DNA from: Cyanobium sp. M30B3 | GTDB lineage: Bacteria > Cyanobacteriota > Cyanobacteriia > PCC-6307 > Cyanobiaceae | Reading direction: 5' to 3' | Length of the DNA: 64,000 nt | Assembly: GCA_018399015.1 (NCBI GenBank) | Contig: CP073761.1 | Location: forward strand, 1,984,001 to 2,048,000 | Shown here: positions 1-64,000 of the stretch, piece by piece | Layout of the letters: each line of letters begins with the position of its first letter | Position numbering within the stretch: position 1 is the stretch's first letter | Notes under the pieces: generated by a model | The model's database searches: none | What the model saw: only the letters and a program-made list of their open reading frames with translations | Told to the model about the DNA's origin: nothing | Translations under genes and position numbers: made by a program

Positions 1-1
1 C

Positions 2-76
2 CCTGGAGTGACGCAGGAGCAAGCCCGCTTGGTGCTGGAGCATGCCGCCCGGAGTACGGCCGCTGCCGTGGCCTGA
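2..76 (+). CDS. C-terminal end of a probable DUF433 antitoxin (5' partial)
   Basis: The frame open from the left edge encodes about 24 residues ending at a TGA whose last base touches the GTG of the next gene. The tail contains PGVTQEQARLVLEHAA, which resembles the last helix of DUF433 antitoxins (compare the intact DUF433 gene at 666-893). The tight junction with a DUF5615 toxin gene is the usual arrangement of this type II toxin-antitoxin family. Only the end is visible, so the assignment rests mostly on the neighbour. Confidence 0.5.
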   Translation, partial: PGVTQEQARLVLEHAARSTAAAVA

Positions 77-397
77 GTGCGGATCCTGTTTGACCAGGGA
101 ACGCCGGTTCCCCTTCGCCGCGCGCTGGACGGCCACGTCGTGGCCACGGCCTATGAGCTGGGCTGGTCCACCGTCACCAACGGGGAGCTGATCCGACTTG
201 CGGAGCAGGAGGGCTATGAGCTCCTGATCACCACCGACACGAACCTCCGCTACCAGCAGAACCTGCGGCAGCGCAGCATCGCAATCCTGGTGCTGACCAC
301 CACCAGCTGGCCCCGGATTCGCCAGTTCTCCGTTGAAATCCAGGCCGCGATCGCCGCCATCAAAGAGGGCAACTACCGGGAGATCCCCATTCCCTGA
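77..397 (+). CDS. DUF5615 family PIN-like toxin
   Basis: A 106-residue protein starting with GTG directly after the upstream stop. The N-terminus MRILFDQGTP carries the first acidic residue of the PIN-like fold, and LLITTDTNLRYQQ in the middle carries the second acidic cluster (TTD). These are hallmarks of DUF5615/Mut7-C-like nuclease-fold toxins. Paired with the upstream DUF433 remnant it would form a type II toxin-antitoxin module in which the toxin is probably an RNase held by the antitoxin. Length and motifs are normal for the family and nothing looks broken. RNase activity is inferred from the fold. Confidence 0.8.
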   Translation: MRILFDQGTPVPLRRALDGHVVATAYELGWSTVTNGELIRLAEQEGYELLITTDTNLRYQQNLRQRSIAILVLTTTSWPRIRQFSVEIQAAIAAIKEGNYREIPIP

Positions 398-400
398 GCC

Positions 401-601
401 TCAGCGCTGCAGGAGCCAGCGCAGCAGCGACAGGCCAATGATCAGCCCGATGCCGGTGTTCCAGATCCAGGAGGGGCGCTTGGCCAATCGCTGCACCCAG
501 GCCGGCAGGCGATCGCGCCACTGCTCCATCGCCAGCACCGCAAGGAGCAACAGGGCCAGGGGGATGCCGATCACCAGCACGAGATCACGGAACATCAGCA
601 C
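401..601 (-). CDS. small two-helix membrane protein
   Basis: A 66-residue reverse-strand protein with a hydrophobic N-terminal helix (DLVLVIGIPLALLLLAVLA), a polar basic middle rich in Trp/Arg, and a second hydrophobic stretch near the C-terminus (GIGLIIGLSLLRWLL). It converges on the DUF5615 gene with only a few bases between them. I do not recognise the family. It is credible as a small inner-membrane protein because it has a normal ATG start and regular helix-loop-helix hydrophobicity, but it could be a chance reading frame. Confidence 0.45.
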   Translation of the reverse strand: MLMFRDLVLVIGIPLALLLLAVLAMEQWRDRLPAWVQRLAKRPSWIWNTGIGLIIGLSLLRWLLQR

Positions 602-665
602 CTCACCTCGGCTCTAACCGTATTCAGATCAAGGCAACCAGGGCTTTTGTTCTTAGCCTTGGCCC

Positions 666-893
666 ATGGCCTTCCCCCGCATCAGCCACGATCCCGCCGT
701 GATGGGCGGCAAGCCCTGCATCCGCGGGCTGCGCATCACGGTGGGCACGCTCGTGGGGTTGATCGCCAGCGGCAGCAGCCGCGAGCGGATCCTGCAGGCC
801 TACCCGCAACTGGAAGCGGCTGACATCGATGAGGCCTTGGCGTACGCCGCCTGGCGCATGGAAGAGCGAGAAGAGGCGCTGGTCCTGAGCTGA
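666..893 (+). CDS. DUF433 family antitoxin
   Basis: A 75-residue protein with the DUF433 signature: ISHDPAVMGGKPCIRGLRIT near the start (the GKPxIRGTR-type motif), then a small HTH ending in YPQLEAADIDEALAYAAW. Proteins of this family neutralise DUF5615 PIN-like toxins and probably autoregulate through the HTH. The stop codon overlaps the ATG of the next gene (TGATG), the classic translational coupling of a toxin-antitoxin pair. The antitoxin is intact while its partner toxin is frameshifted, so it may now be an orphan. Confidence 0.85.
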   Translation: MAFPRISHDPAVMGGKPCIRGLRITVGTLVGLIASGSSRERILQAYPQLEAADIDEALAYAAWRMEEREEALVLS

Positions 894-1286
894 TGGCCAG
901 GCTTCTGGTCGACATGGCTGTTTCAACGCAACAGCCTCTCGACCGAATGGATTCCTCTGTTGCGGGCCGCCGGCCATGAAGCGGTGCATTGGTCGGAGGT
1001 CGGCGATCCAAGGGCGCCGGATACGGTCCTGATGCAGTGGGCGATCGCCAACGGCTACGCCGTCTTCACGCACGACCTGGACTTCGGCACGATGCTGGCC
1101 CTCAGCGGTGCCGATGGGCCGAGCGTGCTGCAGGTGCGTTGCCTCAACGTGCTGCCCGAGGTGATCGGCACGCTGGTGCTGGCGCTGCTCAAGACCTATG
1201 GCGCTGAGATCGAGCAAGGGGCGCTGGTGGTCGCCGATGAACGCCGGCAGCGGGTGCGCATCCTGCCCCTGAAGCGGACGAGCTGA
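893..1286 (+). pseudogene. DUF5615 PIN-like toxin, disrupted by a 13-nt insertion
   Basis: The natural start is the ATG overlapping the antitoxin stop, encoding MARLLVDM. After eight codons the frame goes wrong and hits a stop near 979. The rest of a normal DUF5615 protein is found in the +1 frame (NSLSTEWIPLLRAAGHEAVH..., then VFTHDLDFGTMLAL and a regular C-terminus). Removing the 13 nt at about 917-929 restores a continuous DUF5615 sequence. A TTG at 960 could allow translation of a 108-residue form lacking the N-terminal acidic strand, probably inactive. The toxin therefore looks inactivated while its antitoxin survives. Confidence 0.75.
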
Positions 1287-1339
1287 GCAGGCCAGACCAA
1301 GACAACCGTGCTAGTACAGGTGTACGCACTGAGCCAATC

Positions 1340-1624
1340 ATGGGTAGCCCGCTCCCCCGCCCTGCAGCACTGAATGCCCGCCTCGACACCCCCGTTGAGA
1401 AGTGGCCCTACCTCGATGAGGGCACCCTGCAGAAGACCCGCAGCCGCAAGGTCTGCATGACCTGCCACTGGTTCAGGCACCACGCCGGAATGAACTGCAT
1501 CCCGGTGCTCACTTGCCAGCTGCACCAAGGCCTGATCGCCCACGGCGAGCACCTCACCAGCCGCTGCCAGGGTTGGACCGACGAGATGACCCGCCAGCAG
1601 GGCTGGGCGCCGGAGGTGGCCTGA
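1340..1624 (+). CDS. cysteine-rich small hypothetical protein
   Basis: A 94-residue soluble protein with CMTC, MNCIPVLTC and SRC positions that could form a small metal-binding knuckle (C-x2-C followed by C-x5-C and a late Cys). It ends 7 nt before the DUF1651 gene, so the two are probably co-transcribed. I do not recognise a named family. The Trp-rich last third (GWTDEMTRQQGW) resembles other small accessory proteins of picocyanobacteria. Metal binding is inference from the cysteine spacing only. Confidence 0.55.
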   Translation: MGSPLPRPAALNARLDTPVEKWPYLDEGTLQKTRSRKVCMTCHWFRHHAGMNCIPVLTCQLHQGLIAHGEHLTSRCQGWTDEMTRQQGWAPEVA

Positions 1625-1631
1625 GCAGCCC

Positions 1632-1931
1632 ATGCACCCCAGCGCTGTCACCGGCAAGCGGCCGCCGCTCTCCCCCCAGCAGGGCTGGCTCAGCGATGGT
1701 CGCCAGGTTCTGCACTTCAACCCGGTTTGCTACAGCCGTTACTCCCAGGCCCTGGAGCTCACCAGCGGCGAACTGATCCCCGGCCAGGTGCCGCTGCTCA
1801 AGTGCCGCAAGGAGATCACCCGCGAGGAAGCGATCAAGCTCTGGGCCGAGAAGCGGAAGGCGGGTTGGCAGGTCTGCCCGCCCCAGTGGACGCCGCCAGC
1901 AGAGGTCAAGCCACCGGCCAGGAATTGCTGA
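1632..1931 (+). CDS. DUF1651 domain protein
   Basis: A 99-residue protein with the DUF1651 layout known from marine and freshwater picocyanobacteria: GWLSDGRQVLHF near residue 18, a middle strand region, then EAIKLWAEKRKAGW near the C-terminus followed by a Pro-rich tail. The function of DUF1651 is not known. Two decayed relatives lie in this window (about 4657-4770 and 49684-49964), so the family has been copied locally. The 3' end runs directly into an unrelated histidine-kinase fragment, which suggests a recombination junction at the stop codon. Confidence 0.7.
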   Translation: MHPSAVTGKRPPLSPQQGWLSDGRQVLHFNPVCYSRYSQALELTSGELIPGQVPLLKCRKEITREEAIKLWAEKRKAGWQVCPPQWTPPAEVKPPARNC

Positions 1932-2121
1932 TGGTGAGCAGGAGCGGATCTTTGAGCGCTTCTACCGCAGCGATTCCAGCCGGTCGCGCCAATCCGGCGG
2001 CACGGGGTTTGGGCTGCCGATTGCCCAGGCCATCGCCCGGCGTTATCGGAGCCGGATCACCCTGCAGAGCACCCCTGGCTGCGGCAGCACGTTTTTGCTT
2101 CAGCTGCCTGCACTGGCCTGA
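1918..2121 (+). pseudogene. C-terminal fragment of a sensor histidine kinase
   Basis: In the frame ending with TGA at 2119-2121, the DNA encodes GIADGEQERIFERFYRSD followed by GTGFGLPIAQAIA and a final strand ending LLQLPALA. These are the F-box and G2 box of a HATPase_c domain, equivalent to the last 65 or so residues of a kinase. The H-box, N-box and G1 box are missing, and the fragment begins at the end of the DUF1651 gene. It lies next to a MerR regulator and copper genes, so the parent may have been a heavy-metal sensor of the CusS/CopS type. That identity is a guess. Confidence 0.75.
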
Positions 2122-2522
2122 ACCGGCCTTCCGCCGCAGCGTTGCCAGGTCATGAGCAGTCCGTTGAGCTCGTTGTGGAGGGATTGCAAATCGGCGATCC
2201 GCTGCTCGATCTCGCCGGCTTTGGCGCGGATCGTGGCCTGCAGGTTGTCGCAGGTGCACACCCCCGAGCGGCGCGCCTCCAGCACGGCTGTGATGGTGGG
2301 CAAAGGGATGTCGAGGGCGCGCAGGGTGCGGATGAGGGCCAGCTCGCCATACACCGATGCATCAAACAGGCGATATCGCCCCTCGCTGCGTGCCGAGGGC
2401 TGCAACAGGCCCTGGTCGCAGTAGAAGCGGATCGTCTTTACCGAAACGCCTGAGCGCGTAGCCACCGCACCGATCTTTTCGAGTTCCTGGGCAGGACATT
2501 CCGTCAGCTGTCGCGGAGCCAC
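2100..2522 (-). CDS. MerR family metal-responsive regulator
   Basis: About 140 residues. The N-terminal winged HTH reads KIGAVATRSGVSVKTIRFY with the typical YCDQGLLQPS continuation. A dimerisation helix follows, and a Cys pair (GVCTCDN) sits where CueR/ZntR-type proteins bind metal. I place the start at the GTG at 2522 because a strong GGAGGAG Shine-Dalgarno lies 5 nt upstream; a TTG 15 nt further upstream is possible. The gene is divergent from the CopM-like gene, with a MerR-type dyad between them, so it probably activates the copper genes. The metal is probably Cu(I), inferred from context. Confidence 0.85.
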   Translation of the reverse strand: MAPRQLTECPAQELEKIGAVATRSGVSVKTIRFYCDQGLLQPSARSEGRYRLFDASVYGELALIRTLRALDIPLPTITAVLEARRSGVCTCDNLQATIRAKAGEIEQRIADLQSLHNELNGLLMTWQRCGGRPVQASAGS

Positions 2523-2555
2523 TTGACTCTCCTCCAAGGGGAGACCTCACTGTAA
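2523..2555 (+). promoter_or_regulatory. MerR-type promoter/operator for the copM module
   Basis: A TTGACT -35 box at 2523-2528 is followed by a dyad with arms TCTCC and GGAGA and a poorly matching -10 around 2549-2556. The long spacer carrying the dyad is the diagnostic MerR architecture, which the regulator untwists on metal binding. It lies between the divergent merR-like gene and the DUF305 gene, and overlaps the Shine-Dalgarno of the regulator, so the regulator is probably autoregulated. Confidence 0.55.
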
Positions 2556-2577
2556 GAACACTGATCACCCGCTCTTC

Positions 2578-3309
2578 ATGCGCTCGTTCGCCGCATCGCT
2601 CGTGTTGGCAGGCATCTGGGTCGCCCCGGCCCTGGCCCAGGGTGATCCCCACCAGCACCACAACCACCACCAGCACCAGCACCAGCACCAGCACCATCAG
2701 GGTGCCCCCGCTGCCGCTCCCCAGGGCCAGGGGCACGGCAGCCATGCCAGCCACAGCCATGAGGTCGGCCCGGCCGGCGCCACCTACGACCTGCGCTGGC
2801 TCGACGCGATGGTGCAGCACCACACCGGCGCGTTGCGGATGAGCGAATTTGTATTCAACATCGGCTCCCCAGGGGTGGGTGCCCTGGCCAACGGCATCTG
2901 GCGGGAGCAGGCCCGCGAGATCAAGGCCATGGGCCAGTGGCGCAAGGCCTGGTATCCAGAGGCGCCGGTCTATCCCGTGGCCTTCAAATCCGGCGGCGAT
3001 CCCAACAGCATGGCCGGCCTGGAGCGCATGAGCGCGGCCCAGATCCAGGCGATGCAGATGATGGGCTCCACCCCCACCAAAGACAACCGGGTGGTGTGGT
3101 TTCTCGAAGGAATGATCGCGCACCACGGCGGCGCCTTGGAGATGGCCCACGACGCCCTCAGCAAGAGCACCAATCCGACGGTGCGTCGGTTGGCGCGGGA
3201 GATCATCGTGGCCCAGCGTGCCGAAATCATCGAGCTGCGCCGCATGCTGCGCCTGGAGGGATTGAGCAAGCCGGAGTACAGCAAATACGACGCACTCTTT
3301 CGGTTCTGA
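2578..3309 (+). CDS. copM: CopM-like periplasmic DUF305 copper-binding protein
   Basis: 243 residues with a signal peptide (MRSFAASLVLAGIWVAPALAQ) and then a very His-rich linker of HQ repeats. Two DUF305 four-helix halves follow, marked by RWLDAMVQHHTGALRMSE and WFLEGMIAHHGGALEMA. DUF305 proteins such as Synechocystis CopM bind copper with the paired His/Met residues of those helices, in the periplasm. It is the first gene after the MerR promoter and is followed by DUF3721 and PepSY-like genes. The His-rich run is encoded by tandem CACCAG hexamers, which may vary in number. The symbol is by similarity. Confidence 0.85.
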   Translation: MRSFAASLVLAGIWVAPALAQGDPHQHHNHHQHQHQHQHHQGAPAAAPQGQGHGSHASHSHEVGPAGATYDLRWLDAMVQHHTGALRMSEFVFNIGSPGVGALANGIWREQAREIKAMGQWRKAWYPEAPVYPVAFKSGGDPNSMAGLERMSAAQIQAMQMMGSTPTKDNRVVWFLEGMIAHHGGALEMAHDALSKSTNPTVRRLAREIIVAQRAEIIELRRMLRLEGLSKPEYSKYDALFRF

Positions 3310-3329
3310 CTCTTGTTGGCCTTGCCGTT

Positions 3330-3560
3330 ATGCCGTTGACGACTTCTTTTTCCATGGCCAGCCGAATGACCCTGATCGCCCTGGCGCTGGCAGCAATGCC
3401 GCTGGCTAGCCACGCCCACCCCAAAGGGCTGTATGACACCCAGCAGCAAGCGGAGCAGCGGGCCAAGGAGCTCGGCTGTTCGGGCACCCACCAGAACAAC
3501 GGCAAGTGGATGCCCTGCAGCAACGAGGCCACCCTGCACCAGCACCTGCGTCACCACTGA
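3330..3560 (+). CDS. DUF3721 family exported small protein
   Basis: About 76 residues (68 if the ATG at 3354 is used). A hydrophobic signal-like N-terminus (MTLIALALAAMPLASHA) precedes the DUF3721 core HPKGLYDTQQQAEQRAKELG, then CSGTHQNNGKWMPCSNEATLH. The two Cys and several His could bind copper in the periplasm, which fits the operon. It sits between the CopM-like gene and a PepSY-like gene with short spacers. The function of DUF3721 is uncharacterised. The start is uncertain because neither ATG has a good Shine-Dalgarno. Confidence 0.75.
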   Translation: MPLTTSFSMASRMTLIALALAAMPLASHAHPKGLYDTQQQAEQRAKELGCSGTHQNNGKWMPCSNEATLHQHLRHH

Positions 3561-3566
3561 ACCGCC

Positions 3567-3842
3567 ATGGCTTTCCTGCCCAGAACCCGCTGGCGTCAGC
3601 TGCACCGCTGGGTGGTGCCGATCGCAGCGGCACCGCTACTGCTCACCGCTGCCACCGGCTCGCTCTACAGCCTGTTGCTGGAGCAAGGTATCGATGCCTT
3701 CTGGTTGATCAAGATTCACTCCGGCCGCTTTGGTCCGCTGAATCTGCAGCCCTACTACTCAGGGCTGCTGGGGCTGTTCACGCTGGTGGTGATCGGCTCT
3801 GGCCTGGCCCTGCTGCTTGCAGGCCGCAGGGCCAAGGCCTGA
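3567..3842 (+). CDS. PepSY-like small membrane protein
   Basis: 91 residues with two transmembrane helices. The first begins after HRWVVPIAAAPLLLTAATGS and the second is LLGLFTLVVIGSGLALLLAG. Between them is an IKIHSGRFGPLN segment typical of the first loop of PepSY-type membrane proteins. It starts 6 nt after the DUF3721 stop, so it belongs to the same transcript. In cyanobacteria such short PepSY relatives accompany copper or iron handling genes. A direct role is inferred only from this neighbourhood. Confidence 0.65.
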   Translation: MAFLPRTRWRQLHRWVVPIAAAPLLLTAATGSLYSLLLEQGIDAFWLIKIHSGRFGPLNLQPYYSGLLGLFTLVVIGSGLALLLAGRRAKA

Positions 3843-3849
3843 GTGCGGA

Positions 3850-4575
3850 TTAGCGACCGGCGAGCATCACCGCGCCCATGGCGGCCATGATCAGGTTCTC
3901 CGCAAAGCTCACCACGCCAAGAGGTGTTTTGGAGTTACCGCCCACGCAGGCGCAATTGAGCGCCAGGTGATCAATGAACACGGCCTTGCCCACCGACACC
4001 ATGCCCATGGCACCGAGCAGAACGGCCACGGCGCCCACCAGCTGGGCGGCGTCGGTGGGCTCGGGTTGGAGCAGCACCCCGAGGCCCACCAGCAGCTCGA
4101 TCCCGGGGTAGAGGCGACCCCAGGGCCGCCAACGCTGGCTGAGCAGGTCGTACTTGCGGAAGCTGGTGGCGAATGCCTGCACATCCATCAGCTTGAGCAT
4201 GGCCAGCAGGCAGATGGCGAACCCCATGAAGCCGCCCACCCCGGCTGCCAGCACCAGGGCCATCAGGCCGGCGGTGAGGAACACAGCTACCACAGGCGCG
4301 TAGGAGATCTCAGCAGATTCAGGCCGTACGCCCAGCCGCCCTGCCAGATCGCTGTACCCACCGATCCGCTCATCCCCCGCGAAGACCTGCGGCGTGGTGG
4401 CCACTCCATGGGCAGCCTTGAAGGCTTCCACCTGCTCGGCGCTGGTGAGGCGATGGTCCTCAAAGGAGATGTGCCGTTCCTGCAGCAGCCGCATCGCCCG
4501 CAAACCCCAGGGGCAGACATGGTCCGGCAGATCCATCCGGTACAGCCGGACGGCATGAAGAGTGGAAGAGGCCAT
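3850..4575 (-). CDS. glutaredoxin-MauE fusion, membrane redox protein
   Basis: About 241 residues from the ATG at 4575, chosen because the longer frame adds an unrelated leader. Residues 1-80 form a glutaredoxin-like domain with a monothiol CPWG active site and the cis-Pro/GSH-binding segment TTPQVFAGDERIGGYSDL. Residues 95-240 hold four hydrophobic helices of the MauE/DoxX type, with a conserved Cys pair near the end (NCACVGG). Such fusions are thought to shuttle reducing equivalents across or at the membrane. The gene converges on the copper operon, so copper stress or metalloprotein maturation is the likely setting. Confidence 0.75.
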   Translation of the reverse strand: MASSTLHAVRLYRMDLPDHVCPWGLRAMRLLQERHISFEDHRLTSAEQVEAFKAAHGVATTPQVFAGDERIGGYSDLAGRLGVRPESAEISYAPVVAVFLTAGLMALVLAAGVGGFMGFAICLLAMLKLMDVQAFATSFRKYDLLSQRWRPWGRLYPGIELLVGLGVLLQPEPTDAAQLVGAVAVLLGAMGMVSVGKAVFIDHLALNCACVGGNSKTPLGVVSFAENLIMAAMGAVMLAGR

Positions 4576-4656
4576 GGCGGTCGGGAACAACGGGGGATCT
4601 CTCCAGTGTGAAGTCTCTAGTTGCTGGAGAGTCAAGCTGCTCCTGGATGGGCGGTT

Positions 4657-4770
4657 CGCAAGGAGATCACCCGCAAGGAGGCGATCAAGCTCTGGGCCGA
4701 GAAGCGGAGGGCTGGTTGGCAGGTCTGCCCGCCCCAGTGGACGCCGCCACCGGCTTTGCTACCCCGTTGA
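4657..4770 (+). pseudogene. DUF1651 C-terminal remnant
   Basis: The frame ending at TGA 4768-4770 encodes KEITRKEAIKLWAEKRRAGW followed by QVCPPQWTPP, nearly identical to the C-terminal third of the DUF1651 protein at 1632-1931. The N-terminal half is missing; a short stretch just upstream may be a scrambled piece of it. There is no start codon in register, so it is a remnant created by local duplication and deletion. Confidence 0.75.
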
Positions 4771-4875
4771 TGCTCTCTGGCGCGCAGATCGCCCAGCGCA
4801 ACAGGAGAGCGAGGAAGGGAAGTCTGCCGGCAGGGCACTGGCGATCACGTCACCCGGCCTGCCCCAGCACCTGCA

Positions 4876-4919
4876 CCGCGCAAGGGCTGAACGCGAGTCG
4901 CTGCGCGCCCCTTGCGCGG
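4876..4919. repeat. hairpin-forming interspersed repeat, copy 1
   Basis: Arms CCGCGCAAGGG (4876-4886) and CCCTTGCGCGG (4909-4919) are perfect 11-bp inverted repeats around a 22-nt loop. A diverged copy with the same loop sequence occurs near 51433-51475, and a half-copy near 34014. It resembles REP-like intergenic hairpins and lies just upstream of the small gene at 4968. Confidence 0.6.
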
Positions 4920-4967
4920 CGCTGGCGGCGCCGGGGCGCAACGGCGGTGTCGTTCGCCAGCACAGCC

Positions 4968-5213
4968 ATGGCCGCCACCCTCCTTTCCCTCCCGCTCCAG
5001 CCCGTTCGCCCAGCTGCTGTGCGGCACTGCCCGATCCGCATCATCTCGGTGCACCTGCTGGATGCCGCAGGCCAGCTGCTGCGGGTGCTCTTCCTCGATC
5101 GCGAGGGCCATATCACCGCCCAGCCGCACTTTGTGCCCAGAGCAGAGGCCCTGATCCTTGCGGCCAATCAGCAGCGGGTGCTCGGCGCCCAGGCCCGGGT
5201 GCAGGTGCTCTGA
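4968..5213 (+). CDS. small hypothetical protein
   Basis: 81 residues starting at ATG 4968. The N-terminus is mildly hydrophobic, followed by a compact beta-rich segment (CPIRIISVHLLDAAGQLLRV, then LFLDREGHITAQPHF) and a helical tail ending ARVQVL. I do not recognise the family. A decayed copy of its 5' part together with the upstream hairpin is found near 51433-51575, so gene and hairpin were once copied as a unit. It precedes the thermonuclease gene but is separated from it by about 130 nt with palindromes. Confidence 0.5.
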   Translation: MAATLLSLPLQPVRPAAVRHCPIRIISVHLLDAAGQLLRVLFLDREGHITAQPHFVPRAEALILAANQQRVLGAQARVQVL

Positions 5214-5300
5214 GGCACCGTCCCGCTCCAGGGCAGCAGGCCCGGCAGTCAGTGCCGGGCCGCAAATCCCCGCGGCAGCGCCACCGGGTCCATGCAAGGT

Positions 5301-5342
5301 ATGCAGGAACTGCATGAAAGATCGACTCAGGCAGAGTCGATC
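5301..5342 (+). promoter_or_regulatory. palindromes upstream of thermonuclease gene 1
   Basis: Two elements lie here. ATGCAG-gaa-CTGCAT at 5301-5315 is a dyad also found upstream of the second thermonuclease gene (62263-62279). GATCGACTC and GAGTCGATC (5320-5328 and 5334-5342) form a perfect 9-bp stem with a 5-nt loop ending one base before the ATG. The stem would occlude the ribosome-binding region if formed in the mRNA. The shared dyad is a candidate operator. Confidence 0.5.
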
Positions 5343-5343
5343 C

Positions 5344-6003
5344 ATGCCCCGACGTGTTCACGCCGCCAGAGCCTTGGCTGTCGCACTGGCCCTGCTGCCG
5401 ATAGCCATCGCCCAGGCGCCGGCCGGTGCCAGTCCTGGGGCCACAGTGATCTCCGTTGGCGATGGCGACACCATCCGGGTGCGGATGAACGGGAAGCCAA
5501 TCACCGTGCGGCTGGCCTGCATCGATGCACCGGAGACGGCCCAGCAGCCCTATGGCCAGCAGGCCCGCAGTTACCTGCAGCAGCGGCTGCCGCTCGGCAG
5601 CACGGTGAAGCTCGCGCAGAAGACAACCGATCGCTACGGCCGCCTGGTGGCGGAGGTGTTCAACGGCATCAACATCAACCTGGCGATGGTGGAAGACGGC
5701 CAGGCTTTTGTGTACCGCCAGTACCTGAGCGGCTGCGACGCCAAGGAGTACCTGGACGCTGAATTTCGGGCCAGCCGGCGCCGGTACGGGGTCTGGCAGG
5801 TGGAGGGCGGCATCACCCGGCCCTGGGACTTCCGCAAGAGCCGCAGCGCCGCGGTGATCCCCGATGGGACCACCCCTGGCGGCCGCCGCTACAGCTGCAA
5901 GGAGATCGGCTGCTATGCCCGTGCCCAGGAGTTGCTGCGCCAGGGGCACACCTACCTCGACAGCAACAGAGACGGGGAAGCCTGCGAATCGCTGCGGCGA
6001 TGA
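5344..6003 (+). CDS. exported thermonuclease (SNase) with Excalibur domain
   Basis: 219 residues: a signal peptide (ALAVALALLPIAIAQAPAGA), an SNase-like domain (VGDGDTIRVR, then RLACIDAPETAQ and TTDRYGRLVAEVF, which hold the catalytic Arg/Glu/Arg positions of staphylococcal nuclease), and a C-terminal Excalibur calcium-binding motif (DSNRDGEACE). It should be a secreted or surface nuclease cutting DNA and RNA. The start is the ATG right after a 9-bp hairpin and is supported by alignment with the paralogue at 62307. The two are close paralogues about 57 kb apart. Confidence 0.9.
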   Translation: MPRRVHAARALAVALALLPIAIAQAPAGASPGATVISVGDGDTIRVRMNGKPITVRLACIDAPETAQQPYGQQARSYLQQRLPLGSTVKLAQKTTDRYGRLVAEVFNGININLAMVEDGQAFVYRQYLSGCDAKEYLDAEFRASRRRYGVWQVEGGITRPWDFRKSRSAAVIPDGTTPGGRRYSCKEIGCYARAQELLRQGHTYLDSNRDGEACESLRR

Positions 6004-6146
6004 ACTGCTCATGCAGAGCGCGATCCGCAGCTACCGCCTCAAGCGAGTACGAGCAAGTCGGGAAGTTCCCCACAGAAGTGAAGTGTGAAGGCTCTTCCCA
6101 GAAGCGGAACACTCCTTACCCTGAAGCCGAAATCAGCGATCAATCC

Positions 6147-6512
6147 ATGCTCACCGGATCAGACCTGCTGGCCAAGGTCAAGGAACTCGGAGATGTCTCC
6201 AAGTCCGATCTGGTGCGCAGCTGCGGCTATCTGAGCACCAAGAAGGACGGCACTGAACGCCTCAACTTCACCGCCTTCTACGAGGCCCTACTGGAGGCCA
6301 AGGGGCTGAGCTTTGGTGAGGGCGGCAAAGGCCGGGGCAAGGGTGGCCGCAGCCTCAGCTACGTGACCAAGGTGCAGTTCAACGGCAACCTGATGGTCGG
6401 CAAGGCCTACACCGCCCAGCTTGATCTCAAGCCCGGCGAGGAGTTCGAGATCAAGCTCGGCCGCAAGCAGATCAAGCTCATCCCCCTGGGCAGCGCCGAC
6501 GACGAGGAGTGA
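6147..6512 (+). CDS. cyAbrB-type transition-state regulator
   Basis: 121 residues from ATG 6147. The N-terminus (LTGSDLLAKVKELG) and the central RLNFTAFYEALLEAKG are typical of cyanobacterial AbrB proteins. The C-terminal swapped-hairpin DNA-binding domain reads GNLMVGKAYTAQLDLKPGEE then FEIKLGRKQIKLIPL. cyAbrB proteins act as global regulators of carbon, nitrogen and hydrogen metabolism and bind DNA with low sequence specificity. A 45-codon copy of its 3' end, preceded by a stop, is found at 48974-49111. It lies downstream of the nuclease and may be expressed independently. Confidence 0.85.
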   Translation: MLTGSDLLAKVKELGDVSKSDLVRSCGYLSTKKDGTERLNFTAFYEALLEAKGLSFGEGGKGRGKGGRSLSYVTKVQFNGNLMVGKAYTAQLDLKPGEEFEIKLGRKQIKLIPLGSADDEE

Positions 6513-6543
6513 TCAGCTCCTCGGTTGAGCTGATGGCCGGTCT

Positions 6544-6924
6544 TCACGAGAAGCCACCGATCACCAACACAACCAGCTGGCGGAGTTGCTGCAACTCGGC
6601 GGGAGTGACGCAGCAGTCGGTGGCATCTGTGATGCGCGTCTTGGCCACACAGGTCAGGTTCTGGGGCAGCAGATAGCTCACCTTTCTGCAGCCGTTGGTG
6701 CTGCTGGGTTGGAGCACGACAGTCAGGTCGGCCATTGCCAACGCGCGGTCACCAGTCATCGGCACCACCAGGACTGTTGGATAGGCAGGGTCAAACAGCT
6801 CGCAGTCCTGCACCACGACAGCTGGCCGCAGTTTGTTGGGCTCCGGAGGCTGAGGGTCCTGCCCAGGCTCGTTTGGATCCTTGCGCCAATCAACCGTGAT
6901 GATCTGCCCGGCCCTCAGGTCCAC
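6544..6924 (-). CDS. MazF/PemK family toxin
   Basis: 126 residues with the MazF fold signature: GQIITVDWRKDP at the start, then KLRPAVVVQD and PTVLVVPMTGD in the core strands, and a C-terminal helix. MazF-type toxins are sequence-specific endoribonucleases. It starts with GTG 8 nt after the stop of a small upstream gene on the same strand, the usual antitoxin-first order. The insert EPGQDPQPPEPN between strands 1 and 2 is longer than in E. coli MazF but common in cyanobacterial relatives. Confidence 0.85.
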   Translation of the reverse strand: MDLRAGQIITVDWRKDPNEPGQDPQPPEPNKLRPAVVVQDCELFDPAYPTVLVVPMTGDRALAMADLTVVLQPSSTNGCRKVSYLLPQNLTCVAKTRITDATDCCVTPAELQQLRQLVVLVIGGFS

Positions 6925-6932
6925 GCCTGTCT

Positions 6933-7205
6933 TTAGTGGTCGAGGGGTTCAGGCGTGGCCCAGTCGGCCATGAACGCACGGGCCTCCGCATCGGTGGCGA
7001 TGTGCTCCGCCACGGCTTTGCTCTGGGAGCGAATCCGCGCCCGCAGAGCATCCATGGCGCTCAGCGAGCTGCTCACCTGCACGATGCGTCGTCCTCCGCG
7101 CTGCCGTCTGCGCACGGAGAAGGGAGCCTCGGGCTGTTCAGTGGCGTGATCGGCAGGGGGCATGGCGGCAGCGCCCCGTGCTGGCTGCATGAAGCGACCT
7201 TCCAA
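6933..7205 (-). CDS. probable antitoxin of the MazF-type pair
   Basis: Up to 90 residues; shorter starts at 7190 or 7163 are possible. The N-terminal half is low complexity and basic (RRRQRGGRR). The C-terminal half forms a helix (SSLSAMDALRARIRSQSKAV) and ends in an acidic tail (ATDAEARAFMADWATPEPLD), the typical layout of an antitoxin that wraps a MazF dimer. It has no clear MazE or AbrB DNA-binding signature. The assignment rests on position immediately upstream of the toxin. Confidence 0.6.
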   Translation of the reverse strand: MEGRFMQPARGAAAMPPADHATEQPEAPFSVRRRQRGGRRIVQVSSSLSAMDALRARIRSQSKAVAEHIATDAEARAFMADWATPEPLDH

Positions 7206-7231
7206 CGTTAAGCGCCATCCCCCGTAACGGC

Positions 7232-9400
7232 TCAGCGTCGCTGACCCAACGCCAGCACCTCCAGCGCCTGGCCCTGCTGCTCCTGCCGCAGGGCCTCCGG
7301 TGCCTCGATGCGCAGGGCGCTGCCATGGGAGAAGAGCCAGCGGCGTAGGGCGATGCCGCGGGCCAGGATCCAGGGCGGCAGGTCAATCTCCAGCGGATGG
7401 GGATGGCTGTCGCCGATCGGGTTCGGGGTCAGCACCCGGACCAGGGCCGGATGCACCCAGTCCGCTGTGGTGCCCTGGGCCGCAGCCGTGAGCTCCGCTT
7501 GCTTGGCCGGCCGTTCCAGCCGGATCTGATCGAGGGGAAAGGGAACCTGCCCCTGGCGAATCGCGGCGTAGGCCTCGCTCTTGCAGGAGCAGCGCAGGGT
7601 CTGCAGCTGGCGGCGCCGCTGCTCGGCGCTGGCCTGGCAGAGCCCATCCTGAGCCTGCAGGTCATCGCCCAGCTCGATGCCGCCGCAGTGATGCAGCAGT
7701 CGCTGCAGGCGGCTGATCGCCAGCTGGTGCTCGCTGGCGTTGCGGCGGCCGCGGGCCTCGGCCTGCAGGAACACCAGCCGCTCCAGCCGCTCGCATTGCA
7801 GCAGCCCATGGGGCCGGCCGATGGCATCGGCCTCCCAGGCCAGGTGCCACAGCCCACCGGAGAAGACCAGCTGCAGCGGCCAGATCCGCACCTCTTCTCC
7901 CCTGCCCTGCTCATGGGAGGCCCCCAGGCGCAGCAGGCGCACGCGCCGGTGCTCCAGGATCGCCGTCTCGATCTGTTCGGCCTGGCCTGGTTCCGCCAGC
8001 GTGCCCCGCTGCAGGCTCTCCGCACCGGGATGGGCGCCATCAAGAACGGTGCGCAGCGGCGGTGCGGCGGTCACCTCGATGCCGCCCCAGGCCAGACGTT
8101 CCTCCAGCTCACGCAGCAGATCCAGCGCTGTCGGATCTCCCAGCCGCTGGGCCACGTGCTGCACCACCCCGTGGATCTCCACCAGCCGCGGCGCAGACAG
8201 CAGGGCGGTGCCGAGGCAATAGCCATGGCGCGGGTTGTCGTGGTGCGGCCGAAAGCCATAGGGGGTGAGCGTCTTCTCGATGTCCTTGCGCAGCGTCGCC
8301 AGCTCACCGGGGCCATGGCCGCCAGGGATCTCAGCCAGGCGCTCCAGCAGGTGGCGCTGCATCGCCATCGCCCCCGGACCGTCGGCCGGCCGGTCAAAGG
8401 GCGTCTGCAGCAGATGGCGCAGCAGGGTCATCACCCGCACGAACACCGCCGCATCAGCCATTGGCGGATGGCCGCCATGGACGCCGCCGCTGCGGGGAGC
8501 CTGATCGCCACCAAAAGCCTCCAGCAGCGGCAGATGTTGGATGGCTGTGGTCACGGCGGTGGCGGAGAAGAACCCCTGGCCTTCCAGCCAGGCCAGATCG
8601 CGGCGCACGGCGTCGGCATCGCCGTAGCAGACCCCATGGAGCTTGCGCAGCAGCGCTGCCGCCCGTTCGGCCAGATCACTCCCGGGCAACGCTGAGACGA
8701 GTGTTTCCAGGGCCTCGCGGCTGCCCTGGTCGGTCGTCGCCAGATCGGGATGATCGGCCAGCAGCTTGAGCAGGTAGAGCAGCCGCTCGAGATCCAGAAG
8801 GCGGGAATGGCCGTGCAGCTGCAGCTGCTGCTGACGGTTGCAGGCGGCGCTGATGCGGCGGTTAAGGCGGGAGAGCTCACTGCGCAGGAAGCCGCTGAGA
8901 TCGCCCTGATGGGTGGGTTGCACCGCCACCACCGAGGCAAAGCCCTCCGCCCGCCCCGGCCCAAAGGCCTCATCCGCCAGGCTGGCGGCCATGCGCCGGA
9001 TCACCGGCGTGGGCACGGGTCGCTCCCGCTTGGCGTTCCAGCGCAGGCACGTGCTCAGTGGTGTGAAGAGCCACCAGCCGATCCACTCCACCGGCCGCGG
9101 CAGCGCCAGGTGCTGGGTGATCGCCAGCCGCCAGGGTCGCTCGGCGTGGGTGGCATCCACGATCACCGGCATGCCGGCCGCCACCGCACCGATCAGCCGC
9201 TCATGCAGCCGCTGTTGGATCGACGGCCAGGGGCCCTGCACCGCCGGATCGCCGAACACCTCAGCGCGGATCGCATCGGTGGAGAGCACCACCGCCGGTT
9301 GCCCCTCAGGCCCTGCAAGCAAAGGGGCGAGGGCCAGGGCGGTGGTGGTCTTGCCGCTGGCGGGCGGGCCGATCAGCAGGTGACAGCGCAGAGGCTCCAT
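7232..9400 (-). CDS. P-loop kinase-WYL domain fusion protein
   Basis: 722 residues from ATG 9400. Residues 8-20 carry a Walker A (GPPASGKTTTA) of an AAA_33/polynucleotide-kinase-like domain, with DATH and RWNAKRERPVP motifs by residue 145. A long helical region follows, then a WYL-like ligand-sensing region (IWPLQLVFSGGLWHLAWEAD), and a C-terminal region ending LALGQRR. WYL proteins often regulate defence loci, and this gene lies 1.4 kb upstream of drmD, although transcribed away from it. Its last 180 or so codons exist as a decayed copy at 49130-49683. The role is inferred from domains; no helix-turn-helix was recognised. Confidence 0.7.
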   Translation of the reverse strand: MEPLRCHLLIGPPASGKTTTALALAPLLAGPEGQPAVVLSTDAIRAEVFGDPAVQGPWPSIQQRLHERLIGAVAAGMPVIVDATHAERPWRLAITQHLALPRPVEWIGWWLFTPLSTCLRWNAKRERPVPTPVIRRMAASLADEAFGPGRAEGFASVVAVQPTHQGDLSGFLRSELSRLNRRISAACNRQQQLQLHGHSRLLDLERLLYLLKLLADHPDLATTDQGSREALETLVSALPGSDLAERAAALLRKLHGVCYGDADAVRRDLAWLEGQGFFSATAVTTAIQHLPLLEAFGGDQAPRSGGVHGGHPPMADAAVFVRVMTLLRHLLQTPFDRPADGPGAMAMQRHLLERLAEIPGGHGPGELATLRKDIEKTLTPYGFRPHHDNPRHGYCLGTALLSAPRLVEIHGVVQHVAQRLGDPTALDLLRELEERLAWGGIEVTAAPPLRTVLDGAHPGAESLQRGTLAEPGQAEQIETAILEHRRVRLLRLGASHEQGRGEEVRIWPLQLVFSGGLWHLAWEADAIGRPHGLLQCERLERLVFLQAEARGRRNASEHQLAISRLQRLLHHCGGIELGDDLQAQDGLCQASAEQRRRQLQTLRCSCKSEAYAAIRQGQVPFPLDQIRLERPAKQAELTAAAQGTTADWVHPALVRVLTPNPIGDSHPHPLEIDLPPWILARGIALRRWLFSHGSALRIEAPEALRQEQQGQALEVLALGQRR

Positions 9401-9642
9401 TCCTGCAGGGTGCAGGCGCTGGCGGCCGGCGGCAACAGCCACCAACCAACTGGAGCAGCCAGCTCAGTGCTGGCAGGGGGTTTCAGCGGGCTGGGTTCTT
9501 CGCGGGGGGGAGGGTGGACGGGGCATGGAAAGGAGCAAGGCTGATTGCCCCGTTCCGCTGCCGCGCTGCTGTGCCCTTCCAGCGTTCTGCTGCCGTTGTG
9601 CCGCGTAGCGGTCGATGGCGCAAGGCCTACAGGCCACCCGAC

Positions 9643-10599
9643 ATGTTGCTGAACCTGCACGTGCTCGATCTGATGGAGGTGAGCGGCAGCCAGATGCGTG
9701 CCGCCAGCGCCCTGTCGATGCACCAGACCACGGTGAGCCGCAGCTACTGGGATCTGGCCGAGCAGTTCCGTCTCCAGCCCGAGCGCGGGCCCCGCAAGGT
9801 GTGCCGCTGGGGGTTGAGCACCAGCCTGCGTTTCCTGCGGCTGGCCAGTCGCGCCCATCGCCTGGAGGACGGCCGGCTGCGGCTGGCCACCGATGCGCTG
9901 CATCAGGTGCTGCTCGATGGGCTGCCCGGGGTGTTGCAGGTGCCGCCCTGCTTCCACCCCGCCGGCGACTGGGCAACGCTGGTGGCCCAAGGGGTGATCG
10001 ACGGGGCGATCGTCTCCTCCCTCTGCCATGACCAGCAGCTGGCAAGCGGAGAACTGCCGCACTGGCCGGGGGTGCAGGTGCAGCCGCTGGGAACGTTGCC
10101 TGTGCAGCTGGTGGCCCATCAGCGCTGGGCCGACGTATGGGAGGAGCACGTGGCGCTCCCCGCTGCCCAGGTCATGCCGCTGCTGCATGGGCAGCTGGAA
10201 CCCTGCATCGACAACCTGGAGCGTGCCTCGCGGGCCTGGCAGGACCCGCAGGCCTGGCTGGAGCAATTGCACCTGCGGCCCGTGGCGGTGCCGATCTCAC
10301 CGGCCCTAGCCCCCAGGAGCTGGTGGCAGGAGCAGGGTCTGGTGCCGGTGGCCCAGCAGCTGAGCCTGCAGGAGCAGTTGTGGCTGCTGCTGCCGGAGGA
10401 TCTGCAGGCCCCCGCAGCAGGGAAGGCAACGCTGCGGGTGATCAAGCGCCGGGCTTTCCGGGCAGTGGCCCGGGGGGATGGGGCTCTGCTGGAGGCGCCG
10501 GGGTTTGCTGTGGCAGCCGATGGAGAGCGGGGCAGTGTCTGCCAATCCAGCGAGCAGCTGCCGCCAGGATTCGTGCACACAGGCCTGGTAGACGAATGA
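9643..10599 (+). CDS. LysR-like transcriptional regulator
   Basis: 318 residues from ATG 9643; the longer frame adds an unlikely leader. Residues 1-45 look like a LysR-type HTH (LHVLDLMEVSGSQMRAASAL then MHQTTVSRSYWDLAEQFRL). The rest resembles a diverged substrate-binding domain with GVIDGAIVSSL and LPVQLVAHQRW segments. It is divergent from the kinase-WYL gene and points toward drmD, with about 190 nt between. A regulatory role for the DISARM locus is possible but not shown by the sequence. Confidence 0.6.
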   Translation: MLLNLHVLDLMEVSGSQMRAASALSMHQTTVSRSYWDLAEQFRLQPERGPRKVCRWGLSTSLRFLRLASRAHRLEDGRLRLATDALHQVLLDGLPGVLQVPPCFHPAGDWATLVAQGVIDGAIVSSLCHDQQLASGELPHWPGVQVQPLGTLPVQLVAHQRWADVWEEHVALPAAQVMPLLHGQLEPCIDNLERASRAWQDPQAWLEQLHLRPVAVPISPALAPRSWWQEQGLVPVAQQLSLQEQLWLLLPEDLQAPAAGKATLRVIKRRAFRAVARGDGALLEAPGFAVAADGERGSVCQSSEQLPPGFVHTGLVDE

Positions 10600-10789
10600 T
10601 CGGCTGGCTGCAACAGCAGAGAGACCAAGAAGTATGCGAAAGATGCATAGTCATGACCGCTAATGATCGGCTGCTGTTCTGGTGCTGCAGAAAGGCGTCT
10701 GAGCGGTGCAGACTGACAGCAGCGGCGGCCAGTTCCCGATGCCAAGCCAGCAGCGGGAGAACGTCTCTGGATGGGGCGAGCGCTAACCC

Positions 10790-13700
10790 ATGGGAGTGAC
10801 TCGGACTCAACCCCTCCCCCGGCTGAAACCAGGAGCCGTGGTGCGTTGCCGCACCCGCCGCTACCTGGTGGAAGACGTACAGCCGCCCATGCACCGCAAG
10901 CTGCCGGAGGGTGGCGATCGGATCGTGACCCTGGCCTGCATGGAGGACGACGCCATCGGCCAGCGGCTGACGGTGTTCCTGGGAAGCGAGGTGGACTTCG
11001 AGCCCCTGGCCGACAGCAGCTGGGAGGCCGTGACCCAGCGCGGCTTCGATCAGCCGCGCCAGTTCTCGGCCTACCTCAACACCCTGCGCTGGAACTGCGT
11101 CACCGCAACCGACGCCGAGCTGTTCCAGGCCCCGTACCGGGCCGGCATCGATGTGAAGGCCTACCAGCTCGAACCCCTGCGCAAGGCCCTACAGATGCCG
11201 AGGGTCGGCCTGTTCATCGCCGATGACGTGGGCCTGGGCAAGACGATCGAAGCGGGGCTGATCCTGCGGGAGATGCTGCTGCGCCAGCGCATCCGCCGGG
11301 TAGTGATCAGCAGTCCGCCGTCGGTGCTGCGGCAGTGGCAGGAGGAGATGGCCAATCGCTTTGGCCTGGCGTTCACGGTGATGGACCGGGCCTATGTGGC
11401 CAAGGTGCGGCAAGAGCGGGGCTACGGCACCAACCCCTGGAGCACGGGCAGCCGCTTCCTGATCTCCCATGCCCTGCTGCGCAACAGCGACTACGCCACA
11501 CCGCTGATGACCTGGTTGGATCAGGGCCGGGACGATGAGGAGCAGTCGGCGCTGCCGAGCCTGCTGATCCTCGATGAGGCGCACAACGCCGCGCCAGCCA
11601 GCAACAGCCTGCGCTATGCGATCGACTCAGGCCTCACTCGCAGCCTGCGGGATCTGGCTCCGCGATTTGAGCACCGGTTGTTTCTGAGCGCCACGCCCCA
11701 CAACGGCCACAGCAACAGCTTCACGGCATTGCTGGAGCTGCTCGACCCGGCCCGCTTCACGCGGGGGGTGCCGTTTGATCCGGCGGATCTGGAGACGGTC
11801 CTGGTTCGCCGTCTCAAGGACGACCTGCGCATCGCCCTGAATGAGGCCTTCCCGGAACGGATCGTCGAACCGCTGCGCATCCCGAAGGGTTCCTTACCGC
11901 CAGATACGCCGGAGCTGGAGCTCTCGCGGCTTCTGCAGCGCTACCGCAAGCAGCGCGAGGATCGCCTTCTGGCCGAGGGGGCGAGCAAGCGGGCGATCAA
12001 CGCCGATCGGCTGGTGATCACCAACCTGCAGAAGCGCTTGCTCAGTTCGGTGGAGGCCTTCGCCCGCACCCTGGCGGTGCATCAACGCAGCCTGACGGCC
12101 AGGCAGCAGAGCGAGCGCCAGAGCCGCCTGGAACTGCTGGAGGGGGGCATCAGCGCCGACAGCGAGCTGGCCGAACTAGGTGATGAGGAGGTGCTCAACC
12201 TTGAGGAGGCGCAGACCCGGGCGGCCCTGCGCCAGACCCTCGATGCCGACCAGAGCGATCAGCTGCTGCTGGAGTCCATGGCCAAGATCGCCAACTCCCA
12301 CCGCCACAGGCCCGATCCCCGCGTCGAGAAGCTGGCGGACTGGATGAAGCAGCACCTCTGCCCGGGCCTGGGCAGAGCCGACCTTCAGTGGCAGCCCACC
12401 CGGCTGCTGATCTTCACCGACTACGTCGACACCAAGCGATATCTGGAGCGGCAGCTGCAGGAGTTGCTGGGCGATGAAGAGGCAGATCGGCGGGTGGCGA
12501 GCTTTAGCGGTGGCATGAGCGAAGACAACCGCGAGCGGCTCAAGGCCCGCTTCAACGCCGACCCTGATCAGGAACCGCTGCGGATCCTGATTGCCACCGA
12601 TGCCGCCCGGGAAGGGGTGAACCTGCAGAACCATTGCAAGCACCTGATCCACTTCGATATCCCCTGGAACCCGAGCAAGCTGGAGCAGCGCAACGGCCGC
12701 ATCGACCGCAAGCTGCAGCAGGCCCCGCAGGTGTGGTGCCACTACTTCTTGCTGGAGGACCGCCCGGAGGACCGGGTGATGGAGGTGCTGATCGAGAAGA
12801 CCGAGGTGATCCGCAAGGAGCTGGGCTCGCTGTCGCCGTTGGTGCAGCAGCAGGTGGAAGAGGCGCTGGAGGGGGGCATCGATCTGGATCGGCTCGATGT
12901 TGTGCAGCAGCGCCTGGAGGGCATGGATTCCCCCGTGAGTGATCGCGGCGCCCTGCTGCAGCGCAGCCGCGAGGAGCTGGAGGCCACCCGCCACCGGCAA
13001 CTGGAGCAGCAGCAGGACACCCTGCGCCGCCTGCTGACCAAATCAAAGCAATGGCTGGCCTTTGAGCACGATCCGTTCCGCCAGGCGCTGAACGTGTCGC
13101 TGGAGCTGCTCGGTGTGAGCGGATTGGAGCCCCACACCGATGAGCGGGGCCAACCCTGCTGGCGGCTGGCCAACCCCGAAGCGCTGGTGAGCCAGACCCG
13201 CGACAGCAGCTGGGACACCACCCTCGACAGCCTTCGTGGCGTGAAGCCGGCCAAGGCGTTCCTGAGCGACTGGCGCAGCGACAACCCGGTGCGGCCGGTG
13301 ATTTTCTCCGACCCGGGCCGGCTCAGCGCCGAAGCGGTGCACCTGCACCTCGAGCACCGACTGGTGCAGCGGCTGCTGAGCCGTTTCCTGGCCCAGGGCT
13401 TCCTGCATCACGAGCTCAAGCGCGCCTGTGTGGTGCCCTGCCGTGATCCGCAGCCGCGGCTGATTGTGCTGGGCCGCCTGTCACTGTTCGGCGAGGGTGC
13501 GGCCCGACTGCATGACGAACTGATCACGGTGATGGCCGACTGGCACCCCGGCGATGACCGACCGCAGGCCCTGCAGCCGATAGGAAGCGAACAGCGTCAG
13601 CAGGTCTGGGAACTGCTGCAGAGGGCTCTCAAGGAGGCTGCCGCAGGCACGTTTCCCGAATTGGACACCAGCCATCTGCAGAGCGGCGCCGATGCCGATG

Positions 13701-14140
13701 TGTCGGCCCTGCTGCCCCAGCTCCAGCAGGAGGCAGAGCGGGCACGGGAGGCTGCCACCGAACTGTTGCAGGAGCGAGGACGCCTGGAAGCCGAAGCCCT
13801 CAAAACCGTGCTGCGCAACCAACGCCAACGCATCCGTGACACCGTGCGCCAGCGCAGCCAGGAGATCGCGAGGCTGGATCGCAAGGCCGCCAAGGCCGAT
13901 GCCACACCGCTGATCACCGGCCTGGCCGATGTCGTGAAGATCCCTGAGCTGGACCCCGCCTCGATGAGCGAACGGGAGCGGCGCCAGCTGGCCTCCGACC
14001 AGAAGCACTGGCAACGCCGGCTGGAAACGATCGACACCGAGCTGGCCAGCGAGCCCAAGCGGATTGAGGCCAGCTACCGGGTGGTGACCTACCGCCTGGA
14101 GCCTGCAGGGCTGGTGTACCTCTGGCCGATCAGCGGATAG
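10790..14140 (+). CDS. drmD: DISARM SNF2-like helicase DrmD
   Basis: 1116 residues. The SNF2/RapA-type motor has Walker A DDVGLGKTIEAG near residue 143, the DEAH box LLILDEAHN near 260, FLSATPHNG (motif III), and helicase C motifs ATDAAREGVNLQ and KLEQRNGRIDR near 605-635. A long alpha-helical C-terminal region with coiled-coil character (residues 880-1080) follows. Length, motif set and co-occurrence with DUF1998, PLD and adenine methylase genes identify it as DrmD of class 1 DISARM, which restricts unmodified incoming DNA. It is the first core gene and is separated from drmMI by about 5.4 kb of guest genes. Confidence 0.88.
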   Translation: MGVTRTQPLPRLKPGAVVRCRTRRYLVEDVQPPMHRKLPEGGDRIVTLACMEDDAIGQRLTVFLGSEVDFEPLADSSWEAVTQRGFDQPRQFSAYLNTLRWNCVTATDAELFQAPYRAGIDVKAYQLEPLRKALQMPRVGLFIADDVGLGKTIEAGLILREMLLRQRIRRVVISSPPSVLRQWQEEMANRFGLAFTVMDRAYVAKVRQERGYGTNPWSTGSRFLISHALLRNSDYATPLMTWLDQGRDDEEQSALPSLLILDEAHNAAPASNSLRYAIDSGLTRSLRDLAPRFEHRLFLSATPHNGHSNSFTALLELLDPARFTRGVPFDPADLETVLVRRLKDDLRIALNEAFPERIVEPLRIPKGSLPPDTPELELSRLLQRYRKQREDRLLAEGASKRAINADRLVITNLQKRLLSSVEAFARTLAVHQRSLTARQQSERQSRLELLEGGISADSELAELGDEEVLNLEEAQTRAALRQTLDADQSDQLLLESMAKIANSHRHRPDPRVEKLADWMKQHLCPGLGRADLQWQPTRLLIFTDYVDTKRYLERQLQELLGDEEADRRVASFSGGMSEDNRERLKARFNADPDQEPLRILIATDAAREGVNLQNHCKHLIHFDIPWNPSKLEQRNGRIDRKLQQAPQVWCHYFLLEDRPEDRVMEVLIEKTEVIRKELGSLSPLVQQQVEEALEGGIDLDRLDVVQQRLEGMDSPVSDRGALLQRSREELEATRHRQLEQQQDTLRRLLTKSKQWLAFEHDPFRQALNVSLELLGVSGLEPHTDERGQPCWRLANPEALVSQTRDSSWDTTLDSLRGVKPAKAFLSDWRSDNPVRPVIFSDPGRLSAEAVHLHLEHRLVQRLLSRFLAQGFLHHELKRACVVPCRDPQPRLIVLGRLSLFGEGAARLHDELITVMADWHPGDDRPQALQPIGSEQRQQVWELLQRALKEAAAGTFPELDTSHLQSGADADVSALLPQLQQEAERAREAATELLQERGRLEAEALKTVLRNQRQRIRDTVRQRSQEIARLDRKAAKADATPLITGLADVVKIPELDPASMSERERRQLASDQKHWQRRLETIDTELASEPKRIEASYRVVTYRLEPAGLVYLWPISG

Positions 14141-14143
14141 GCC

Positions 14144-14787
14144 ATGAAGCGTTCCGCCTCTCCGCCATGGACACCCCGCTACGGCTATGGCGATGTGCTG
14201 GTGGGCGACCTGTGCGCGGTGGCGGATGCCCGGGCGAGGGTGGAGCTCCTGCCCCTACCGGCGGATGAAAGCCTGCGTTTGCGCCATTCGGCTTATCAAC
14301 GCAGCACTCGCATCGAGGGAAATCCTCTCGACGACCAGGCGGTGCGCGTGGCGATCGCCGCGGGGCAGGCTGCCCCGTGGACTTCTACGAAGGCCGCCAT
14401 GACCCCGATCACACCCCCTGGCTGCGTTTTTTCTGCAGGGTGATCCGCCAGGCCGCGGTTGATCTGGCCACTCGAGCGGAAGGCCTGCAGGCCCGGCAGG
14501 AGCGGCCAGATCCCCATCCCTGGGAAGGGCTGGATCGCCGCAGCCAGCAGCTGCTGACGCGCTTGCGCGTCCGGGTAGCCGCCGGTGAGGCGGAGGCTGG
14601 CCAGTTCAGGCCCAGGGACCCGGAGGAGTGGTTTGCCGTCTCGTCGACAACGGCGCAGGACTGGCTGCGTGATTGGCAGGATCAGGGGCTGCTGGAACCA
14701 GCCAGGCCCGGCCAGTGGATCCGCGGCTGGCAACTGCGGCAGCCCTGGCTGGCGTGGGTGATAGGCCAACCGCAAAGGGAGGAATAA
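14144..14787 (+). pseudogene. Fic family protein remnant
   Basis: The first frame (from ATG 14144) encodes the typical N-terminal Fic leader ending in SAYQRSTRIEGNPLDDQAVR, then breaks near 14370-14385. The second frame continues with VDFYEGRHDPDHTPWLRFF and a winged-helix C-terminus (WFAVSSTTAQDWLRDWQDQG) to a TAA at 14785. The catalytic HPFxDGNGR loop is absent, so a deletion plus frameshift has removed the AMP-transferase core. It starts 3 nt after drmD, so it was once co-transcribed with the DISARM gene. Confidence 0.75.
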
Positions 14788-14888
14788 GCCAAGAGAATCG
14801 GCCGATTTTTCGTTCCTCTCGGCGACGACGGCCAGTGCTGATCAGCCTTGAGGCCGAAAAATAAGACAAGTCAGTGACGGGCCTTAAC

Positions 14889-14926
14889 CCCGATCTCCGG
14901 CCTGCAGGCCCTTCCGTGCAATCGGG
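14889..14926. terminator. hairpin between convergent genes
   Basis: CCCGAT (14889-14894) and ATCGGG (14921-14926) flank an inner palindrome GGCCTGCAGGCC. It lies between the convergent ends of the Fic remnant and the ROCO gene, and could serve as a bidirectional terminator, although no U-tract follows. Confidence 0.35.
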
Positions 14927-14936
14927 ATGCTGCGCG

Positions 14937-17900
14937 TCAGAGTTTACCCTCGCTGATCAGCAGATCGAGTTGACTTCTGAACTGAAGCTTGAGGTCTTCG
15001 ATGCTGGTGCATTCGGTGGGATAGTGGCCGAACTCCTTGAGCTTTGCTTTAAAGTCCCACAGCGAGGTCAGGGCTTTGCGCATACTCTCGTCAGCAATAA
15101 CAGCGGGTTGCAGGAAGTAGGTGTAGATCGATGGCCTTCCGGACGCCTTGAATTTCTGGTAGGCGACATTGAATTCTTCTTCCGTGAAGGTGCCAGTCTT
15201 GGTTTTGAATAAGCTCAAGAAAATGTCGCAGTTGCGTACGGCTTTGTTGTATTCCTCTTGCAAGCGGTCCTCGCTCATGGCATCGAGGAAGTTTTCCCAG
15301 CGGATGACTTCCAGGTAAAAACCTAATTGGCGGAGGCGGTCGTTCTGCTGGCGAACATACAAATCAAAAACGTCTCGTTCGGCGCGGAGTTCAGATGAGG
15401 AAGCCAGGAAGATCTTGATGGTTTTCGGCTCTGGGCTGCTTGCTTCTGGCTGGTTTGGAGCTTTGCTGGCCTCGTTGGCCCAGGCCGGCATCCTGTCGAA
15501 GCGCAGACCATCAAGCAACTCAAGAATATTCACATCTTCGCAGCTTGCGCGGCATTCAATCGACAGCTTTTTGCCCTCTGCTTTTCGCTTCAGCAGAAGC
15601 TGTTCCTCATAGCGCTCCGGCGTGGTGGATTGGCGGCACTGGGGGCAGAGGCAGGGCACCAGCTTGCGCAGCTTGCCTTGCAGCCCCTCAAACGTGGCAT
15701 TGAGGGCATCGAGATCACTGGCGATCACATCCCGGAGCGGCTTGCATTCCGGCCCGCGGGCGCGCAGTTCGATCTCCTGGCCGGATGGCGAGGCAAGCGT
15801 AGCCAGGAGCTGGGTGTCGCCCCGCTCGAAGAGGGCTCCAGCGGCCCAACAGAGATCGGGCTGCAGCACGAAGCGATGCATGCGCACCATCAGGCGGCTG
15901 ATCAGGCCCTTGGGCAGAAAGTCGTACTGATAGGTGAGCACCAGATCGTCCGCCTGCGCCCAGTTAGCAAAAGCCTCTGGAGCGGAGGGAGAGAGGAGCT
16001 GGGGCGTCAGCCAGGTGTCTTCTTTTTGGTCTGGGAGCTTGTAGCAGAGTTCAAATCTTTCCATCAAAGCGAGCAGCTCTGGATGCATCTCCGCATAAGT
16101 GGAATCGGCCCAGATGCGTGCACAATCCTGGCGGTTGAAATAGCCCCGGCGGGCCTTTGTGGGTTCGTCATCCAATACCTTGAACACCGCCTCCGTAGCC
16201 CAAGTGTTTTGCAGGATCACATAACGGCTGAGCAGCGGATCCTCCTGAAAGTGCAGAAACACGCCGAGATCATGGAGATAGCGGCTGAGCTTCAGAGCTT
16301 TGTCGCGATCGGCGGGCAGATGCTTGGCGTAGAGCTGGAGATAGTGGGCCTGGGTGATGTGGGGATTGGCTTGTTTGAGCTCATCGATCTCCAAACGTAT
16401 CTGCAGCCACTGGGCGGGCACCGCCTCACCCACATGAGGCAGCTGTTGCACTTGATAGCGGATCGCCTTTGCCAAGCCGGCTGTTGAATGACCATCTTCC
16501 AGGTTGCCTGCGTGCACCTCTTTCACATTGGGGAAGCGGCCCTTGATGCCGGCCTCGTCGATGCTCTTGCTGCGGCCTGCTTTTTCATTCTGGAAGATCA
16601 GCACAGGGCTGGCTTCGCTTAGCGTTTCAATCATCTCCAGCCAATACTTAAAGCCTTCATCGTGAACGCTCTTATTGTTGCTTCGGGTGTCGTCTACCAG
16701 GATATACAGGGAGCGTTTTGTGAGAAAGAATTGATGGGTGGCGTGATAGATCTGCTGGCCACCAAAGTCCCAGATATTGAGCCGAAAGGGTTGGTCCGCT
16801 TGTCCGTTGAATTCATGGCGATGGATGTCAATCCCCTTGGTGGTTGCCTCCTCCGCTGGTAAGGGCAGTTCGGGCTGATAGAGGCGGCGCAACAGGCTGG
16901 TTTTGCCGGCCCGGCCTTCACCGAGAATCAACACCTTGGCTTCGTAGAGATGGTCCTCCCCCTGCGCTTCGATTTCGCGCAGATAGTTGAGCACTGCCTC
17001 CTGGCCCTGCTGTACGATTTCCGGTGGTGGGTGCACCAGGGGACAACCATAAACGTTGAGGCCATAACTTCTATCCCATTGGACTTGCATTCCAGCTTCC
17101 AATAAAGGCTTAAGCGGTGCGAGGTCTTGAACCTTGTTATTCTTTAGGTTAAGATGCCTTAATTTTGTCAGACAGGAAAAGGGATTGAGGTCACCAATTT
17201 GGTTTCCCTCCAGGTTGAGGGTGGTGAGCTGGGTGAGGGCCACCAGCGAGGCGGCTCCCTGATCACCAATCTGATTGCCCTTCAGGTCAAGAGAGGTAAG
17301 TTGCTTAAGGCCCGCCAGTGAAGCCGCTCCTTCTTCACCAATCTTGTTCCCCTCCAGGTTGAGGGTGGTGAGCTGGGTGAGGGCCACCAGCGAGGCGGCT
17401 CCCTGATCACCGATCTGATTGCCCTTCAGGCCAAGAGAGGTGAGTTGCTTAAGACCCGCCAGTGAAGCCGCTCCTTCTTCACCAATCTTGTTCCCCTCCA
17501 GGTTGAGGGTGGTGAGCTGGGTGAGGGCCGCCAGCGAAGCCGCTCCTTCTTCACCAATCTTGTTCCCCTCCAGGTTGAGGGTGGTGAGCTGGGTGAGGGC
17601 CACCAGCGAGGCGGCTCCCTGATCACCGATCTGATTGCCCTTCAGGTCAAGAGAGGTGAGTTGCTTAAGACCCGCCAGTGAAGCCGCTCCTTCTTCACCA
17701 ATCTTGTTCCCCTCCAGGTTGAGGGTGGTGAGCTGGGTGAGGGCCGCCAGCGAAGCCGCTCCTTCTTCACCAATCTTGTTCCCCTTCAGGTTGAGGGTGG
17801 TGAGCTGGGTGAGGGCCACCAGCGAGGCGGCTCCCTGATCACCGATCTGATTGCCCTTCAGGTCAAGAGAGGTGAGTTGCTTAAGGCCCGCCAGTGAAGC

Positions 17901-19199
17901 CGCTCCTTCTTCACCAATCTTGTTCCCCTCCAGGTTGAGGGTGGTGAGCTGGGTGAGGGCCGCCAGAGAGGCGGCTCCCTGATCACCGATCTGATTACCC
18001 TTCAGGTCAAGAGAGGTGAGTTGCTTAAGACCCGCCAGTGAAGCCGCTCCTTCTTCACCAATCTTGTTCCCCTCCAGGTTGAGGGTGGTGAGCTGGGTGA
18101 GGGCCGCCAGAGAGGCGGCTCCCTGATCACCGATACCATTCGGATAGGTCAGAGGTTCAATTTGAAGGTTGAGTTGCAAATTAAGGTAGGTGAGCTGGGT
18201 GAGGTCCGCCAATGAAGCCACTCCTTTTTCGGTAATATTGTTCCCTTGAAGGTTGAGGTATGTGAGCTGCTTGAGGCCCGCCAGTGATGCCGCTCCATTG
18301 TCACCGATACCATACGATTCACTAAAAGGCCCTAATCCTAAATCAAGGTAGGTGAGCTGGGTGAGGTCCGCCAATGAAGCCACTCCCTTTTCGCTAATAT
18401 TGTTCCCTTCAAGGTTGAGGTGTGTGAGCTGCTTGAGGCCGGCCAGTGATGCCACTCCATTGTCACCTATGCCATACGATTCACTAAACCAATAGAGGCC
18501 CAAATCAAGGGAAGTGAGTTGGGCAAGAGACGCCAGGGAGGCCGCCCCTTCAGCACCTATCTTATTTCCCCACAGGTTTAGAGAGGTGAGCTGCTTAATA
18601 CCCGCCAGCGAGGCCGCTCCCACTTCGCCAATACCATTCCATTCGTCAAACCAATCCAATTGCAAATTAAGGGATTTGAGCTGCGTGATGCCCGCTAGCG
18701 AGGCCGCTCCATCAGGTCCAATCTTGTTAAATCCTAGGTCAAGTACCTTAAGCTGGGTGAGCAACAGCAAGAAGGCTACTCCCTTATCGCTAATCGTATT
18801 GGATTGCAGCTTCAGGATGCTGAGTTTGTTGAGGCCTGCGAGGGATTCCATTCCCGCATCACCGATCTTGGTGCTCCCCAAGTCGAGGTAGGTGAGTTGG
18901 GTAAGGGCCGCCAAGGATGCTGCTCCCGCAGCACCAATTTCGTTGCCCCTTAGATTAAGGTAGGTGAGCTGGGTGAGGCTAGCCAAGCGCTGTGCCAGAT
19001 CTCTCACGTTCTCCTGCAGGTGGTAAACCACAGGAGCTTGCTTGAGGCCGTCTGTCCATTCAGCAGATTTGGCTCTAAATTGGACATCAGGCCCCAATAA
19101 AATGAGATCGGTGGCGCCCTGTTCCTTCAGCTCAACGACCAAGCTGTCAAGATCCGCTGTGGAAAGCGTTTGTACGTGAGGTGTGGCTGCCATCAGCAC
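14937..19199 (-). CDS. LRR-Roc-COR (ROCO) GTPase with C-terminal DUF4062 domain
   Basis: 1420 residues. After a short N-terminal domain, leucine-rich repeats run from about residue 70 to 690, mostly 24 residues each. A Roc GTPase follows, with P-loop ILGEGRAGKTSLL near 760, switch TTKGIDIHRHEF and DFGGQQIYH near 810. A COR region comes next, then a four-Cys cluster (CLCPQC then CRASC near 1181-1220). A C-terminal DUF4062 domain (IKIFLASSSELRAERDVF, from about 1257) ends the protein; DUF4062 is considered TIR-like. The layout is that of an NLR-style sensor-switch-effector. It lies antisense between drmD and drmMI. The start may be ATG 19193. A defence role is inferred from architecture and position. 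Confidence 0.85.
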   Translation of the reverse strand: MLMAATPHVQTLSTADLDSLVVELKEQGATDLILLGPDVQFRAKSAEWTDGLKQAPVVYHLQENVRDLAQRLASLTQLTYLNLRGNEIGAAGAASLAALTQLTYLDLGSTKIGDAGMESLAGLNKLSILKLQSNTISDKGVAFLLLLTQLKVLDLGFNKIGPDGAASLAGITQLKSLNLQLDWFDEWNGIGEVGAASLAGIKQLTSLNLWGNKIGAEGAASLASLAQLTSLDLGLYWFSESYGIGDNGVASLAGLKQLTHLNLEGNNISEKGVASLADLTQLTYLDLGLGPFSESYGIGDNGAASLAGLKQLTYLNLQGNNITEKGVASLADLTQLTYLNLQLNLQIEPLTYPNGIGDQGAASLAALTQLTTLNLEGNKIGEEGAASLAGLKQLTSLDLKGNQIGDQGAASLAALTQLTTLNLEGNKIGEEGAASLAGLKQLTSLDLKGNQIGDQGAASLVALTQLTTLNLKGNKIGEEGAASLAALTQLTTLNLEGNKIGEEGAASLAGLKQLTSLDLKGNQIGDQGAASLVALTQLTTLNLEGNKIGEEGAASLAALTQLTTLNLEGNKIGEEGAASLAGLKQLTSLGLKGNQIGDQGAASLVALTQLTTLNLEGNKIGEEGAASLAGLKQLTSLDLKGNQIGDQGAASLVALTQLTTLNLEGNQIGDLNPFSCLTKLRHLNLKNNKVQDLAPLKPLLEAGMQVQWDRSYGLNVYGCPLVHPPPEIVQQGQEAVLNYLREIEAQGEDHLYEAKVLILGEGRAGKTSLLRRLYQPELPLPAEEATTKGIDIHRHEFNGQADQPFRLNIWDFGGQQIYHATHQFFLTKRSLYILVDDTRSNNKSVHDEGFKYWLEMIETLSEASPVLIFQNEKAGRSKSIDEAGIKGRFPNVKEVHAGNLEDGHSTAGLAKAIRYQVQQLPHVGEAVPAQWLQIRLEIDELKQANPHITQAHYLQLYAKHLPADRDKALKLSRYLHDLGVFLHFQEDPLLSRYVILQNTWATEAVFKVLDDEPTKARRGYFNRQDCARIWADSTYAEMHPELLALMERFELCYKLPDQKEDTWLTPQLLSPSAPEAFANWAQADDLVLTYQYDFLPKGLISRLMVRMHRFVLQPDLCWAAGALFERGDTQLLATLASPSGQEIELRARGPECKPLRDVIASDLDALNATFEGLQGKLRKLVPCLCPQCRQSTTPERYEEQLLLKRKAEGKKLSIECRASCEDVNILELLDGLRFDRMPAWANEASKAPNQPEASSPEPKTIKIFLASSSELRAERDVFDLYVRQQNDRLRQLGFYLEVIRWENFLDAMSEDRLQEEYNKAVRNCDIFLSLFKTKTGTFTEEEFNVAYQKFKASGRPSIYTYFLQPAVIADESMRKALTSLWDFKAKLKEFGHYPTECTSIEDLKLQFRSQLDLLISEGKL
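17197..18130 (-). repeat. near-identical 72-bp LRR-coding repeats
   Basis: About 13 consecutive leucine-rich repeats are almost identical at the DNA level, with 72-bp spacing (for example starts at 17488 and 17560) and higher-order alternation of three types: NQIGDQG, NKIGEEG-ALTQL and NKIGEEG-GLKQL. Outer repeats on both sides are diverged. This implies recent unit duplication or gene conversion, so copy number is expected to vary between strains and to be error-prone in short-read assembly. Confidence 0.85.
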
Positions 19200-19201
19200 G
19201 A

Positions 19202-19366
19202 TCAGGGGTGAAGCAAGCTCTGTGCATGTTCACCGTTGATTCGCTTCCGCTCTAGCGCGCGATTTGCTCGAGTTAATTGCACGCCCCACAGGCTACGAAT
19301 GGTTGATGGCATGGTACCCAGAAGATCAATCAATGCCGCGCCCAAGGCTTTAAGGCGGCTGTTCAT
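19202..19366 (-). CDS. candidate small gene upstream of the ROCO gene
   Basis: A 54-residue reading frame (MNSRLKALGAALIDLLG start, basic helical middle RANRALERKRINGEH) that ends with TGA only 3 nt before the GTG start of the ROCO gene. It would be the first gene of a two-gene operon. It could be an amphipathic helical peptide. No family is recognised and the region could be only a leader, so the call is tentative. Confidence 0.35.
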   Translation of the reverse strand: MNSRLKALGAALIDLLGTMPSTIRSLWGVQLTRANRALERKRINGEHAQSLLHP

Positions 19367-19514
19367 ACAGCAGCGGACACCAGACTGTGCATAACGAGAC
19401 AACCACCCGCTCTCAGCTCGTTTCCGCCAGCGGATCTGGAGCGGCATGCTGGACTCCAAGCACTGGCCTGACGGTAGCCATCCGGGGATCCCCAGCCCAC
19501 CCCACCCCTGACCC

Positions 19515-22500
19515 ATGCCCCGCCGCCCCCCCAAAACCGACCCCGAGCTGCAGGCCCACAAGGAATGGCTGGGCTACCTGCAGCCGCGCGGCCTGGTGGT
19601 GGCGCCAGCGGCGATGTGGGAGGCGGGCTGGGTGCTGGAGCAGAGCGGCAAGGAGCTGCTGGAGCGACAGGAACAGTTCCGCGAGGCCCTCCAGCCCCTG
19701 GGCCCGGACGAAGACGACGAGGACGATCAGCCCCGCGGCTTCCGCCAGCTGGAGGCGTTGCTGGTGGAGCAGCTCAGCTGGGACGCCGACGCCCTGCAGC
19801 GCGATGAGTCCACCCTGCAGACCTGGAGCCGTGAGCTGCCGGAGCTGGGCGAAACCCTCCAACCCAGCGCCGTGGTTCGCGGCTTCGGGGGCGACGACAA
19901 AACCCAGCTGCTGATCCAGGAGCTCCCGGAGCCGGAGGAGGGCCTGCTCCCCCCAGGCGACCCCGTGGACTTCGACCGCCGCCAGGCCAGCGGCGACCAG
20001 GGCTGGCGGGCCTCCCCCCAGGAGCGCTTCGAGCGGCTGCTGCGGGAAACCGAGGTGCAGTTGGGGCTGCTGTTCAACGGCAGCCAGTTGCGGCTGGTGG
20101 TGGCGCCCAAGGGCGAAAGCTCGGGCCACCTCACCTTCAATCTGGCTGAACTGGCTCAGGTGAGCGGCCGGGCGATGTTCGCGGGGCTGCGGCTGCTGCT
20201 AGGGCGCGAGGCGGTGCTCGATGCCAGCCCGGGGTTGCGGCTGGTGGATGTGATCGAGGCAAGCCGCAACTACCAGGCGGTGGTGAGCGAGGAGCTGGCC
20301 GATCAGGTGCTGGCGGGGCTGTGGCAGCTGCTGCGCGGCTTCCAGCGGGCGGATCAGCTCACCTCAGCCCAGGGGGCATTGCTGCCAGGCAAGATCCGCC
20401 TGAGCGAGCTGGCGGAACACGATCCCCAGGCGATCTACGGCGGTCTGATCACCGTGATGCTGCGGCTGGTGTTCCTGCTCTACGCGGAAGACACCGACCT
20501 GATGCCCAACGAGCCGGTGTTCGAGCAGAACTACAAGCTCACCACCCTGCTGGCGCAGCTGCAGCGCGACGCCGCTCACTACCCCGACACGATGGAGCAG
20601 CGCTACGGGGCCTGGAGCGGCATCTGCAGCCTGTTCAAGCTGGTCAATGTGGGCGGCGGCCCCAATGCCGACTACCTGCCAGCGCGCAAGGGCCAGCTGT
20701 TTGATCCGGCGCCCTATCCGTGGCTGGAAACGCCCTGGATCAGCGATGCGGTGGTGCTGGCGGTGCTCAGCAACCTGTTGGTCGTGAAGGGGGAGCGGAT
20801 CAACTACCGCGCCCTCGACGTGCGCCAGATCGGCTCGGTGTACGAGGGGATCATGGATTTCGCGGTGGCCCGCATCGTCGGCCCCTGCATCGGGCTGCGC
20901 AGCAGGGCCCAGGGCGGCAAGAAGCCGTTCACCACCGCCATCGATCTGGCCGAGCTGCTGGCGTTGCCGGGCGGCAAGCGCAAGGCCTGGCTCGAGGAGC
21001 AGGCGCAGACGGATCTGCCAGCTAAAGCAGCCACCGCCCTGAAGGAGGCCCGCAGCGAGCAGGAACTGGTGGCGGCGCTGGCCCCCCGGATCGATCGGCG
21101 CCTGTTCGATGGCGTGCAGGCGGCGGGCAGCCTTGTGTTTCAGCCCACCGAGGAACGGCGCCGCAGCGGCAGCCATTACACGCCGGCCCAGCTCACCCAC
21201 CTCACCGTGGCCGATGCCCTGCGGCCCTGGCTGGAACGACACGGCCACCGGCCGACGCCGGAGCAGATCCTGGCGCTGCGGATCTGCGATCCGGCCATGG
21301 GCTCAGGCGCCTTTCTGGTGGAGCTGTGCCGGTTCCTGGCGGAGCTGTTGCTCAAGGCCTGGGGCAAAGACCTGCCGGAAGAGCTGCTGCCCGGCGGCAA
21401 TGCCTACGGCGAAGAGCCGCTGATCGTGGCCCGCCGCCTGGTGGCGCAGCGCTGCCTCTACGGGGTGGACAAGAACCCGTTTGCGGTGAACCTGGCCCGG
21501 CTCAGCCTCTGGCTGGTGACGCTCAGCAAGCACCTGCCCTTCACCTTTGTGGATCACGCCCTCAAGCAGGGCGATTCACTGGTGGGCGTGAGCCTGGAGC
21601 GGATCGAGGAAGCCACGGCCGCGATCCAGCTGGGTATCTTCGATGGTCCGCCCCGCAGCACCCTGCAGAACCTGGCCAAGGCGAGGGAAGCGGTGTTTTC
21701 GGTGGATAGCCGCAGCGATGCCGACGCCGAACGCAAGCAGGTGGCCCTGGAGGAGCAACTGCAGACCAGCGACACGATCCGCCAGGTGGGCGACCTGCTG
21801 GTGGCGGCCTTCTTCCAGGGCGGCAACGCCAAGGCCCGCGCCAATCTGCAGGAGGAGACAATCCGCGAACTCAACAAGGGGATGAGTGCGGAACAGATCA
21901 AGACGATCCGCACCGAGCTGGCGGCGGGACCCAAGGGAATCCGGCCGTTCCACTGGGAGCTGGAGTTTCCCGAGGTGTTTCAGAACGGACGCGGTGGCTT
22001 CGATGCCTTTGTGGGCAATCCGCCGTTTGCCGGCAAGAACACCATCGCCGAAGGCAGCCCGGCCGGCTTCCTGGATTGGCTGAAGCAGCTGCACCCAGAG
22101 AGCCACGGCAACGCCGATCTGGTCGCCCACTTCTTCCGCCGCTGCTTTGATCTGCTGCGCCCCGATGGGGCGATGGGCCTGATCGCCACCAACACCATCG
22201 CCCAGGGCGACACCCGCAGCACCGGCCTGCGCTGGATCTGCACCCATGGCGGCACGATCGTGGCGGCCCGCAAGCGCTACCGCTGGCCGGGGGTAGCAGC
22301 CGTGGTGGTGAGCATCGTGCATGTGCTCAAAGGCGCCTATTCCGGCGCAAGAACGCTCGATGGCCGCCGCGTGGAGCAGATCACAGCCTTCCTGTTCGAC
22401 AAGGGCGGCCATGAGGATCCCAAGCCCCTGAAGGCCAATGCGGGCAAGAGCTTTGTAGGCAGCTACGTGCTGGGCATGGGCTTCACCTTCGACGACTCCG

Positions 22501-23729
22501 GTGAGGCCGACGACGACACGCCGGGCATTCCTTCCCCAATCGCCACGATGGAGCGGCTAATTGCGGAGAACCCGAAGAACGCCGAGGTGATCTTCCCCTA
22601 CATCGGCGGCAAGGAGGTGAACGACAGTCCCACCCATGCCCATCACCGCTATGTGATCAACTTTGGGGATCGGAGTGAGGAGGAGTGTCGGCGGGAGTGG
22701 CCGGAGTTATTGGAGATTGTTGAGCGCAAGGTTAAGCCTGATCGCATGACGAACAACCGGGACGGGTACCGCCGGTATTGGTGGCAGTATGCCGAGAAAC
22801 GTGGAGAACTAGCATCCGCGATCTTGGGACTTCAGCGAGTGATTGTCACGGGCGCGGCAGCAACACAATACCTGTCCTTCCCGTTCGTCCAGGTGGGGCA
22901 GGTTTACAGTCACAAGCTGATCGTATTCCCTTGGGATCAATCCTGCCAGCTCGCCTGCCTGCTTTCCCGTATCCATATGGTGTTTGCAGGCTTCTTCAGC
23001 GGAACACTTGAAGACAGGCTTACATATAACCCTTCTGATTGTTTTGAAACTTTCCCCTTCCCAACGGCTCTCTTCGATTCCGCCGAAGCCGCTTCTGCTC
23101 AGGCTCCCCACCGCCAAGCATTGGAGTCGATCGGCGAGCGCTACAACCAGTTCCGCGCCGAGCTGATGGTGGGCAACAACGAAGGCCTCACCAGCACCTA
23201 CAACCGCTTCCACGATCCCGCCGAAACCAGCGAGGGCATCCTGGAGCTGCGCCGCCTCCACGATGAAATGGATCAGGCGGTGCTTGCCGCCTACGGCTGG
23301 AGCGATGCCCTCCCCATGGGTTCAGACACCACCCCCAGCTCCAGCCCCTGCGGCTTCGGCCTCGACTACCTCGACACCGAGGATGACGCCCTGCTGCCCC
23401 CCGATCTTCAGGAGCGCATATCCAGCGGCGACCTCTTCTTCCCCACCGCCACAGAAGCCTGCAGCTTCCAGGCCCAGCTCCGCCGCTACGGCGCCGTGAA
23501 AGCCGGCAAGAAACTCCCTTGGCGCCACCGCTGGCCCGATGCCCTCCGCGATGACGTGCTGGCGCGACTGTTGGCGCTCAACGCCGAGCGCTATGCGGAG
23601 GAGGAGGCAAGGGGGCTGCACAGCAAGGGTGGGAAGAGGGGGAAATGCGAGGTTAAGCGGATGCCCCAGGCGTCTCCGATATGGACAGCACATAGCGAAA
23701 CAGCCAAACAGATGGGATTAGAGTTATGA
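19515..23729 (+). CDS. drmMI: DISARM N6-adenine methyltransferase DrmMI
   Basis: 1404 residues, the size of type IIG-like methylases. The SAM-binding motif DPAMGSGAFLVE is near residue 591 and the catalytic NPPF near 834. A long N-terminal helical region precedes them, and a target-recognition region of about 130-150 residues lies after about 1050. In class 1 DISARM this enzyme marks host DNA so that the DrmABCD machinery spares it. The target-recognition segment (about 22670-23100) is visibly poorer in GC than the rest of the gene, and the last 35 residues or so look unlike the family and run into AT-rich DNA. Position between drmD and drmA matches the canonical order. Confidence 0.87.
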   Translation: MPRRPPKTDPELQAHKEWLGYLQPRGLVVAPAAMWEAGWVLEQSGKELLERQEQFREALQPLGPDEDDEDDQPRGFRQLEALLVEQLSWDADALQRDESTLQTWSRELPELGETLQPSAVVRGFGGDDKTQLLIQELPEPEEGLLPPGDPVDFDRRQASGDQGWRASPQERFERLLRETEVQLGLLFNGSQLRLVVAPKGESSGHLTFNLAELAQVSGRAMFAGLRLLLGREAVLDASPGLRLVDVIEASRNYQAVVSEELADQVLAGLWQLLRGFQRADQLTSAQGALLPGKIRLSELAEHDPQAIYGGLITVMLRLVFLLYAEDTDLMPNEPVFEQNYKLTTLLAQLQRDAAHYPDTMEQRYGAWSGICSLFKLVNVGGGPNADYLPARKGQLFDPAPYPWLETPWISDAVVLAVLSNLLVVKGERINYRALDVRQIGSVYEGIMDFAVARIVGPCIGLRSRAQGGKKPFTTAIDLAELLALPGGKRKAWLEEQAQTDLPAKAATALKEARSEQELVAALAPRIDRRLFDGVQAAGSLVFQPTEERRRSGSHYTPAQLTHLTVADALRPWLERHGHRPTPEQILALRICDPAMGSGAFLVELCRFLAELLLKAWGKDLPEELLPGGNAYGEEPLIVARRLVAQRCLYGVDKNPFAVNLARLSLWLVTLSKHLPFTFVDHALKQGDSLVGVSLERIEEATAAIQLGIFDGPPRSTLQNLAKAREAVFSVDSRSDADAERKQVALEEQLQTSDTIRQVGDLLVAAFFQGGNAKARANLQEETIRELNKGMSAEQIKTIRTELAAGPKGIRPFHWELEFPEVFQNGRGGFDAFVGNPPFAGKNTIAEGSPAGFLDWLKQLHPESHGNADLVAHFFRRCFDLLRPDGAMGLIATNTIAQGDTRSTGLRWICTHGGTIVAARKRYRWPGVAAVVVSIVHVLKGAYSGARTLDGRRVEQITAFLFDKGGHEDPKPLKANAGKSFVGSYVLGMGFTFDDSGEADDDTPGIPSPIATMERLIAENPKNAEVIFPYIGGKEVNDSPTHAHHRYVINFGDRSEEECRREWPELLEIVERKVKPDRMTNNRDGYRRYWWQYAEKRGELASAILGLQRVIVTGAAATQYLSFPFVQVGQVYSHKLIVFPWDQSCQLACLLSRIHMVFAGFFSGTLEDRLTYNPSDCFETFPFPTALFDSAEAASAQAPHRQALESIGERYNQFRAELMVGNNEGLTSTYNRFHDPAETSEGILELRRLHDEMDQAVLAAYGWSDALPMGSDTTPSSSPCGFGLDYLDTEDDALLPPDLQERISSGDLFFPTATEACSFQAQLRRYGAVKAGKKLPWRHRWPDALRDDVLARLLALNAERYAEEEARGLHSKGGKRGKCEVKRMPQASPIWTAHSETAKQMGLEL

Positions 23730-24062
23730 CCAATATTCCAATACAGCCTCTACTCTAAATTCACAACGGTCTACCATGCTGCTTAGACCATATTGTGCAC
23801 GCATTCGTACAGGATAGACCATAAGGTATTGATAAGCCTAAAAGTCCCAGAAATTGGCCGCAATCACCTGTCATAGCGGCAGCTACTGCGCCCGCTGTGT
23901 AGAACGTTAACATGTGCTTGGCGGATTCGCGAAACACGCCTAAGATTAATTGTATCCGGTGAAGCCTAATGCCAAGCCGCTTTTCAAGTCTTCCCTGCAA
24001 ACAGGCTCAGTTGTTCACGTAACTGCAAAACCTAAAAAACATTTGGCCAAGGAGCAATTTCA
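23730..24062. other. AT-rich junction between drmMI and the HEPN gene
   Basis: A 333-nt AT-richer stretch marks the change from the GC-rich DISARM gene to guest DNA. A reverse-strand frame of 79 codons (23761-24000) has a weak hydrophobic segment but no recognisable motif, and I do not call it. A Shine-Dalgarno AAGGAG precedes the next gene at about 24051. Confidence 0.5.
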
Positions 24063-25304
24063 ATGACAATTGAAGATGTAAAGAACAAATTCAAGGATGA
24101 GTACGCGCGGTACGGGCTAGTAGTGGTCGATGAGCACCCGGATGAATTGTTTTTTCGAACCAGAAGTGGAATTCAGGTAAAAGCTTCCTCTGAAGACTTG
24201 AACACTTACCTTGAATTCACGGAAAGACAGCCTGATTTTGAGAATATTCCGTTTGAGACGTGCCTCTGTAGTTCCAGTCACTATGAACAACTGGTTAGCA
24301 GTCCAAACCGCTACTCCTCCCTTAGTTTCTGGCGTGGTGACAGGCTTCAGTTTGGCAACACCGCAACAGATCAAATTACAGTCGAAATTGGCGAAGCAAG
24401 CTCTGATTTTAAGAACTCATTTCGTTTTCACGAGTTTGTTGTAAGGAGAACGCTGGATCGATTGCGCTTTAACCGTGGCCGTGACAATCAGACGCTCAGT
24501 GACCTTCTGTATGCACCATTGACAATTCGTGTTGTAGGCCTAAGCGAGTCGTCGCCCGAGACCGCGTCGAAAAAAGCGCTGGAGCTAATAGAAGGGTGCT
24601 TGTTTAACTTGGCTTATCTTAAAGGAACAACTCTTGTGCTCGAGGAAGAGCTGCCTAGGAATAAGACCCAAGGAGGAAGCTTTCAGTTCGAAGAAAACGA
24701 TTTCGGAAAAGAGCTGCCTCTGCCTAAAACTACAGTCAATAAGGATGTTGCAAGATTCTACCAACGTGGAATGGCGGCCGAGGATCCAGTTCATCAGTTC
24801 TTGTCCTTCTACCAAGTTCTCGAGTATTTCTTTCTTGCCGTTTCCGATGAAGACCTTTATCGCAAGATCGCCTTATTGGTGAACGATCCATTGTTTACAA
24901 CGAAGTCTAAGCATCTCGACAAGGTCATTCAGGCGACGCTCAATCATAAGCGAGAGTCTGACGAGACCGAGATGCTTAGAATGGTGATAAGAAAAAACGT
25001 AGAAGAATTAGAACTCGTAGCTTTTATCAAGGCTTACGAGGGCCATCTGGGTGAATTCTTGTACACCAAGAAGCGAAAGTTATTCGGCGAGGAAAGCCAG
25101 ATTAATATTGATGCTAAAGGGCATGTGATTGGAGGCGTCTCTAAGCGCATAAAGATAATCCGAAACGCCCTGGTTCATTCCTCCGATCGCCACAAGCGCC
25201 AAGAAAACTTTGTCCCAACACGCAACGCCGAAATGAAGATTCGCAAGGAAGTGCCGCTTCTCAAGTACTTAGCAGAAAAGGTGGTTATTGCATCGGGATC
25301 CTGA
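24063..25304 (+). CDS. ApeA-like HEPN domain protein
   Basis: 413 residues, with AAGGAG about 7 nt before the ATG. The N-terminal 200 residues are mixed alpha/beta without a motif I recognise. The C-terminal half has a HEPN layout: FLSFYQVLEYFFLAVSDE, then helices, then IRNALVHSSDRHKR with R367-x4-H372, the HEPN ribonuclease motif. The arrangement resembles ApeA-type HEPN effectors, which block phage by RNA cleavage. Base composition is far more AT-rich than the flanking DISARM genes, a sign of recent transfer. It is co-oriented with drmMI and drmA. RNase function is inferred from the motif. Confidence 0.72.
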   Translation: MTIEDVKNKFKDEYARYGLVVVDEHPDELFFRTRSGIQVKASSEDLNTYLEFTERQPDFENIPFETCLCSSSHYEQLVSSPNRYSSLSFWRGDRLQFGNTATDQITVEIGEASSDFKNSFRFHEFVVRRTLDRLRFNRGRDNQTLSDLLYAPLTIRVVGLSESSPETASKKALELIEGCLFNLAYLKGTTLVLEEELPRNKTQGGSFQFEENDFGKELPLPKTTVNKDVARFYQRGMAAEDPVHQFLSFYQVLEYFFLAVSDEDLYRKIALLVNDPLFTTKSKHLDKVIQATLNHKRESDETEMLRMVIRKNVEELELVAFIKAYEGHLGEFLYTKKRKLFGEESQINIDAKGHVIGGVSKRIKIIRNALVHSSDRHKRQENFVPTRNAEMKIRKEVPLLKYLAEKVVIASGS

Positions 25305-25441
25305 TTCTCCGTTCTGTTGGCCAAGCATGGGCTTGTGCGGTGCGAGTTAATGGCCTGAAAAGCCATTCCTTTGACGACAATTATCTGATTCGAGTTGTAT
25401 TAACTTTTCACGTGTAGCGAATGGCTCTTGGTCGCGAATTC

Positions 25442-26320
25442 TCAGTTCGGATCATCTTTTCCTTCTTCAAATCCCCCTATAAGCAACCTCAGCAACTCTT
25501 CAGCTCTTTCGCGCGCCCCTCTGATTCCTCGATCATCGGAAGCCATGGCGTCGATCAGCTTCTCACGCAGGCTGTCATCACCCCAGAGGGTTTTCAGCCC
25601 GTCTGCTGTTTCATCACTAGCCAGCCTTCCGCAATCGATTCCCAGCAGCCAGGCTCCGGTCTTCTCTTCATCTCCTCCAAGTTCTAGGTAGCGATCAAAA
25701 GCCTGGTCGGGATCTGTCATCCGATCGAAGTTACCGGCTCCCCCATAGCTGCGCATCAGTGTCTGCAGATCCACCGCATCCTTGTTATCCCGCAGTCGCC
25801 GATCACCCCAGGCGAACAGTTTCAGGATCGTGAGCCCAGCTAGCGATGCCACTTTCACTTGCAGGCCCTCCTCCAGCTCCACCAGCTGCGCGGAGCCCAG
25901 CGCTTCCTCAAAGCCGGAGACCGTCATGTACACATCCATCTCCGGTGGCCAGAGCAAGGCTTTCCGGTTCACTTGCAGATCTTCCCCGAAAGGCACCAGG
26001 TCGATCGTGGTGCCTGCACCATCACCCTCTGCCTTGAACGTGAGCCGTTGCTTCTGGCTGGGATCGTCAACAAAGCCATGCTCTCGAACCAGGTGCGCCT
26101 GCAACTGCTCAAAGGCCTCCCAGCTGGCCAGAGCCACCGCGAAATCCACATCCTTGGTGGCGCGCCTCACCCTCTGGCCATAAACGTGCACCAGCAGCAG
26201 ATCCCGGGCAGCGGCTCCCACCAGTAGGGGCTCCACTCCCTGAGACTGAGCGCCGGCCTGTACGGCCGCGATTACTCGCAGCACGCCGGGTTCAAGGGGC
26301 AGCTGAAGCTTCAACACCAT
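25442..26320 (-). CDS. AbiEii-type nucleotidyltransferase toxin (COG4849-like)
   Basis: About 292 residues from ATG 26320. The nucleotidyltransferase signature is LVGAAARDLLL then RRATKDVDFAVAL (the G-x-A-R-D plus DxD pattern), followed by TIDLVPFG as the third acidic strand. The C-terminus is acidic. It overlaps the preceding AbiEi-like gene by 29 nt, indicating translational coupling. In the AbiE/MenA family such enzymes inactivate tRNA by nucleotide addition and act in abortive infection. It is transcribed against the DISARM genes and converges on the HEPN gene. Confidence 0.8.
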   Translation of the reverse strand: MVLKLQLPLEPGVLRVIAAVQAGAQSQGVEPLLVGAAARDLLLVHVYGQRVRRATKDVDFAVALASWEAFEQLQAHLVREHGFVDDPSQKQRLTFKAEGDGAGTTIDLVPFGEDLQVNRKALLWPPEMDVYMTVSGFEEALGSAQLVELEEGLQVKVASLAGLTILKLFAWGDRRLRDNKDAVDLQTLMRSYGGAGNFDRMTDPDQAFDRYLELGGDEEKTGAWLLGIDCGRLASDETADGLKTLWGDDSLREKLIDAMASDDRGIRGARERAEELLRLLIGGFEEGKDDPN

Positions 26321-27410
26321 GGATCCAGCTGCGGCGCAGCTCCAGGGCCGCCTCGATGTTGCGGGAGTCAAGGCTGGCCTGCAAGTCAGCGATCACCAGA
26401 GGCATCGGCACCGTGGCGCCATTCAGGCCCAGCCGCTCATTGCTCCAGAAGGCCTCCACCACCTCCACATCACCCACCGGATCACTGCGCAGACCCTGGC
26501 TGCGAATCAACTGAGCCAGGCCCAGCCGCATCGCTTCCGGTTGCAGATACAGCTGCGACTGCTGTGGCTTGAGCACCGTTCCCAGCAGCGCCGCTGCTAC
26601 TTCGCCGCCCCACTGGCCGCCGTAGTCGACCGGGTTCACCTCCTTCCACCACTGGCCCTGGCCAGGCGAGCGGAAACGGAAGCTGCGCAGCTTCGGGCGC
26701 AGCGCTATGGGGTACTGCGTGGTCCACTCCTCCAGCAGAGGCTGCCAGCGCGGCACATTCCAGCCCTTGCCCCAGCCGATCCGGAGCAGCAGACCCCGCT
26801 GCTCCAGATCACCGAGTACCGCCGGCACACTGCCCAGCGACACGCCGGCGGCTTCGCGCAACACCGCACTGGTGGCCTTGAGCAATCCTGGCTTGCTCAG
26901 CAGGGCAAACACCAGCTTCAGGCCCGTGGCAGTGCCCGCACGCCCGGTTGCACGGCGCACCGCAGCTCTCTGGCCAGACTGGCTTTGCCGCTGGCCCGTC
27001 ACCAGGATCAACATGCCCGGTTCGCGCAGATAGGCGTTGCCCATGCCGTCCAGAAAAGGCAGCTCCAGCTCTCGGCACTGCCGTGCGAGATCACCCTTCA
27101 GGCTGGCGGCCACCAGCAGTGCGGGTTCGTTGCTGGCAGTGATCTCGGCCTTGAGGGCTCCGAGGGCCTCGGCCTGGTCCACCTTGCGCACCAGAGGCCG
27201 GTAGAGCCTGGGAGGTCGCCCCGCGTGGGTGGTGATGGCCAGACGACCCAGCCCAGTGGCCGATTCTCCGCAAGGATCGGGGACGAGCTCCGCAGCCAGC
27301 CCCGTGCCAGCCTGAAACCTGTCCGCCGCCTGAGCCAGCAACCGCTCCTGCCAGGCGCCGGCCGCATCCGTTGGTCCGTCTGGCTTTTTCACGAATCCAA
27401 CCGCGGCCAT
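26292..27410 (-). CDS. AbiEi-type antitoxin/regulator (COG4861-like)
   Basis: 372 residues from ATG 27410; the longer frame runs through repeated promoter DNA. The N-terminal region has a nuclease-like VAASLKGDLARQCRELELPFL segment. A winged HTH follows (LREAAGVSLGSVPAVLGDLE), and the family hallmark WKEVNPVDYGGQWGGEVAAA occupies the middle. AbiEi proteins repress their own promoter and counter the AbiEii toxin in a type IV manner. Repeated TTCGTGAAAAA motifs overlap its start and 5' codons, fitting autoregulation. Only about 200 nt separate it from the divergent drmA. Confidence 0.8.
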   Translation of the reverse strand: MAAVGFVKKPDGPTDAAGAWQERLLAQAADRFQAGTGLAAELVPDPCGESATGLGRLAITTHAGRPPRLYRPLVRKVDQAEALGALKAEITASNEPALLVAASLKGDLARQCRELELPFLDGMGNAYLREPGMLILVTGQRQSQSGQRAAVRRATGRAGTATGLKLVFALLSKPGLLKATSAVLREAAGVSLGSVPAVLGDLEQRGLLLRIGWGKGWNVPRWQPLLEEWTTQYPIALRPKLRSFRFRSPGQGQWWKEVNPVDYGGQWGGEVAAALLGTVLKPQQSQLYLQPEAMRLGLAQLIRSQGLRSDPVGDVEVVEAFWSNERLGLNGATVPMPLVIADLQASLDSRNIEAALELRRSWIHGVEASAAP

Positions 27411-27513
27411 TTTCGTGAAAATTCTAGGCCGAGCTGCTGCCCTGTCCAGTAGACACTTTTTCAGTTCAAAGCAATTTTCACTAAGCCTGAAACTTGCGGG
27501 TTCGTGAAAAAGG
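27384..27513 (+). promoter_or_regulatory. repeated TTCGTGAAAAA operator candidates
   Basis: The motif occurs three times: on the minus strand at 27384-27398, on the plus strand at 27410-27423 (a near palindrome TTTTCGTGAAAA spanning the AbiEi start codon) and on the plus strand at 27501-27513. The outer two form a long inverted repeat. AbiEi proteins bind inverted repeats at their own promoter, so these are likely autoregulatory sites, and they could also affect drmA. Confidence 0.55.
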
Positions 27514-27583
27514 TTGAAGGTTGCAGGGTCCAGCTTGCACCTTGCAGGCTGCCGGTTCAACTCTGGAGGTTCAACCTTGCAGG
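27512..27583 (+). repeat. iterated TTGCAGG / GGTTSAA motifs before drmA
   Basis: TTGCAGG appears at 27521, 27542 and 27577. GGTTGAA or GGTTCAA appears at 27512, 27554 and 27568, with the GGTTGAA and TTCAACC pair able to form a stem. They fill the 100 nt before the drmA start (27619). They may be operator repeats or mRNA leader structure. Confidence 0.45.
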
Positions 27584-27618
27584 TTCCAGGTTGGGGAGGG
27601 GCTGGCCACAATGCGCCC

Positions 27619-30600
27619 ATGGCCACCTCCGCCCAGATCCGCCAGCAGCTTGTCGATGCCCTGCAGCTCGACCTGATCGGCCCCGGCTGGGACGACGTGG
27701 CACGGCGCCATGAACGGCTGCCCCAGCCCCCGTCGATCTGGTACACCACGGGCTTTCTGGTGCCCAATACCTTCCAGGAGGAGGCGGGCCGCTCGCCGGA
27801 AGGTGACGCCCCCAGCTATGCCGATCAGGGCGGGGAAGAGCCCAGCAACGATGCCTCCATCCGCCAGGAGGAGCGCGAGGGCGATGACGACGCCACGGGA
27901 AGCCAGGAGGAGAGCAGCAGCAAACGCAACTGGTTCCCCTCCTCCGCTGGGCTGAGCCTGATCGTGGAGCAGGGCTCCGAGATCGAGGTCACCGTCACCT
28001 GGGGCGACTACGAACCGCCCGAAAAGGGCTCAGACGACAAATGCTGGAGCCGCACGCCCAAACGAGAGGTGCGCACTCTCACCATCGATCGGCGGGGGCC
28101 AAGCCCCGATATTCCCCTGGAGCCGAACCCAGACGGCCTCTGCTTGCGCTGGATCGCCCGTCGAGCCCCCCGCAAGCTCGGTTATCCCGCCGACCAGTTC
28201 TCCGTGTCGGTGTTCCTGCTCAACAAGCGGGCCCAGAGCGGCGGCAAGCAGATCCGATTCCGCGATCCGGTCTCGGCCTTCCAGGTGCAGCTGCGGCTCC
28301 ACTGTCCGCAAGGCTTCCCCCCCCGGCGTGACGCCCTGCTGCAGGCCAACAAGGACGGCGATGAGCGGTTGGCTGCTCTGCAGTACCGCCGCGACCTCTG
28401 CTTCGCGACGGGACACAACGTGGCGGTGCTCACGGACCCTGCGGATGTCGTCGCCGTGGGCAATGAAAGGCGCTGCACCACGCTCACCACCACCTGGCTA
28501 CCGGCGGCCTCGGTGCTCCGTGTGCGTCCCGAGCCCCCGCCGGGCATTCAGGTGCCGCTGCCGATGGTGGAGCTGGCGGACCTGGCTAGGAGCGAGCGGG
28601 TGATCGATCGCCTGCTGCCGATGGTGCAGGCCTACCGCAGCTGGATCGCCGAGCAGCCGCGAGAAGCCGTAAGCGAGCCGGAGCAGATCGCCACCGCCAG
28701 CCACCTCGGCGGGCTGGCCAATGAATGCGCCAACCGCATCGAGGCCGGCATCCGCTCCCTCGCCGATCCCCTGGTGCGCGAGGCCTTCCGCACCATGAAT
28801 CTGGTGATGGACCAGGCCCAGCGTCAGCGCACGGCGTTCAACAGCAAGGTGCGGCCCGAGCAGCTGGGCGATCTGCCCAACACCAAGGCCCCGAAGTGGC
28901 GCTTTTTCCAGCTGGCCTTCGTGCTGATGAACCTGCCGGGCCTGGCGGAACCAGACACCCCGGAAGGACGCGCCCAACGGGAGATCGTGGAGCTGCTCTT
29001 CTTCCCCACCGGTGGCGGCAAAACCGAGGCCTATCTGGGCCTCTCGGCCTTCACGCTGGTGTTGCGGCGCCTGCGCAACCCCGGCATCAGCGGCGCCGGC
29101 CTCACGGTGCTGATGCGCTACACCCTGCGCCTGCTCACCCTTGATCAGCTCGGCCGTGCCGCCACGGTGATCTGCGCCCTGGAGCTCGAACGCCAGCGCC
29201 GCATCCGAGAAGACCAGCCCCACAAGCTGGGCGATTGGCCGTTTGAGATCGGCATGTGGGTGGGCAAGGGCGCCACCCCCAACAAGCTCGGCGGCCCCAA
29301 CGACCCCGACCCCAAGAGCACCTACAACGTGCTCAACCGCTGGAAGAAGAAAGGCACCGACCGGCCGATCCCGATCGAAACCTGCCCCTGGTGCAACCGC
29401 CCGCTGCAGCCCCAGGGCTTCGACCTCCTGCCCAAACGGGCCCCCGATCGGCTGGTGATCCACTGCCGGACGGTGCCCAACCCCACCAAGGCCGATGCTC
29501 TCAGCGAGCGTGATTTCGCCCATATCGGCCCCTGCCCCTTCGATCAGCAAACGGCCCTGCCGATCCTGGCGGTGGATGAACAGATCTACCGGCGCCTGCC
29601 CTGCTTCCTGATCGCCACCGTCGACAAGTTCGCGGCCCTGCCTTGGGTCGGCAAGACCTCCGCCCTGTTCGGCAACGTGTCCACCTACCAGTTGGAGCGT
29701 GGCGCCTCTGCCGTGCAGCCGGAGCCGGCCGGCTTCTGGGGAGCTGCCGAATCCGAGGGCGGCTCCCACCAGCTGGAGGCAGGCCGCCTGCCGCCGCCGG
29801 AGCTGATCATCCAGGACGAACTGCATCTGATCAGCGGCCCCCTCGGCACCCTGGCCGGTCTCTACGAGACCACCATCGAGCGGCTGATGCGGCCCGATCC
29901 CGATAGCCCACCGCCCAAGATCATTGCCTCCACGGCCACGGTGCGCCGCGCCGGCGCCCAGATCCAGGCCCTGTTCGCGCGCCGGCAATCGCGCGTGTTT
30001 CCGCCGCCAGGGCCAGAGCGCTACGACAACTTCTTCTCCCACACCGAACCCGATCCCGATCAGGCCCGCCTCTATGTGGGCCTCTGCGCCCCGGGCCGCA
30101 ATCTCAAAGGCGTGCTGCTGCGCTCCTACCTGGCCCTGATGGCAGCATCCCAGAAGGCTTGGAACGAGCACAAGGGCCTGGGGGCCGCCAACCCGGCCGA
30201 TCCCTACATGACCCTGCTGGGCTACTTCTCCAGCCTCAAGGAGCTTGGTGTGACCCGCAGCATCCTGGAAGACGAGCTCAGCGCCCAGCTACCTGATTTC
30301 GCGGACAACCGGGCGATCGAGGGTGCGGAGAATCCCTTTGCCAGCCGGGGCCGGCCGGAGGCGCCAGAAGAACTCACCTCCAGGGTCAACACAGCCGAGA
30401 TCAGCCGCACCAAGGAGCTGCTCTCACGGCCCTACGCCGATCGCGACCACCTCGATGTGGCGTTGGCCACCAACATGATCTCGGTGGGTCTCGACATCTC
30501 CCGCCTCGGCCTGATGGTGGTGCTCAACCAACCCAAGACCGCCGCTGAATACATCCAGGCCACCAGCCGCGTCGGCCGGCAGCTCGACAACGACCCCGCT

Positions 30601-31194
30601 CGCAACAAGCCCGGCCTGGTGCTGGTGCTGCTCAACCCCAACCGCCCGCGCGACCGCTCCCACTACGAGCTGTTCCCCTACTGGCATCAGACCTTCTACC
30701 GGCATGTGGAAGCCACCAGCTGCACGCCCTTCGCCAGCCGGGCTCTCGATCGCGGCCTGCCTGGCGTGGTGGTGGCAATGGCCCGCCACCTGCACCCGTC
30801 GCTCACTCCCCCCTCTGGAGCGATGGCCGCCGACGCCCTGCAGCAGGTGCAGGACACGATTGCCGAAACCATCCGCCAGCGCTGCGAGGATGCCGGTGCA
30901 GCCGATGAGGCCCTGGGCGAGCATCAGCCCCAGATGGTGGCCGCCCAGGCACGGGGCCTGCTGCAGGAATGGTGGAAGCTCACCCAGGCCCGTGAATCCA
31001 CCTTCCAGTACTGGTCCCATGAACCAGGCGGCAAGGGCGGCGGGCTGCTGCACACCCCGCTCGATGAAGATCAGCGCTTCCAGAGTGAAGGGTTCCAGCA
31101 CTTCAGCACCAACTGGAGCCTGCGCGACGTGGAGCCAGTCGCGCCGATTCGCCTGGTGAACTTCGGCCAGCAGTTCGACGACGAGGAGGACTGA
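27619..31194 (+). CDS. drmA: DISARM helicase DrmA
   Basis: 1191 residues from ATG 27619; the in-frame upstream extension lies in repeat DNA. Walker A FFPTGGGKTEAY is near residue 466, the DExH-like box IIQDELHLISG near 730, and helicase C motifs NMISVGLDISRLG and YIQATSRVGRQ near 955-985. A zinc-knuckle-like CPWCN lies between the motor halves. This is the signature of DrmA, which with DrmB forms the core DISARM complex that binds incoming DNA. It overlaps no other gene, is followed 4 nt later by drmB, and is unbroken. Confidence 0.9.
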   Translation: MATSAQIRQQLVDALQLDLIGPGWDDVARRHERLPQPPSIWYTTGFLVPNTFQEEAGRSPEGDAPSYADQGGEEPSNDASIRQEEREGDDDATGSQEESSSKRNWFPSSAGLSLIVEQGSEIEVTVTWGDYEPPEKGSDDKCWSRTPKREVRTLTIDRRGPSPDIPLEPNPDGLCLRWIARRAPRKLGYPADQFSVSVFLLNKRAQSGGKQIRFRDPVSAFQVQLRLHCPQGFPPRRDALLQANKDGDERLAALQYRRDLCFATGHNVAVLTDPADVVAVGNERRCTTLTTTWLPAASVLRVRPEPPPGIQVPLPMVELADLARSERVIDRLLPMVQAYRSWIAEQPREAVSEPEQIATASHLGGLANECANRIEAGIRSLADPLVREAFRTMNLVMDQAQRQRTAFNSKVRPEQLGDLPNTKAPKWRFFQLAFVLMNLPGLAEPDTPEGRAQREIVELLFFPTGGGKTEAYLGLSAFTLVLRRLRNPGISGAGLTVLMRYTLRLLTLDQLGRAATVICALELERQRRIREDQPHKLGDWPFEIGMWVGKGATPNKLGGPNDPDPKSTYNVLNRWKKKGTDRPIPIETCPWCNRPLQPQGFDLLPKRAPDRLVIHCRTVPNPTKADALSERDFAHIGPCPFDQQTALPILAVDEQIYRRLPCFLIATVDKFAALPWVGKTSALFGNVSTYQLERGASAVQPEPAGFWGAAESEGGSHQLEAGRLPPPELIIQDELHLISGPLGTLAGLYETTIERLMRPDPDSPPPKIIASTATVRRAGAQIQALFARRQSRVFPPPGPERYDNFFSHTEPDPDQARLYVGLCAPGRNLKGVLLRSYLALMAASQKAWNEHKGLGAANPADPYMTLLGYFSSLKELGVTRSILEDELSAQLPDFADNRAIEGAENPFASRGRPEAPEELTSRVNTAEISRTKELLSRPYADRDHLDVALATNMISVGLDISRLGLMVVLNQPKTAAEYIQATSRVGRQLDNDPARNKPGLVLVLLNPNRPRDRSHYELFPYWHQTFYRHVEATSCTPFASRALDRGLPGVVVAMARHLHPSLTPPSGAMAADALQQVQDTIAETIRQRCEDAGAADEALGEHQPQMVAAQARGLLQEWWKLTQARESTFQYWSHEPGGKGGGLLHTPLDEDQRFQSEGFQHFSTNWSLRDVEPVAPIRLVNFGQQFDDEED

Positions 31195-31198
31195 GCCC

Positions 31199-33139
31199 AT
31201 GCCTGCCCCCAGGTCCCGTTCACGCCGCAGCATCCCCCCGATCGGGGAGGCCCGCCAGAGCCAGGTGCTGCAGCTTTATGGCCCCGGCGCCATGGTCGAC
31301 CTGCCCGGCTATGCCGTGGTGATCGGTGGCCTGGATTACTGGAACACCAAGGGCAGCAAGCCGATCGACGAGCCGCGGCTGTTGCAGCTGGTGCGCGCCG
31401 CCACCGGCGTGGGGCACGTGGAGCTGCGCACGCCTCCACGCGCTGGTGAAACCTTCACCCAGCCCGGCGGCTCGATCAAGGCCCTGCGCTTCCCGCAGTG
31501 GTCCCTCGCCCAGAAGGTCACGGAGCGCTTTGTCGACGGCCGCCCGTTCCGGGCTCGGCCGTTGGTGCACTACCGAGATGGCTGCGTCGACGATTGGAAG
31601 TGGTTCAAGGACGACGACGGCAGCAAGGTTCCCCTCGTGCCGATCCGCTTCGTGATGGCCTGCCCCCACGGCCATCTCAGCGACATCCCCTGGCGGGACT
31701 TCTGTTTCCGGGAGTTGAACTGCAGTAACCGCGAGCGGCTCTATCTGTTGGAGGCAGGCACCGGCAACGACTTCACCCAGATCTACGTGCAGTCGGAGAG
31801 CGGCGTGCACCGCAAGCTGGCCGATGCCTATGTCACCGAGCTCAATCCCCTGTTTTCCTGCCAGGGCCGCACCCCCTGGCTGGGCCCGGGCAGCCGCGAT
31901 CCCGAGCCCTGCCGTTCGATCAACAGCAAGGGGGAGGAGGAGAAGACCAAGAACCGGTTGTTGGTGCGTTCAGCCACCAATGCCTATTACACCGAAACCC
32001 TCTCGGTGATCTCCCTGCCGGACGACCGCAACTCACTGGCCAGGCGTGTCGCCGAGCAGTACGACAACCTCAAGCTGCTGGCCGATGAAGCCCAGGTCAC
32101 CCTTGCCCTGGCCGCCTTCCCACCCGTCAAGGCAGCCTTCGAGGGAGTTTCGGCCGCTGAGCTCTGGGCGGCAATCCAGGCGCACCGCGGCCAAGCCAGT
32201 GCCCCAGCCGCCGAACCCAAGGACGAAGAGCTGGCGGTGCTCACCGGATCAATGGAGGGCGTATCGGATCCTTCGGAAGACAGCCTCTTCCATGCCGATC
32301 CCTGGCAGCCCAGCGCAGCGCCGGAGTGGTACCGCAAGGCCATCCGGCGGGTGCTGCTAATCCACCGGCTGCGGGAGGTGCAGGCCCTGGTGGGCTTCAC
32401 CCGCTTCACGCCGCGCACCAGCAGCCTGGGAGGGCTACCAATCCAAACCGCCAAGGCCAACCGCCGCGCTGCCCTGGCCAGCAATCTGAGTTGGGTGCCG
32501 GCCAGCGAGAACAAGGGGGAGGGCCTGTTTCTCGAGTTCGAGCCAGCCACGATCGAGGCCTGGATCGCCAGTGCACCCGTGCAGCAGCGCTGCAGCCAGT
32601 TCATCGCTGCCTTCGAGCACGACTGGTTGCAATCGCGAGGCCTCACCACAACAGACTTCCCCTTCCCAGGGCCTGCCTACTTGCTGCTCCACAGCCTCAG
32701 CCACCTGCTGATCACCGAGATGGCCCTCGACTGCGGCTACGGAGCCAGCTCGATCCGTGAGCGGATCTATGCCCGGCCTCTCGACCCCACCCAGCAGGGC
32801 ACCAACCGCTACGGCATCCTGCTGTTCACCAGCTCTTCCGGGTCGGAGGGCACCCTGGGGGGCCTGGTGGAAGCCGGCAGGCGGCTCGATCGCTACCTGG
32901 AGAAGGCCTTTGAGCGAGCCCTGCTCTGCAGCAACGATCCCTTCTGCGCCGAGCATGACCCCAACCATCCGTTCGACATCAGGCCCACCCATGGCGCTGC
33001 CTGCCACGGCTGTGAGCTGATCGCCGAAACCTCCTGCGAACGCCGCAACGAGTTCCTCGATCGGGCGCTGGTCAGCCGCACAGTGTCCTTTCACAGCGAC
33101 GAGCCCGATCCCTCCTTCTGGTCGTGGCTGCAGCCATGA
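31199..33139 (+). CDS. drmB: DISARM DUF1998 protein DrmB
   Basis: 646 residues beginning 4 nt after drmA. The N-terminus (IGEARQSQVLQLYGPGAMVD) and the GGLDYW segment are typical of DrmB. The C-terminal DUF1998 region includes LLHSLSHLLITEMALDCGYG and a four-Cys cluster (CSNDPFC, CHGCE, SCERR) that probably binds zinc. DrmB forms the DrmAB complex with DrmA. The gene is intact and of normal length, and its last codons overlap the drmC start. Confidence 0.9.
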   Translation: MPAPRSRSRRSIPPIGEARQSQVLQLYGPGAMVDLPGYAVVIGGLDYWNTKGSKPIDEPRLLQLVRAATGVGHVELRTPPRAGETFTQPGGSIKALRFPQWSLAQKVTERFVDGRPFRARPLVHYRDGCVDDWKWFKDDDGSKVPLVPIRFVMACPHGHLSDIPWRDFCFRELNCSNRERLYLLEAGTGNDFTQIYVQSESGVHRKLADAYVTELNPLFSCQGRTPWLGPGSRDPEPCRSINSKGEEEKTKNRLLVRSATNAYYTETLSVISLPDDRNSLARRVAEQYDNLKLLADEAQVTLALAAFPPVKAAFEGVSAAELWAAIQAHRGQASAPAAEPKDEELAVLTGSMEGVSDPSEDSLFHADPWQPSAAPEWYRKAIRRVLLIHRLREVQALVGFTRFTPRTSSLGGLPIQTAKANRRAALASNLSWVPASENKGEGLFLEFEPATIEAWIASAPVQQRCSQFIAAFEHDWLQSRGLTTTDFPFPGPAYLLLHSLSHLLITEMALDCGYGASSIRERIYARPLDPTQQGTNRYGILLFTSSSGSEGTLGGLVEAGRRLDRYLEKAFERALLCSNDPFCAEHDPNHPFDIRPTHGAACHGCELIAETSCERRNEFLDRALVSRTVSFHSDEPDPSFWSWLQP

Positions 33140-33936
33140 ATCGGCCCGCCCTGTCTCTGCCATCGCGAACCCTGCAGGCGGTGGCGCAGGGAATGCGGCA
33201 GTTGCATTGCACACCTTCTAGCTGGGCCGATCTGCTGGAGTCCTTTGGCGCCGGAGTAAGAGCGCAACTCGAACCCATGCTCGTGGAACTCACCCGTGAG
33301 GGAGCCCACCCCCGCTTGATCGCGACCCTGCTGGAGGAGCTGGCGTGTGCACGCGGGGAGCTGGAGCAGGAGCGCGAGTGCTGGTCGTTCGTCTGGTCAG
33401 GGCCCAAGCCCCTCCACAACAACGTCAGTGACACCTGGGCCACGATCACTCGAATGATCGACGAGGCCCAGAGCAACCTGCTGATCTCCACCCACAACAT
33501 CGGTCTTTCCAGAGAAATCCGCCAACTCTGCGAACACCTGGCTCGGCGGCTGGCCAGCGGCAGCCTGCAGGAGGTGCAGCTGTTCTTTCACCCCAAGCAG
33601 ATCGAAAACAAGCTGGGACCTGATCCCTTACCACAGATCACTGAGTGGTTTAATCGCAACGTATGGCCCTGGAATCCCAAACCCTTGGCCTACGTCGATC
33701 GCCGTCTGGTGGAACGCTCCCAGGATGGCTGCTATCAGCACGCCAAGGCTGTGATCGTGGACTCGGGCACTCCAAAGGCCAAGGCGCTGATCACCAGCGC
33801 AAACTTCAGCGAAACCGCCCAACGGCACAGCTACGAGGCTGGCTGCCTGCTCACGGCTCCATGGCAGGTGGATCGAATCTCCCAGCATTTCCAGTCGTTG
33901 GTCGGCCAGCGACATTTCGTGCAGCTACCTCTGTGA
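33136..33936 (+). CDS. drmC: DISARM phospholipase D-fold protein DrmC
   Basis: 266 residues. ATG 33136 overlaps the drmB stop (ATGA), supporting it over the GTG at 33124. A single PLD HKD-type motif, YQHAKAVIVDSG followed by ALITSANFSE, starts near residue 200. An earlier region (DEAQSNLLISTHNIG) forms the other half-site strand. DrmC has a PLD nuclease fold and is reported as dispensable for part of DISARM protection. It is the last core gene; no further DISARM gene follows. Confidence 0.88.
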   Translation: MNRPALSLPSRTLQAVAQGMRQLHCTPSSWADLLESFGAGVRAQLEPMLVELTREGAHPRLIATLLEELACARGELEQERECWSFVWSGPKPLHNNVSDTWATITRMIDEAQSNLLISTHNIGLSREIRQLCEHLARRLASGSLQEVQLFFHPKQIENKLGPDPLPQITEWFNRNVWPWNPKPLAYVDRRLVERSQDGCYQHAKAVIVDSGTPKAKALITSANFSETAQRHSYEAGCLLTAPWQVDRISQHFQSLVGQRHFVQLPL

Positions 33937-34280
33937 TGCAAGGAGCGGCCAGTCCTTGATGAATGAAGGCGTGGAGTTTGACGAGCACGCCACCCGGCCT
34001 GCCCCACCTAACGCACCGCGCAAGGCCAGATGCAAGGCGCCACACTGCTCTCCGCAAGGCAGTTGCCGGCTTGCCGGCTTCTACGGGTGCTGTGCCTCAA
34101 TCACCAAACCGCCAGGCATCTGTGAGACAAGGGGCACATTTTCTCCTACACCCCTGCGGGCGGGCGCTTTGAACTTTCCTTGCCGTAAGCACTCGCCTCC
34201 GGCTTTCTGGTGTCGGTGCCAGCAAGTTGGGCTTGGGCTGCATGGCAAGAGCTGGTGCACTGCCAGCCACTGCAAGCACC
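33937..34280. other. intergenic region with degenerate repeat
   Basis: 344 nt without a convincing gene. CACCCGGCCTGCCCCA followed by CACCGCGCAAGG (33990-34025) repeats the DNA left of the hairpin element at 4853-4885, then diverges. Short direct repeats TTGCCGGC follow. It marks a further copy of the local repeat at the end of the DISARM locus. Confidence 0.5.
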
Positions 34281-35039
34281 ATGGCCGCCCCAACTGTCCA
34301 GGCCCAGGCGATCCCGACCTACACCGAGTTGCTTGCCCAGCAGGCCACCAGTCGTCTGGCCTTCGGGCGGATGCTGCTCAACTGGCGGCGCCGCAACGGC
34401 TGGAGCCAGTACACGGCTTTCACCTGGGCCGAGGCGATCGGAGAGCCCAAGCTGGTGATCTCCTACGGCAACCTCTCGGTGATCGAGCAGGGCAAGGCTG
34501 GGGAGCTGCGCCAGCGGGCCTTCTGGCAGCTGTGGGAATTGAACCGCCGCATCGCCGGCCGCGACTGGGGGCGGTTCGGGGATGGGGAACTGCGCCAGAA
34601 GCTGGAAGCCGCTATCCCCCTCGGTGATGCCGAGAGCCCCGTCTGGGGGCCACTGGAGTTCTGGGCCTGTTACGGCGGCCTCCGGCCGGTGCCGGAGGAC
34701 TTCGCTTTGTCCCCGGCGCCAGTGATCGGTCCGCGGCAGGCCACCCTGCTCAGCAACCGCTGGCGCCAGCAGCTGCGCAGCCTGATCGAGTCGCACAACC
34801 TCGATCCAGCCACGGCCCTCGCTGCCCTGATGCAGCTGGCGGGGGAGGAGCACCGCAAGGGCTTCTATGCCGTGCTCACCGGCTTTCGCGCTTACAGCCC
34901 CCAGGAGCTCAGCACCCTCTGGCTCCATGGCGATCGCTACAGGCCCCAGCAGTGGTTGGAGCAATGGATCGCCTCCCTCCCCAGGGAGCGGGTGGACACC
35001 GCAGGGTCCTCAGCGCAACGGCTCACGGCATCGGCCTGA
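34281..35039 (+). CDS. HTH-like cyanobacterial protein
   Basis: 252 residues from ATG 34281. Residues 25-75 (FGRMLLNWRRRNGWSQYTAF then EAIGEPKLVISYGNLSVIEQ) resemble an XRE-type helix-turn-helix with a long insert. The rest is helical with many Trp and Arg and two LWELNRR/WLEQW segments. I do not recognise a named family. It follows drmC by about 340 nt and may be a regulator associated with the island or an independent accessory gene. Confidence 0.55.
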   Translation: MAAPTVQAQAIPTYTELLAQQATSRLAFGRMLLNWRRRNGWSQYTAFTWAEAIGEPKLVISYGNLSVIEQGKAGELRQRAFWQLWELNRRIAGRDWGRFGDGELRQKLEAAIPLGDAESPVWGPLEFWACYGGLRPVPEDFALSPAPVIGPRQATLLSNRWRQQLRSLIESHNLDPATALAALMQLAGEEHRKGFYAVLTGFRAYSPQELSTLWLHGDRYRPQQWLEQWIASLPRERVDTAGSSAQRLTASA

Positions 35040-35246
35040 CGGTTCGACTGGGCAGGCTCTGGGCCGGGCCTCTGCAGCATCGCCAGTAGGGGAGGGGGTT
35101 GGCCACCAGGCCGGCGCACACCCACCGCATCCCTCGGCCAGTCCTCACGCCGCGTCAAGGATCGGGCCATGCGCCCTTCTGCGTCGGGCGTCCTTGCCAC
35201 AGCGCTGCGGCCGGCCGGTGGGGGTGGGGTTCTCCGCCGTCCCCCG

Positions 35247-35876
35247 ATGGCTTCCCCGCTTTTCCCCTCACGCCGCAAGCAGCAGTCCCCAGCTCCCAGC
35301 CGCTCTGCTCTGCGTGCCCGCAATGCCCTGGTGCTGGAGCACCTGCCCCTGGCTGATGCCATCGCTTCCGCCACTGCCCGGCGCCTGTTCCCGCTGGTGG
35401 AGCGGGAGGATCTGATCCAGGTGGCCAGAGAAGCCCTGGTTCGCTCCGCTCCCCGCTGCAGAGCCGGTGAGCCCGCAGAGCCCTATCTGCGCCGCTGCAT
35501 CACCGGGGCCCTGCAGCACCACCTCCGCGATCGGGTGCGGCTGGTGCGCATCTCCCGCCGGGAGCACGAGAAGGGCACCTGCCCGCTCGGCCACATCAGC
35601 CTCGATGCCACAGCCGATGGCGAGCCCTGCCTGCTCGATCAGCTGGCAGCACCAGAAGTCGAGCCGGCCATCAGCGAGGCCATGAATGGCCTGGCGCTGG
35701 AGCAGCTAGTGGAGCAGCTGCCGGCAGCCCAGGCCACGGCCCTGCGGCTCACCGTCCTCGAGGGCCTCTCACTCCGGCAGGCCGCCTCACGGCTGGAGAT
35801 CAGCTGCATGTCCGTGCAGCGGGCCCAGAAGAAAGCCATCGCAGCTCTGCGCCAGCAGCTCGCAGGTGGGGGCTGA
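35247..35876 (+). CDS. small sigma-70 family sigma factor
   Basis: 209 residues from ATG 35247. Region 2-like sequence (LADAIASATARRLFPLVERE then DLIQVAREALVRSAP) and region 4-like sequence (QATALRLTVLEGLSLRQAAS then RLEISCMSVQRAQKKAI) are present. A loop with CPLGHISLD lies between. The size is that of alternative, group-3-like sigma factors. Many picocyanobacterial strains carry such a diverged factor. No anti-sigma gene is adjacent. Target promoters are unknown. Confidence 0.75.
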   Translation: MASPLFPSRRKQQSPAPSRSALRARNALVLEHLPLADAIASATARRLFPLVEREDLIQVAREALVRSAPRCRAGEPAEPYLRRCITGALQHHLRDRVRLVRISRREHEKGTCPLGHISLDATADGEPCLLDQLAAPEVEPAISEAMNGLALEQLVEQLPAAQATALRLTVLEGLSLRQAASRLEISCMSVQRAQKKAIAALRQQLAGGG

Positions 35877-35887
35877 GGCCCCTTCTC

Positions 35888-36082
35888 TCAGCTCTGCTCG
35901 AACACCAGGGTGGAGAGCGGCCACCAGCCGCTACCGCCCTCGTCGTACGCCAGCTCCAGCAGCGGATCGGTGTCGCTGAATTCGGTCGCCAGGTTCAGCA
36001 CGGTGGCGCCGGTCTCAGGGCTGATCCGATCGCGCCAGCAGCGCGAGCCAATCGCCGGCAGGGGTGTCGTGGTGTCAGTCAT
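35888..36082 (-). CDS. small hypothetical protein
   Basis: 64 residues with a compact beta pattern (IGSRCWRDRISPETGATVLN then GGSGWWPLSTLVFE). It converges on the sigma-factor gene with 11 nt between. It has no motif I recognise. The Trp/Gly-rich C-terminus looks like a small folded domain, not random sequence. Confidence 0.5.
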   Translation of the reverse strand: MTDTTTPLPAIGSRCWRDRISPETGATVLNLATEFSDTDPLLELAYDEGGSGWWPLSTLVFEQS

Positions 36083-36085
36083 GGT

Positions 36086-36340
36086 TCAGGGGCTCACCAT
36101 CACCCGGTTGCCAGCGCCGCTGTTGCTCACTGCCGCGAACTGACTGCACTGGGGTGACCAGCAGATCGACCGCCAGCCGGTACTGGCTGGGGTGCTGCGC
36201 AAGGTCCAGCTGATGCCATCGGCGCTGGTCATGATCCGGTTGCCGCTGCCGCTGGTGCTCACCGCCACCAACTGTGTCCTGCCCGCCAGGCTGCTGTACT
36301 GCGTGCCCGTGATATTGGGACCAGTTTTCGCTTTCGCCTG
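36086..36340 (-). pseudogene. fragment of a repeat-containing exported protein
   Basis: The reverse-strand frame contains two diverged copies of one repeat: VAVSTSGSGNRIMTSADGIS then W..., and FAAVSNSGAGNRVMVSP before the stop. Such SGxGNRxMTSxDGxxW repeats form blades in secreted beta-propeller-like proteins. The frame has no credible start, and the upstream side is cut, so this is the tail of a larger lost gene. Confidence 0.55.
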
Positions 36341-36364
36341 ACATGTCTGAGGCGAAGCTGAGAT

Positions 36365-36583
36365 TCAGGCCTCGTTAAGCAGGCTCAGCGCCTCCATCAC
36401 CTGGAGGCGGATGCCGCCCAGTCGGGTCCAGGCCCGCACCGCATCCGCTCTGCTCCGGTAGGGGCGCCAGTCGTCCTCAGCGATGCGGCGCTGGAAATGG
36501 GCCGCCACCCGCCGCGCAACGGCGACATCGCTTCGCCTGGCCAATCGCAGCGTTGTCCCCTCGATCACCACTTCAGCAGGCAT
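36365..36583 (-). CDS. small hypothetical protein
   Basis: 72 residues, basic, with a strand-rich N-terminus (PAEVVIEGTTLRLARRSD) and two helices (RADAVRAWTRLGGIRLQVME). No family recognised. It has an ATG start and is co-oriented with the genes on either side. It could be a small DNA-associated protein, but nothing specific supports that. Confidence 0.5.
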   Translation of the reverse strand: MPAEVVIEGTTLRLARRSDVAVARRVAAHFQRRIAEDDWRPYRSRADAVRAWTRLGGIRLQVMEALSLLNEA

Positions 36584-36643
36584 GGCGTCGGGGAGAGATC
36601 AGGAACTTGCCAGGACCCATTCTCTGCCCTTGTCAGCCCCTAC

Positions 36644-37237
36644 TCAGGCCAGGATCGGGAAACAGCCCTTCAGTCCGTTCACCAGAATCTGAATCGCCAC
36701 CGCAGTGATCAACAGCCCCATCAAGCGCTGCAGCACCCGTTCGCGGGTCTTACCCAGCCAGCCACGCAGCCGCGGCGTGAACTGCAGGAAAAGGTAGAGC
36801 CCCATAGCCATGGCGCCGATCACCAGGCTCACCAGCAGTCGCCCGGTCCAGGTGTCGGGAGCTTCCGCAACCACCAGTGAGATCGTGCCGGGGCCTGCCA
36901 TCAACGGCACCCCGATCGGCACAATCGCCGCTGCCGGATCATCAGCCAAGCCACTTCCCAGCAGCGCCGGCCGCCCCTCCAGCAACCTCAACCCCAACGG
37001 CAGCAGGATCAGGCCACCAGCAACCCGGAAGGCCGGCAGGCTGATCCCGAATAACCCAAGCAGGCCAGATCCCCACCAGCAGGCCACCAACAGCACAGCC
37101 AGGTAGGTGAGCACCGCCAGACGACTGATCCGCCGCAGGCGGGAATCGCTGCCGGCGCCAGCCTGGCCCACAACGCTGAGCAACCCCACCGGGTCACTCA
37201 GCGCCAGCAGACCCACCGCCAGCGTGGACAGGCTCAT
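36644..37237 (-). CDS. MarC family (UPF0056) membrane protein
   Basis: 197 residues with six hydrophobic helices and the MarC pattern: LSDPVGLLSVV in helix 1, FRVAGGLILLPLGLRLLEG in the middle and PLMAGPGTISLVV after it. MarC proteins are inner-membrane proteins whose transport role is unsettled; the historical link with multiple antibiotic resistance was not confirmed. Its start overlaps the stop of the small gene upstream by 4 nt, so they form one transcript. Confidence 0.85.
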   Translation of the reverse strand: MSLSTLAVGLLALSDPVGLLSVVGQAGAGSDSRLRRISRLAVLTYLAVLLVACWWGSGLLGLFGISLPAFRVAGGLILLPLGLRLLEGRPALLGSGLADDPAAAIVPIGVPLMAGPGTISLVVAEAPDTWTGRLLVSLVIGAMAMGLYLFLQFTPRLRGWLGKTRERVLQRLMGLLITAVAIQILVNGLKGCFPILA

Positions 37238-37419
37238 GGCGATGGCGGTGTGATGCCCAGCGCCTGGGCGCCAAAGTGCCGCGTCATGTCGGTCTGCAGA
37301 TGCCAGGCCGTCAGCAATGTTTTGGCGATGCGCCTGAGCTCGGCCACGTCATTGCAGGCATCGATGGCTCTGGCCTGGGTCTCAACAACGAATTGACGAC
37401 TGAGATCTTGATCCAGCAT
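37234..37419 (-). CDS. small helical protein upstream of marC-like gene
   Basis: About 61 residues from ATG 37419, chosen over a longer frame whose leader is unlikely. It is fully helical (LSRQFVVETQARAIDACNDV then AELRRIAKTLLTAWHLQTDM), with a conserved-looking WHLQTDMTRHFGAQALG end. I have no function for it. The overlap with the downstream MarC gene suggests co-translation. Confidence 0.55.
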   Translation of the reverse strand: MLDQDLSRQFVVETQARAIDACNDVAELRRIAKTLLTAWHLQTDMTRHFGAQALGITPPSP

Positions 37420-37527
37420 GATTCCGATGCACTGTTGCAAAACGTTAAGCGGTGGACAAGTGAGGCGCGGCCGGTTTCCCGCACGGTTCCATACACCTGT
37501 GTTGCTGGCTTCGCTCACACCAGCGGG

Positions 37528-38370
37528 CTACCAGAGAGCTGCAGCCGCCTGGGCTGGCGCGTTCACCGGCAACGTGGACACCAACAGCTCAGGACAAAGA
37601 TTTTGCGATTGGAGGATGGCAGACAAATTGAGTTGATCCTCCAAAAGGCAGGCATGCCCACTATCCGGAAGCTGAACGATTGTGGCGTTTGGAAGAAAGC
37701 CTGCCAATCGCTTCGCTTCGCGTTGGGAAGGCAGGAGTCGATCCGCTTCTGAAGCCAGGATTAAAACAGGCTGACGAACGCGATCAAGGGGCAGATCCTC
37801 TAGGCGGAACTGTTTGAGCAATGTCAATCTCCAGGCAGCGCTTTGCGGCTTCACAGCCTGCATGGCAGCTAGCAGCTGAAGCCGTGTTGGCCTGCTGACC
37901 CGATGGGATGCAATCAGAAGATTGCACAGACTAAGGGCGGAGAGATGGTATATCGGTGCGGGCAAAAGCTGAGTTACAGAGCTGCAGGCACTGATCCATG
38001 GTTGACGCTGTGCTGATGAGGCGGGGTTGACCAGAATCAACTGATCACACAGCTTCGGAAAGCGTGTGATCAGTCTCAACGCCAAACAACCACCAAACGA
38101 TTCGCCACAAATTGTGGTCGTGCGCCCAGGATGCCGTTGCTGCTCCATCTGGATCAGAGCGGCGACCTGCTCAGTCAGCTCGTCCCAACCTTTGAGGTCG
38201 TCTGGGGGGATGGATAAACAGCGAATGTCAAAGCCAGAGCTGAGTCCGGCAATCTGGGGTTGCAGCAACGCACCACTGCCGTCCATGCCCGGCAAAAAGA
38301 CAAACAGCGGCCGAGACGGTGTCGCCGTTGTGCAAGCGGTGAGCCGCAAAGTCCTGAAGGTGGTGATCAT
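37528..38370 (-). CDS. alpha/beta hydrolase, phytyl-ester-synthase-like
   Basis: 280 residues with an alpha/beta-hydrolase fold: LFVFLPGMDGSGALL (oxyanion region), nucleophile elbow CGESFGGCLA with Ser, and a late Asp/His pair (ASEADRLLPS and PDSGHACLLED). The sequence style matches the hydrolase half of plant PES/ELT proteins and of the Synechocystis acyltransferase Slr2103. The acyltransferase half is encoded by the adjacent upstream gene (38393-39106), 22 nt away. Together they probably make esters of phytol, diacylglycerol or plastoquinol; the exact product is inferred. Confidence 0.72.
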   Translation of the reverse strand: MITTFRTLRLTACTTATPSRPLFVFLPGMDGSGALLQPQIAGLSSGFDIRCLSIPPDDLKGWDELTEQVAALIQMEQQRHPGRTTTICGESFGGCLALRLITRFPKLCDQLILVNPASSAQRQPWISACSSVTQLLPAPIYHLSALSLCNLLIASHRVSRPTRLQLLAAMQAVKPQSAAWRLTLLKQFRLEDLPLDRVRQPVLILASEADRLLPSQREAKRLAGFLPNATIVQLPDSGHACLLEDQLNLSAILQSQNLCPELLVSTLPVNAPAQAAAALW

Positions 38371-38392
38371 GATCTACGAGTGCTCATCAGCA

Positions 38393-39106
38393 TCATTGGG
38401 CTAACATTTCAGCAATTTGACTCCTACAGTTTTGGGTGATTTCTCTGGCTATAGTGGCGCCGCTGCTGCCACGATACCGAGATCTCCAACTCTCATCAAT
38501 CAGCAGAGGATGGCCAAAAAGAACATCAACATGCCGGTAGAGGATTGCCGAATGCCAACCACCACTTTGAAACAGTGCTTCCGATGGATCGAAGCGCCGA
38601 AACAAGGCAAGCGGAGCCAGCTTTCTCTGCTTTTCCTCCCTTGAAGCAATCGCAACCGGCAGGATCGCCAGGCCATCCACAGGCACCCTCAGGGCAAGAT
38701 GCGCAAAACCCCTGTGGAATGGGCTGAGCTGCTGGGGGGCGTTGACCTTCACCATCGGATCCGCACCCTCAGGAAACACGCCCACCACCTGATTCGCTTG
38801 CAGAAACCTGGCCGACTGCTTAAAGAACGAGGACTGCCTTCGCTGATCAGCCTCTAGCGGAAAGGCACCCATCAGCGCAACTGCCTGCTGCAGTAGCGGC
38901 ACCTGGCTCATGTAATGGTGACAGACGAATCGCACGGGGCGGCTGATTGCCGACATCAGCAGGGGGGCATCTAGCAGGCTGCGATGGTTGCTGACAACAA
39001 GAAGTCTATTTTTGGTGGGTATTCGCTCAAGATTATGCAATGTCACTGACATCCCTGTGGCATCGAGCAGGCTGCGAGACAGTTGCAAGGGGATAGTGCG
39101 TTTCAT
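38393..39106 (-). CDS. PlsC-type acyltransferase
   Basis: 237 residues with the glycerophosphate acyltransferase blocks: VVSNHRSLLDAPLL (NHxxxxD motif I) and VGVFPEGADPM (motif III), then LPVAIASREE (motif IV). It acts at the membrane, moving acyl chains from acyl-ACP or acyl-CoA. It directly precedes the alpha/beta hydrolase gene on the same strand, recreating as two genes the domain pair fused in PES/Slr2103 enzymes. The domain order is inverted relative to the fusion, in which the hydrolase comes first. Confidence 0.8.
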   Translation of the reverse strand: MKRTIPLQLSRSLLDATGMSVTLHNLERIPTKNRLLVVSNHRSLLDAPLLMSAISRPVRFVCHHYMSQVPLLQQAVALMGAFPLEADQRRQSSFFKQSARFLQANQVVGVFPEGADPMVKVNAPQQLSPFHRGFAHLALRVPVDGLAILPVAIASREEKQRKLAPLALFRRFDPSEALFQSGGWHSAILYRHVDVLFGHPLLIDESWRSRYRGSSGATIAREITQNCRSQIAEMLAQ

Positions 39107-39270
39107 GCTTGCAGTCTTGCCACTCTCGGTGATGCGATCGAAGTGTGTTTTCTGATTTCCTCTTTTTTCCGGGGCTGCAGGGTCGTTTACGTCAAATAGT
39201 CTTGAATCAAGAGATGGGACGGTGCGAGCGTCAAGCCTGGCGGATCACCGCACAGTCGAGCCGTGTTGCT

Positions 39271-39534
39271 TCAGGCGGTTCGGGCCAGGGAGGATCTGCG
39301 CCGCCGTCCCAGCGGTTCGATCCACTCGTTCAGCACCTGGCGGTGCCGTTGCAGCTGCGGTGCGACCCGACAGCCCAGCTGGATCTGCCCTTGATCGAGC
39401 AGGCGGCCCAGCCGCTGCATTGCCGCCTGTTCAGCCCTGGTGAGGCGATCTTGCTGGCTCAACAGCCAGTCAATTTCAGCCTGGGTGATCACCCCGGAGC
39501 TGAGGCTCTCAAGGAACAGCTCGCCAGTGGTCAT
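39271..39534 (-). CDS. small hypothetical helical protein
   Basis: 87 residues with an all-helical pattern: MTTGELFLESLSSGVITQAE then IDWLLSQQDRLTRAEQAAMQ, and a basic C-terminus (RRRRSSLART). This style is common among small conserved picocyanobacterial proteins of unknown function. It is divergent from the DoxX gene. No motif allows a function call. Confidence 0.55.
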   Translation of the reverse strand: MTTGELFLESLSSGVITQAEIDWLLSQQDRLTRAEQAAMQRLGRLLDQGQIQLGCRVAPQLQRHRQVLNEWIEPLGRRRRSSLARTA

Positions 39535-39706
39535 GGATTTGTAACGAACTCGTCACATTCTGGCGGTTCGGCGGGGCTTCCGCGAGGCCCAAGGCCCAGA
39601 GCTGCCGCCTGGAAGCCCCGCCATGACAGGGCTGGGCTGGATGCCCGCGGCGCTTCACGTTCCTTAATGAGGCTTGCCATGATTGTTGAAAACGCCTCCC
39701 CACCCC

Positions 39707-40378
39707 GTGTCCACGTCCTCCCTGCTTGAGCTGTTCGGCGGCTTCATGGCCGCCTGTGTCGCCCTCTGGTTCGTGGCGATGAACAGGTTCGTCGCCCTTG
39801 ACAGGCCCGCCTCAAGGTCTGCTCCCCTGACTGGGCTCACGGCAGTCGCACCAGCCGTGCGCGCCTATCTGCAGCGCCCAGGCCTGCTGGCTTCCGTGGG
39901 TCTGCTACTGCTGCGCCTGAGCATCGGCGGGCTGATGATTCACCACGGCCAGGAAAAACTCGCCGATCCCCAGCAGTTCGCCAACACCTATGTGGCCTCG
40001 CTGCACCTGCCCTTCCCGCTGTTCTTCGCCTACGCTGCCGGCTTCTCGGAGTTGATCGGCAGCTGGCTGGTGATCCTCGGCCTGCTCACTCCCCTCGGCG
40101 CCCTGGCCCTCACCGGCACGATGCTGGTGGCGGCCTATCAGCACATCTCCACCGCCGGCTTCAACATCTACGTGCTCGAGCTGGTGCTGCTCTATCTGGG
40201 CGGCAGCCTCGCCCTGCTGTTCAACGGTCCCGGTCGCTTCTCCTTCGATGCCGGCATCGTGCCGACGTTGCTCGATGGCCTCAGCACGGCCAATGACTGT
40301 GAGTCTGCTGTCTCCTCACAGGACGATGGCGAGCAGCATGCCATTCCGGTGACTGTCAACTCCAGCGCCAGGGGATGA
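39707..40378 (+). CDS. DoxX family membrane protein
   Basis: About 223 residues from GTG 39707; a TTG at 39683 is the alternative start. After a first hydrophobic helix, the DoxX core reads LRLSIGGLMIHHGQEKLADP, then FFAYAAGFSELIGSWLVILG and LALTGTMLVAAYQHIS, giving four helices. DoxX proteins are inner-membrane proteins linked to redox or quinone chemistry and oxidative stress. The last 35 residues are polar. It is the last gene before the foreign-looking cluster. Confidence 0.8.
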   Translation: MSTSSLLELFGGFMAACVALWFVAMNRFVALDRPASRSAPLTGLTAVAPAVRAYLQRPGLLASVGLLLLRLSIGGLMIHHGQEKLADPQQFANTYVASLHLPFPLFFAYAAGFSELIGSWLVILGLLTPLGALALTGTMLVAAYQHISTAGFNIYVLELVLLYLGGSLALLFNGPGRFSFDAGIVPTLLDGLSTANDCESAVSSQDDGEQHAIPVTVNSSARG

Positions 40379-40825
40379 GCGCGGTACGTCGTTGTCTTGA
40401 TCCTCTTCCTCTGCTCTATAGTCCCTTCCTCCCAGCCTGTATACGGCTATCGCCCTGAACCTACCGCTGATCTTTGTTGTGGCCCCGGCACCATAGCTAC
40501 CTGATGCCACCTCATCTCTTGAGATTCTGGCGCAAGCTCAGGCCCCTGAGCCTTTTATCATTTAAGTTCTGCGGATCTTCAACCGTAGCGGATCATCCCG
40601 ATTTAACTAACGTTGTCCTTATGAAGGGTGGGTTACTTTTACTGGACTTGTTGGCCTTCCCCAATGTGGGCGGGTCAGACCGAGCCGACATCTTCGGTGA
40701 CAATGAGGATTTTCCGAGAAGCGTTAGGGAACGGGTGCGCCACAACCAATACGGCTGCTGGTTTGAGCCAGTGGCGATTACTGGTTCCTTAACCTAAGTA
40801 TTGCTGGTGGTGGTACGATTCAACA
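40379..40825. other. gene-free stretch at the left border of the foreign cluster
   Basis: 447 nt with lower GC than the left flank. One frame (40474-40797) is open for 107 codons, but its translation is compositionally odd and has no motif, so I do not call it. No tRNA or obvious attachment site was seen. The change in base composition begins here. Confidence 0.5.
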
Positions 40826-42148
40826 ATGGTATTTGATTCTCACCACCCTACTGTGCCGATTGAGTACTTATCTGACCGGGCGCTGGGCGAAGCCTTGCAG
40901 AGCTACGGTTCACCGCTCTACGTGTACGATCTCGATCTCATTGCCCGGCGGTACAAGCAGCTGCAGGACTGCCTGCCGCCCAACTTTCGGCTGCACTACG
41001 CGCTCAAGGCCAACGCAAACCTGACCATCTGTCGGCGCTTTGCCAAGCTGGGGGCGGCGGCGGAGGTGAGTTCCCTAGGGGAACTGATCACGGCGCTGCG
41101 GGTTGGCTTTGACCCAGAGGAGATTGTCTTTACGGGCCCTGGCAAAAGTCGCCAGGAGTTATTGGCGGCCCTGGCAGAGGGTGTGGGCCTGGTGGTGGTG
41201 GAATCCATTGGCGAAGCACGGCGGCTGGATGAACTGGCGGCGGCCCAGACCGTCGTGCAGCCGGTGCTGCTGCGGGTAAACCCGGCCTTTCGCAGCGCCA
41301 ATAGCTGTGAAGTTCGTTCCGGTGGGGCTGATGGAGCGGCCTGCGACACCCTCAAGCCCATCGCGATGAACGGCCAGGGGGCCAGCAAATTTGGTGTGGA
41401 TGAGGCGGCCATGGCGGCCACCCTAGCTGCACTGCTGGAGATGAAGCACCTGGAGTTTCGCGGTATTCACGTGTTTACCGAGAGCAACGTGCTGGACTAC
41501 CGGCAGCTGCTGGCGGCCTGGCAAAACACGGCGGCAATCGCCGCCAAACTGCACGCCTCCGGCATTCCCGTCCACACACTCGACTTTGGCGGCGGCATCG
41601 GCATTGCCTACAACGCCGTCGATGAGGAGTTTGACACGGTGGGCTTCGGGGTGGCCCTGGCAGAACACTTTGCATCTGGTGCCAAACCTCACCACTGCAT
41701 TCTGGAAATGGGCCGCTACCTGGTCGGGGAGGCGGGCTACTACCTGGCCGAGGTGCTGGACGTCAAAGAATCCCAGGGCCAGCGGTTTGTGATTCTCCAC
41801 GGCGGTATCCACAACCTGTACCGCACCCCGGCCATGCAGCCAGCCAGCCGCTACCTGCGGGTGCTGGGCAAGGGCGACTCCCCCACGCGGCCCGCCGTGC
41901 TAGCGGGGCAGCTACCGACTCCTGTGGATGTTATGGTTCGGGAGGTATCGCTGCCGGAGGACATTACCATCGGCGACGTGGTGGCGATCCAAAACTGCGG
42001 CGCCTACGGCTACAACCACTCGCTGACCAACTTTGCCCTGCATCCCTATCCAGCAGAGGTAGCCTTCGCAGGCGGAAACATGGTGGCAATCCGCGATCGC
42101 GGCACCTACGACGACTTCTTTGTCCACCAAAAGCTGGTGGAAATCTAA
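40826..42148 (+). CDS. fold-type III PLP-dependent decarboxylase (LysA-like)
   Basis: 440 residues. The barrel has the PLP lysine in LHYALKANANLTIC, the glycine loop LDFGGGIGIAYN, the phosphate-binding EMGRYLVGEAGYYL, and the C-terminal VAIQNCGAYGYNHS with the active-site Cys contributed across the dimer. It belongs to the diaminopimelate/ornithine decarboxylase group but resembles the subfamily used in natural-product and exosortase-linked clusters, not canonical LysA. It is the first gene of the four-gene cluster. The substrate is probably an amino acid made or used by the next gene. Confidence 0.8.
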   Translation: MVFDSHHPTVPIEYLSDRALGEALQSYGSPLYVYDLDLIARRYKQLQDCLPPNFRLHYALKANANLTICRRFAKLGAAAEVSSLGELITALRVGFDPEEIVFTGPGKSRQELLAALAEGVGLVVVESIGEARRLDELAAAQTVVQPVLLRVNPAFRSANSCEVRSGGADGAACDTLKPIAMNGQGASKFGVDEAAMAATLAALLEMKHLEFRGIHVFTESNVLDYRQLLAAWQNTAAIAAKLHASGIPVHTLDFGGGIGIAYNAVDEEFDTVGFGVALAEHFASGAKPHHCILEMGRYLVGEAGYYLAEVLDVKESQGQRFVILHGGIHNLYRTPAMQPASRYLRVLGKGDSPTRPAVLAGQLPTPVDVMVREVSLPEDITIGDVVAIQNCGAYGYNHSLTNFALHPYPAEVAFAGGNMVAIRDRGTYDDFFVHQKLVEI

Positions 42149-42166
42149 CATTTCCCATAAGAATTA

Positions 42167-42300
42167 CTCCCCTTGACAAGGAGGTCTGCAGGGAGAACAC
42201 CCTGTCACACGGATTTGGGGGGTCAAACCCACATTGCAGAGAGGTTCACGCTTCACAGGGCACTCCCTGAAAATCTCCCCTACCCCCTTGGCAAGGAGCC
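42167..42300. repeat. CCTTGRCAAGG palindromes in the cluster spacer
   Basis: Two copies of a short palindrome, CCCCTTGACAAGGAG at 42169-42183 and CCCCTTGGCAAGGAG near 42284-42298, sit in the 200-nt gap between the decarboxylase and dehydrogenase genes. Similar CCCTTG-AAGGG palindromes are frequent in intergenic DNA of filamentous cyanobacteria, which points to the donor lineage. Confidence 0.5.
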
Positions 42301-42349
42301 TTAGACAACAGGTTGCTTTGGCCTGAGCTGTTTTCACATTCATGTCCCT

Positions 42350-43687
42350 ATGACGCCTCCCATCACCATCGCCATTCGCCGCGAGAATGATCGCAAGTTT
42401 GAAGCCCGCACACCGCTGCTGCCGGAGCAGGTGGCGCTGATTCTGGCCCGGTTTCCCCAGGTGACATTTTTGGTGCAGCCCTCACGGCTGCGGGCCTACG
42501 CCGATGCCGCCTACTCCAACGCCGGGGCCACCGTCAAAGAAGACCTGTCTGAGGCTGATATCATACTCTGCATTAAGGAGGTCTACCCGGAGCAGCTGAT
42601 CGACGGTAAGACTTACCTAGTTTTTGCCCATGTGATCAAGGGCCAGACCGGCAATATGCCGATTTTGCAGGAGTTGCTCGATCGCCGTATCACCCTGGTG
42701 GACTACGAGAGCATTGTGGATGAGGCGGGCCACCGCACGGTTTTCTTTGGGCGATCGGCGGGCCACGCAGGCATGCTCGAAACCCTGCGCGCCCTGGGCA
42801 ATCGCCTTAAGTCCCTGGGTACGCCCTCAGTGTTCAGCCAGTTGCGCCCCATCTACGACTACCCCGACTTGGCTGCTGCCCTGGCTCACCTGGGTGAACT
42901 GGCCGAGGCCATTCGCCAGAACCCGACCGCGACGGGCATCGGCCACTATCCGGCGGTGTTTGCGGTGGCTGGGCTGGGCAACGTGGGCCAGGGGGCAATC
43001 GACATTTTTAAGCATCTACCCCACCGGATTGTCGCGGCTGGCGAGCTAGCCAACGTAGCCCAGTCCACCGAGCCCAGTTTAGTCCTTTGCCCGCTAACCA
43101 AGGCCGATCTGTTGCGCAACGGGGCAGGAATGTTCGATGCCGCCGAGTACGCCGCTGACCCCTTCAGCCACCGCAGCCTGTTGCCGGAGATGCTGATCAA
43201 TCTGACGGTACTGCTCAACTGCGTGTTCTATGCGCCGCACCTTCCCAAGCTTCTGCCCCAGCCGGAGTTTCGCGCAGCCTGGCGGGATCGGCCCCAGCGG
43301 CTCCAGGTGGTGGGCGACCTAAGCTGCGATCCTCCCGACGGGAGCGTGGCGTGTAGCGTTGCCGCTGGCGACCTCCACCACCCCACCTTCGACTACGACC
43401 CCGTCACCGAGCAGGTTTCCCAATCGTTTGGGGCCGGCACAGTGACGGTGATGGCGATCGACAACCTCTGCGCCGGGCTGCCGGTGGATGCGTCGGCGGC
43501 TTTTGGCACCATGCTGCTGCCCTACCTGGAGGGACTGATCGCCGCCGACAGGGAGAAGCGGGGCCTGCTTCAGGGCCTGCCCGCAGACGTGGCGCGGGCA
43601 GTCGTCACCCACCAGGGCCAGTTGACGGAGCGGTTTGCCTATCTGGAAACGCCGCTGCGATCCACCCTTAGTCAAATCATAGTTTAG
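42350..43687 (+). CDS. saccharopine/alanine dehydrogenase-like oxidoreductase
   Basis: 445 residues. The N-terminus (IAIRRENDRKFEARTPLLPE) is typical of the AlaDH/PNT N-domain of lysine-ketoglutarate reductases. A Rossmann loop VAGLGNVGQGAIDIF lies near residue 205, followed by a C-domain with VVGDLSCDPPDGS. Enzymes of this group reductively couple an amine with a keto acid or do the reverse. Next to a PLP decarboxylase this recalls opine-type or carboxyspermidine-type pathways, but the pair is not a standard one. The substrate is unknown. Confidence 0.75.
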   Translation: MTPPITIAIRRENDRKFEARTPLLPEQVALILARFPQVTFLVQPSRLRAYADAAYSNAGATVKEDLSEADIILCIKEVYPEQLIDGKTYLVFAHVIKGQTGNMPILQELLDRRITLVDYESIVDEAGHRTVFFGRSAGHAGMLETLRALGNRLKSLGTPSVFSQLRPIYDYPDLAAALAHLGELAEAIRQNPTATGIGHYPAVFAVAGLGNVGQGAIDIFKHLPHRIVAAGELANVAQSTEPSLVLCPLTKADLLRNGAGMFDAAEYAADPFSHRSLLPEMLINLTVLLNCVFYAPHLPKLLPQPEFRAAWRDRPQRLQVVGDLSCDPPDGSVACSVAAGDLHHPTFDYDPVTEQVSQSFGAGTVTVMAIDNLCAGLPVDASAAFGTMLLPYLEGLIAADREKRGLLQGLPADVARAVVTHQGQLTERFAYLETPLRSTLSQIIV

Positions 43688-43764
43688 CGTTCGAAATCCC
43701 CGATTACTCTCACCTTAATTCCCTCTCCCTGGAAGAGGTGCCTTAAAGAATCCTTCCAGCTCCC

Positions 43765-43795
43765 CTCACCCATTGGGAGAGCGTCTAGGGGTGAG
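43765..43795. repeat. inverted repeat between cluster genes 2 and 3
   Basis: CTCACCC (43765-43771) pairs with GGGTGAG (43789-43795). The loop contains CATTGGGAGAG. This type of Pyrimidine-rich intergenic palindrome is widespread in filamentous cyanobacteria and unlike the spacers elsewhere in this window. It may act as a terminator or mRNA stabiliser. Confidence 0.4.
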
Positions 43796-43852
43796 AGCCA
43801 CTGCTCCACACCCTACGCCCCGCAACTCCCCCGCAACCCACCGAGGCACCCC

Positions 43853-44749
43853 GTGAAACCTTCATCCTCCACCCAGATCTTCTACCGGAAACTGGCTGTA
43901 TATGGTGCGCTTGTGATCGGATTCGGTACGCTCACTGTGCTGCTGCCCTGGCCGCTGAAGCTTTTGGCCCAGCTGGGGTTGGGCGCTATGTTTGCCCATG
44001 GCATTGAGCTAGAGCATGAGCTGATTCACCAAAGGCACTTTGGCGGCGGCTGGCAGCGTTGGGTGGGCACCGCTCTCGGGCTGCCCCTGCTGGTGGATTT
44101 CACCCGCTACCGAGCGACCCACCTCCACCACCACCGCGCTCTGGGCACCCCCGACGATGAGGAGTCCTTTGCCTACGACTTTGAGCAACTGGCAACCCCG
44201 GCGGGTTTTGTCCCGCACCTGTCGATGGTGGGCCACTACCGGGCAGTGCTGCAGAGAATGGGAATGGCGCTTCGGGGCGATCGCCCTGCTCTCAGAGCCG
44301 ACATGGGCAAATCAGGAGGCAAACTTACTGCTGCTCGTCTGGCGGAAATCCAGCAGGGGTATTGGGTGTTTGCTGGGGCGATCGTCCTGGCCGTGGCCTT
44401 CTCCCTGGCCTTCCACAGCACCTTGGCACTTCAGCTTTGGGCAATGCCGCTGCTGTTTGCTAGCCCTATCCACGCCCTGATCGAGCTGCCCGAGCACTGG
44501 GGCTGCAAGCCCGACAGCACTGATCCGTTCGTCAACAGCCGCACCATTCAGCCCAGCCGATTCATGGACTGGTTTACCAACGGCAACTGCTGGCACGTAG
44601 AGCACCACGCCAGACCCGCCTTGCCCATGCATGCCCTACCCGAACTCCACACTAGCCACACCGCCCAGATCAAGCACCTCAACTACGGATATGGTGATTT
44701 CTTGGTTCAGTTCTGGGTAGCGCTGGGGCAGCAACGCGCAGAGACTTAG
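43853..44749 (+). CDS. membrane fatty-acid desaturase/hydroxylase family protein
   Basis: 298 residues, GTG start. Three His clusters of the non-haem di-iron family are present: HGIELEHELIHQRHF, THLHHHRALG, and CWHVEHHARP near the C-terminus, with hydrophobic helices between. The short first helix pair and the LPEHWGCKPD segment resemble hydroxylases and carotenoid-type oxygenases as much as acyl-lipid desaturases. It is one base from the SDR gene downstream. The substrate is unknown; it probably oxidises a product of the two upstream enzymes or an acyl chain attached to it. Confidence 0.75.
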   Translation: MKPSSSTQIFYRKLAVYGALVIGFGTLTVLLPWPLKLLAQLGLGAMFAHGIELEHELIHQRHFGGGWQRWVGTALGLPLLVDFTRYRATHLHHHRALGTPDDEESFAYDFEQLATPAGFVPHLSMVGHYRAVLQRMGMALRGDRPALRADMGKSGGKLTAARLAEIQQGYWVFAGAIVLAVAFSLAFHSTLALQLWAMPLLFASPIHALIELPEHWGCKPDSTDPFVNSRTIQPSRFMDWFTNGNCWHVEHHARPALPMHALPELHTSHTAQIKHLNYGYGDFLVQFWVALGQQRAET

Positions 44750-44750
44750 C

Positions 44751-45458
44751 ATGCAGACCGTGGTCATTACAGGCGTGGCCCAAGGCTTGGGCCGCGCTCT
44801 AGCAGAGGAATTTATCGCCCAAGGGCACCAAGTTGTGGGCTGCGATGTGGACGGAGAGGCGATCGAAGCCCTCCAACACCAGCACCCATCCCCCCACAGC
44901 TTTGCCACCGTAGACATTTCTGACGCCGCCCAGGTAGATCGCTGGGTAATGCAATGGATTGCGGAATTGCCTCCCGATCTATTAATTAACAACGCCGGGG
45001 TGATGCACCCATTGGGTCCACTGTGGGAAATTCCGGCGGAGCTGTGCGATCGCACTTTCGACGTCAACCTGGGCGGGACAGTCAACCTGCTACGGGCCGC
45101 GCTGCCAGCGATGGTGGCAAGGGGGCAGGGCATGGTGGTCAACCTCAGCGCCCGCTGGGGGAGGGTGGGGGCAGGCGGGGCTGCGCCCTTCTGCGCCAGC
45201 AAGTGGGCGATCGAAGGGCTGACCCAAGCCCTAGCTCAGGATCTGCCCGCTGGCATGGGGGCAGTCACCCTATCGCCGGGGGCGGTTAACACCCAGGCCC
45301 TAGCCACCATCCACGGGGCAGCCAAAGCCGGTACATACATTGATCCCCAGCCCTGGGCAGCTCAGGCGGTGCCCTACCTACTGAGTCTCAATCCAAAGCT
45401 ATCGGGCCAGGCGCTGACCTTTACCGCCCTGCGATCGCCGCAATGCTCAGATCGCTAG
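44751..45458 (+). CDS. short-chain dehydrogenase/reductase with Tyr to Phe change
   Basis: 235 residues starting one base after the desaturase stop. The cofactor loop reads VVITGVAQGLGRALAEE, and the NAG motif is LLINNAGVMHP. The catalytic Ser is in VVNLSARWG. The usual YxxxK appears as APFCASKWAIEG, so the catalytic Tyr is Phe here while the Lys remains. This would cripple ordinary SDR chemistry unless another residue substitutes. It closes the four-gene cluster. Sequence error is an alternative explanation. Confidence 0.8.
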   Translation: MQTVVITGVAQGLGRALAEEFIAQGHQVVGCDVDGEAIEALQHQHPSPHSFATVDISDAAQVDRWVMQWIAELPPDLLINNAGVMHPLGPLWEIPAELCDRTFDVNLGGTVNLLRAALPAMVARGQGMVVNLSARWGRVGAGGAAPFCASKWAIEGLTQALAQDLPAGMGAVTLSPGAVNTQALATIHGAAKAGTYIDPQPWAAQAVPYLLSLNPKLSGQALTFTALRSPQCSDR

Positions 45459-46841
45459 CGGCCCTAGGATAATTCCCTAGCCTGGGATAGGCATGTACGT
45501 TATAGGTTGTTTCCTGATACAATCATAGGGCAGCTCAAACATTGACAACAGCACTTTTAAGCTGGATTCTTGAGTGGTGATGCTTTTTGTTCTGTGTTCC
45601 GACATAACTGCTGATTGCGCTGATTCCCAATCCTTGTCAACTCCGCCTCAGTGCCGATGCTGGTGGTGCCCATCGCTGACAAGGGGATGGGGCTGGACAT
45701 TTGGTTCATGCTGAAGCGGATAGGAATGCCAGAACGGACGATCTGCCCGAACTCCGTCTGCTTCTCCATTGGGGTGCTCGTGGGCGTGATGAGGCTTCTG
45801 ATCGCCTAGGCTGCTTCACGATGATGGGAATCTGACCTGAGAGCATCTTCCCAGCACTGACGGAAGTCATTTACCCTGCAACGCCTTGATGATTCAAATC
45901 GAATCCCATCACCACTGGCACGGTAATTACCATGATGATCCGTAGATTTCCATCTGCTTGTGGTGGCTAGATCCCGTGGCGCTGAGCCAACTGAGCAAAG
46001 CCACCTGCTGATTGTAACCAACCCATGACGGCAGCTTTTGGAGCTGGGAGCGCGGCCTGCGCCTCAGCCTGCAGCCGGGCTCGATCGCCGATTGTCCTGA
46101 GGAGCTGAATTCGGCGCCTTACGAGCGCAGCCGGTCCTCCGTACTCTGGAGCCTGCTGGGCGACGATGCCAGCCTCTCGTGTGTGGGGCTCACCTAGGTC
46201 AGCCAACGCCTCGAATGGCCGCCGCGATCGCTCAGCTCTGAACCGATGGCGACTTGGGGACGGTTTCGGGTCGACAACCAGGCCGGTACCTGCCTCATCG
46301 TCGAAGATTGCCTCACGGTTTTCCCAGTTCCGCCGTTAACGTCTTGAGGCGCAAGGTCGTCCACTTGGGACAGCGCTCCACGTCTTTGGCGGTTTAAGCG
46401 TTTTGGCACCAGCCGTTGTACCCAGTCCCGAGAAGACTGGGTGAGATCAGATGCATTCAGCAAGTCCTCTATTGCCTAATCGATCGACCACCACCGCCAA
46501 CTGTCTGAGCCTCACTTGCCTGCAATGGAGCACCGACGGCAAACTTTCGGCTTTTGATCTCCACTTGGTCCGTGGCCGACTGGCGCGGGTCGATCAGCAT
46601 GTCGCCGCGATCTGGGGGAACAATCCGGATCTCGAACCCTGTCCCTCGATCAGCTGAACGCCCTTGTCAGGCGCGGATCAGCCCAATCCGCACTGCCAGC
46701 AAAGTCCGGCTGGCTCGCGCTGCAGGGATGACTGCCTTTCGCCGGGGGCCTCCGTTGCCGTGAAGGATTGCAGCGATAGCAGGCCCGAATGCTTGCGGAC
46801 CTTAAGAATTGCTTTAGCATTGGACCGACCTGGAGCTGCCG
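45459..46841. other. gene-poor region right of the foreign cluster
   Basis: About 1.4 kb with only short competing frames. Around 46022-46197 both strands are open for 60-80 codons (plus-strand HDGSFWSWERGLRLSLQPGS, minus-strand ending SAGGFAQLAQRHGI) and either could be a gene fragment. I recognise neither. It looks like decayed DNA at the right border of the transferred cluster. Confidence 0.45.
45557..45769 (-). CDS. possible small hypothetical protein
   Basis: A 70-residue frame (MEKQTEFGQIVRSGIPIRFS start, then AELTRIGNQRNQQLCRNTEQ) with an ATG and ordinary amino acid composition. There is no recognisable motif, no good Shine-Dalgarno and no operon context. Listed because it is the best frame in a 1.4-kb gene-poor stretch. 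Confidence 0.25.
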   Translation of the reverse strand: MEKQTEFGQIVRSGIPIRFSMNQMSSPIPLSAMGTTSIGTEAELTRIGNQRNQQLCRNTEQKASPLKNPA

Positions 46842-46925
46842 GTGATCCAATCCTTTTCAATTCTTGCCGCGACCGGTCTGGCAGGGCTGGCCCTGGTGAG
46901 CCTCTCCATCGCCTTCCTGATCTGA
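46842..46925 (+). CDS. possible 27-residue hydrophobic peptide
   Basis: GTG 46842 to TGA 46925 encodes a single-helix peptide: MIQSFSILAATGLAGLALVS followed by LSIAFLI. The size and hydrophobicity recall the tiny membrane subunits of photosynthetic complexes, but I cannot match it to PetL, PetN, PsaM or Psb proteins. It lies 65 nt before the P450 gene. Confidence 0.3.
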   Translation: MIQSFSILAATGLAGLALVSLSIAFLI

Positions 46926-46990
46926 GCAGCCTGTTGTTCTGAGCCGTTGCGTGTCTGTGGCGGCACCGTGCCGGCTGTGATCCGACATCC

Positions 46991-48466
46991 ATGGCTCCAT
47001 TCCAGCTGATGTTGGTGCCCCTCGATCCCGCAACCCTTCGGCCCCTCCCGAGCACGCCAGCGCTGAGCGGAGTGCTCGAGACCCTTGCCTTTTTTCGGGA
47101 TCCTGATTTCGCCCGCTCCCGCTTCGAGCGCTACGGCGATGTGGTCGAAACCAGACTGCTGGGGCAACGGACCGTATTCATTCGCGGCGGCCAGGCGATT
47201 AGCGACCTGTTCGCCCAGGGTGATGCGGTCCTGGGCTGGTGGCCCGACAGTGTGCGTGAGCTGCTGGGGCCCCTGACGTTGGCGAACCGCAACGGCGCCG
47301 ACCACAAGGCCCGCCGCCGGGTGGTGGGCCAGCTGTTCGCCTCGGCTGCCCTCAAGCGCTACAGCCCGTCGATCGTGGCTCTGGTCAACGAGCTGAGCCA
47401 GGAGCTGATCGCCTCAGCTGCGCCCGTGGCCCTGGTGCCCAAACTGCGGCGTTTTGCCTTCAGCGTGATTGCGAGCACGGTGCTGGGGCTGGACCCCGTA
47501 GATCGCGAGGCCCTGTTCGTGGATTTTGAAACCTGGTGCCAGGGTCTCTTCTCCCTGCCATTCGCTTTGCCCGGCAGCCCCTTCGCCCGTGCCCGCCAGG
47601 CCCGCCAACGTCTGCTCAGGCGCCTAGGCGCTGTGCTTAAGAAGGCGCAGGCCGCCATGGCTTCCGGAGCACCCATCGCCGCCGGCGGCCTTGATCTGCT
47701 GGCCGGTGGCCTGGATGAAGCCGGTCTCCCCTTGAGCGACGACGACGTGGCGGAGCAGCTTCTGCTGCTGCTGTTTGCCGGCTACGAAACCACCGCATCC
47801 GCCCTGAGCTGCCTGCTGCTGACCCTGTTGCAGCACCCAGCCGAGCTGGCCTGGTTGCAGGAGGAACTCGACGTCTTGTCCTGGCCGCCTGAGGAGGGGG
47901 AGGCTGAAGCCGCCACCGACGCTCTCCGGGCCCCGCGACTCGACGCGGTCGTGAAGGAGGTGATGCGGCTGACCCCGCCGGTGGGAGGGTTCTTCCGCCG
48001 CACCCGGGAGCCCATTGCCCTGGCGGGTGTACTGGTGCCAGCCGATCGGGTGGTGCAGGTGAGCATCGCCGCCAGCCAGCGCCATGGGGCCGATCCGGAG
48101 GATCTGGCGATGTTCAGGCCGCAGCGGCATTTGGCTGGTGACACCGCGGTCACCTGGCTGCCGTACGGAGGCGGTGAGCGAGTGTGCCTGGGCAAGGCGC
48201 TTGCGGAGCTGGAGATCCGGCTGCTGGCGGTGGGGCTGCTCAAACAGCTGACGTTGGAGCTGGTGGGGGATCAGGACCTGACGCTCAGGGTCATTCCCAG
48301 CCCCTCGCCTGCTGGTGCGCCCCTATTCCCGAGCCAGTTGAGCCTGCAACCTCACGAGCACGGGGGCCTCGGACTGGAACCGGGCTGCTGTTCAAGCCGC
48401 AGCCGTGGCGAGCGATTTCCACGGACCAGGCGATCCGTGGCCGCGCTCAACATTTCTTCACACTAG
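46991..48466 (+). CDS. cytochrome P450 (CYP120-like)
   Basis: 491 residues. The I-helix oxygen-binding motif is LLFAGYETTASAL, the ExxR is KEVMRLTPP, and the haem-Cys loop is LPYGGGERVCLGKALAELE. The general layout matches cyanobacterial CYP120-type enzymes, which oxidise retinoids or other lipids. The family normally ends about 40 residues earlier; here the tail (LEPGCCSSRSRGERFPRTRR) is unlike P450s, suggesting a 3' frameshift or fusion with following DNA. Redox partners are not encoded nearby. Confidence 0.85.
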   Translation: MAPFQLMLVPLDPATLRPLPSTPALSGVLETLAFFRDPDFARSRFERYGDVVETRLLGQRTVFIRGGQAISDLFAQGDAVLGWWPDSVRELLGPLTLANRNGADHKARRRVVGQLFASAALKRYSPSIVALVNELSQELIASAAPVALVPKLRRFAFSVIASTVLGLDPVDREALFVDFETWCQGLFSLPFALPGSPFARARQARQRLLRRLGAVLKKAQAAMASGAPIAAGGLDLLAGGLDEAGLPLSDDDVAEQLLLLLFAGYETTASALSCLLLTLLQHPAELAWLQEELDVLSWPPEEGEAEAATDALRAPRLDAVVKEVMRLTPPVGGFFRRTREPIALAGVLVPADRVVQVSIAASQRHGADPEDLAMFRPQRHLAGDTAVTWLPYGGGERVCLGKALAELEIRLLAVGLLKQLTLELVGDQDLTLRVIPSPSPAGAPLFPSQLSLQPHEHGGLGLEPGCCSSRSRGERFPRTRRSVAALNISSH

Positions 48467-48490
48467 GCTGAGGTAAAGAATCTCCCCTCC

Positions 48491-48718
48491 TTGAACGACC
48501 TTCTGACTTCTGTTTACCTGATCTGCTTCGCGCTGATCGCCGGTGGCGCTTTCGCATTGATGAGCCAGAACCTGCGCGTCTCAGCTTCGCTGCCTACTAC
48601 TCGAAGAAGTAGTTCCAGGCCTAAGCGCCATCCCGAGGCTGTCGAGCCCGGAGATGAGGTGCTTTATGTCGACCTCAGCCGGGAGCGGCTGGAGGAGCTT
48701 TACCAGAAGGCTTCGTAG
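48491..48718 (+). CDS. small single-helix protein, DUF2973-like
   Basis: 75 residues, TTG start. One transmembrane helix (SVYLICFALIAGGAFALMSQ) is followed by a basic linker and a polar tail HPEAVEPGDEVLYVDLSRER. The helix-linker-HPE pattern resembles DUF2973 proteins found in most cyanobacteria, probably thylakoid-associated. It follows the P450 gene by 24 nt but is probably an independent core gene. The family match is by eye. Confidence 0.55.
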   Translation: MNDLLTSVYLICFALIAGGAFALMSQNLRVSASLPTTRRSSSRPKRHPEAVEPGDEVLYVDLSRERLEELYQKAS

Positions 48719-48973
48719 ATCGTCTCGCTGTATCTTTCGGCTTGCTTCTATCCCTGAAGAGTCCATATTCCTCCCGGCAAAGAAGTGACCATAGGCAACC
48801 CTTTTGGTGAACTCAATATATTTATCCCTACAGATCTGTCTCTCAATGTAGAGGGCTTATGGTAGTTCAGTGCCGATGAGGCTCGTTCTCAAGCCATCTG
48901 TGTGCAATATCCACGTCCCGCCTTTAAGGAAAGTTTCAAATCTTGGACAATGGGCTCAAGCGTAGACAACGTC

Positions 48974-49111
48974 TAGTTCAACGGCAACCTGATGGTGGGC
49001 AAGGCCTACACCGCCATGCTCGACCTTAAGCCCGGCGATGAGTTCGAGATCAAGCTCGGCCGCAAGCCGATCAAGCTCATCCCCCTGGGCAGCACAGACG
49101 ACGAGGCGTGA
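48974..49111 (+). pseudogene. cyAbrB 3' fragment
   Basis: A 45-codon stretch from FNGNLMVGKAYTAMLDLKPG to a TGA at 49109-49111, nearly identical to the last third of the cyAbrB gene at 6147-6512. A TAG stands where the preceding codon was, and the N-terminal two thirds are missing. It begins the block of decayed copies that runs to 49964. Confidence 0.8.
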
Positions 49112-49129
49112 AGCCAGCAGCCCCTCAGC

Positions 49130-49683
49130 TGCCGGGGCGACGCTGACCCAACGCCAGCATCTCCAGCGCCTGGCCCTGCTGCTCCTGCCGCAGGGCCTAC
49201 GGTGCCTCGATGCGCAGGGCGCTGCCACTGGAGAAGAGCCAGCGGCGCAGGGCGATGCCGCGGGCAAGGATCCAGGGCGGCAGGTCAATCTCCAGCGGAT
49301 GGGGATGGCTATCACCGATCGGGTTCGGGGGCAGCACCCTGGCCAGGGCCGGATGCACCCAGTCCGCTGTGGTGCCCTGGGCCGCAGCCGTGAGCTCCGC
49401 TTGCTTGGCCGGCCGTTCCAGGCGGATCTGATCAAGGGAAAAAGGCACCTGTACCTGGCGTATGGAGACGTAGGCCTCCGGCTTGCTGGAGCAGCGCAGG
49501 GTCTGCAGCTGGCGGCGCCGCTGCTCGGCGCTGGGCTGGGAGAGCCCGTACTGAGCCTGGAGGTCACCGCCCAGCTCGATGCCACCGCAGTGATGCAGCA
49601 GCCGCTGCGGGCGGCTGATCGCCAGCTGGTGCTCGCTGGTGTTGCGGCGGCCGCGAGCCTCGGCCTGCAGGAACAACGGCGCC
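49130..49683 (-). pseudogene. 3' fragment of the kinase-WYL gene
   Basis: The reverse strand encodes a close copy of the C-terminal 180 residues of the protein at 7232-9400 (QAEARGRRNTSEHQLAISRP through PLEIDLPPWILARGIALRRW). A GAG to TAG change near 49198 truncates it, and the 5' 70 percent of the gene is missing. The left border next to the cyAbrB fragment matches the order of the originals, but the MazF pair between them has been deleted. Confidence 0.85.
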
Positions 49684-49964
49684 CGCCGCTTCCTCAGGAC
49701 GGCTCGCTTAGCAATAGCCGCCAGGTGCTGCACTTCCGCCCTGTCTGTTACGAGCGCTTCTCGTAGGCGCTGGAGCTCACCACCGGCGAGCTGATCCCCG
49801 GCCAGCCGCCGCTGCTGAAGTGCCGCAAGGAGATCACCCGCGACGAGGCGATCGAGCTCTGGCGCCAGAAGCGCAAGCAGGGCTGGCAGCCCTGTGAGCC
49901 CCAGTGGACGCCGCCACCCGAGGTGAAACCACCGGCTCGTCGCCCCGCCGCCAGCATGGGCTGA
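49684..49964 (+). pseudogene. DUF1651 gene with nonsense codon
   Basis: Starting at a junction inside the kinase-WYL fragment, the plus strand encodes a DUF1651 relative: SNSRQVLHFRPVCYERFS, then an in-frame TAG near 49764 where the intact gene has CAG. ALELTTGELIPGQPPLLKC follows, then EAIELWRQKRKQGW to TGA 49962-49964. Apart from the stop it is well preserved, so decay is recent. Confidence 0.8.
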
Positions 49965-49978
49965 ACAGGAAGCCCGTT

Positions 49979-50221
49979 GTGCTGCTGAACCCCCTCTGTC
50001 CATTCACCACAGCCAAGCTGCTGGCCCTCAAGGCCACGGTGCTGCTGCTGCTCACCCTGCTGATCAAGGCCAAGATCCGAATCACCGCTTTCTCAGCCCT
50101 CGGCATCGTCCTGCTGCTGCTGCAGACCCTGGTGTTCCTGGCCATCAGCGGCGGCCTGGTGCTCGCTGCTGGCGGGGCAGCGATCTACAGCACGCAGAAG
50201 CGCCGGCCCGCTGTGGGCTAA
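49979..50221 (+). CDS. small hydrophobic membrane protein
   Basis: 80 residues from GTG 49979. Two or three hydrophobic helices: LKATVLLLLTLLIKAKIRIT, SALGIVLLLLQTLVFLAISG and a Gly/Ala-rich third. The first codons (LLNPLCPFTTA) and the preceding 30 nt are repeated upstream of the decayed copper ATPase at 55240-55306. No family recognised. A terminator-like hairpin follows at 50261. Confidence 0.5.
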   Translation: MLLNPLCPFTTAKLLALKATVLLLLTLLIKAKIRITAFSALGIVLLLLQTLVFLAISGGLVLAAGGAAIYSTQKRRPAVG

Positions 50222-50260
50222 GCCCAATCCGCGATCAGAACAAGCCCTGAGCACAACAAA

Positions 50261-50282
50261 GCCCGGAGCGCTGGCCCCGGGC
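50261..50282 (+). terminator. terminator-like hairpin
   Basis: GCCCGG (50261-50266) and CCGGGC (50277-50282) form a GC-rich stem preceded by AAA and followed by ATTTGT, 40 nt after the small membrane gene stop. Confidence 0.5.
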
Positions 50283-50724
50283 ATTTGTCTGCTCAGCCGT
50301 GGTGTTGTCCCAGGGGATCGGTCCCAAGGGGGTCGGGCGCAGCTGTGCGAGGTTTTGCTTGGCAACAGCCGTGATCGTTTTCAGATCAAAGAGTCTTCAG
50401 TTGTGGGCGGAGCTGCCGGCGCTGGCACCTGGGGCCAGGTGTCGATTGGGACGTTCCGTTGGGTCCGGGGCACCTCAGGCGATGCAATGGACGGCGACTC
50501 TGGCTACACGCCAGGAACGTCAGAGATCCGTCGAGAGTGTTGGAGCAGGGGCCGGATCGTCAGCGCGCTCCTGACTGGTGCTCAGGGGGGGTGTCGTCCA
50601 TCCGTGGAGCCTCCGAATCCCGTTGCATCCACGATGGATCTGCCGGCCAGCCCAGGCGAGCAAGCGACCACGCCAGTTCGACACCGCTCGTTACCGGCGG
50701 CAATCGGTCTTCATGAAGGGGGCT
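50283..50724. other. intergenic, no gene recognised
   Basis: About 440 nt with several overlapping open frames on the plus strand, none with recognisable protein character. I see no RNA gene or repeat here. Confidence 0.4.
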
Positions 50725-51105
50725 TCATGGCACCACTAGCAGCAGCAGGCGGTTGCCCTCCGGGTCCTGCAGCCAGGCCTCGGCACCGAACGGTTCCTGC
50801 CGCGGCGGATCCGCCGCGGTGGCGCCCAGCTCCAGAGCCCTGCTGATCCAGGCGTCGAGCACCGAGATGGCGGCCGATCCCGCGGCCTGGTGTTGTAGAC
50901 ACAGCGCCAAACGCCCCTGCTGGCGCGGTCGGGGTCGGCTGCGCGATGGGGCGTACACCTCCAGCCAGCCCCCGGCCGGCCAGGGCAGCCGCCAGTGGCT
51001 GGCGCTCAGGCCAATCTGCGGCTCCACCGCAAGCAACGCGCCATAGAAGCGGGCCAGGGCACCCGGATCATCAGCCGCCAGCACGAGCGAGCCACTCAGC
51101 CCCAT
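50725..51105 (-). CDS. VOC/glyoxalase-fold protein
   Basis: 126 residues from ATG 51105. Typical VOC repeats: LVLAADDPGALARFYGALLA (first module), WLEVYAPSR, ISRALELGA and WLQDPEGNRLLLLVV at the end, where the metal-binding Glu/His positions fall. Such proteins include glyoxalase I, dioxygenases and resistance proteins. The start overlaps the end of the CDGSH gene by 10 nt, so the two are translated together. The substrate is unknown. Confidence 0.75.
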   Translation of the reverse strand: MGLSGSLVLAADDPGALARFYGALLAVEPQIGLSASHWRLPWPAGGWLEVYAPSRSRPRPRQQGRLALCLQHQAAGSAAISVLDAWISRALELGATAADPPRQEPFGAEAWLQDPEGNRLLLLVVP

Positions 51106-51362
51106 GGCCGCCACCAGGGCTTGCGGGCAGGCGCCCCATGGCTGCCGTCGCAGAGGGGGTAGCGGTGGGAGCGGCCGCAGCGGCACAGCAGCACCGTGGC
51201 CGCCTCCTCCAGCCGCAGCTCGTAGGACACCCGCCCGCTGCCCAGGTGGGCGCCATCGCAGAACCAGCCGTGGCGGCTGCGGCCGCAGCTGCAGAGCTGG
51301 TGCACGCCGGCCAGCAGGTGCAGCGGCTCAGGGCCAGGGCTGGGAACGTCGGGCTCAGCCAT
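51096..51362 (-). CDS. CDGSH iron-sulfur domain protein (two motifs)
   Basis: 88 residues with two CDGSH-type clusters: CSCGRSRHGWFCDGAH and CRCGRSHRYPLCDGSH, each giving the C-x-C-x-H/C...CDGxH ligand set for a 2Fe-2S cluster. The tandem arrangement is like bacterial and mammalian MiNT-class proteins, which handle iron-sulfur or redox exchange. It is co-transcribed with the VOC protein. The first motif has CDGAH in place of CDGSH. Confidence 0.85.
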   Translation of the reverse strand: MAEPDVPSPGPEPLHLLAGVHQLCSCGRSRHGWFCDGAHLGSGRVSYELRLEEAATVLLCRCGRSHRYPLCDGSHGAPARKPWWRPWG

Positions 51363-51432
51363 ACGAATCCACCAGGGTCTGAATGCAGATTGCCTCTTGC
51401 GCCACCACGATGGGCATCTGAGCCGGCGCCCG

Positions 51433-51575
51433 CAGCGCGCAAGGGCTTAACGCGAGTCGCTGCGCGACCCCTGCGCGCTGCTGATCGCACCGGGGCGTCA
51501 CGACGGAGTCGTTCTCTCGCCCGGCTGCAAAGGCGCATTGCCCAATCCGCATCGTTTCGGTACGTCTGCCCGTAG
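51433..51575. repeat. hairpin repeat plus 5' remnant, copy 2
   Basis: A diverged copy of the DNA at 4868-5065: the hairpin with loop GGCTTAACGCGAGTCGCTG, followed after a small deletion by GCATTGCCCAATCCGCATC, which matches the coding start of the small gene at 4968. The reading frame is lost, so only the repeat and a remnant remain. Confidence 0.6.
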
Positions 51576-51631
51576 CCCCCGACTTCCGCAAAGCGGTTAC
51601 TGCTGGTACGGCGTCCACCTCAGACAATGAC

Positions 51632-52068
51632 TTAGGGAACTCTCAGTGCTGCGCTGGCTCTGCGTTCCAGCCAGTCACTGACGATGGCCTGGGCACTCGT
51701 CGGCGATGGCATGCTGAACCAATACTCGGGAATGCGCGTCGGAGCCATAGTCTCGATAGCCAAGTCATCCGGTAGGTCCAGCCGCAGCAGCCGCAGATCG
51801 TCCCAGGCCTTCAGCGGTTCCAGATGAACCAGCACCTCTACAGCTGCCAGGGCGCAGCGGAACTGGAGGTGTAGAGGATCGGCTGGCCTCCCCGGTGCCA
51901 GCAGCCGGTCAACACCAGTCCGCCCTCAAGAGGGGGAGCGGCTTCAATCAGGTCCGGAGGCTGGCCGCTCAATCTATGGCTACTGACCTGATGTCGATGG
52001 CCGCTCGATGCCGCGCCCATAACGAATATCTCAGCGAAAGGTTCAAGAGGTGCTGAGAGCAGCATCAC
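51632..52068 (-). pseudogene. RES domain toxin, frameshifted and truncated
   Basis: The first reverse frame gives LVLTGCWHRGGQPILYTSSS then breaks near 51850. The second continues VLVHLEPLKAWDDLRLLRLD to ALRVP and a stop. Together these are the core of a RES (NAD-degrading) toxin. The canonical GxRW Arg is Cys here, and a 1- or 2-nt shift separates the halves. The last strands and any Xre/MbcA antitoxin gene are absent. It is inactive debris from a toxin-antitoxin locus. Confidence 0.65.
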
Positions 52069-52131
52069 GAGCGGTCAACGTTGCTGATCGACGCCGATGG
52101 AGGGTGCCGGCCGCGACTTTCCAGCTGAATC

Positions 52132-52491
52132 TCAAGGCCTTGCTGTTCGTCGCACTGGACCGTTGTAATCTACAGTTAACGATCGACCATCAGGGGATAC
52201 GATCACTGTCGTCTCAATGGATGCCGGCTCTTGTTTGACGTCCCAACCTGGAGGTCCTCCTAGAAACTGAAAGCGATATCCCTGCGACGTTTCTGACACC
52301 ATACACGCTCCTCCCCCGCCTTCATGCATGCATTTCGCGGGTGAATACTTGCCCAATCCACCATTAATCATCTCAGCTTGCATTCGCGCAAGATTTGCCG
52401 CTCGCATTTGCGACTCGCTGATGACTTGAGCAGATGCCGATGTTGCGAGGACAAGAACTAGAGATGGAAGCATTGCCAGATGTGTTTTCAT
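52132..52491 (-). CDS. exported hypothetical protein
   Basis: 119 residues from ATG 52491, with a signal peptide (MKTHLAMLPSLVLVLATSAS, cleaved after AQ or so). The mature part is short, with a Cys pair (KCMHEGGGGACMV) that could form a disulfide, and ends in a beta-rich segment (ETTVIVSPDGRSLTVDYNGP). No family recognised. Codon use is less GC-biased than in the DISARM genes. Neighbours are membrane stress proteins. Confidence 0.55.
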   Translation of the reverse strand: MKTHLAMLPSLVLVLATSASAQVISESQMRAANLARMQAEMINGGLGKYSPAKCMHEGGGGACMVSETSQGYRFQFLGGPPGWDVKQEPASIETTVIVSPDGRSLTVDYNGPVRRTARP

Positions 52492-52537
52492 GCGATTCAA
52501 TAATGAAGCGTAGAAGGTGTTTGTGGATCGGAAGATA

Positions 52538-52684
52538 TCAGATGGCTCGACCTCGAATAACACGTAGGAGAATGGCAATCACCGCGATAACAAGTAGACC
52601 ATGGATTAGGCCACCCAGCGTGAATGAGGTAAGCAGCCCGAGCAGCCAGAGGATGACTAGCAGAACAGCAATTGTTTCAAGCAT
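52538..52684 (-). CDS. lmo0937-family small membrane protein
   Basis: 48 residues from ATG 52684: a two-helix hairpin, MLETIAVLLVILWLLGLLTS, then FTLGGLIHGLLVIAVIAILL and a basic RVIRGR end. This is the pattern of the lmo0937 family of general-stress membrane peptides. It is co-oriented with a CsbD-like gene, another stress-type protein, and with the exported protein downstream. Confidence 0.8.
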   Translation of the reverse strand: MLETIAVLLVILWLLGLLTSFTLGGLIHGLLVIAVIAILLRVIRGRAI

Positions 52685-52743
52685 TGCCTTGGAAGCAGCG
52701 TGTCCCCATAAAGCATTTGATTGCTGAGACACACCAAGCCAGT

Positions 52744-53121
52744 TCAGTTGATGTCATCTGCAATATCCGTGGCTGCCTTAGACACATTCTTGGCAGCCGA
52801 TCTGATGCCCTCCCTCACATCCTCTGCTGCATTCATCGCAGAAGCCTGAACCTGCTTGCTCTTGCCCTTGATCTGATGGCAGATGTCTCCACTGATCTCG
52901 CCATAGGCTGATTCCAGCTTTCCTTCGGCATCTTTAGCTACTGCGTCACTTCGCTTGGACATGGCTGCAATTGCGATGGGAAAAGAGGTGTATTCAGTGG
53001 TGATAGCCATCGCAGGCATTGGCGCCTGCAAGGCAACCAGAGGTGTGGCTAGTGAAGACACGACGACTAATGTCAACTTCGCCAGCCGGCCGCAAGGTTG
53101 CGCCATCAGGCTGATGAACAC
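52744..53121 (-). CDS. CsbD-like stress protein with signal peptide
   Basis: 125 residues. A hydrophobic leader (LAKLTLVVVSSLATPLVAL) suggests export, then AEGKLESAYGEISGDICHQI matches the CsbD core, followed by helical repeats (NAAEDVREGIRSAAKNVSKA). CsbD proteins are induced in general stress; their function is unknown. Most are cytosolic and about 65 residues, so the exported form is a cyanobacterial variant. It is co-transcribed with the lmo0937-type gene. Confidence 0.7.
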   Translation of the reverse strand: MFISLMAQPCGRLAKLTLVVVSSLATPLVALQAPMPAMAITTEYTSFPIAIAAMSKRSDAVAKDAEGKLESAYGEISGDICHQIKGKSKQVQASAMNAAEDVREGIRSAAKNVSKAATDIADDIN

Positions 53122-53368
53122 GGCCTCACCCAGACCATAGGGATGCGAGAACCAGTGAATGTGTTCTCCACATGCCTGTGCTACATCTGCAGCAGATCAG
53201 CACGCAGACAGGGTTAGTGCAAGCAATCTGATCAATCCAATTCTCTGGGCAGCGTCTTTAACGTGGCAGTGGTAGTGTCGCAGCAAGACTGTGACTTGCT
53301 GCAGTGAATGGATGCATCTAACATCTAGTCGAGGGTGAGCTCTTCAGCGCCCTCAGGGAAGCGATCAC

Positions 53369-54226
53369 TCAGCGCCGCTGATCGGTGACCCAGACACCCA
53401 CGGTCATGGTGGATCGCGCGGGACCGCGGAAGGATCCAGCCACAGGAGGCACCGCATCCGGTCGATGGGAGATCGCCACGGCGATGTGGTCGGGGCCAGC
53501 CAGGCTGCCGGTGGTGGGATCGAACCCGGTCCAGCCCGCCCCCGGCAGGTATACCTCCGCCCAGGCATGGGTGGAGCCTTCGGTTGCCGAGCACATCGGA
53601 TCATGCAGGTAGCCGCTCACAAAGCGGACCGCCAGTCCCAGCAGGCGAGCTGCCGCCAGAAACAGCGCCGCGAAGTCTCGGCAGCTACCACTTCCGATGC
53701 TGAGGGTATGGGAAGGAGCCTGTACCCCAGGCTCTTCTCGCCTGAGGTAGTGAAGGGTGTCATAAATGCAGCTATTGATTCGCTTCAGGAGAACGTAGGT
53801 CTCCAGCTTCTCACCCGGGGCATACAAGCCAGCTACCCAAAGCGCTAAGGTCTTATCATAATCCACCGGCTGACGATAGGGAGCTAGCAGTAGTTGCTCA
53901 TCATTCCGGTAGTAGAAAGGAAAGAACAGAGCCTCAGGATCTACTAGAAAGTTGAGGGGATCCTGGTTGTACTGCTGAATCCACACCTCACTCTCGATCT
54001 TCAGGTTCTTGGTTGGTTCCAGAAAGCTAGCAATGGCTACACAGTTGTTTTCCGCATCCCGGTGCCATCGCAGCGACGCTGTTGGAGAGATCCGCAGCCA
54101 AGATGCTTCGATCCGCAGCTCATGGCCCTCCCGTGGCCGCAACCGCAAGCTATGGGGATGCAGCACAACTTCCGCATCATAGCTGTAGTGGGTGTGGTGC
54201 CAGATTCGGAAACGCTGCATCGCCAT
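53369..54226 (-). CDS. transglutaminase-like family protein
   Basis: 285 residues. An N-terminal beta domain starts RFRIWHHTHYSYDAEVVLHP. The catalytic domain has the Cys in GSGSCRDFAALFLAAAR, the His in STHAWAEVYLPGAGW and the Asp in GFDPTTG, completing the Cys-His-Asp triad. Such proteins are thought to act as peptidases or amidases. The protein is cytosolic (no signal peptide). It is divergent from the sterol-desaturase-like gene. Confidence 0.88.
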   Translation of the reverse strand: MAMQRFRIWHHTHYSYDAEVVLHPHSLRLRPREGHELRIEASWLRISPTASLRWHRDAENNCVAIASFLEPTKNLKIESEVWIQQYNQDPLNFLVDPEALFFPFYYRNDEQLLLAPYRQPVDYDKTLALWVAGLYAPGEKLETYVLLKRINSCIYDTLHYLRREEPGVQAPSHTLSIGSGSCRDFAALFLAAARLLGLAVRFVSGYLHDPMCSATEGSTHAWAEVYLPGAGWTGFDPTTGSLAGPDHIAVAISHRPDAVPPVAGSFRGPARSTMTVGVWVTDQRR

Positions 54227-54321
54227 GGCTGCTCTCGGGGAATGAATGTCTCTAGCCTGAACGTACTGAAGCTGCAGACAGCGTCATTGCTATCACCATC
54301 GCCAACATCACCCCCATCGGA

Positions 54322-55128
54322 TTGTTCCGGCCCCACCTCGACCTTCAGGGGATCGGACAGTTGTGGTGCGGGCATTCCTTCGGAGCTGACAGCCTCGCGT
54401 TGTTTGTGATCATCCTGGCGCGTTATTTCCTTGCTGTGGGAGGCTGTTGGTGCCTGGTGCGTGTCTGGCATCCCCCAGCCACAACAGCAGCGTCGAAGCT
54501 ACAGGGCCGACAGATTCGCGAAGGGATTCGCCATGACATCCGCCTGTCGGTGGTGTCGGCCGCAGTGTTCGCCATGGCCGCCGCAGCGCTGTTGTGGTTG
54601 CAGGCCCATGGTCTAACCCGGCTGTACGCCGGAGTCGATTCCAACAGCTGGTGGTATCTGGGCGTGAGTTATCTCGCCGTGCTGATCCTGCAGGATGGCC
54701 TGTTCTACGCCAGCCATCGCCTGTTCCATCACCCGGCGCTGTACGCAGCGTTCCACCGGGGCCACCACCGCTCCCGTCGGCCTACCCCCTGGACCTCATT
54801 CGCATTCGATCCGCCAGAGGCCCTGGTACAGGCCCTGTTTTTGGTTGGGATTGTGGTGTTGATACCTCTACACCTGATCACCCTGCTCGCCGTGCTCTGC
54901 ACCATGACCGTGTGGGCGATCGTGAACCATCTTGGGCTCGATTGCCTACCGCACTGGTTTCCCCACCACCTGCTGGGACGCTGGGTGATCGGACCGGCGC
55001 ATCACTCTCTGCATCACCGCAGGCCCTCCGTGCATTTCGGTCTCTATTTCACGCTCTGGGACAGGGTCTGCGGCACTGAAGACAGCGGGTATACCAGGGG
55101 CCTGGGCGCTCCAGGCGAAACGTTATGA
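54322..55128 (+). CDS. sterol desaturase/fatty acid hydroxylase family protein
   Basis: 268 residues from TTG 54322; an upstream non-ATG start cannot be excluded. Four or five hydrophobic helices and the three His clusters of the family: ASHRLFHHPALYAAFHRGHH, VNHLGLD, and GPAHHSLHHRR. These bind the di-iron centre in the membrane. The family hydroxylates or desaturates sterols, carotenoids or fatty acids; in cyanobacteria the substrate is often a carotenoid or hopanoid-related lipid. Adjacent genes give no hint of the substrate. Confidence 0.8.
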   Translation: MFRPHLDLQGIGQLWCGHSFGADSLALFVIILARYFLAVGGCWCLVRVWHPPATTAASKLQGRQIREGIRHDIRLSVVSAAVFAMAAAALLWLQAHGLTRLYAGVDSNSWWYLGVSYLAVLILQDGLFYASHRLFHHPALYAAFHRGHHRSRRPTPWTSFAFDPPEALVQALFLVGIVVLIPLHLITLLAVLCTMTVWAIVNHLGLDCLPHWFPHHLLGRWVIGPAHHSLHHRRPSVHFGLYFTLWDRVCGTEDSGYTRGLGAPGETL

Positions 55129-55239
55129 TTGCTTTGGCTGCAGTTGGGATCAGGATCCCACTCCATCGAGGATGTTGTCGCAATGGATCTTCCGTGCGAT
55201 GTGCCAAAGCTGCATCAGCTAAACACGCCGTAGCTCAGC

Positions 55240-55306
55240 CGCCAGCATGGGGGCAACAGGACAAGCGTCGTGCTTCTGAACCCCTTCTGCCCATTCACCA
55301 CAGGCC
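55240..55306 (+). repeat. copy of the 49947-50013 sequence
   Basis: CGCCAGCATGGG, then GTGCTTCTGAACCCCTTCTG and CCATTCACCACAG, repeat the end of the DUF1651 remnant and the start of the small membrane gene at 49979. The repeat is joined directly to the truncated copper ATPase at about 55307, so it marks the recombination point that removed the ATPase N-terminus. Confidence 0.65.
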
Positions 55307-57252
<1,946 letters not shown>

Positions 57253-57253
<1 letters not shown>

Positions 57254-57679
57254 TGTTGCTCCTTTCTGCCGCAACGCCCCTTTGGCGCACCATCGATCAA
57301 CCAGTCGCCCTCAAAGGGCTGGTGGCCATGGTTGGCTTGGTCCTCATCGCCTGGCAGTTCTGGTGGTCCCTGGGTCGCCATGGCGGTGGCGTGGCGGCCC
57401 GCGAGAGCGAGGCAGGCTTGCAGGAGATCACCATCATCGTGGATGGCGGCTATGCACCCTCAAGAATCAAGGTGAAGGCCGGCCAGCCGATGCGGCTGGC
57501 CTTTCAATCGGGTCGATCCGAGCAGCTGCGTGGCCCAGGTGATCTTCCCCGATTTCCGCAAAACCCTCGATCTGCCCCTTGAAGCCTCCGCCAGCCTGGA
57601 GTTGCCCCCCACAAAAGCCGGCGCCTATCCCTTCCACTGCGGCATGAACATGGTGCGAGGAGTGCTGGAAGTGGAGTAA
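57253..57679 (+). pseudogene. frameshifted cupredoxin-like protein
   Basis: The first frame gives a membrane anchor (LVAMVGLVLIAWQFWWSLG) and the first strands of a cupredoxin domain (QEITIIVDGGYAPSRIKVKA). A shift near 57505-57540 is needed to reach the rest, which holds AQVIFPDFRKTLDLPLEASA and the copper-ligand loop YPFHCGMNMVRG, ending at TAA 57677-57679. It overlaps the decayed copper ATPase end, so both partners of this copper efflux pair are lost. Confidence 0.8.
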
Positions 57680-57735
57680 GAGACGAGGGTGGCCATGATG
57701 TCCACTTTCTCGTGCGAAGCGCGAAAGAATTCTGC

Positions 57736-58053
57736 TTAATGCTTGCCCATCCGCCCGAGCGTGCCGTCAAGCAAGTGAGTCAATCTCTCGAGAGCTCCTT
57801 CAACAGCCAGCTCAGTCGTCGCAGCCTCATGGCTTACCGCGATCGGCTGGTGGCCAGCGGGACGGGCCTCCAGTAAGCAGCGCTTGTCCTCGACCCCAAA
57901 CTTCTTGTCGCTGTTCTCGTCGCTGAGGTGGACCTCCACCCGTGTGATCTTCTCGGAGAAACGCTGCAAGGCATCCCTTACAACCGCTTCCACCTGCTCC
58001 GCTAGCTGCTCATGACCCTCAATGTTGTTATCGGTGTTGATCTGAATCTGCAT
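57736..58053 (-). CDS. HPF/RaiA family ribosome-associated protein
   Basis: 105 residues with a beta-alpha-beta-beta-beta-alpha layout: IQINTDNNIEGHEQLAEQVE, then ITRVEVHLSDENSDKK, and EARPAGHQPIAVSHEAATTE. This is the HPF/RaiA fold that binds the 30S decoding site during hibernation. It lies downstream of a peptide-release-factor-like gene on the same strand with a 34-nt gap. Both are stress-type proteins acting at the ribosome. A C-terminal long-HPF domain is absent. Confidence 0.8.
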   Translation of the reverse strand: MQIQINTDNNIEGHEQLAEQVEAVVRDALQRFSEKITRVEVHLSDENSDKKFGVEDKRCLLEARPAGHQPIAVSHEAATTELAVEGALERLTHLLDGTLGRMGKH

Positions 58054-58087
58054 AGTCCCGTCCCGATGTGGTAGTTAAAGCTGATAT

Positions 58088-59242
58088 TCAGTAGCGGTAA
58101 ATCGCAGCGACTCCCGTCTTCGTCGGCATCTGTTCGGTGGGAATGACGACAACTTCTGCGCCTTTATTCATGGCCAACGCCCCGAGGTCATCGAGCACAT
58201 CATCAATCTCCGGATGTTCCAAGTTGTCCAATTCAATGTCGCCGTTGGAGGCATCGATCCTGCCGGGAATTTCGCGCTGAGCTTCGATCAGAAGTGTGGC
58301 GACCCGCCCGGTCACCACCGCCTTGGCGACCTGGGTAAGGTCGTCGTCACCGAACCCCTTGGACCTGGAGGTTCCAAACTCTTCGGCCAGGGCAGCGAGG
58401 CGCGCCAGATAGCGAGGCTCGATCAGCTGCCAGGCGCGCTGGCGGAGTTCGTCGATGGATGACAGGGCATCCGGGTGGATATCAAGACTTTCGGGTAGCA
58501 GAAAAGGATTTTGGCTGACCTCATGAAACATGTGGTGATGCTCCGGCAAAGCCGCAAGGATCAGCGGCAACCCCGATGGCTGGGAGTAGTGCTCCAGAAC
58601 TGCACGGTCGACGGCGCGGAAGAAGCGTTTCGCGTCGCTATCCACCTCTGACTCTCCCCCGCCGTGGCCGTGATGCATGGGCGAGCGCCCTTGACCGACC
58701 CCGCCGTAGGAGGCAACGGTCTGGTGTGGCTCGGTCAACTCTTCTCCAAGCGCCTCTGTGATCGTCCGCGGGACACCTTGGTCCAGCTCGATCTCGTCCA
58801 TGACCTCACGGTTACCCTCAAAGAGCTTGATTTCATGGCGGTTCAAGCCGAGTACTTGGTATCGGTCAGCTGTCTGAAGGATGCGCATCAAGGGCTTGAG
58901 GTGGAAGCTGTTCGCCACCACCGCCAATTCGGCGACCGGACGTTGCAGCCTGTAAACCCGGAACATATCCTTGGCAGCCAGCACGGCCAGGCCGTCGTGG
59001 GTGTTGTTCCAGAAGTCGCCGTCATCCGCTAGAGCCCGGTACGGTTCCAGCAAAGGCTGGACCGCGTTCTCCGGCCATTGCTGCAGAAGCGACTCCTCCA
59101 GCGCTTTGACAAGATTCCGGAACCGAATGGGATCCTGCTGATTGCCCGGATGATGCCGATGCGTCGTCTGGTAAAGCGATAGACAAGGGGGATCACATTT
59201 TACAAGTAGTCCCTGCCTGTAATCTTTGTCAAGCGTGAACAT
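58088..59242 (-). CDS. bacterial archaeo-eukaryotic release factor (baeRF) family protein
   Basis: 384 residues from ATG 59242, chosen because the longer frame runs through leader-like DNA. The first domain (CLSLYQTTHRHHPGNQQDPI, then LVKALEESLLQQWP) and the central DGLAVLAAKDMFRVYRLQRP match baeRF/host-attachment-type proteins related to eRF1 domains 2-3. A His/Gly-rich linker (SPMHHGHGGGESEVDSD) lies in the middle. Such proteins are predicted to rescue or recycle stressed ribosomes, fitting the adjacent HPF gene. Confidence 0.72.
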   Translation of the reverse strand: MFTLDKDYRQGLLVKCDPPCLSLYQTTHRHHPGNQQDPIRFRNLVKALEESLLQQWPENAVQPLLEPYRALADDGDFWNNTHDGLAVLAAKDMFRVYRLQRPVAELAVVANSFHLKPLMRILQTADRYQVLGLNRHEIKLFEGNREVMDEIELDQGVPRTITEALGEELTEPHQTVASYGGVGQGRSPMHHGHGGGESEVDSDAKRFFRAVDRAVLEHYSQPSGLPLILAALPEHHHMFHEVSQNPFLLPESLDIHPDALSSIDELRQRAWQLIEPRYLARLAALAEEFGTSRSKGFGDDDLTQVAKAVVTGRVATLLIEAQREIPGRIDASNGDIELDNLEHPEIDDVLDDLGALAMNKGAEVVVIPTEQMPTKTGVAAIYRY

Positions 59243-60016
59243 GCTGTTTTCTCTCTGCTGCGTAAGAGGTGCTAACTGACAAGGGAGCACGAACAAAGTC
59301 GCTCCATGCCGCTTATGCCGAGATCCAAGCTGCGATGACGGCATAATCGTCTGCTCAAGTGGCCGGTAAAGCTTCAAGTCTTCGCTTGAATAATGAAGAC
59401 ATTGCCGGGGCAAAAATCCACTGGTCCTTGTTTCTACATATGGTGTGCGCTGTTGTTGATGGACAGGGACCGATCGCTGAGCCCGTGGGCACAGGTCATT
59501 TCAGGGATAAGAGTTGGCGGTATTTCGGGTGCGAGTTCACAAGGCACCGCGATGCTGGCGGGTACCCTGAGACATCTGATCTCGCCTGAACTTGATGGCG
59601 CGGAGGCTTCCCAGGATCCCATAGGAGAAGATGATTGGCTGGGTGCGCTCAGAGCAATGGTGGCAATGAAGCGTATGGCATGTTCATGCGTGCAAAGCGA
59701 AATAAGGGATTGGGCCATGGCTTAAGCGGCCACAAACAACTTTTAGCTGTCTTAAAATAATGAGCGATTAAATTTAATATGTTTGGCCAATAAGCATGGA
59801 TCTTGACTTGGCTCGAAATGGATGCTTCGGGACTTCGCCATAATAAATCCCAAGTCGTAGTCGGTGCCGCACTCGCTGGTGATCTGCTGTAGATATGGCG
59901 CATTTCTATCTGTATTGTCCGATGCATCTTGGTGGCGTTGCCCTCTTGGTACGTGCTAGAGCGCCTCAAAAAATCTCTATCTCTGTGCAATCAGATGTTG
60001 ATCTATGATTAGTGAA
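59243..60016. other. gene-free, AT-richer stretch
   Basis: About 770 nt containing the promoter side of the baeRF gene. Frames of up to 110 codons exist on both strands (for example 59393-59725) but show no protein-like pattern or motif. The part from 59740 to 60000 is clearly AT-rich. I found no tRNA or repeat. Confidence 0.4.
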
Positions 60017-60163
60017 ATGGCACATGCTCGCGTGAGTCGTGGGCAAGAAAGGGTTCCGGTGATCACGGAAGCTGATCTCGCTCGTGCTGTGATCAAGGGG
60101 CCCCGCAAGCTTGATCTCTCGCCGTTTTGGGGGCAGCTGTTCGATCGCAAGACCCATGAGTAA
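60017..60163 (+). CDS. possible small protein coupled to PPK2
   Basis: 48 residues from ATG 60017 (MAHARVSRGQERVPVITEAD, then LARAVIKGPRKLDLSPFWGQ). Its TAA overlaps the PPK2 start (ATGAGTAA), which suggests translational coupling. The composition is protein-like but no family is recognised. It could be a leader peptide or a lost N-terminal extension of PPK2. Confidence 0.4.
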   Translation: MAHARVSRGQERVPVITEADLARAVIKGPRKLDLSPFWGQLFDRKTHE

Positions 60164-60977
60164 GAAGCACCCCCCTTCGCCAGTCGAGACGATTGCGGAG
60201 ATGCAGAATCATCTTCCTTACGACGAACTGATCGATAAGAAGGACTACAAGCGAGACCTCGAATCGCTCCAGATCGAACTGCTCAAGGCACAGCGTCATA
60301 TCAAGGCTATTGGACAACGAGTGGTGCTCCTATTCGAAGGACGCGATGCGGCGGGCAAGGGTGGAGCGATCAAGCGCTTCCGCGAACACCTCAACCCTCG
60401 TGGCAGTGACCATGTCGCCCTGTCGAAACCCAACGATGCCGAACTGACCCAGTGGTACTTCCAGCGCTACGTCCCGCACCTGCCATCGGCCGGAGAAATC
60501 ACGATGTTCGACAGGTCGTGGTACAACCGGGCCGGCGTGGAGAAGGTGATGGGCTTCTGCACACCACAGGAGCACGCCCTGTTTCTCCGCCAGGTTCCCG
60601 CCTTCGAACATTCACTCGTCGGTAGTGGGATCTTTCTCTTCAAGATGTGGTTCACCGTGTCCCATGGCCGGCAGAAGCTGCGCTTTGACGTCCGGCGCCA
60701 GGATCCGCTCAAGCAGTGGAAGATGTCGCCCGTCGACGAGGTCAGTGTGGCGAAGTACGACGAGTACACAGAAGCTCGCAACGAAATGCTGCTCTCCACT
60801 GACACACTCGTGGCGCCATGGACAATCATCAACTCCAACGAGAAGAGGAGGGCCCGTCTCGGCGCCATCCGCAGCGTCCTCCATGCCCTGGATTACGAGC
60901 ACAAGGACCATGACATCGTCGGTGAGCCCGATCCACGGGTCGTGCGTACGGCACATTCGGTGTTCATCGACAATTGA
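60156..60977 (+). CDS. ppk2: polyphosphate kinase 2
   Basis: 273 residues from ATG 60156. The P-loop is FEGRDAAGKGGAIKRF and Walker B is MFDRSWYNRAGVE. The PPK2 lid segment LRFDVRRQDPLKQWKMSPVD lies in the second half. PPK2 enzymes transfer phosphate between polyphosphate and nucleoside di- or monophosphates, feeding energy or GTP pools under stress. The sequence resembles class I PPK2. It follows the ribosome-hibernation genes and may share their stress regulation, although it is on the other strand. Confidence 0.88.
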   Translation: MSKKHPPSPVETIAEMQNHLPYDELIDKKDYKRDLESLQIELLKAQRHIKAIGQRVVLLFEGRDAAGKGGAIKRFREHLNPRGSDHVALSKPNDAELTQWYFQRYVPHLPSAGEITMFDRSWYNRAGVEKVMGFCTPQEHALFLRQVPAFEHSLVGSGIFLFKMWFTVSHGRQKLRFDVRRQDPLKQWKMSPVDEVSVAKYDEYTEARNEMLLSTDTLVAPWTIINSNEKRRARLGAIRSVLHALDYEHKDHDIVGEPDPRVVRTAHSVFIDN

Positions 60978-61193
60978 CCGAGGCTGGAGGTCACTCGTTC
61001 CTGAAGGTGATCATCCCTGTCCGCAAGGCCAATCGCTCGTACACACCGTCGTCCACTCACCATCCCTGCTCAGACGAGATGGATCCATCTGTTAGCCTGG
61101 CAGCTTCACTAAGTGCATCGAATTTACATCATAACTCCAGCGCGCTTCATCAGAAGTCTGGGCGATAATTGCTTTGATCAGGCGCGCCCATCA

Positions 61194-61469
61194 ATGGATC
61201 CAACTGTTAACGTCGAATCTCCTGTCATTGATACAGGCTTCTTAGCGGCAACGCTGACTCAGTTCTCTGCAAGACTGGCAGCTCTGGAGCTAGAAAAGCA
61301 GCTTACAGTACTTCATCCAATATGGAAGCCCAAATGCGGCCGTGCAGATTGCCTCTGGGAAGGTGAACCTTCTAATGACTACAGAACAGCGGCTGAAGCC
61401 GCCTACAACCACGCCAACACGATGCATCCTGGTTCCATCTCGGTTGCCATTGTCGAGAAGAGTTCATAG
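61194..61469 (+). CDS. hypothetical protein
   Basis: 91 residues from ATG 61194; a longer frame begins at 61113. It has a helical first half (ATLTQFSARLAALELEKQLT) and a small Cys/His-bearing second half (WKPKCGRADCLWEGEPSNDY, then AAYNHANTMH). The Cys pair four residues apart could bind metal. No family recognised. It ends 109 nt before the next small gene. Confidence 0.5.
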   Translation: MDPTVNVESPVIDTGFLAATLTQFSARLAALELEKQLTVLHPIWKPKCGRADCLWEGEPSNDYRTAAEAAYNHANTMHPGSISVAIVEKSS

Positions 61470-61577
61470 CTTCTAGCTCCTTCCAGCGGGGACTGGAACC
61501 CCCGATCGCCAAGGGCATCCTGGCCGGCCAATTCACTGGTGGGCCCTCGATCAACGTGGAGGTGGGGAGCTCAGCGG

Positions 61578-61793
61578 GTGGACATTTCGCCGATCCTGAT
61601 CGTCTCTGGCAGCAGCTGGTGGCACGTGCCGCTGGTGAGCCAATTGCTGGCAACACTGGTCGGTGCTGGGGCGATCGTGCTGCTGGTCAAGCTGATGCAG
61701 GCCACGCTGATCGGTCAGCTTAATGACCCAGACAGTCGCTACTACGCCAGCAAACTAGTCAACCTGGGGGATGGCTGGCAGTGGCTCTGCTGA
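61578..61793 (+). CDS. possible small membrane protein
   Basis: 71 residues from GTG 61578, with one long hydrophobic helix (LLATLVGAGAIVLLVKLMQA) and a polar C-terminus (NDPDSRYYASKLVNLGDGWQ). Its 3' end overlaps a frame leading to the next exported protein. No family match. Confidence 0.4.
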   Translation: MDISPILIVSGSSWWHVPLVSQLLATLVGAGAIVLLVKLMQATLIGQLNDPDSRYYASKLVNLGDGWQWLC

Positions 61794-61846
61794 TCACGGT
61801 GATGTTCCGCGACTGGCTCGGCGGACTCACGGTGGCCATCCCGGCC

Positions 61847-62203
61847 ATGCACAAACCTCTTCTTCGAGCGGGCAGCCCCCCCGCCAAGAGGGCTATCGCT
61901 TCGGCGATGGGGCTGGTGGTGCTGCTGGCCAACGCCGCCGCAGGTCGAGCTCAGACCTGGAAGAACTGCAGCTTCAACGACACCCCCATCCCCTGCCGCG
62001 ACAGCCACAGCCCCGATGGCACGGTGCGGATCACCTGGCAGGACGGCCAGGCCATCACCTACCGATTGGTGCAGGACGGCTTCCCGATCTCCACCCTGCG
62101 CGACAGCCTGGGCGGGACCTGGCAGCGGCAGATCCTCATCCAGGGCAATGCGGTGTTCACCAATCCGGCCAACGGCAACCGCATCGTTGTTCCCTTGCGT
62201 TGA
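61847..62203 (+). CDS. exported hypothetical protein
   Basis: 118 residues from ATG 61847 with a signal peptide (IASAMGLVVLLANAAAGRAQ). The mature part has a Cys pair (KNCSFNDTPIPCRDS) likely forming a disulfide, and a beta-rich core (DGTVRITWQDGQAITYRLVQ, then GTWQRQILIQGNAVFTNPAN). No named family. It is directly upstream of the second thermonuclease gene and co-oriented, so it may be secreted together with it. Comparable small proteins often accompany cyanobacterial thermonuclease genes, but that is an impression only. Confidence 0.6.
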   Translation: MHKPLLRAGSPPAKRAIASAMGLVVLLANAAAGRAQTWKNCSFNDTPIPCRDSHSPDGTVRITWQDGQAITYRLVQDGFPISTLRDSLGGTWQRQILIQGNAVFTNPANGNRIVVPLR

Positions 62204-62262
62204 TGGAAGCAGATGCAGGTGCTCTGACCAACGCTCCAGAGCCTGTGCAGCTCGCCGGCACT

Positions 62263-62279
62263 GATGCAGTTCCTGCATC
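62263..62279 (+). promoter_or_regulatory. palindrome upstream of thermonuclease gene 2
   Basis: GATGCAG-ttc-CTGCATC is a 7-bp inverted repeat. The same ATGCAG-N3-CTGCAT core is at 5301-5315 before the paralogous gene, with the central trinucleotide reversed (gaa there). It is a candidate operator shared by both nuclease genes. Confidence 0.5.
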
Positions 62280-62306
62280 AAGAAAGGCATGGTGCAGAGT
62301 CGAGCC

Positions 62307-62963
62307 ATGGTCCGACCTGTTCACGTCCCCAGCGCCCTGGTTACTGCCCTGGCCCTGATCACCATCGCGCTGGCCCCAGCCTGCGCCGTTGCCAGGCCCG
62401 AGGCCAAGGTGGTGTCGGTCGGCGATGGCGACACCATCCGGGTGCGGCAGGACGGAACACTGATCACCGTGCGCCTGGCCTGCATCGACGCGGCAGAGAT
62501 AGCCCAGCGTCCCTATGGCCAGAACGCCAGACAAGTTCTGCAGCAGCGCTTACCGGTTGGCAGCGCAGTGCGATTGGACGAGAAGACCACCGATCACTAT
62601 GGCCGCACAGTGGCGGAGGTGCTCAGCGGCGTCAGCATCAACCTGGCGATGGTGGAAGACGGCCAGGCCTTTGCCTACCGCCAGTACCTCAGCGATTGCA
62701 GTGCCAAGGAGTATCTCTACGCCGAGGTCCGGGCAAGCCGGCGCCGCTACGGGGTGTGGCAGGTGGAGGGCGGCATCACCCGCCCCTGGGACTTCCGCAA
62801 GAGCCGCCGCACTGCGGTGATCCTCGATGGCACAACCCCCGGCGGCCGCCGCTACAGCTGCAAGGAGATCGGCTCCTATGCCCGTGCCCAGGAGCTACTG
62901 AGACAGGGGCGTACTTACCATGAAAGTAACAGAGATGGGGAAGCCTGTGAAGCGTTGCGCTGA
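62307..62963 (+). CDS. exported thermonuclease (SNase) with Excalibur domain, second copy
   Basis: 218 residues from ATG 62307, chosen to match the start of the paralogue at 5344; ATG 62289 would add six residues. It has a signal peptide (LVTALALITIALAPACAVA), the SNase domain (VGDGDTIRVR, RLACIDAAEIAQ, TTDHYGRTVAEVL) and the Excalibur end ESNRDGEACEALR. The PE after CIDA in copy 1 is AE here, but the catalytic Arg/Glu pattern is kept. Similarity to copy 1 extends through the whole mature protein (MVEDGQAFAYRQYLSDCSAK, GVWQVEGGITRPWDFRKSRR). Confidence 0.9.
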   Translation: MVRPVHVPSALVTALALITIALAPACAVARPEAKVVSVGDGDTIRVRQDGTLITVRLACIDAAEIAQRPYGQNARQVLQQRLPVGSAVRLDEKTTDHYGRTVAEVLSGVSINLAMVEDGQAFAYRQYLSDCSAKEYLYAEVRASRRRYGVWQVEGGITRPWDFRKSRRTAVILDGTTPGGRRYSCKEIGSYARAQELLRQGRTYHESNRDGEACEALR

Positions 62964-63251
62964 CTGGGTTTCTGGTGGTACGGGAACAGGCACTCCAGCG
63001 GGCCACCACCACGAACAGCCCCACCAGTCCCCGGCCAAGGGGGCACATCTGGTCAACCCGGCTGTGCAGCTGGGTGGTGCCGATCACCCGTAAGGGCAGC
63101 CGTCGGCCCTCACCCCAGCACATCCACTGCAGTGAGCCGCCCTGCTGGGTGCTGATCGAACCCCTCGATCCAGAAGCCACCGCCAGCTGAGCGGCTCTGT
63201 CCCAGTCCCCGCCATCACGCCTCACCTCCGCCACCCCATCCCATCGCTGCC
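62964..63251. other. intergenic before the Rad52-like gene
   Basis: Nearly 290 nt. A plus-strand frame from 62975 to 63190 (71 codons, ending ...LIEPLDPEATAS) and a minus-strand frame through the same DNA are both open. Neither has a recognised motif, and I cannot choose between them. Confidence 0.4.
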
Positions 63252-64000
63252 ATGACCTGCACCTTCTCCGCCGAGCAGATCGCCTCCCTCTCCGCCCCGC
63301 TGGATCGCGCCAAGGTGCGGCAGCGGCGCCAGGGCCGCAGCCAGGTGAGCTACCTGGAGGGTTGGCAGGTGATCGCCGAGGCCAACCGCATCTTTGGCTT
63401 TGACGGCTGGCAGCGGGAAACCGTCGCCCTGCGCTGCGTCCACCAGGCCGAGCGGCCGATTGGAGAAGAGCAGCGCCCCGGCTGGGGTGTCACCTACACC
63501 GCCCGGGTGCGGATCAGCGTCAGCGCCAGCACTGCCGGCCAGGCGGCGCTGATCCGTGAGGGATGTGGCGCCGGCCACGGCATCGACACCGACCTGGGGC
63601 AGGCCCATGAATCCGCTCTCAAGGAAGCGGAGACCGACGCCATGAAGCGGGCGCTGATGACCTTTGGGAATGCGTTCGGGTTGGCGCTCTACGACAAACA
63701 GCAAAGGGAAGTCACGGGCGGGGCCCCTGCTGGGGGAGATCGCTCCAGCAGCGGCCAGGCCAGCCGGCCCAGCACAACGCCGCTGCGGGTGGTCCCTCCA
63801 GCGCCAACCCCGGCGACAGCCAGGCCCCAAGTAGTGGAGCAGCAGGCCCAGGCCGCGGCGACACCGAAAACTGAGCCACCCTCTGCGCTGCCAACCGAGG
63901 CAGCCCAGCCGCCAGCAGACGATCCCGGCCTGGCGCCCCTCGATCAGGCCACGATCCGCCAACTGCACGCCACCATCCGCGGCCTGCCCGCGCCGATGCT
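63252..64000 (+). CDS. Rad52/Rad22-family recombination protein (3' partial)
   Basis: At least 249 residues from ATG 63252; the frame stays open to the window edge. The first 155 residues have the Rad52 fold: SYLEGWQVIAEANRIFGFDG, then VTYTARVRISV and EGCGAGHGIDTDLGQAHESA with ETDAMKRALMTFGNAFGLAL, the family hallmark. A Pro/Ala/Gln-rich disordered linker follows, then the start of a C-terminal helix. Rad52-type proteins anneal single strands and in bacteria are mostly found on phages and plasmids, which supports a mobile setting. Confidence 0.88.
   Translation, partial: MTCTFSAEQIASLSAPLDRAKVRQRRQGRSQVSYLEGWQVIAEANRIFGFDGWQRETVALRCVHQAERPIGEEQRPGWGVTYTARVRISVSASTAGQAALIREGCGAGHGIDTDLGQAHESALKEAETDAMKRALMTFGNAFGLALYDKQQREVTGGAPAGGDRSSSGQASRPSTTPLRVVPPAPTPATARPQVVEQQAQAAATPKTEPPSALPTEAAQPPADDPGLAPLDQATIRQLHATIRGLPAPM

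Follow-up and report, generated by a model that had tools for sequence, protein, structure and literature searches.

A mobile four-gene cassette of cyanobacteria, with a cysteine-less fold-III PLP enzyme, that may make a lysine-derived opine-type metabolite

The carboxynorspermidine and carboxyspermidine pathway combines reductive coupling with a fold-III PLP decarboxylase, a logic like that considered here, and its dehydrogenase is of the LYS9 type. CANSDC is named among the fold-III decarboxylases in an excerpt of PMC7857480, which also describes the active-site cysteine as conserved in all alanine-racemase-fold decarboxylases and the BtrK/FigC/SbnH subfamily as acting on modified amino acids. 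For ornithine decarboxylase (ODC), the excerpted text of PMC5574924 names two residues as essential, Lys69 and Cys360, and describes homologues that have lost Cys360 as thought to be inactive. LKR converts lysine and 2-oxoglutarate to saccharopine (PMC9490328, in excerpt); the human enzyme uses Lys93 and His111 for catalysis, residues equivalent to the pair in yeast LYS1 (PMC13174811, a preprint, in excerpt).

The locus analysed here joins an enzyme of the saccharopine-forming type, best known from eukaryotes, to a fold-III PLP enzyme that lacks the conserved active-site cysteine. We consider the chances about even that it is a mobile, self-contained cassette for the synthesis of a small opine-type metabolite derived from lysine, made by way of an omega-N-carboxyalkyl lysine derivative; we infer every substrate, the step order and the product of the cassette.

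Layout, occurrence and movement of the cassette

The window is the whole 64,000-nucleotide stretch that was analysed (G000:C1:1984001-2048000, from a 3.18 Mb single-contig genome). As a sequence-only reading had described, four genes lie there in one direction, and their ORFs and Pfam families bear that description out. They run on the + strand in the order dec, LKR, FAD, SDR:

40826..42148, + strand: dec, a fold-III (alanine-racemase-fold) PLP enzyme of 440 aa, from Pfam, BtrK similarity and residues
42350..43687, + strand: LKR-type reductase, AlaDH/PNT superfamily, 445 aa, from the 8dda match, profile and residues
43853..44749, + strand: FAD, a membrane di-iron enzyme of the FA_desaturase family, 298 aa, GTG start
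44751..45458, + strand: SDR, 235 aa, from the adh_short match and alignment
39683..40378, + strand: DoxX-family gene (Pfam DoxX, 2.1e-20), within the block common to contig L025
39719..45494, no strand: 5.8 kb block with the DoxX gene and the cassette, from blastn against L025 and an own-genome search

The genes are separated by 201, 165 and 1 bp. A terminator-like site lies at 42309-42325 (+), between dec and LKR, and a sigma-70 scan found no sigma-70-like promoters, against 1.6 expected; both count against reading the genes as one transcript. Rfam gave zero matches over 39000-50200. The neighbours in the window are the DoxX gene and a P450 gene. The P450 gene (46991-48466) was rejected as a member of the cassette, since similar genes occur in congeners and it is unmatched beside the cassettes read. 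In a DNA search of 13 genomes, the DoxX and P450 regions had matches in many of the 12 other genomes of the genus, and no cassette DNA from those 12 was among the matches listed. The DoxX gene has a second copy elsewhere in its genome (88% over 39453-40380) and was not found near the cassettes of G011, G469, G558, G553 or G491.

Co-occurrence of the four genes elsewhere had been proposed as the test of the first reading; the test was run, and the set recurs in L025, G011, G469, G558 and G553. The complete cassette in identical order is present in L025 (VGQX01000011.1, a cyanobacterial MAG contig; 91-98% identity to the window over all four genes), G011 (50-61%) and G469 (57-63%). G558 also has all four genes, with LKR in two overlapping frames, and its contig C241 begins with a second FAD-SDR piece; in G553, cassette pieces lie over two contigs and LKR is split at the same place. 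In both genomes dec, FAD and SDR are intact, and LKR may therefore be dispensable to them. G491 (listed as 96% complete) has dec, LKR and FAD, and no SDR of the cassette type at E <= 1e-30. The dec gene is present in every cassette seen.

At E <= 1e-20, LKR was found in six of 388 genomes of the class, in one of 151 in the window's family, which is the window's own genome, and in four of 36 in the order of G011. At E <= 1e-80, dec was found in seven of the 388: the six LKR-bearing genomes and G116. A looser search of the phylum, at E <= 1e-3, returned LKR matches in 23 of 386 genomes; full-length matches came from the window's own genome and G011, partial relatives from G035 and G047, whose short loci hold no other cassette gene, and short weak matches from the other 19. 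Only two of 72,556 plasmid records carried LKR (27-29% identity), both from Persicobacter, and the annotated one had no decarboxylase or SDR around LKR among the features listed. On that plasmid, an alkane 1-monooxygenase lies ~9 kb from LKR. Viral contigs searched with the LKR and dec profiles, phages, and E. coli genomes searched by blastn yielded nothing useful; the contig scan that reached beyond cyanobacteria is sensitive to close relatives only.

The block is 93.3% identical to L025 7357-13152 by blastn, with unrelated surroundings; beyond it, L025 matches the window's genome in scattered pieces only, at 72-87% and in other places. An IS1595-type transposase ORF (L025 6644-7351) ends just before the block, and the cassette neighbours in L025 comprise this transposase and defence-type genes. 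Elsewhere the neighbours, named by eye, are an aminotransferase-like gene (G011), glmS-like and Uma2-like genes (G469), an exonuclease-like gene (G491) and a menC-like gene (G558 and G553). In the dec, FAD, LKR and SDR trees, G011 (family f5) and G469 (family f23) are sisters with UFBoot values of 95, 99, 95 and 87, respectively. Gene by gene, they share 65-71% identity; between G011 and G491, both of f5, the three common genes are 48-60% identical. Because the pairing runs against the family labels in all four trees, the cassette moves as a unit: it travels between distant cyanobacteria as one piece. The same order in other cyanobacteria and this joint movement uphold the idea of one functional unit.

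The foreign origin proposed for the cassette is likewise borne out, by its distribution and the block common to L025 and not by composition. Its GC3 (0.69-0.77) is below that of eight window ORFs of 238-1404 aa (0.82-0.87) and overlaps that of many other window ORFs (0.50-0.80), so composition was set aside as proof of foreign origin. The LKR-FAD spacer has no clear donor, its best match outside the window being at E 0.009, and was dropped as a donor signature. The claim that composition and spacers differ from the host is therefore weak evidence in its first part and without a clear donor in its second. Purifying selection on the cassette genes is shown by dN/dS, which between the window and L025 is 0.25 for dec, 0.22 for LKR, 0.24 for FAD and 0.065 for SDR, and between G558 and G553 is 0.07 for dec, 0.18 for FAD and 0.03 for SDR. 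In each of the two pairs compared, the lowest value is that of SDR (0.065 and 0.029).

Family and active site of each enzyme

The second gene product matches AlaDh_PNT_N (PF05222; 3.4e-17, 63.4 bits, cut-off 30.4), with PF01262 just under cut-off (22.1 versus 23). Its best solved relatives are the human AASS LKR chains (8dda; E 2.2e-58, residues 6-436), and its match to yeast Lys1 is at E of about 5e-10. A profile match is at E 4.1e-72. The protein has the N-terminal domain, the whole-length match to solved LKR and the catalytic Lys/His of the LKR/LYS1 family: Lys76 and His94 stand where the human enzyme has Lys93 and His111, and both are kept in all six proteins compared (five full-length cassette proteins and a Persicobacter relative), in which Arg20, Glu77, Lys97, Glu120 and Arg129 are also identical. 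By its alignments, gene 2 is of the saccharopine-forming type, with the acid-base pair kept. The earlier label, saccharopine-dehydrogenase-like, thus stands in the family sense, but the type is LKR/LYS1, given the best match to 8dda, and not LYS9.

In animals and plants, lysine breakdown begins with LKR (PMC9490328, in excerpt), and the cassette could in principle degrade or salvage lysine or a lysine adduct and make no product. However, a search for the saccharopine-cleaving family PF03435 found none in the host, whereas it gave a match in 13 of 14 control genomes. Lacking this partner, the host does not run the usual saccharopine catabolism, which we rejected. We know of no breakdown set that comprises an oxygenase and an unusual PLP enzyme, and we regard degradation as improbable beside synthesis of an opine-type metabolite.

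The FAD protein belongs to the FA_desaturase family (PF00487; 2e-34, 120 bits, cut-off 29.7) and carries its His boxes: 13 His columns are invariant in all eight aligned sequences, including H55/H59, H90/H93/H94 and H248/H251/H252. No credible solved relative was found (three matches, best E 0.31). The only NCBIfam match of the window FAD is GntB (NF041365), at 32.8 bits, far below the cut-off of 380. Across the eight FAD sequences, the curated models matched were GntB (8/8), DesA (5/8), CrtR (2/8) and DesB (1/8). Genes near distant FAD relatives include those for an amino-acid transporter, a 2OG-oxygenase and a peptide ligase, as well as biotin genes, a Rieske protein and sugar-type genes; a gene named by eye as AMP-ligase-like adjoins that of a 38% identical Burkholderia relative. 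The family itself, the DesA matches and this ligase-like neighbour would suit a cassette that modifies lipid, in which FAD is a fatty-acyl desaturase or hydroxylase and its three companions build or trim an amino-acid head group. Yet GntB is the one curated model that the window protein matches and the one matched by every FAD sequence, albeit at a score far under the cut-off, and the cassette has no acyltransferase, ligase or ACP. We consider lipid modification unlikely; the matches favour an amino-acid-like substrate, with FAD a possible amino-acid hydroxylase in opine-type synthesis.

The first gene product, dec, is recognized by Orn_Arg_deC_N (PF02784; 2.5e-38) and Orn_DAP_Arg_deC (PF00278; 1.4e-14), both over cut-off. 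Its nearest solved relative is BtrK (7ru7/2j66; E 3.2e-56), followed by diaminopimelate decarboxylases. The fold domain and PLP lysine of the alanine-racemase-fold decarboxylases are present: Lys61 is kept in all seven full-length sequences (the truncated G116 piece does not cover it), as are H215, E294, R297 and Y394 in dec. The conserved cysteine of these enzymes is absent. In an ungapped alignment, its position is occupied by Pro364 (GQLPTPVD versus GPLCTPED of BtrK), and Cys stands there in all five alignments displayed. Proline occupies the site in 8/8 cassette-type enzymes (all seven from cassettes, plus G116) and cysteine in 8/8 aligned relatives, namely the host's LysA-like protein and seven plasmid proteins aligned from the 238 records in the search. 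An insertion common to the cassette-type enzymes also carries Cys161, which is invariant in 8/8 and has no Cys counterpart in the eight relatives; Cys391, the only other invariant Cys, is also found in two Paracoccus relatives. Gain of Cys161 with loss of the catalytic Cys suggests, from these alignments, that the acid may have been relocated to Cys161, and the chemistry of dec may be new. Mutants of ODC at Cys360 reportedly perform decarboxylation-dependent transamination. Plain decarboxylation cannot be assumed for an enzyme without the fold's Cys, so of the annotation as a PLP decarboxylase, fold III holds and decarboxylation is not assured. That dec is the LysA of the host was ruled out: the genome has a separate LysA-like gene (34% identical; G000:C1:2190846-2192051), and dec scores 269.8 bits against TIGR01048, below the cut-off of 297.9.

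The fourth gene product (adh_short, 1.5e-39) keeps all of the classical SDR active site but one residue: TGxxxGxG, NNAG, Ser133 and Lys151 are present, and the Tyr of YxxxK is Phe147. Phe occupies this position in five of seven SDRs (window, L025, G469, G558 and G553) and Tyr in those of G011 and G116. A role of the SDR in oxidation is therefore not safe. The losses of Cys from dec and Tyr from most SDRs, together with the supposed inactivity of Cys360-less ODC homologues (PMC5574924, in excerpt), would also fit dec and SDR as non-catalytic remnants (scaffold or regulatory) beside a working LKR and FAD, but the retained dec residues, the dN/dS of SDR and the presence of dec in every cassette make this very improbable.

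Substrate class and proposed chemistry

The strongest hint at the substrate class comes from a cluster in G116, on the 11 kb contig C234 (L117), where dec is cut by the contig end. The genes that come after it on its strand encode a HalD-match protein, an asparagine synthase, a MurL-like protein, a PhyH oxygenase, an isochorismatase-family protein, an AlaDH/PNT dehydrogenase, an SDR and a methyltransferase-like protein; the HalD, MurL and methyltransferase matches are all below cut-off, and two oxygenases are counted. Neither LKR nor FAD is present on this contig, and the SDR is 51% identical to that of the window. In the dec tree, G116 lies beside G491, G558 and G553 with moderate support (88/84), a placement that argues for a related cluster and not an independent origin. 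Four plasmid proteins annotated as N(5)-(carboxyethyl)ornithine synthase share 35-38% identity with the G116 dehydrogenase, and proteins annotated as alanine dehydrogenase about 28%. By sequence, a different member of the LKR superfamily stands in for LKR in G116, and its annotation would imply carboxyalkylation of ornithine at the far nitrogen.

In the proposed opine-type pathway, LKR would couple 2-oxoglutarate to lysine, or to a close analogue, through the omega-amino group to give saccharopine or an analogue. With PLP, dec would then act on the free alpha-amino-acid end of this conjugate and change C-alpha, by analogy with its relatives FigC and SbnH, which act on N-modified amino acids. 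Without the usual Cys, it might use a relocated acid (Cys161) or release an aldehyde or imine. FAD could hydroxylate or desaturate the small product at the membrane, and SDR could perform final redox or imine chemistry. Weighing against this pathway are the split LKR of G558 and G553, the missing SDR of G491, the desaturase-model matches of FAD and the lack of LKR and FAD on the G116 contig. The opine- or polyamine-like product first suggested thus retains reductive coupling as its likely logic, with decarboxylation not assured.

A more specific version, which we put forward only tentatively, is a new fold-III PLP reaction in which the Cys-less dec acts on omega-N-carboxyalkyl lysine or ornithine, with a compensating Cys loop or by oxidative or transaminating decarboxylation, and a mostly Tyr-less SDR handles the imine, giving undescribed oxidised opine-like metabolites spread by transfer. 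PLP decarboxylases of other folds that react with oxygen to give carbonyl products (PMC7497351, in excerpt) are a model for the oxidative form.

Comparison with known systems

No pathway matching the four-gene set was found in the open-licence PMC literature, in agreement with the first impression that it fits no known one. The carboxynorspermidine/carboxyspermidine pathway differs in its dehydrogenase, that of the cassette being of the LKR/AlaDH-PNT type. N5-(carboxyethyl)ornithine synthase belongs to the same AlaDH/PNT superfamily as LKR and has a homologue in G116, but is absent from the window cassette. GntB, the L-arginine hydroxylase of guanitoxin synthesis, matches all FAD sequences, although the window FAD, at its low score, is not a member. 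The LOR domain of human AASS and yeast LYS1 share with LKR the fold family, the catalytic Lys/His and further active-site residues; unlike them, the window LKR stands alone, without a saccharopine-cleaving partner and beside a PLP enzyme and an oxygenase. The BtrK/FigC/SbnH subfamily is closest to dec by sequence, but dec has Pro364 for the conserved Cys and the Cys161 insertion, and neither a carrier protein nor a citrate ligase lies near it. If dec is active, the cassette is a lead to a so far unknown set of amino-acid metabolites in cyanobacteria, and the enzyme shows either a route by which the cysteine is replaced or new PLP chemistry. The specific novelty of the locus is this Cys-less fold-III enzyme.

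LKR in other genomes

Two overlapping frames encode LKR, the saccharopine-forming-type reductase, in the cassette-bearing genomes G558 and G553 (L042 2511-3895; L044 5748-6642). The split point is the same in both genomes, and the remaining cassette genes are intact. The split may reflect decay, frameshifting or an assembly effect. Partial LKR relatives, with about 39-44% identity, were also observed in G035 (L003) and G047 (L004/L024), cyanobacterial genomes that are not of the window's class.

Other features of the window

Three further features were recorded:

Window 14937-19199: 1420-aa Roco-type protein with leucine-rich repeats and Roc and COR domains
Window 24063-25304: 413-aa ORF, sole match MauJ
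Window 48967-49111: stretch of ~145 bp, many copies at 79-91% identity

The Roco-type gene has a GC content of 0.555, below that of most of its surroundings, and the 413-aa ORF has a GC content of 0.458 in a GC-rich window. Copies of the ~145 bp stretch were found across genomes of the genus and at other sites in the window's own genome; it looks like a dispersed repeat.

Surroundings of the cassette and of a dec relative elsewhere

L025 is the cyanobacterial MAG contig with a complete cassette; L117 is the dec-bearing locus of G116 (contig C234).

L025 15316-18296: DUF2326 gene and gene with an ABC-three-component C-terminal domain (CTD12), near the cassette
L117 1873-11118: larger amino-acid-tailoring cluster

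The L025 genes are a defence-type pair. The L117 cluster comprises a relative of dec (the fold-III PLP enzyme), an asparagine synthase, an SDR, HalD-like and PhyH oxygenases, a carboxyethylornithine-synthase-like dehydrogenase and a methyltransferase-like protein.
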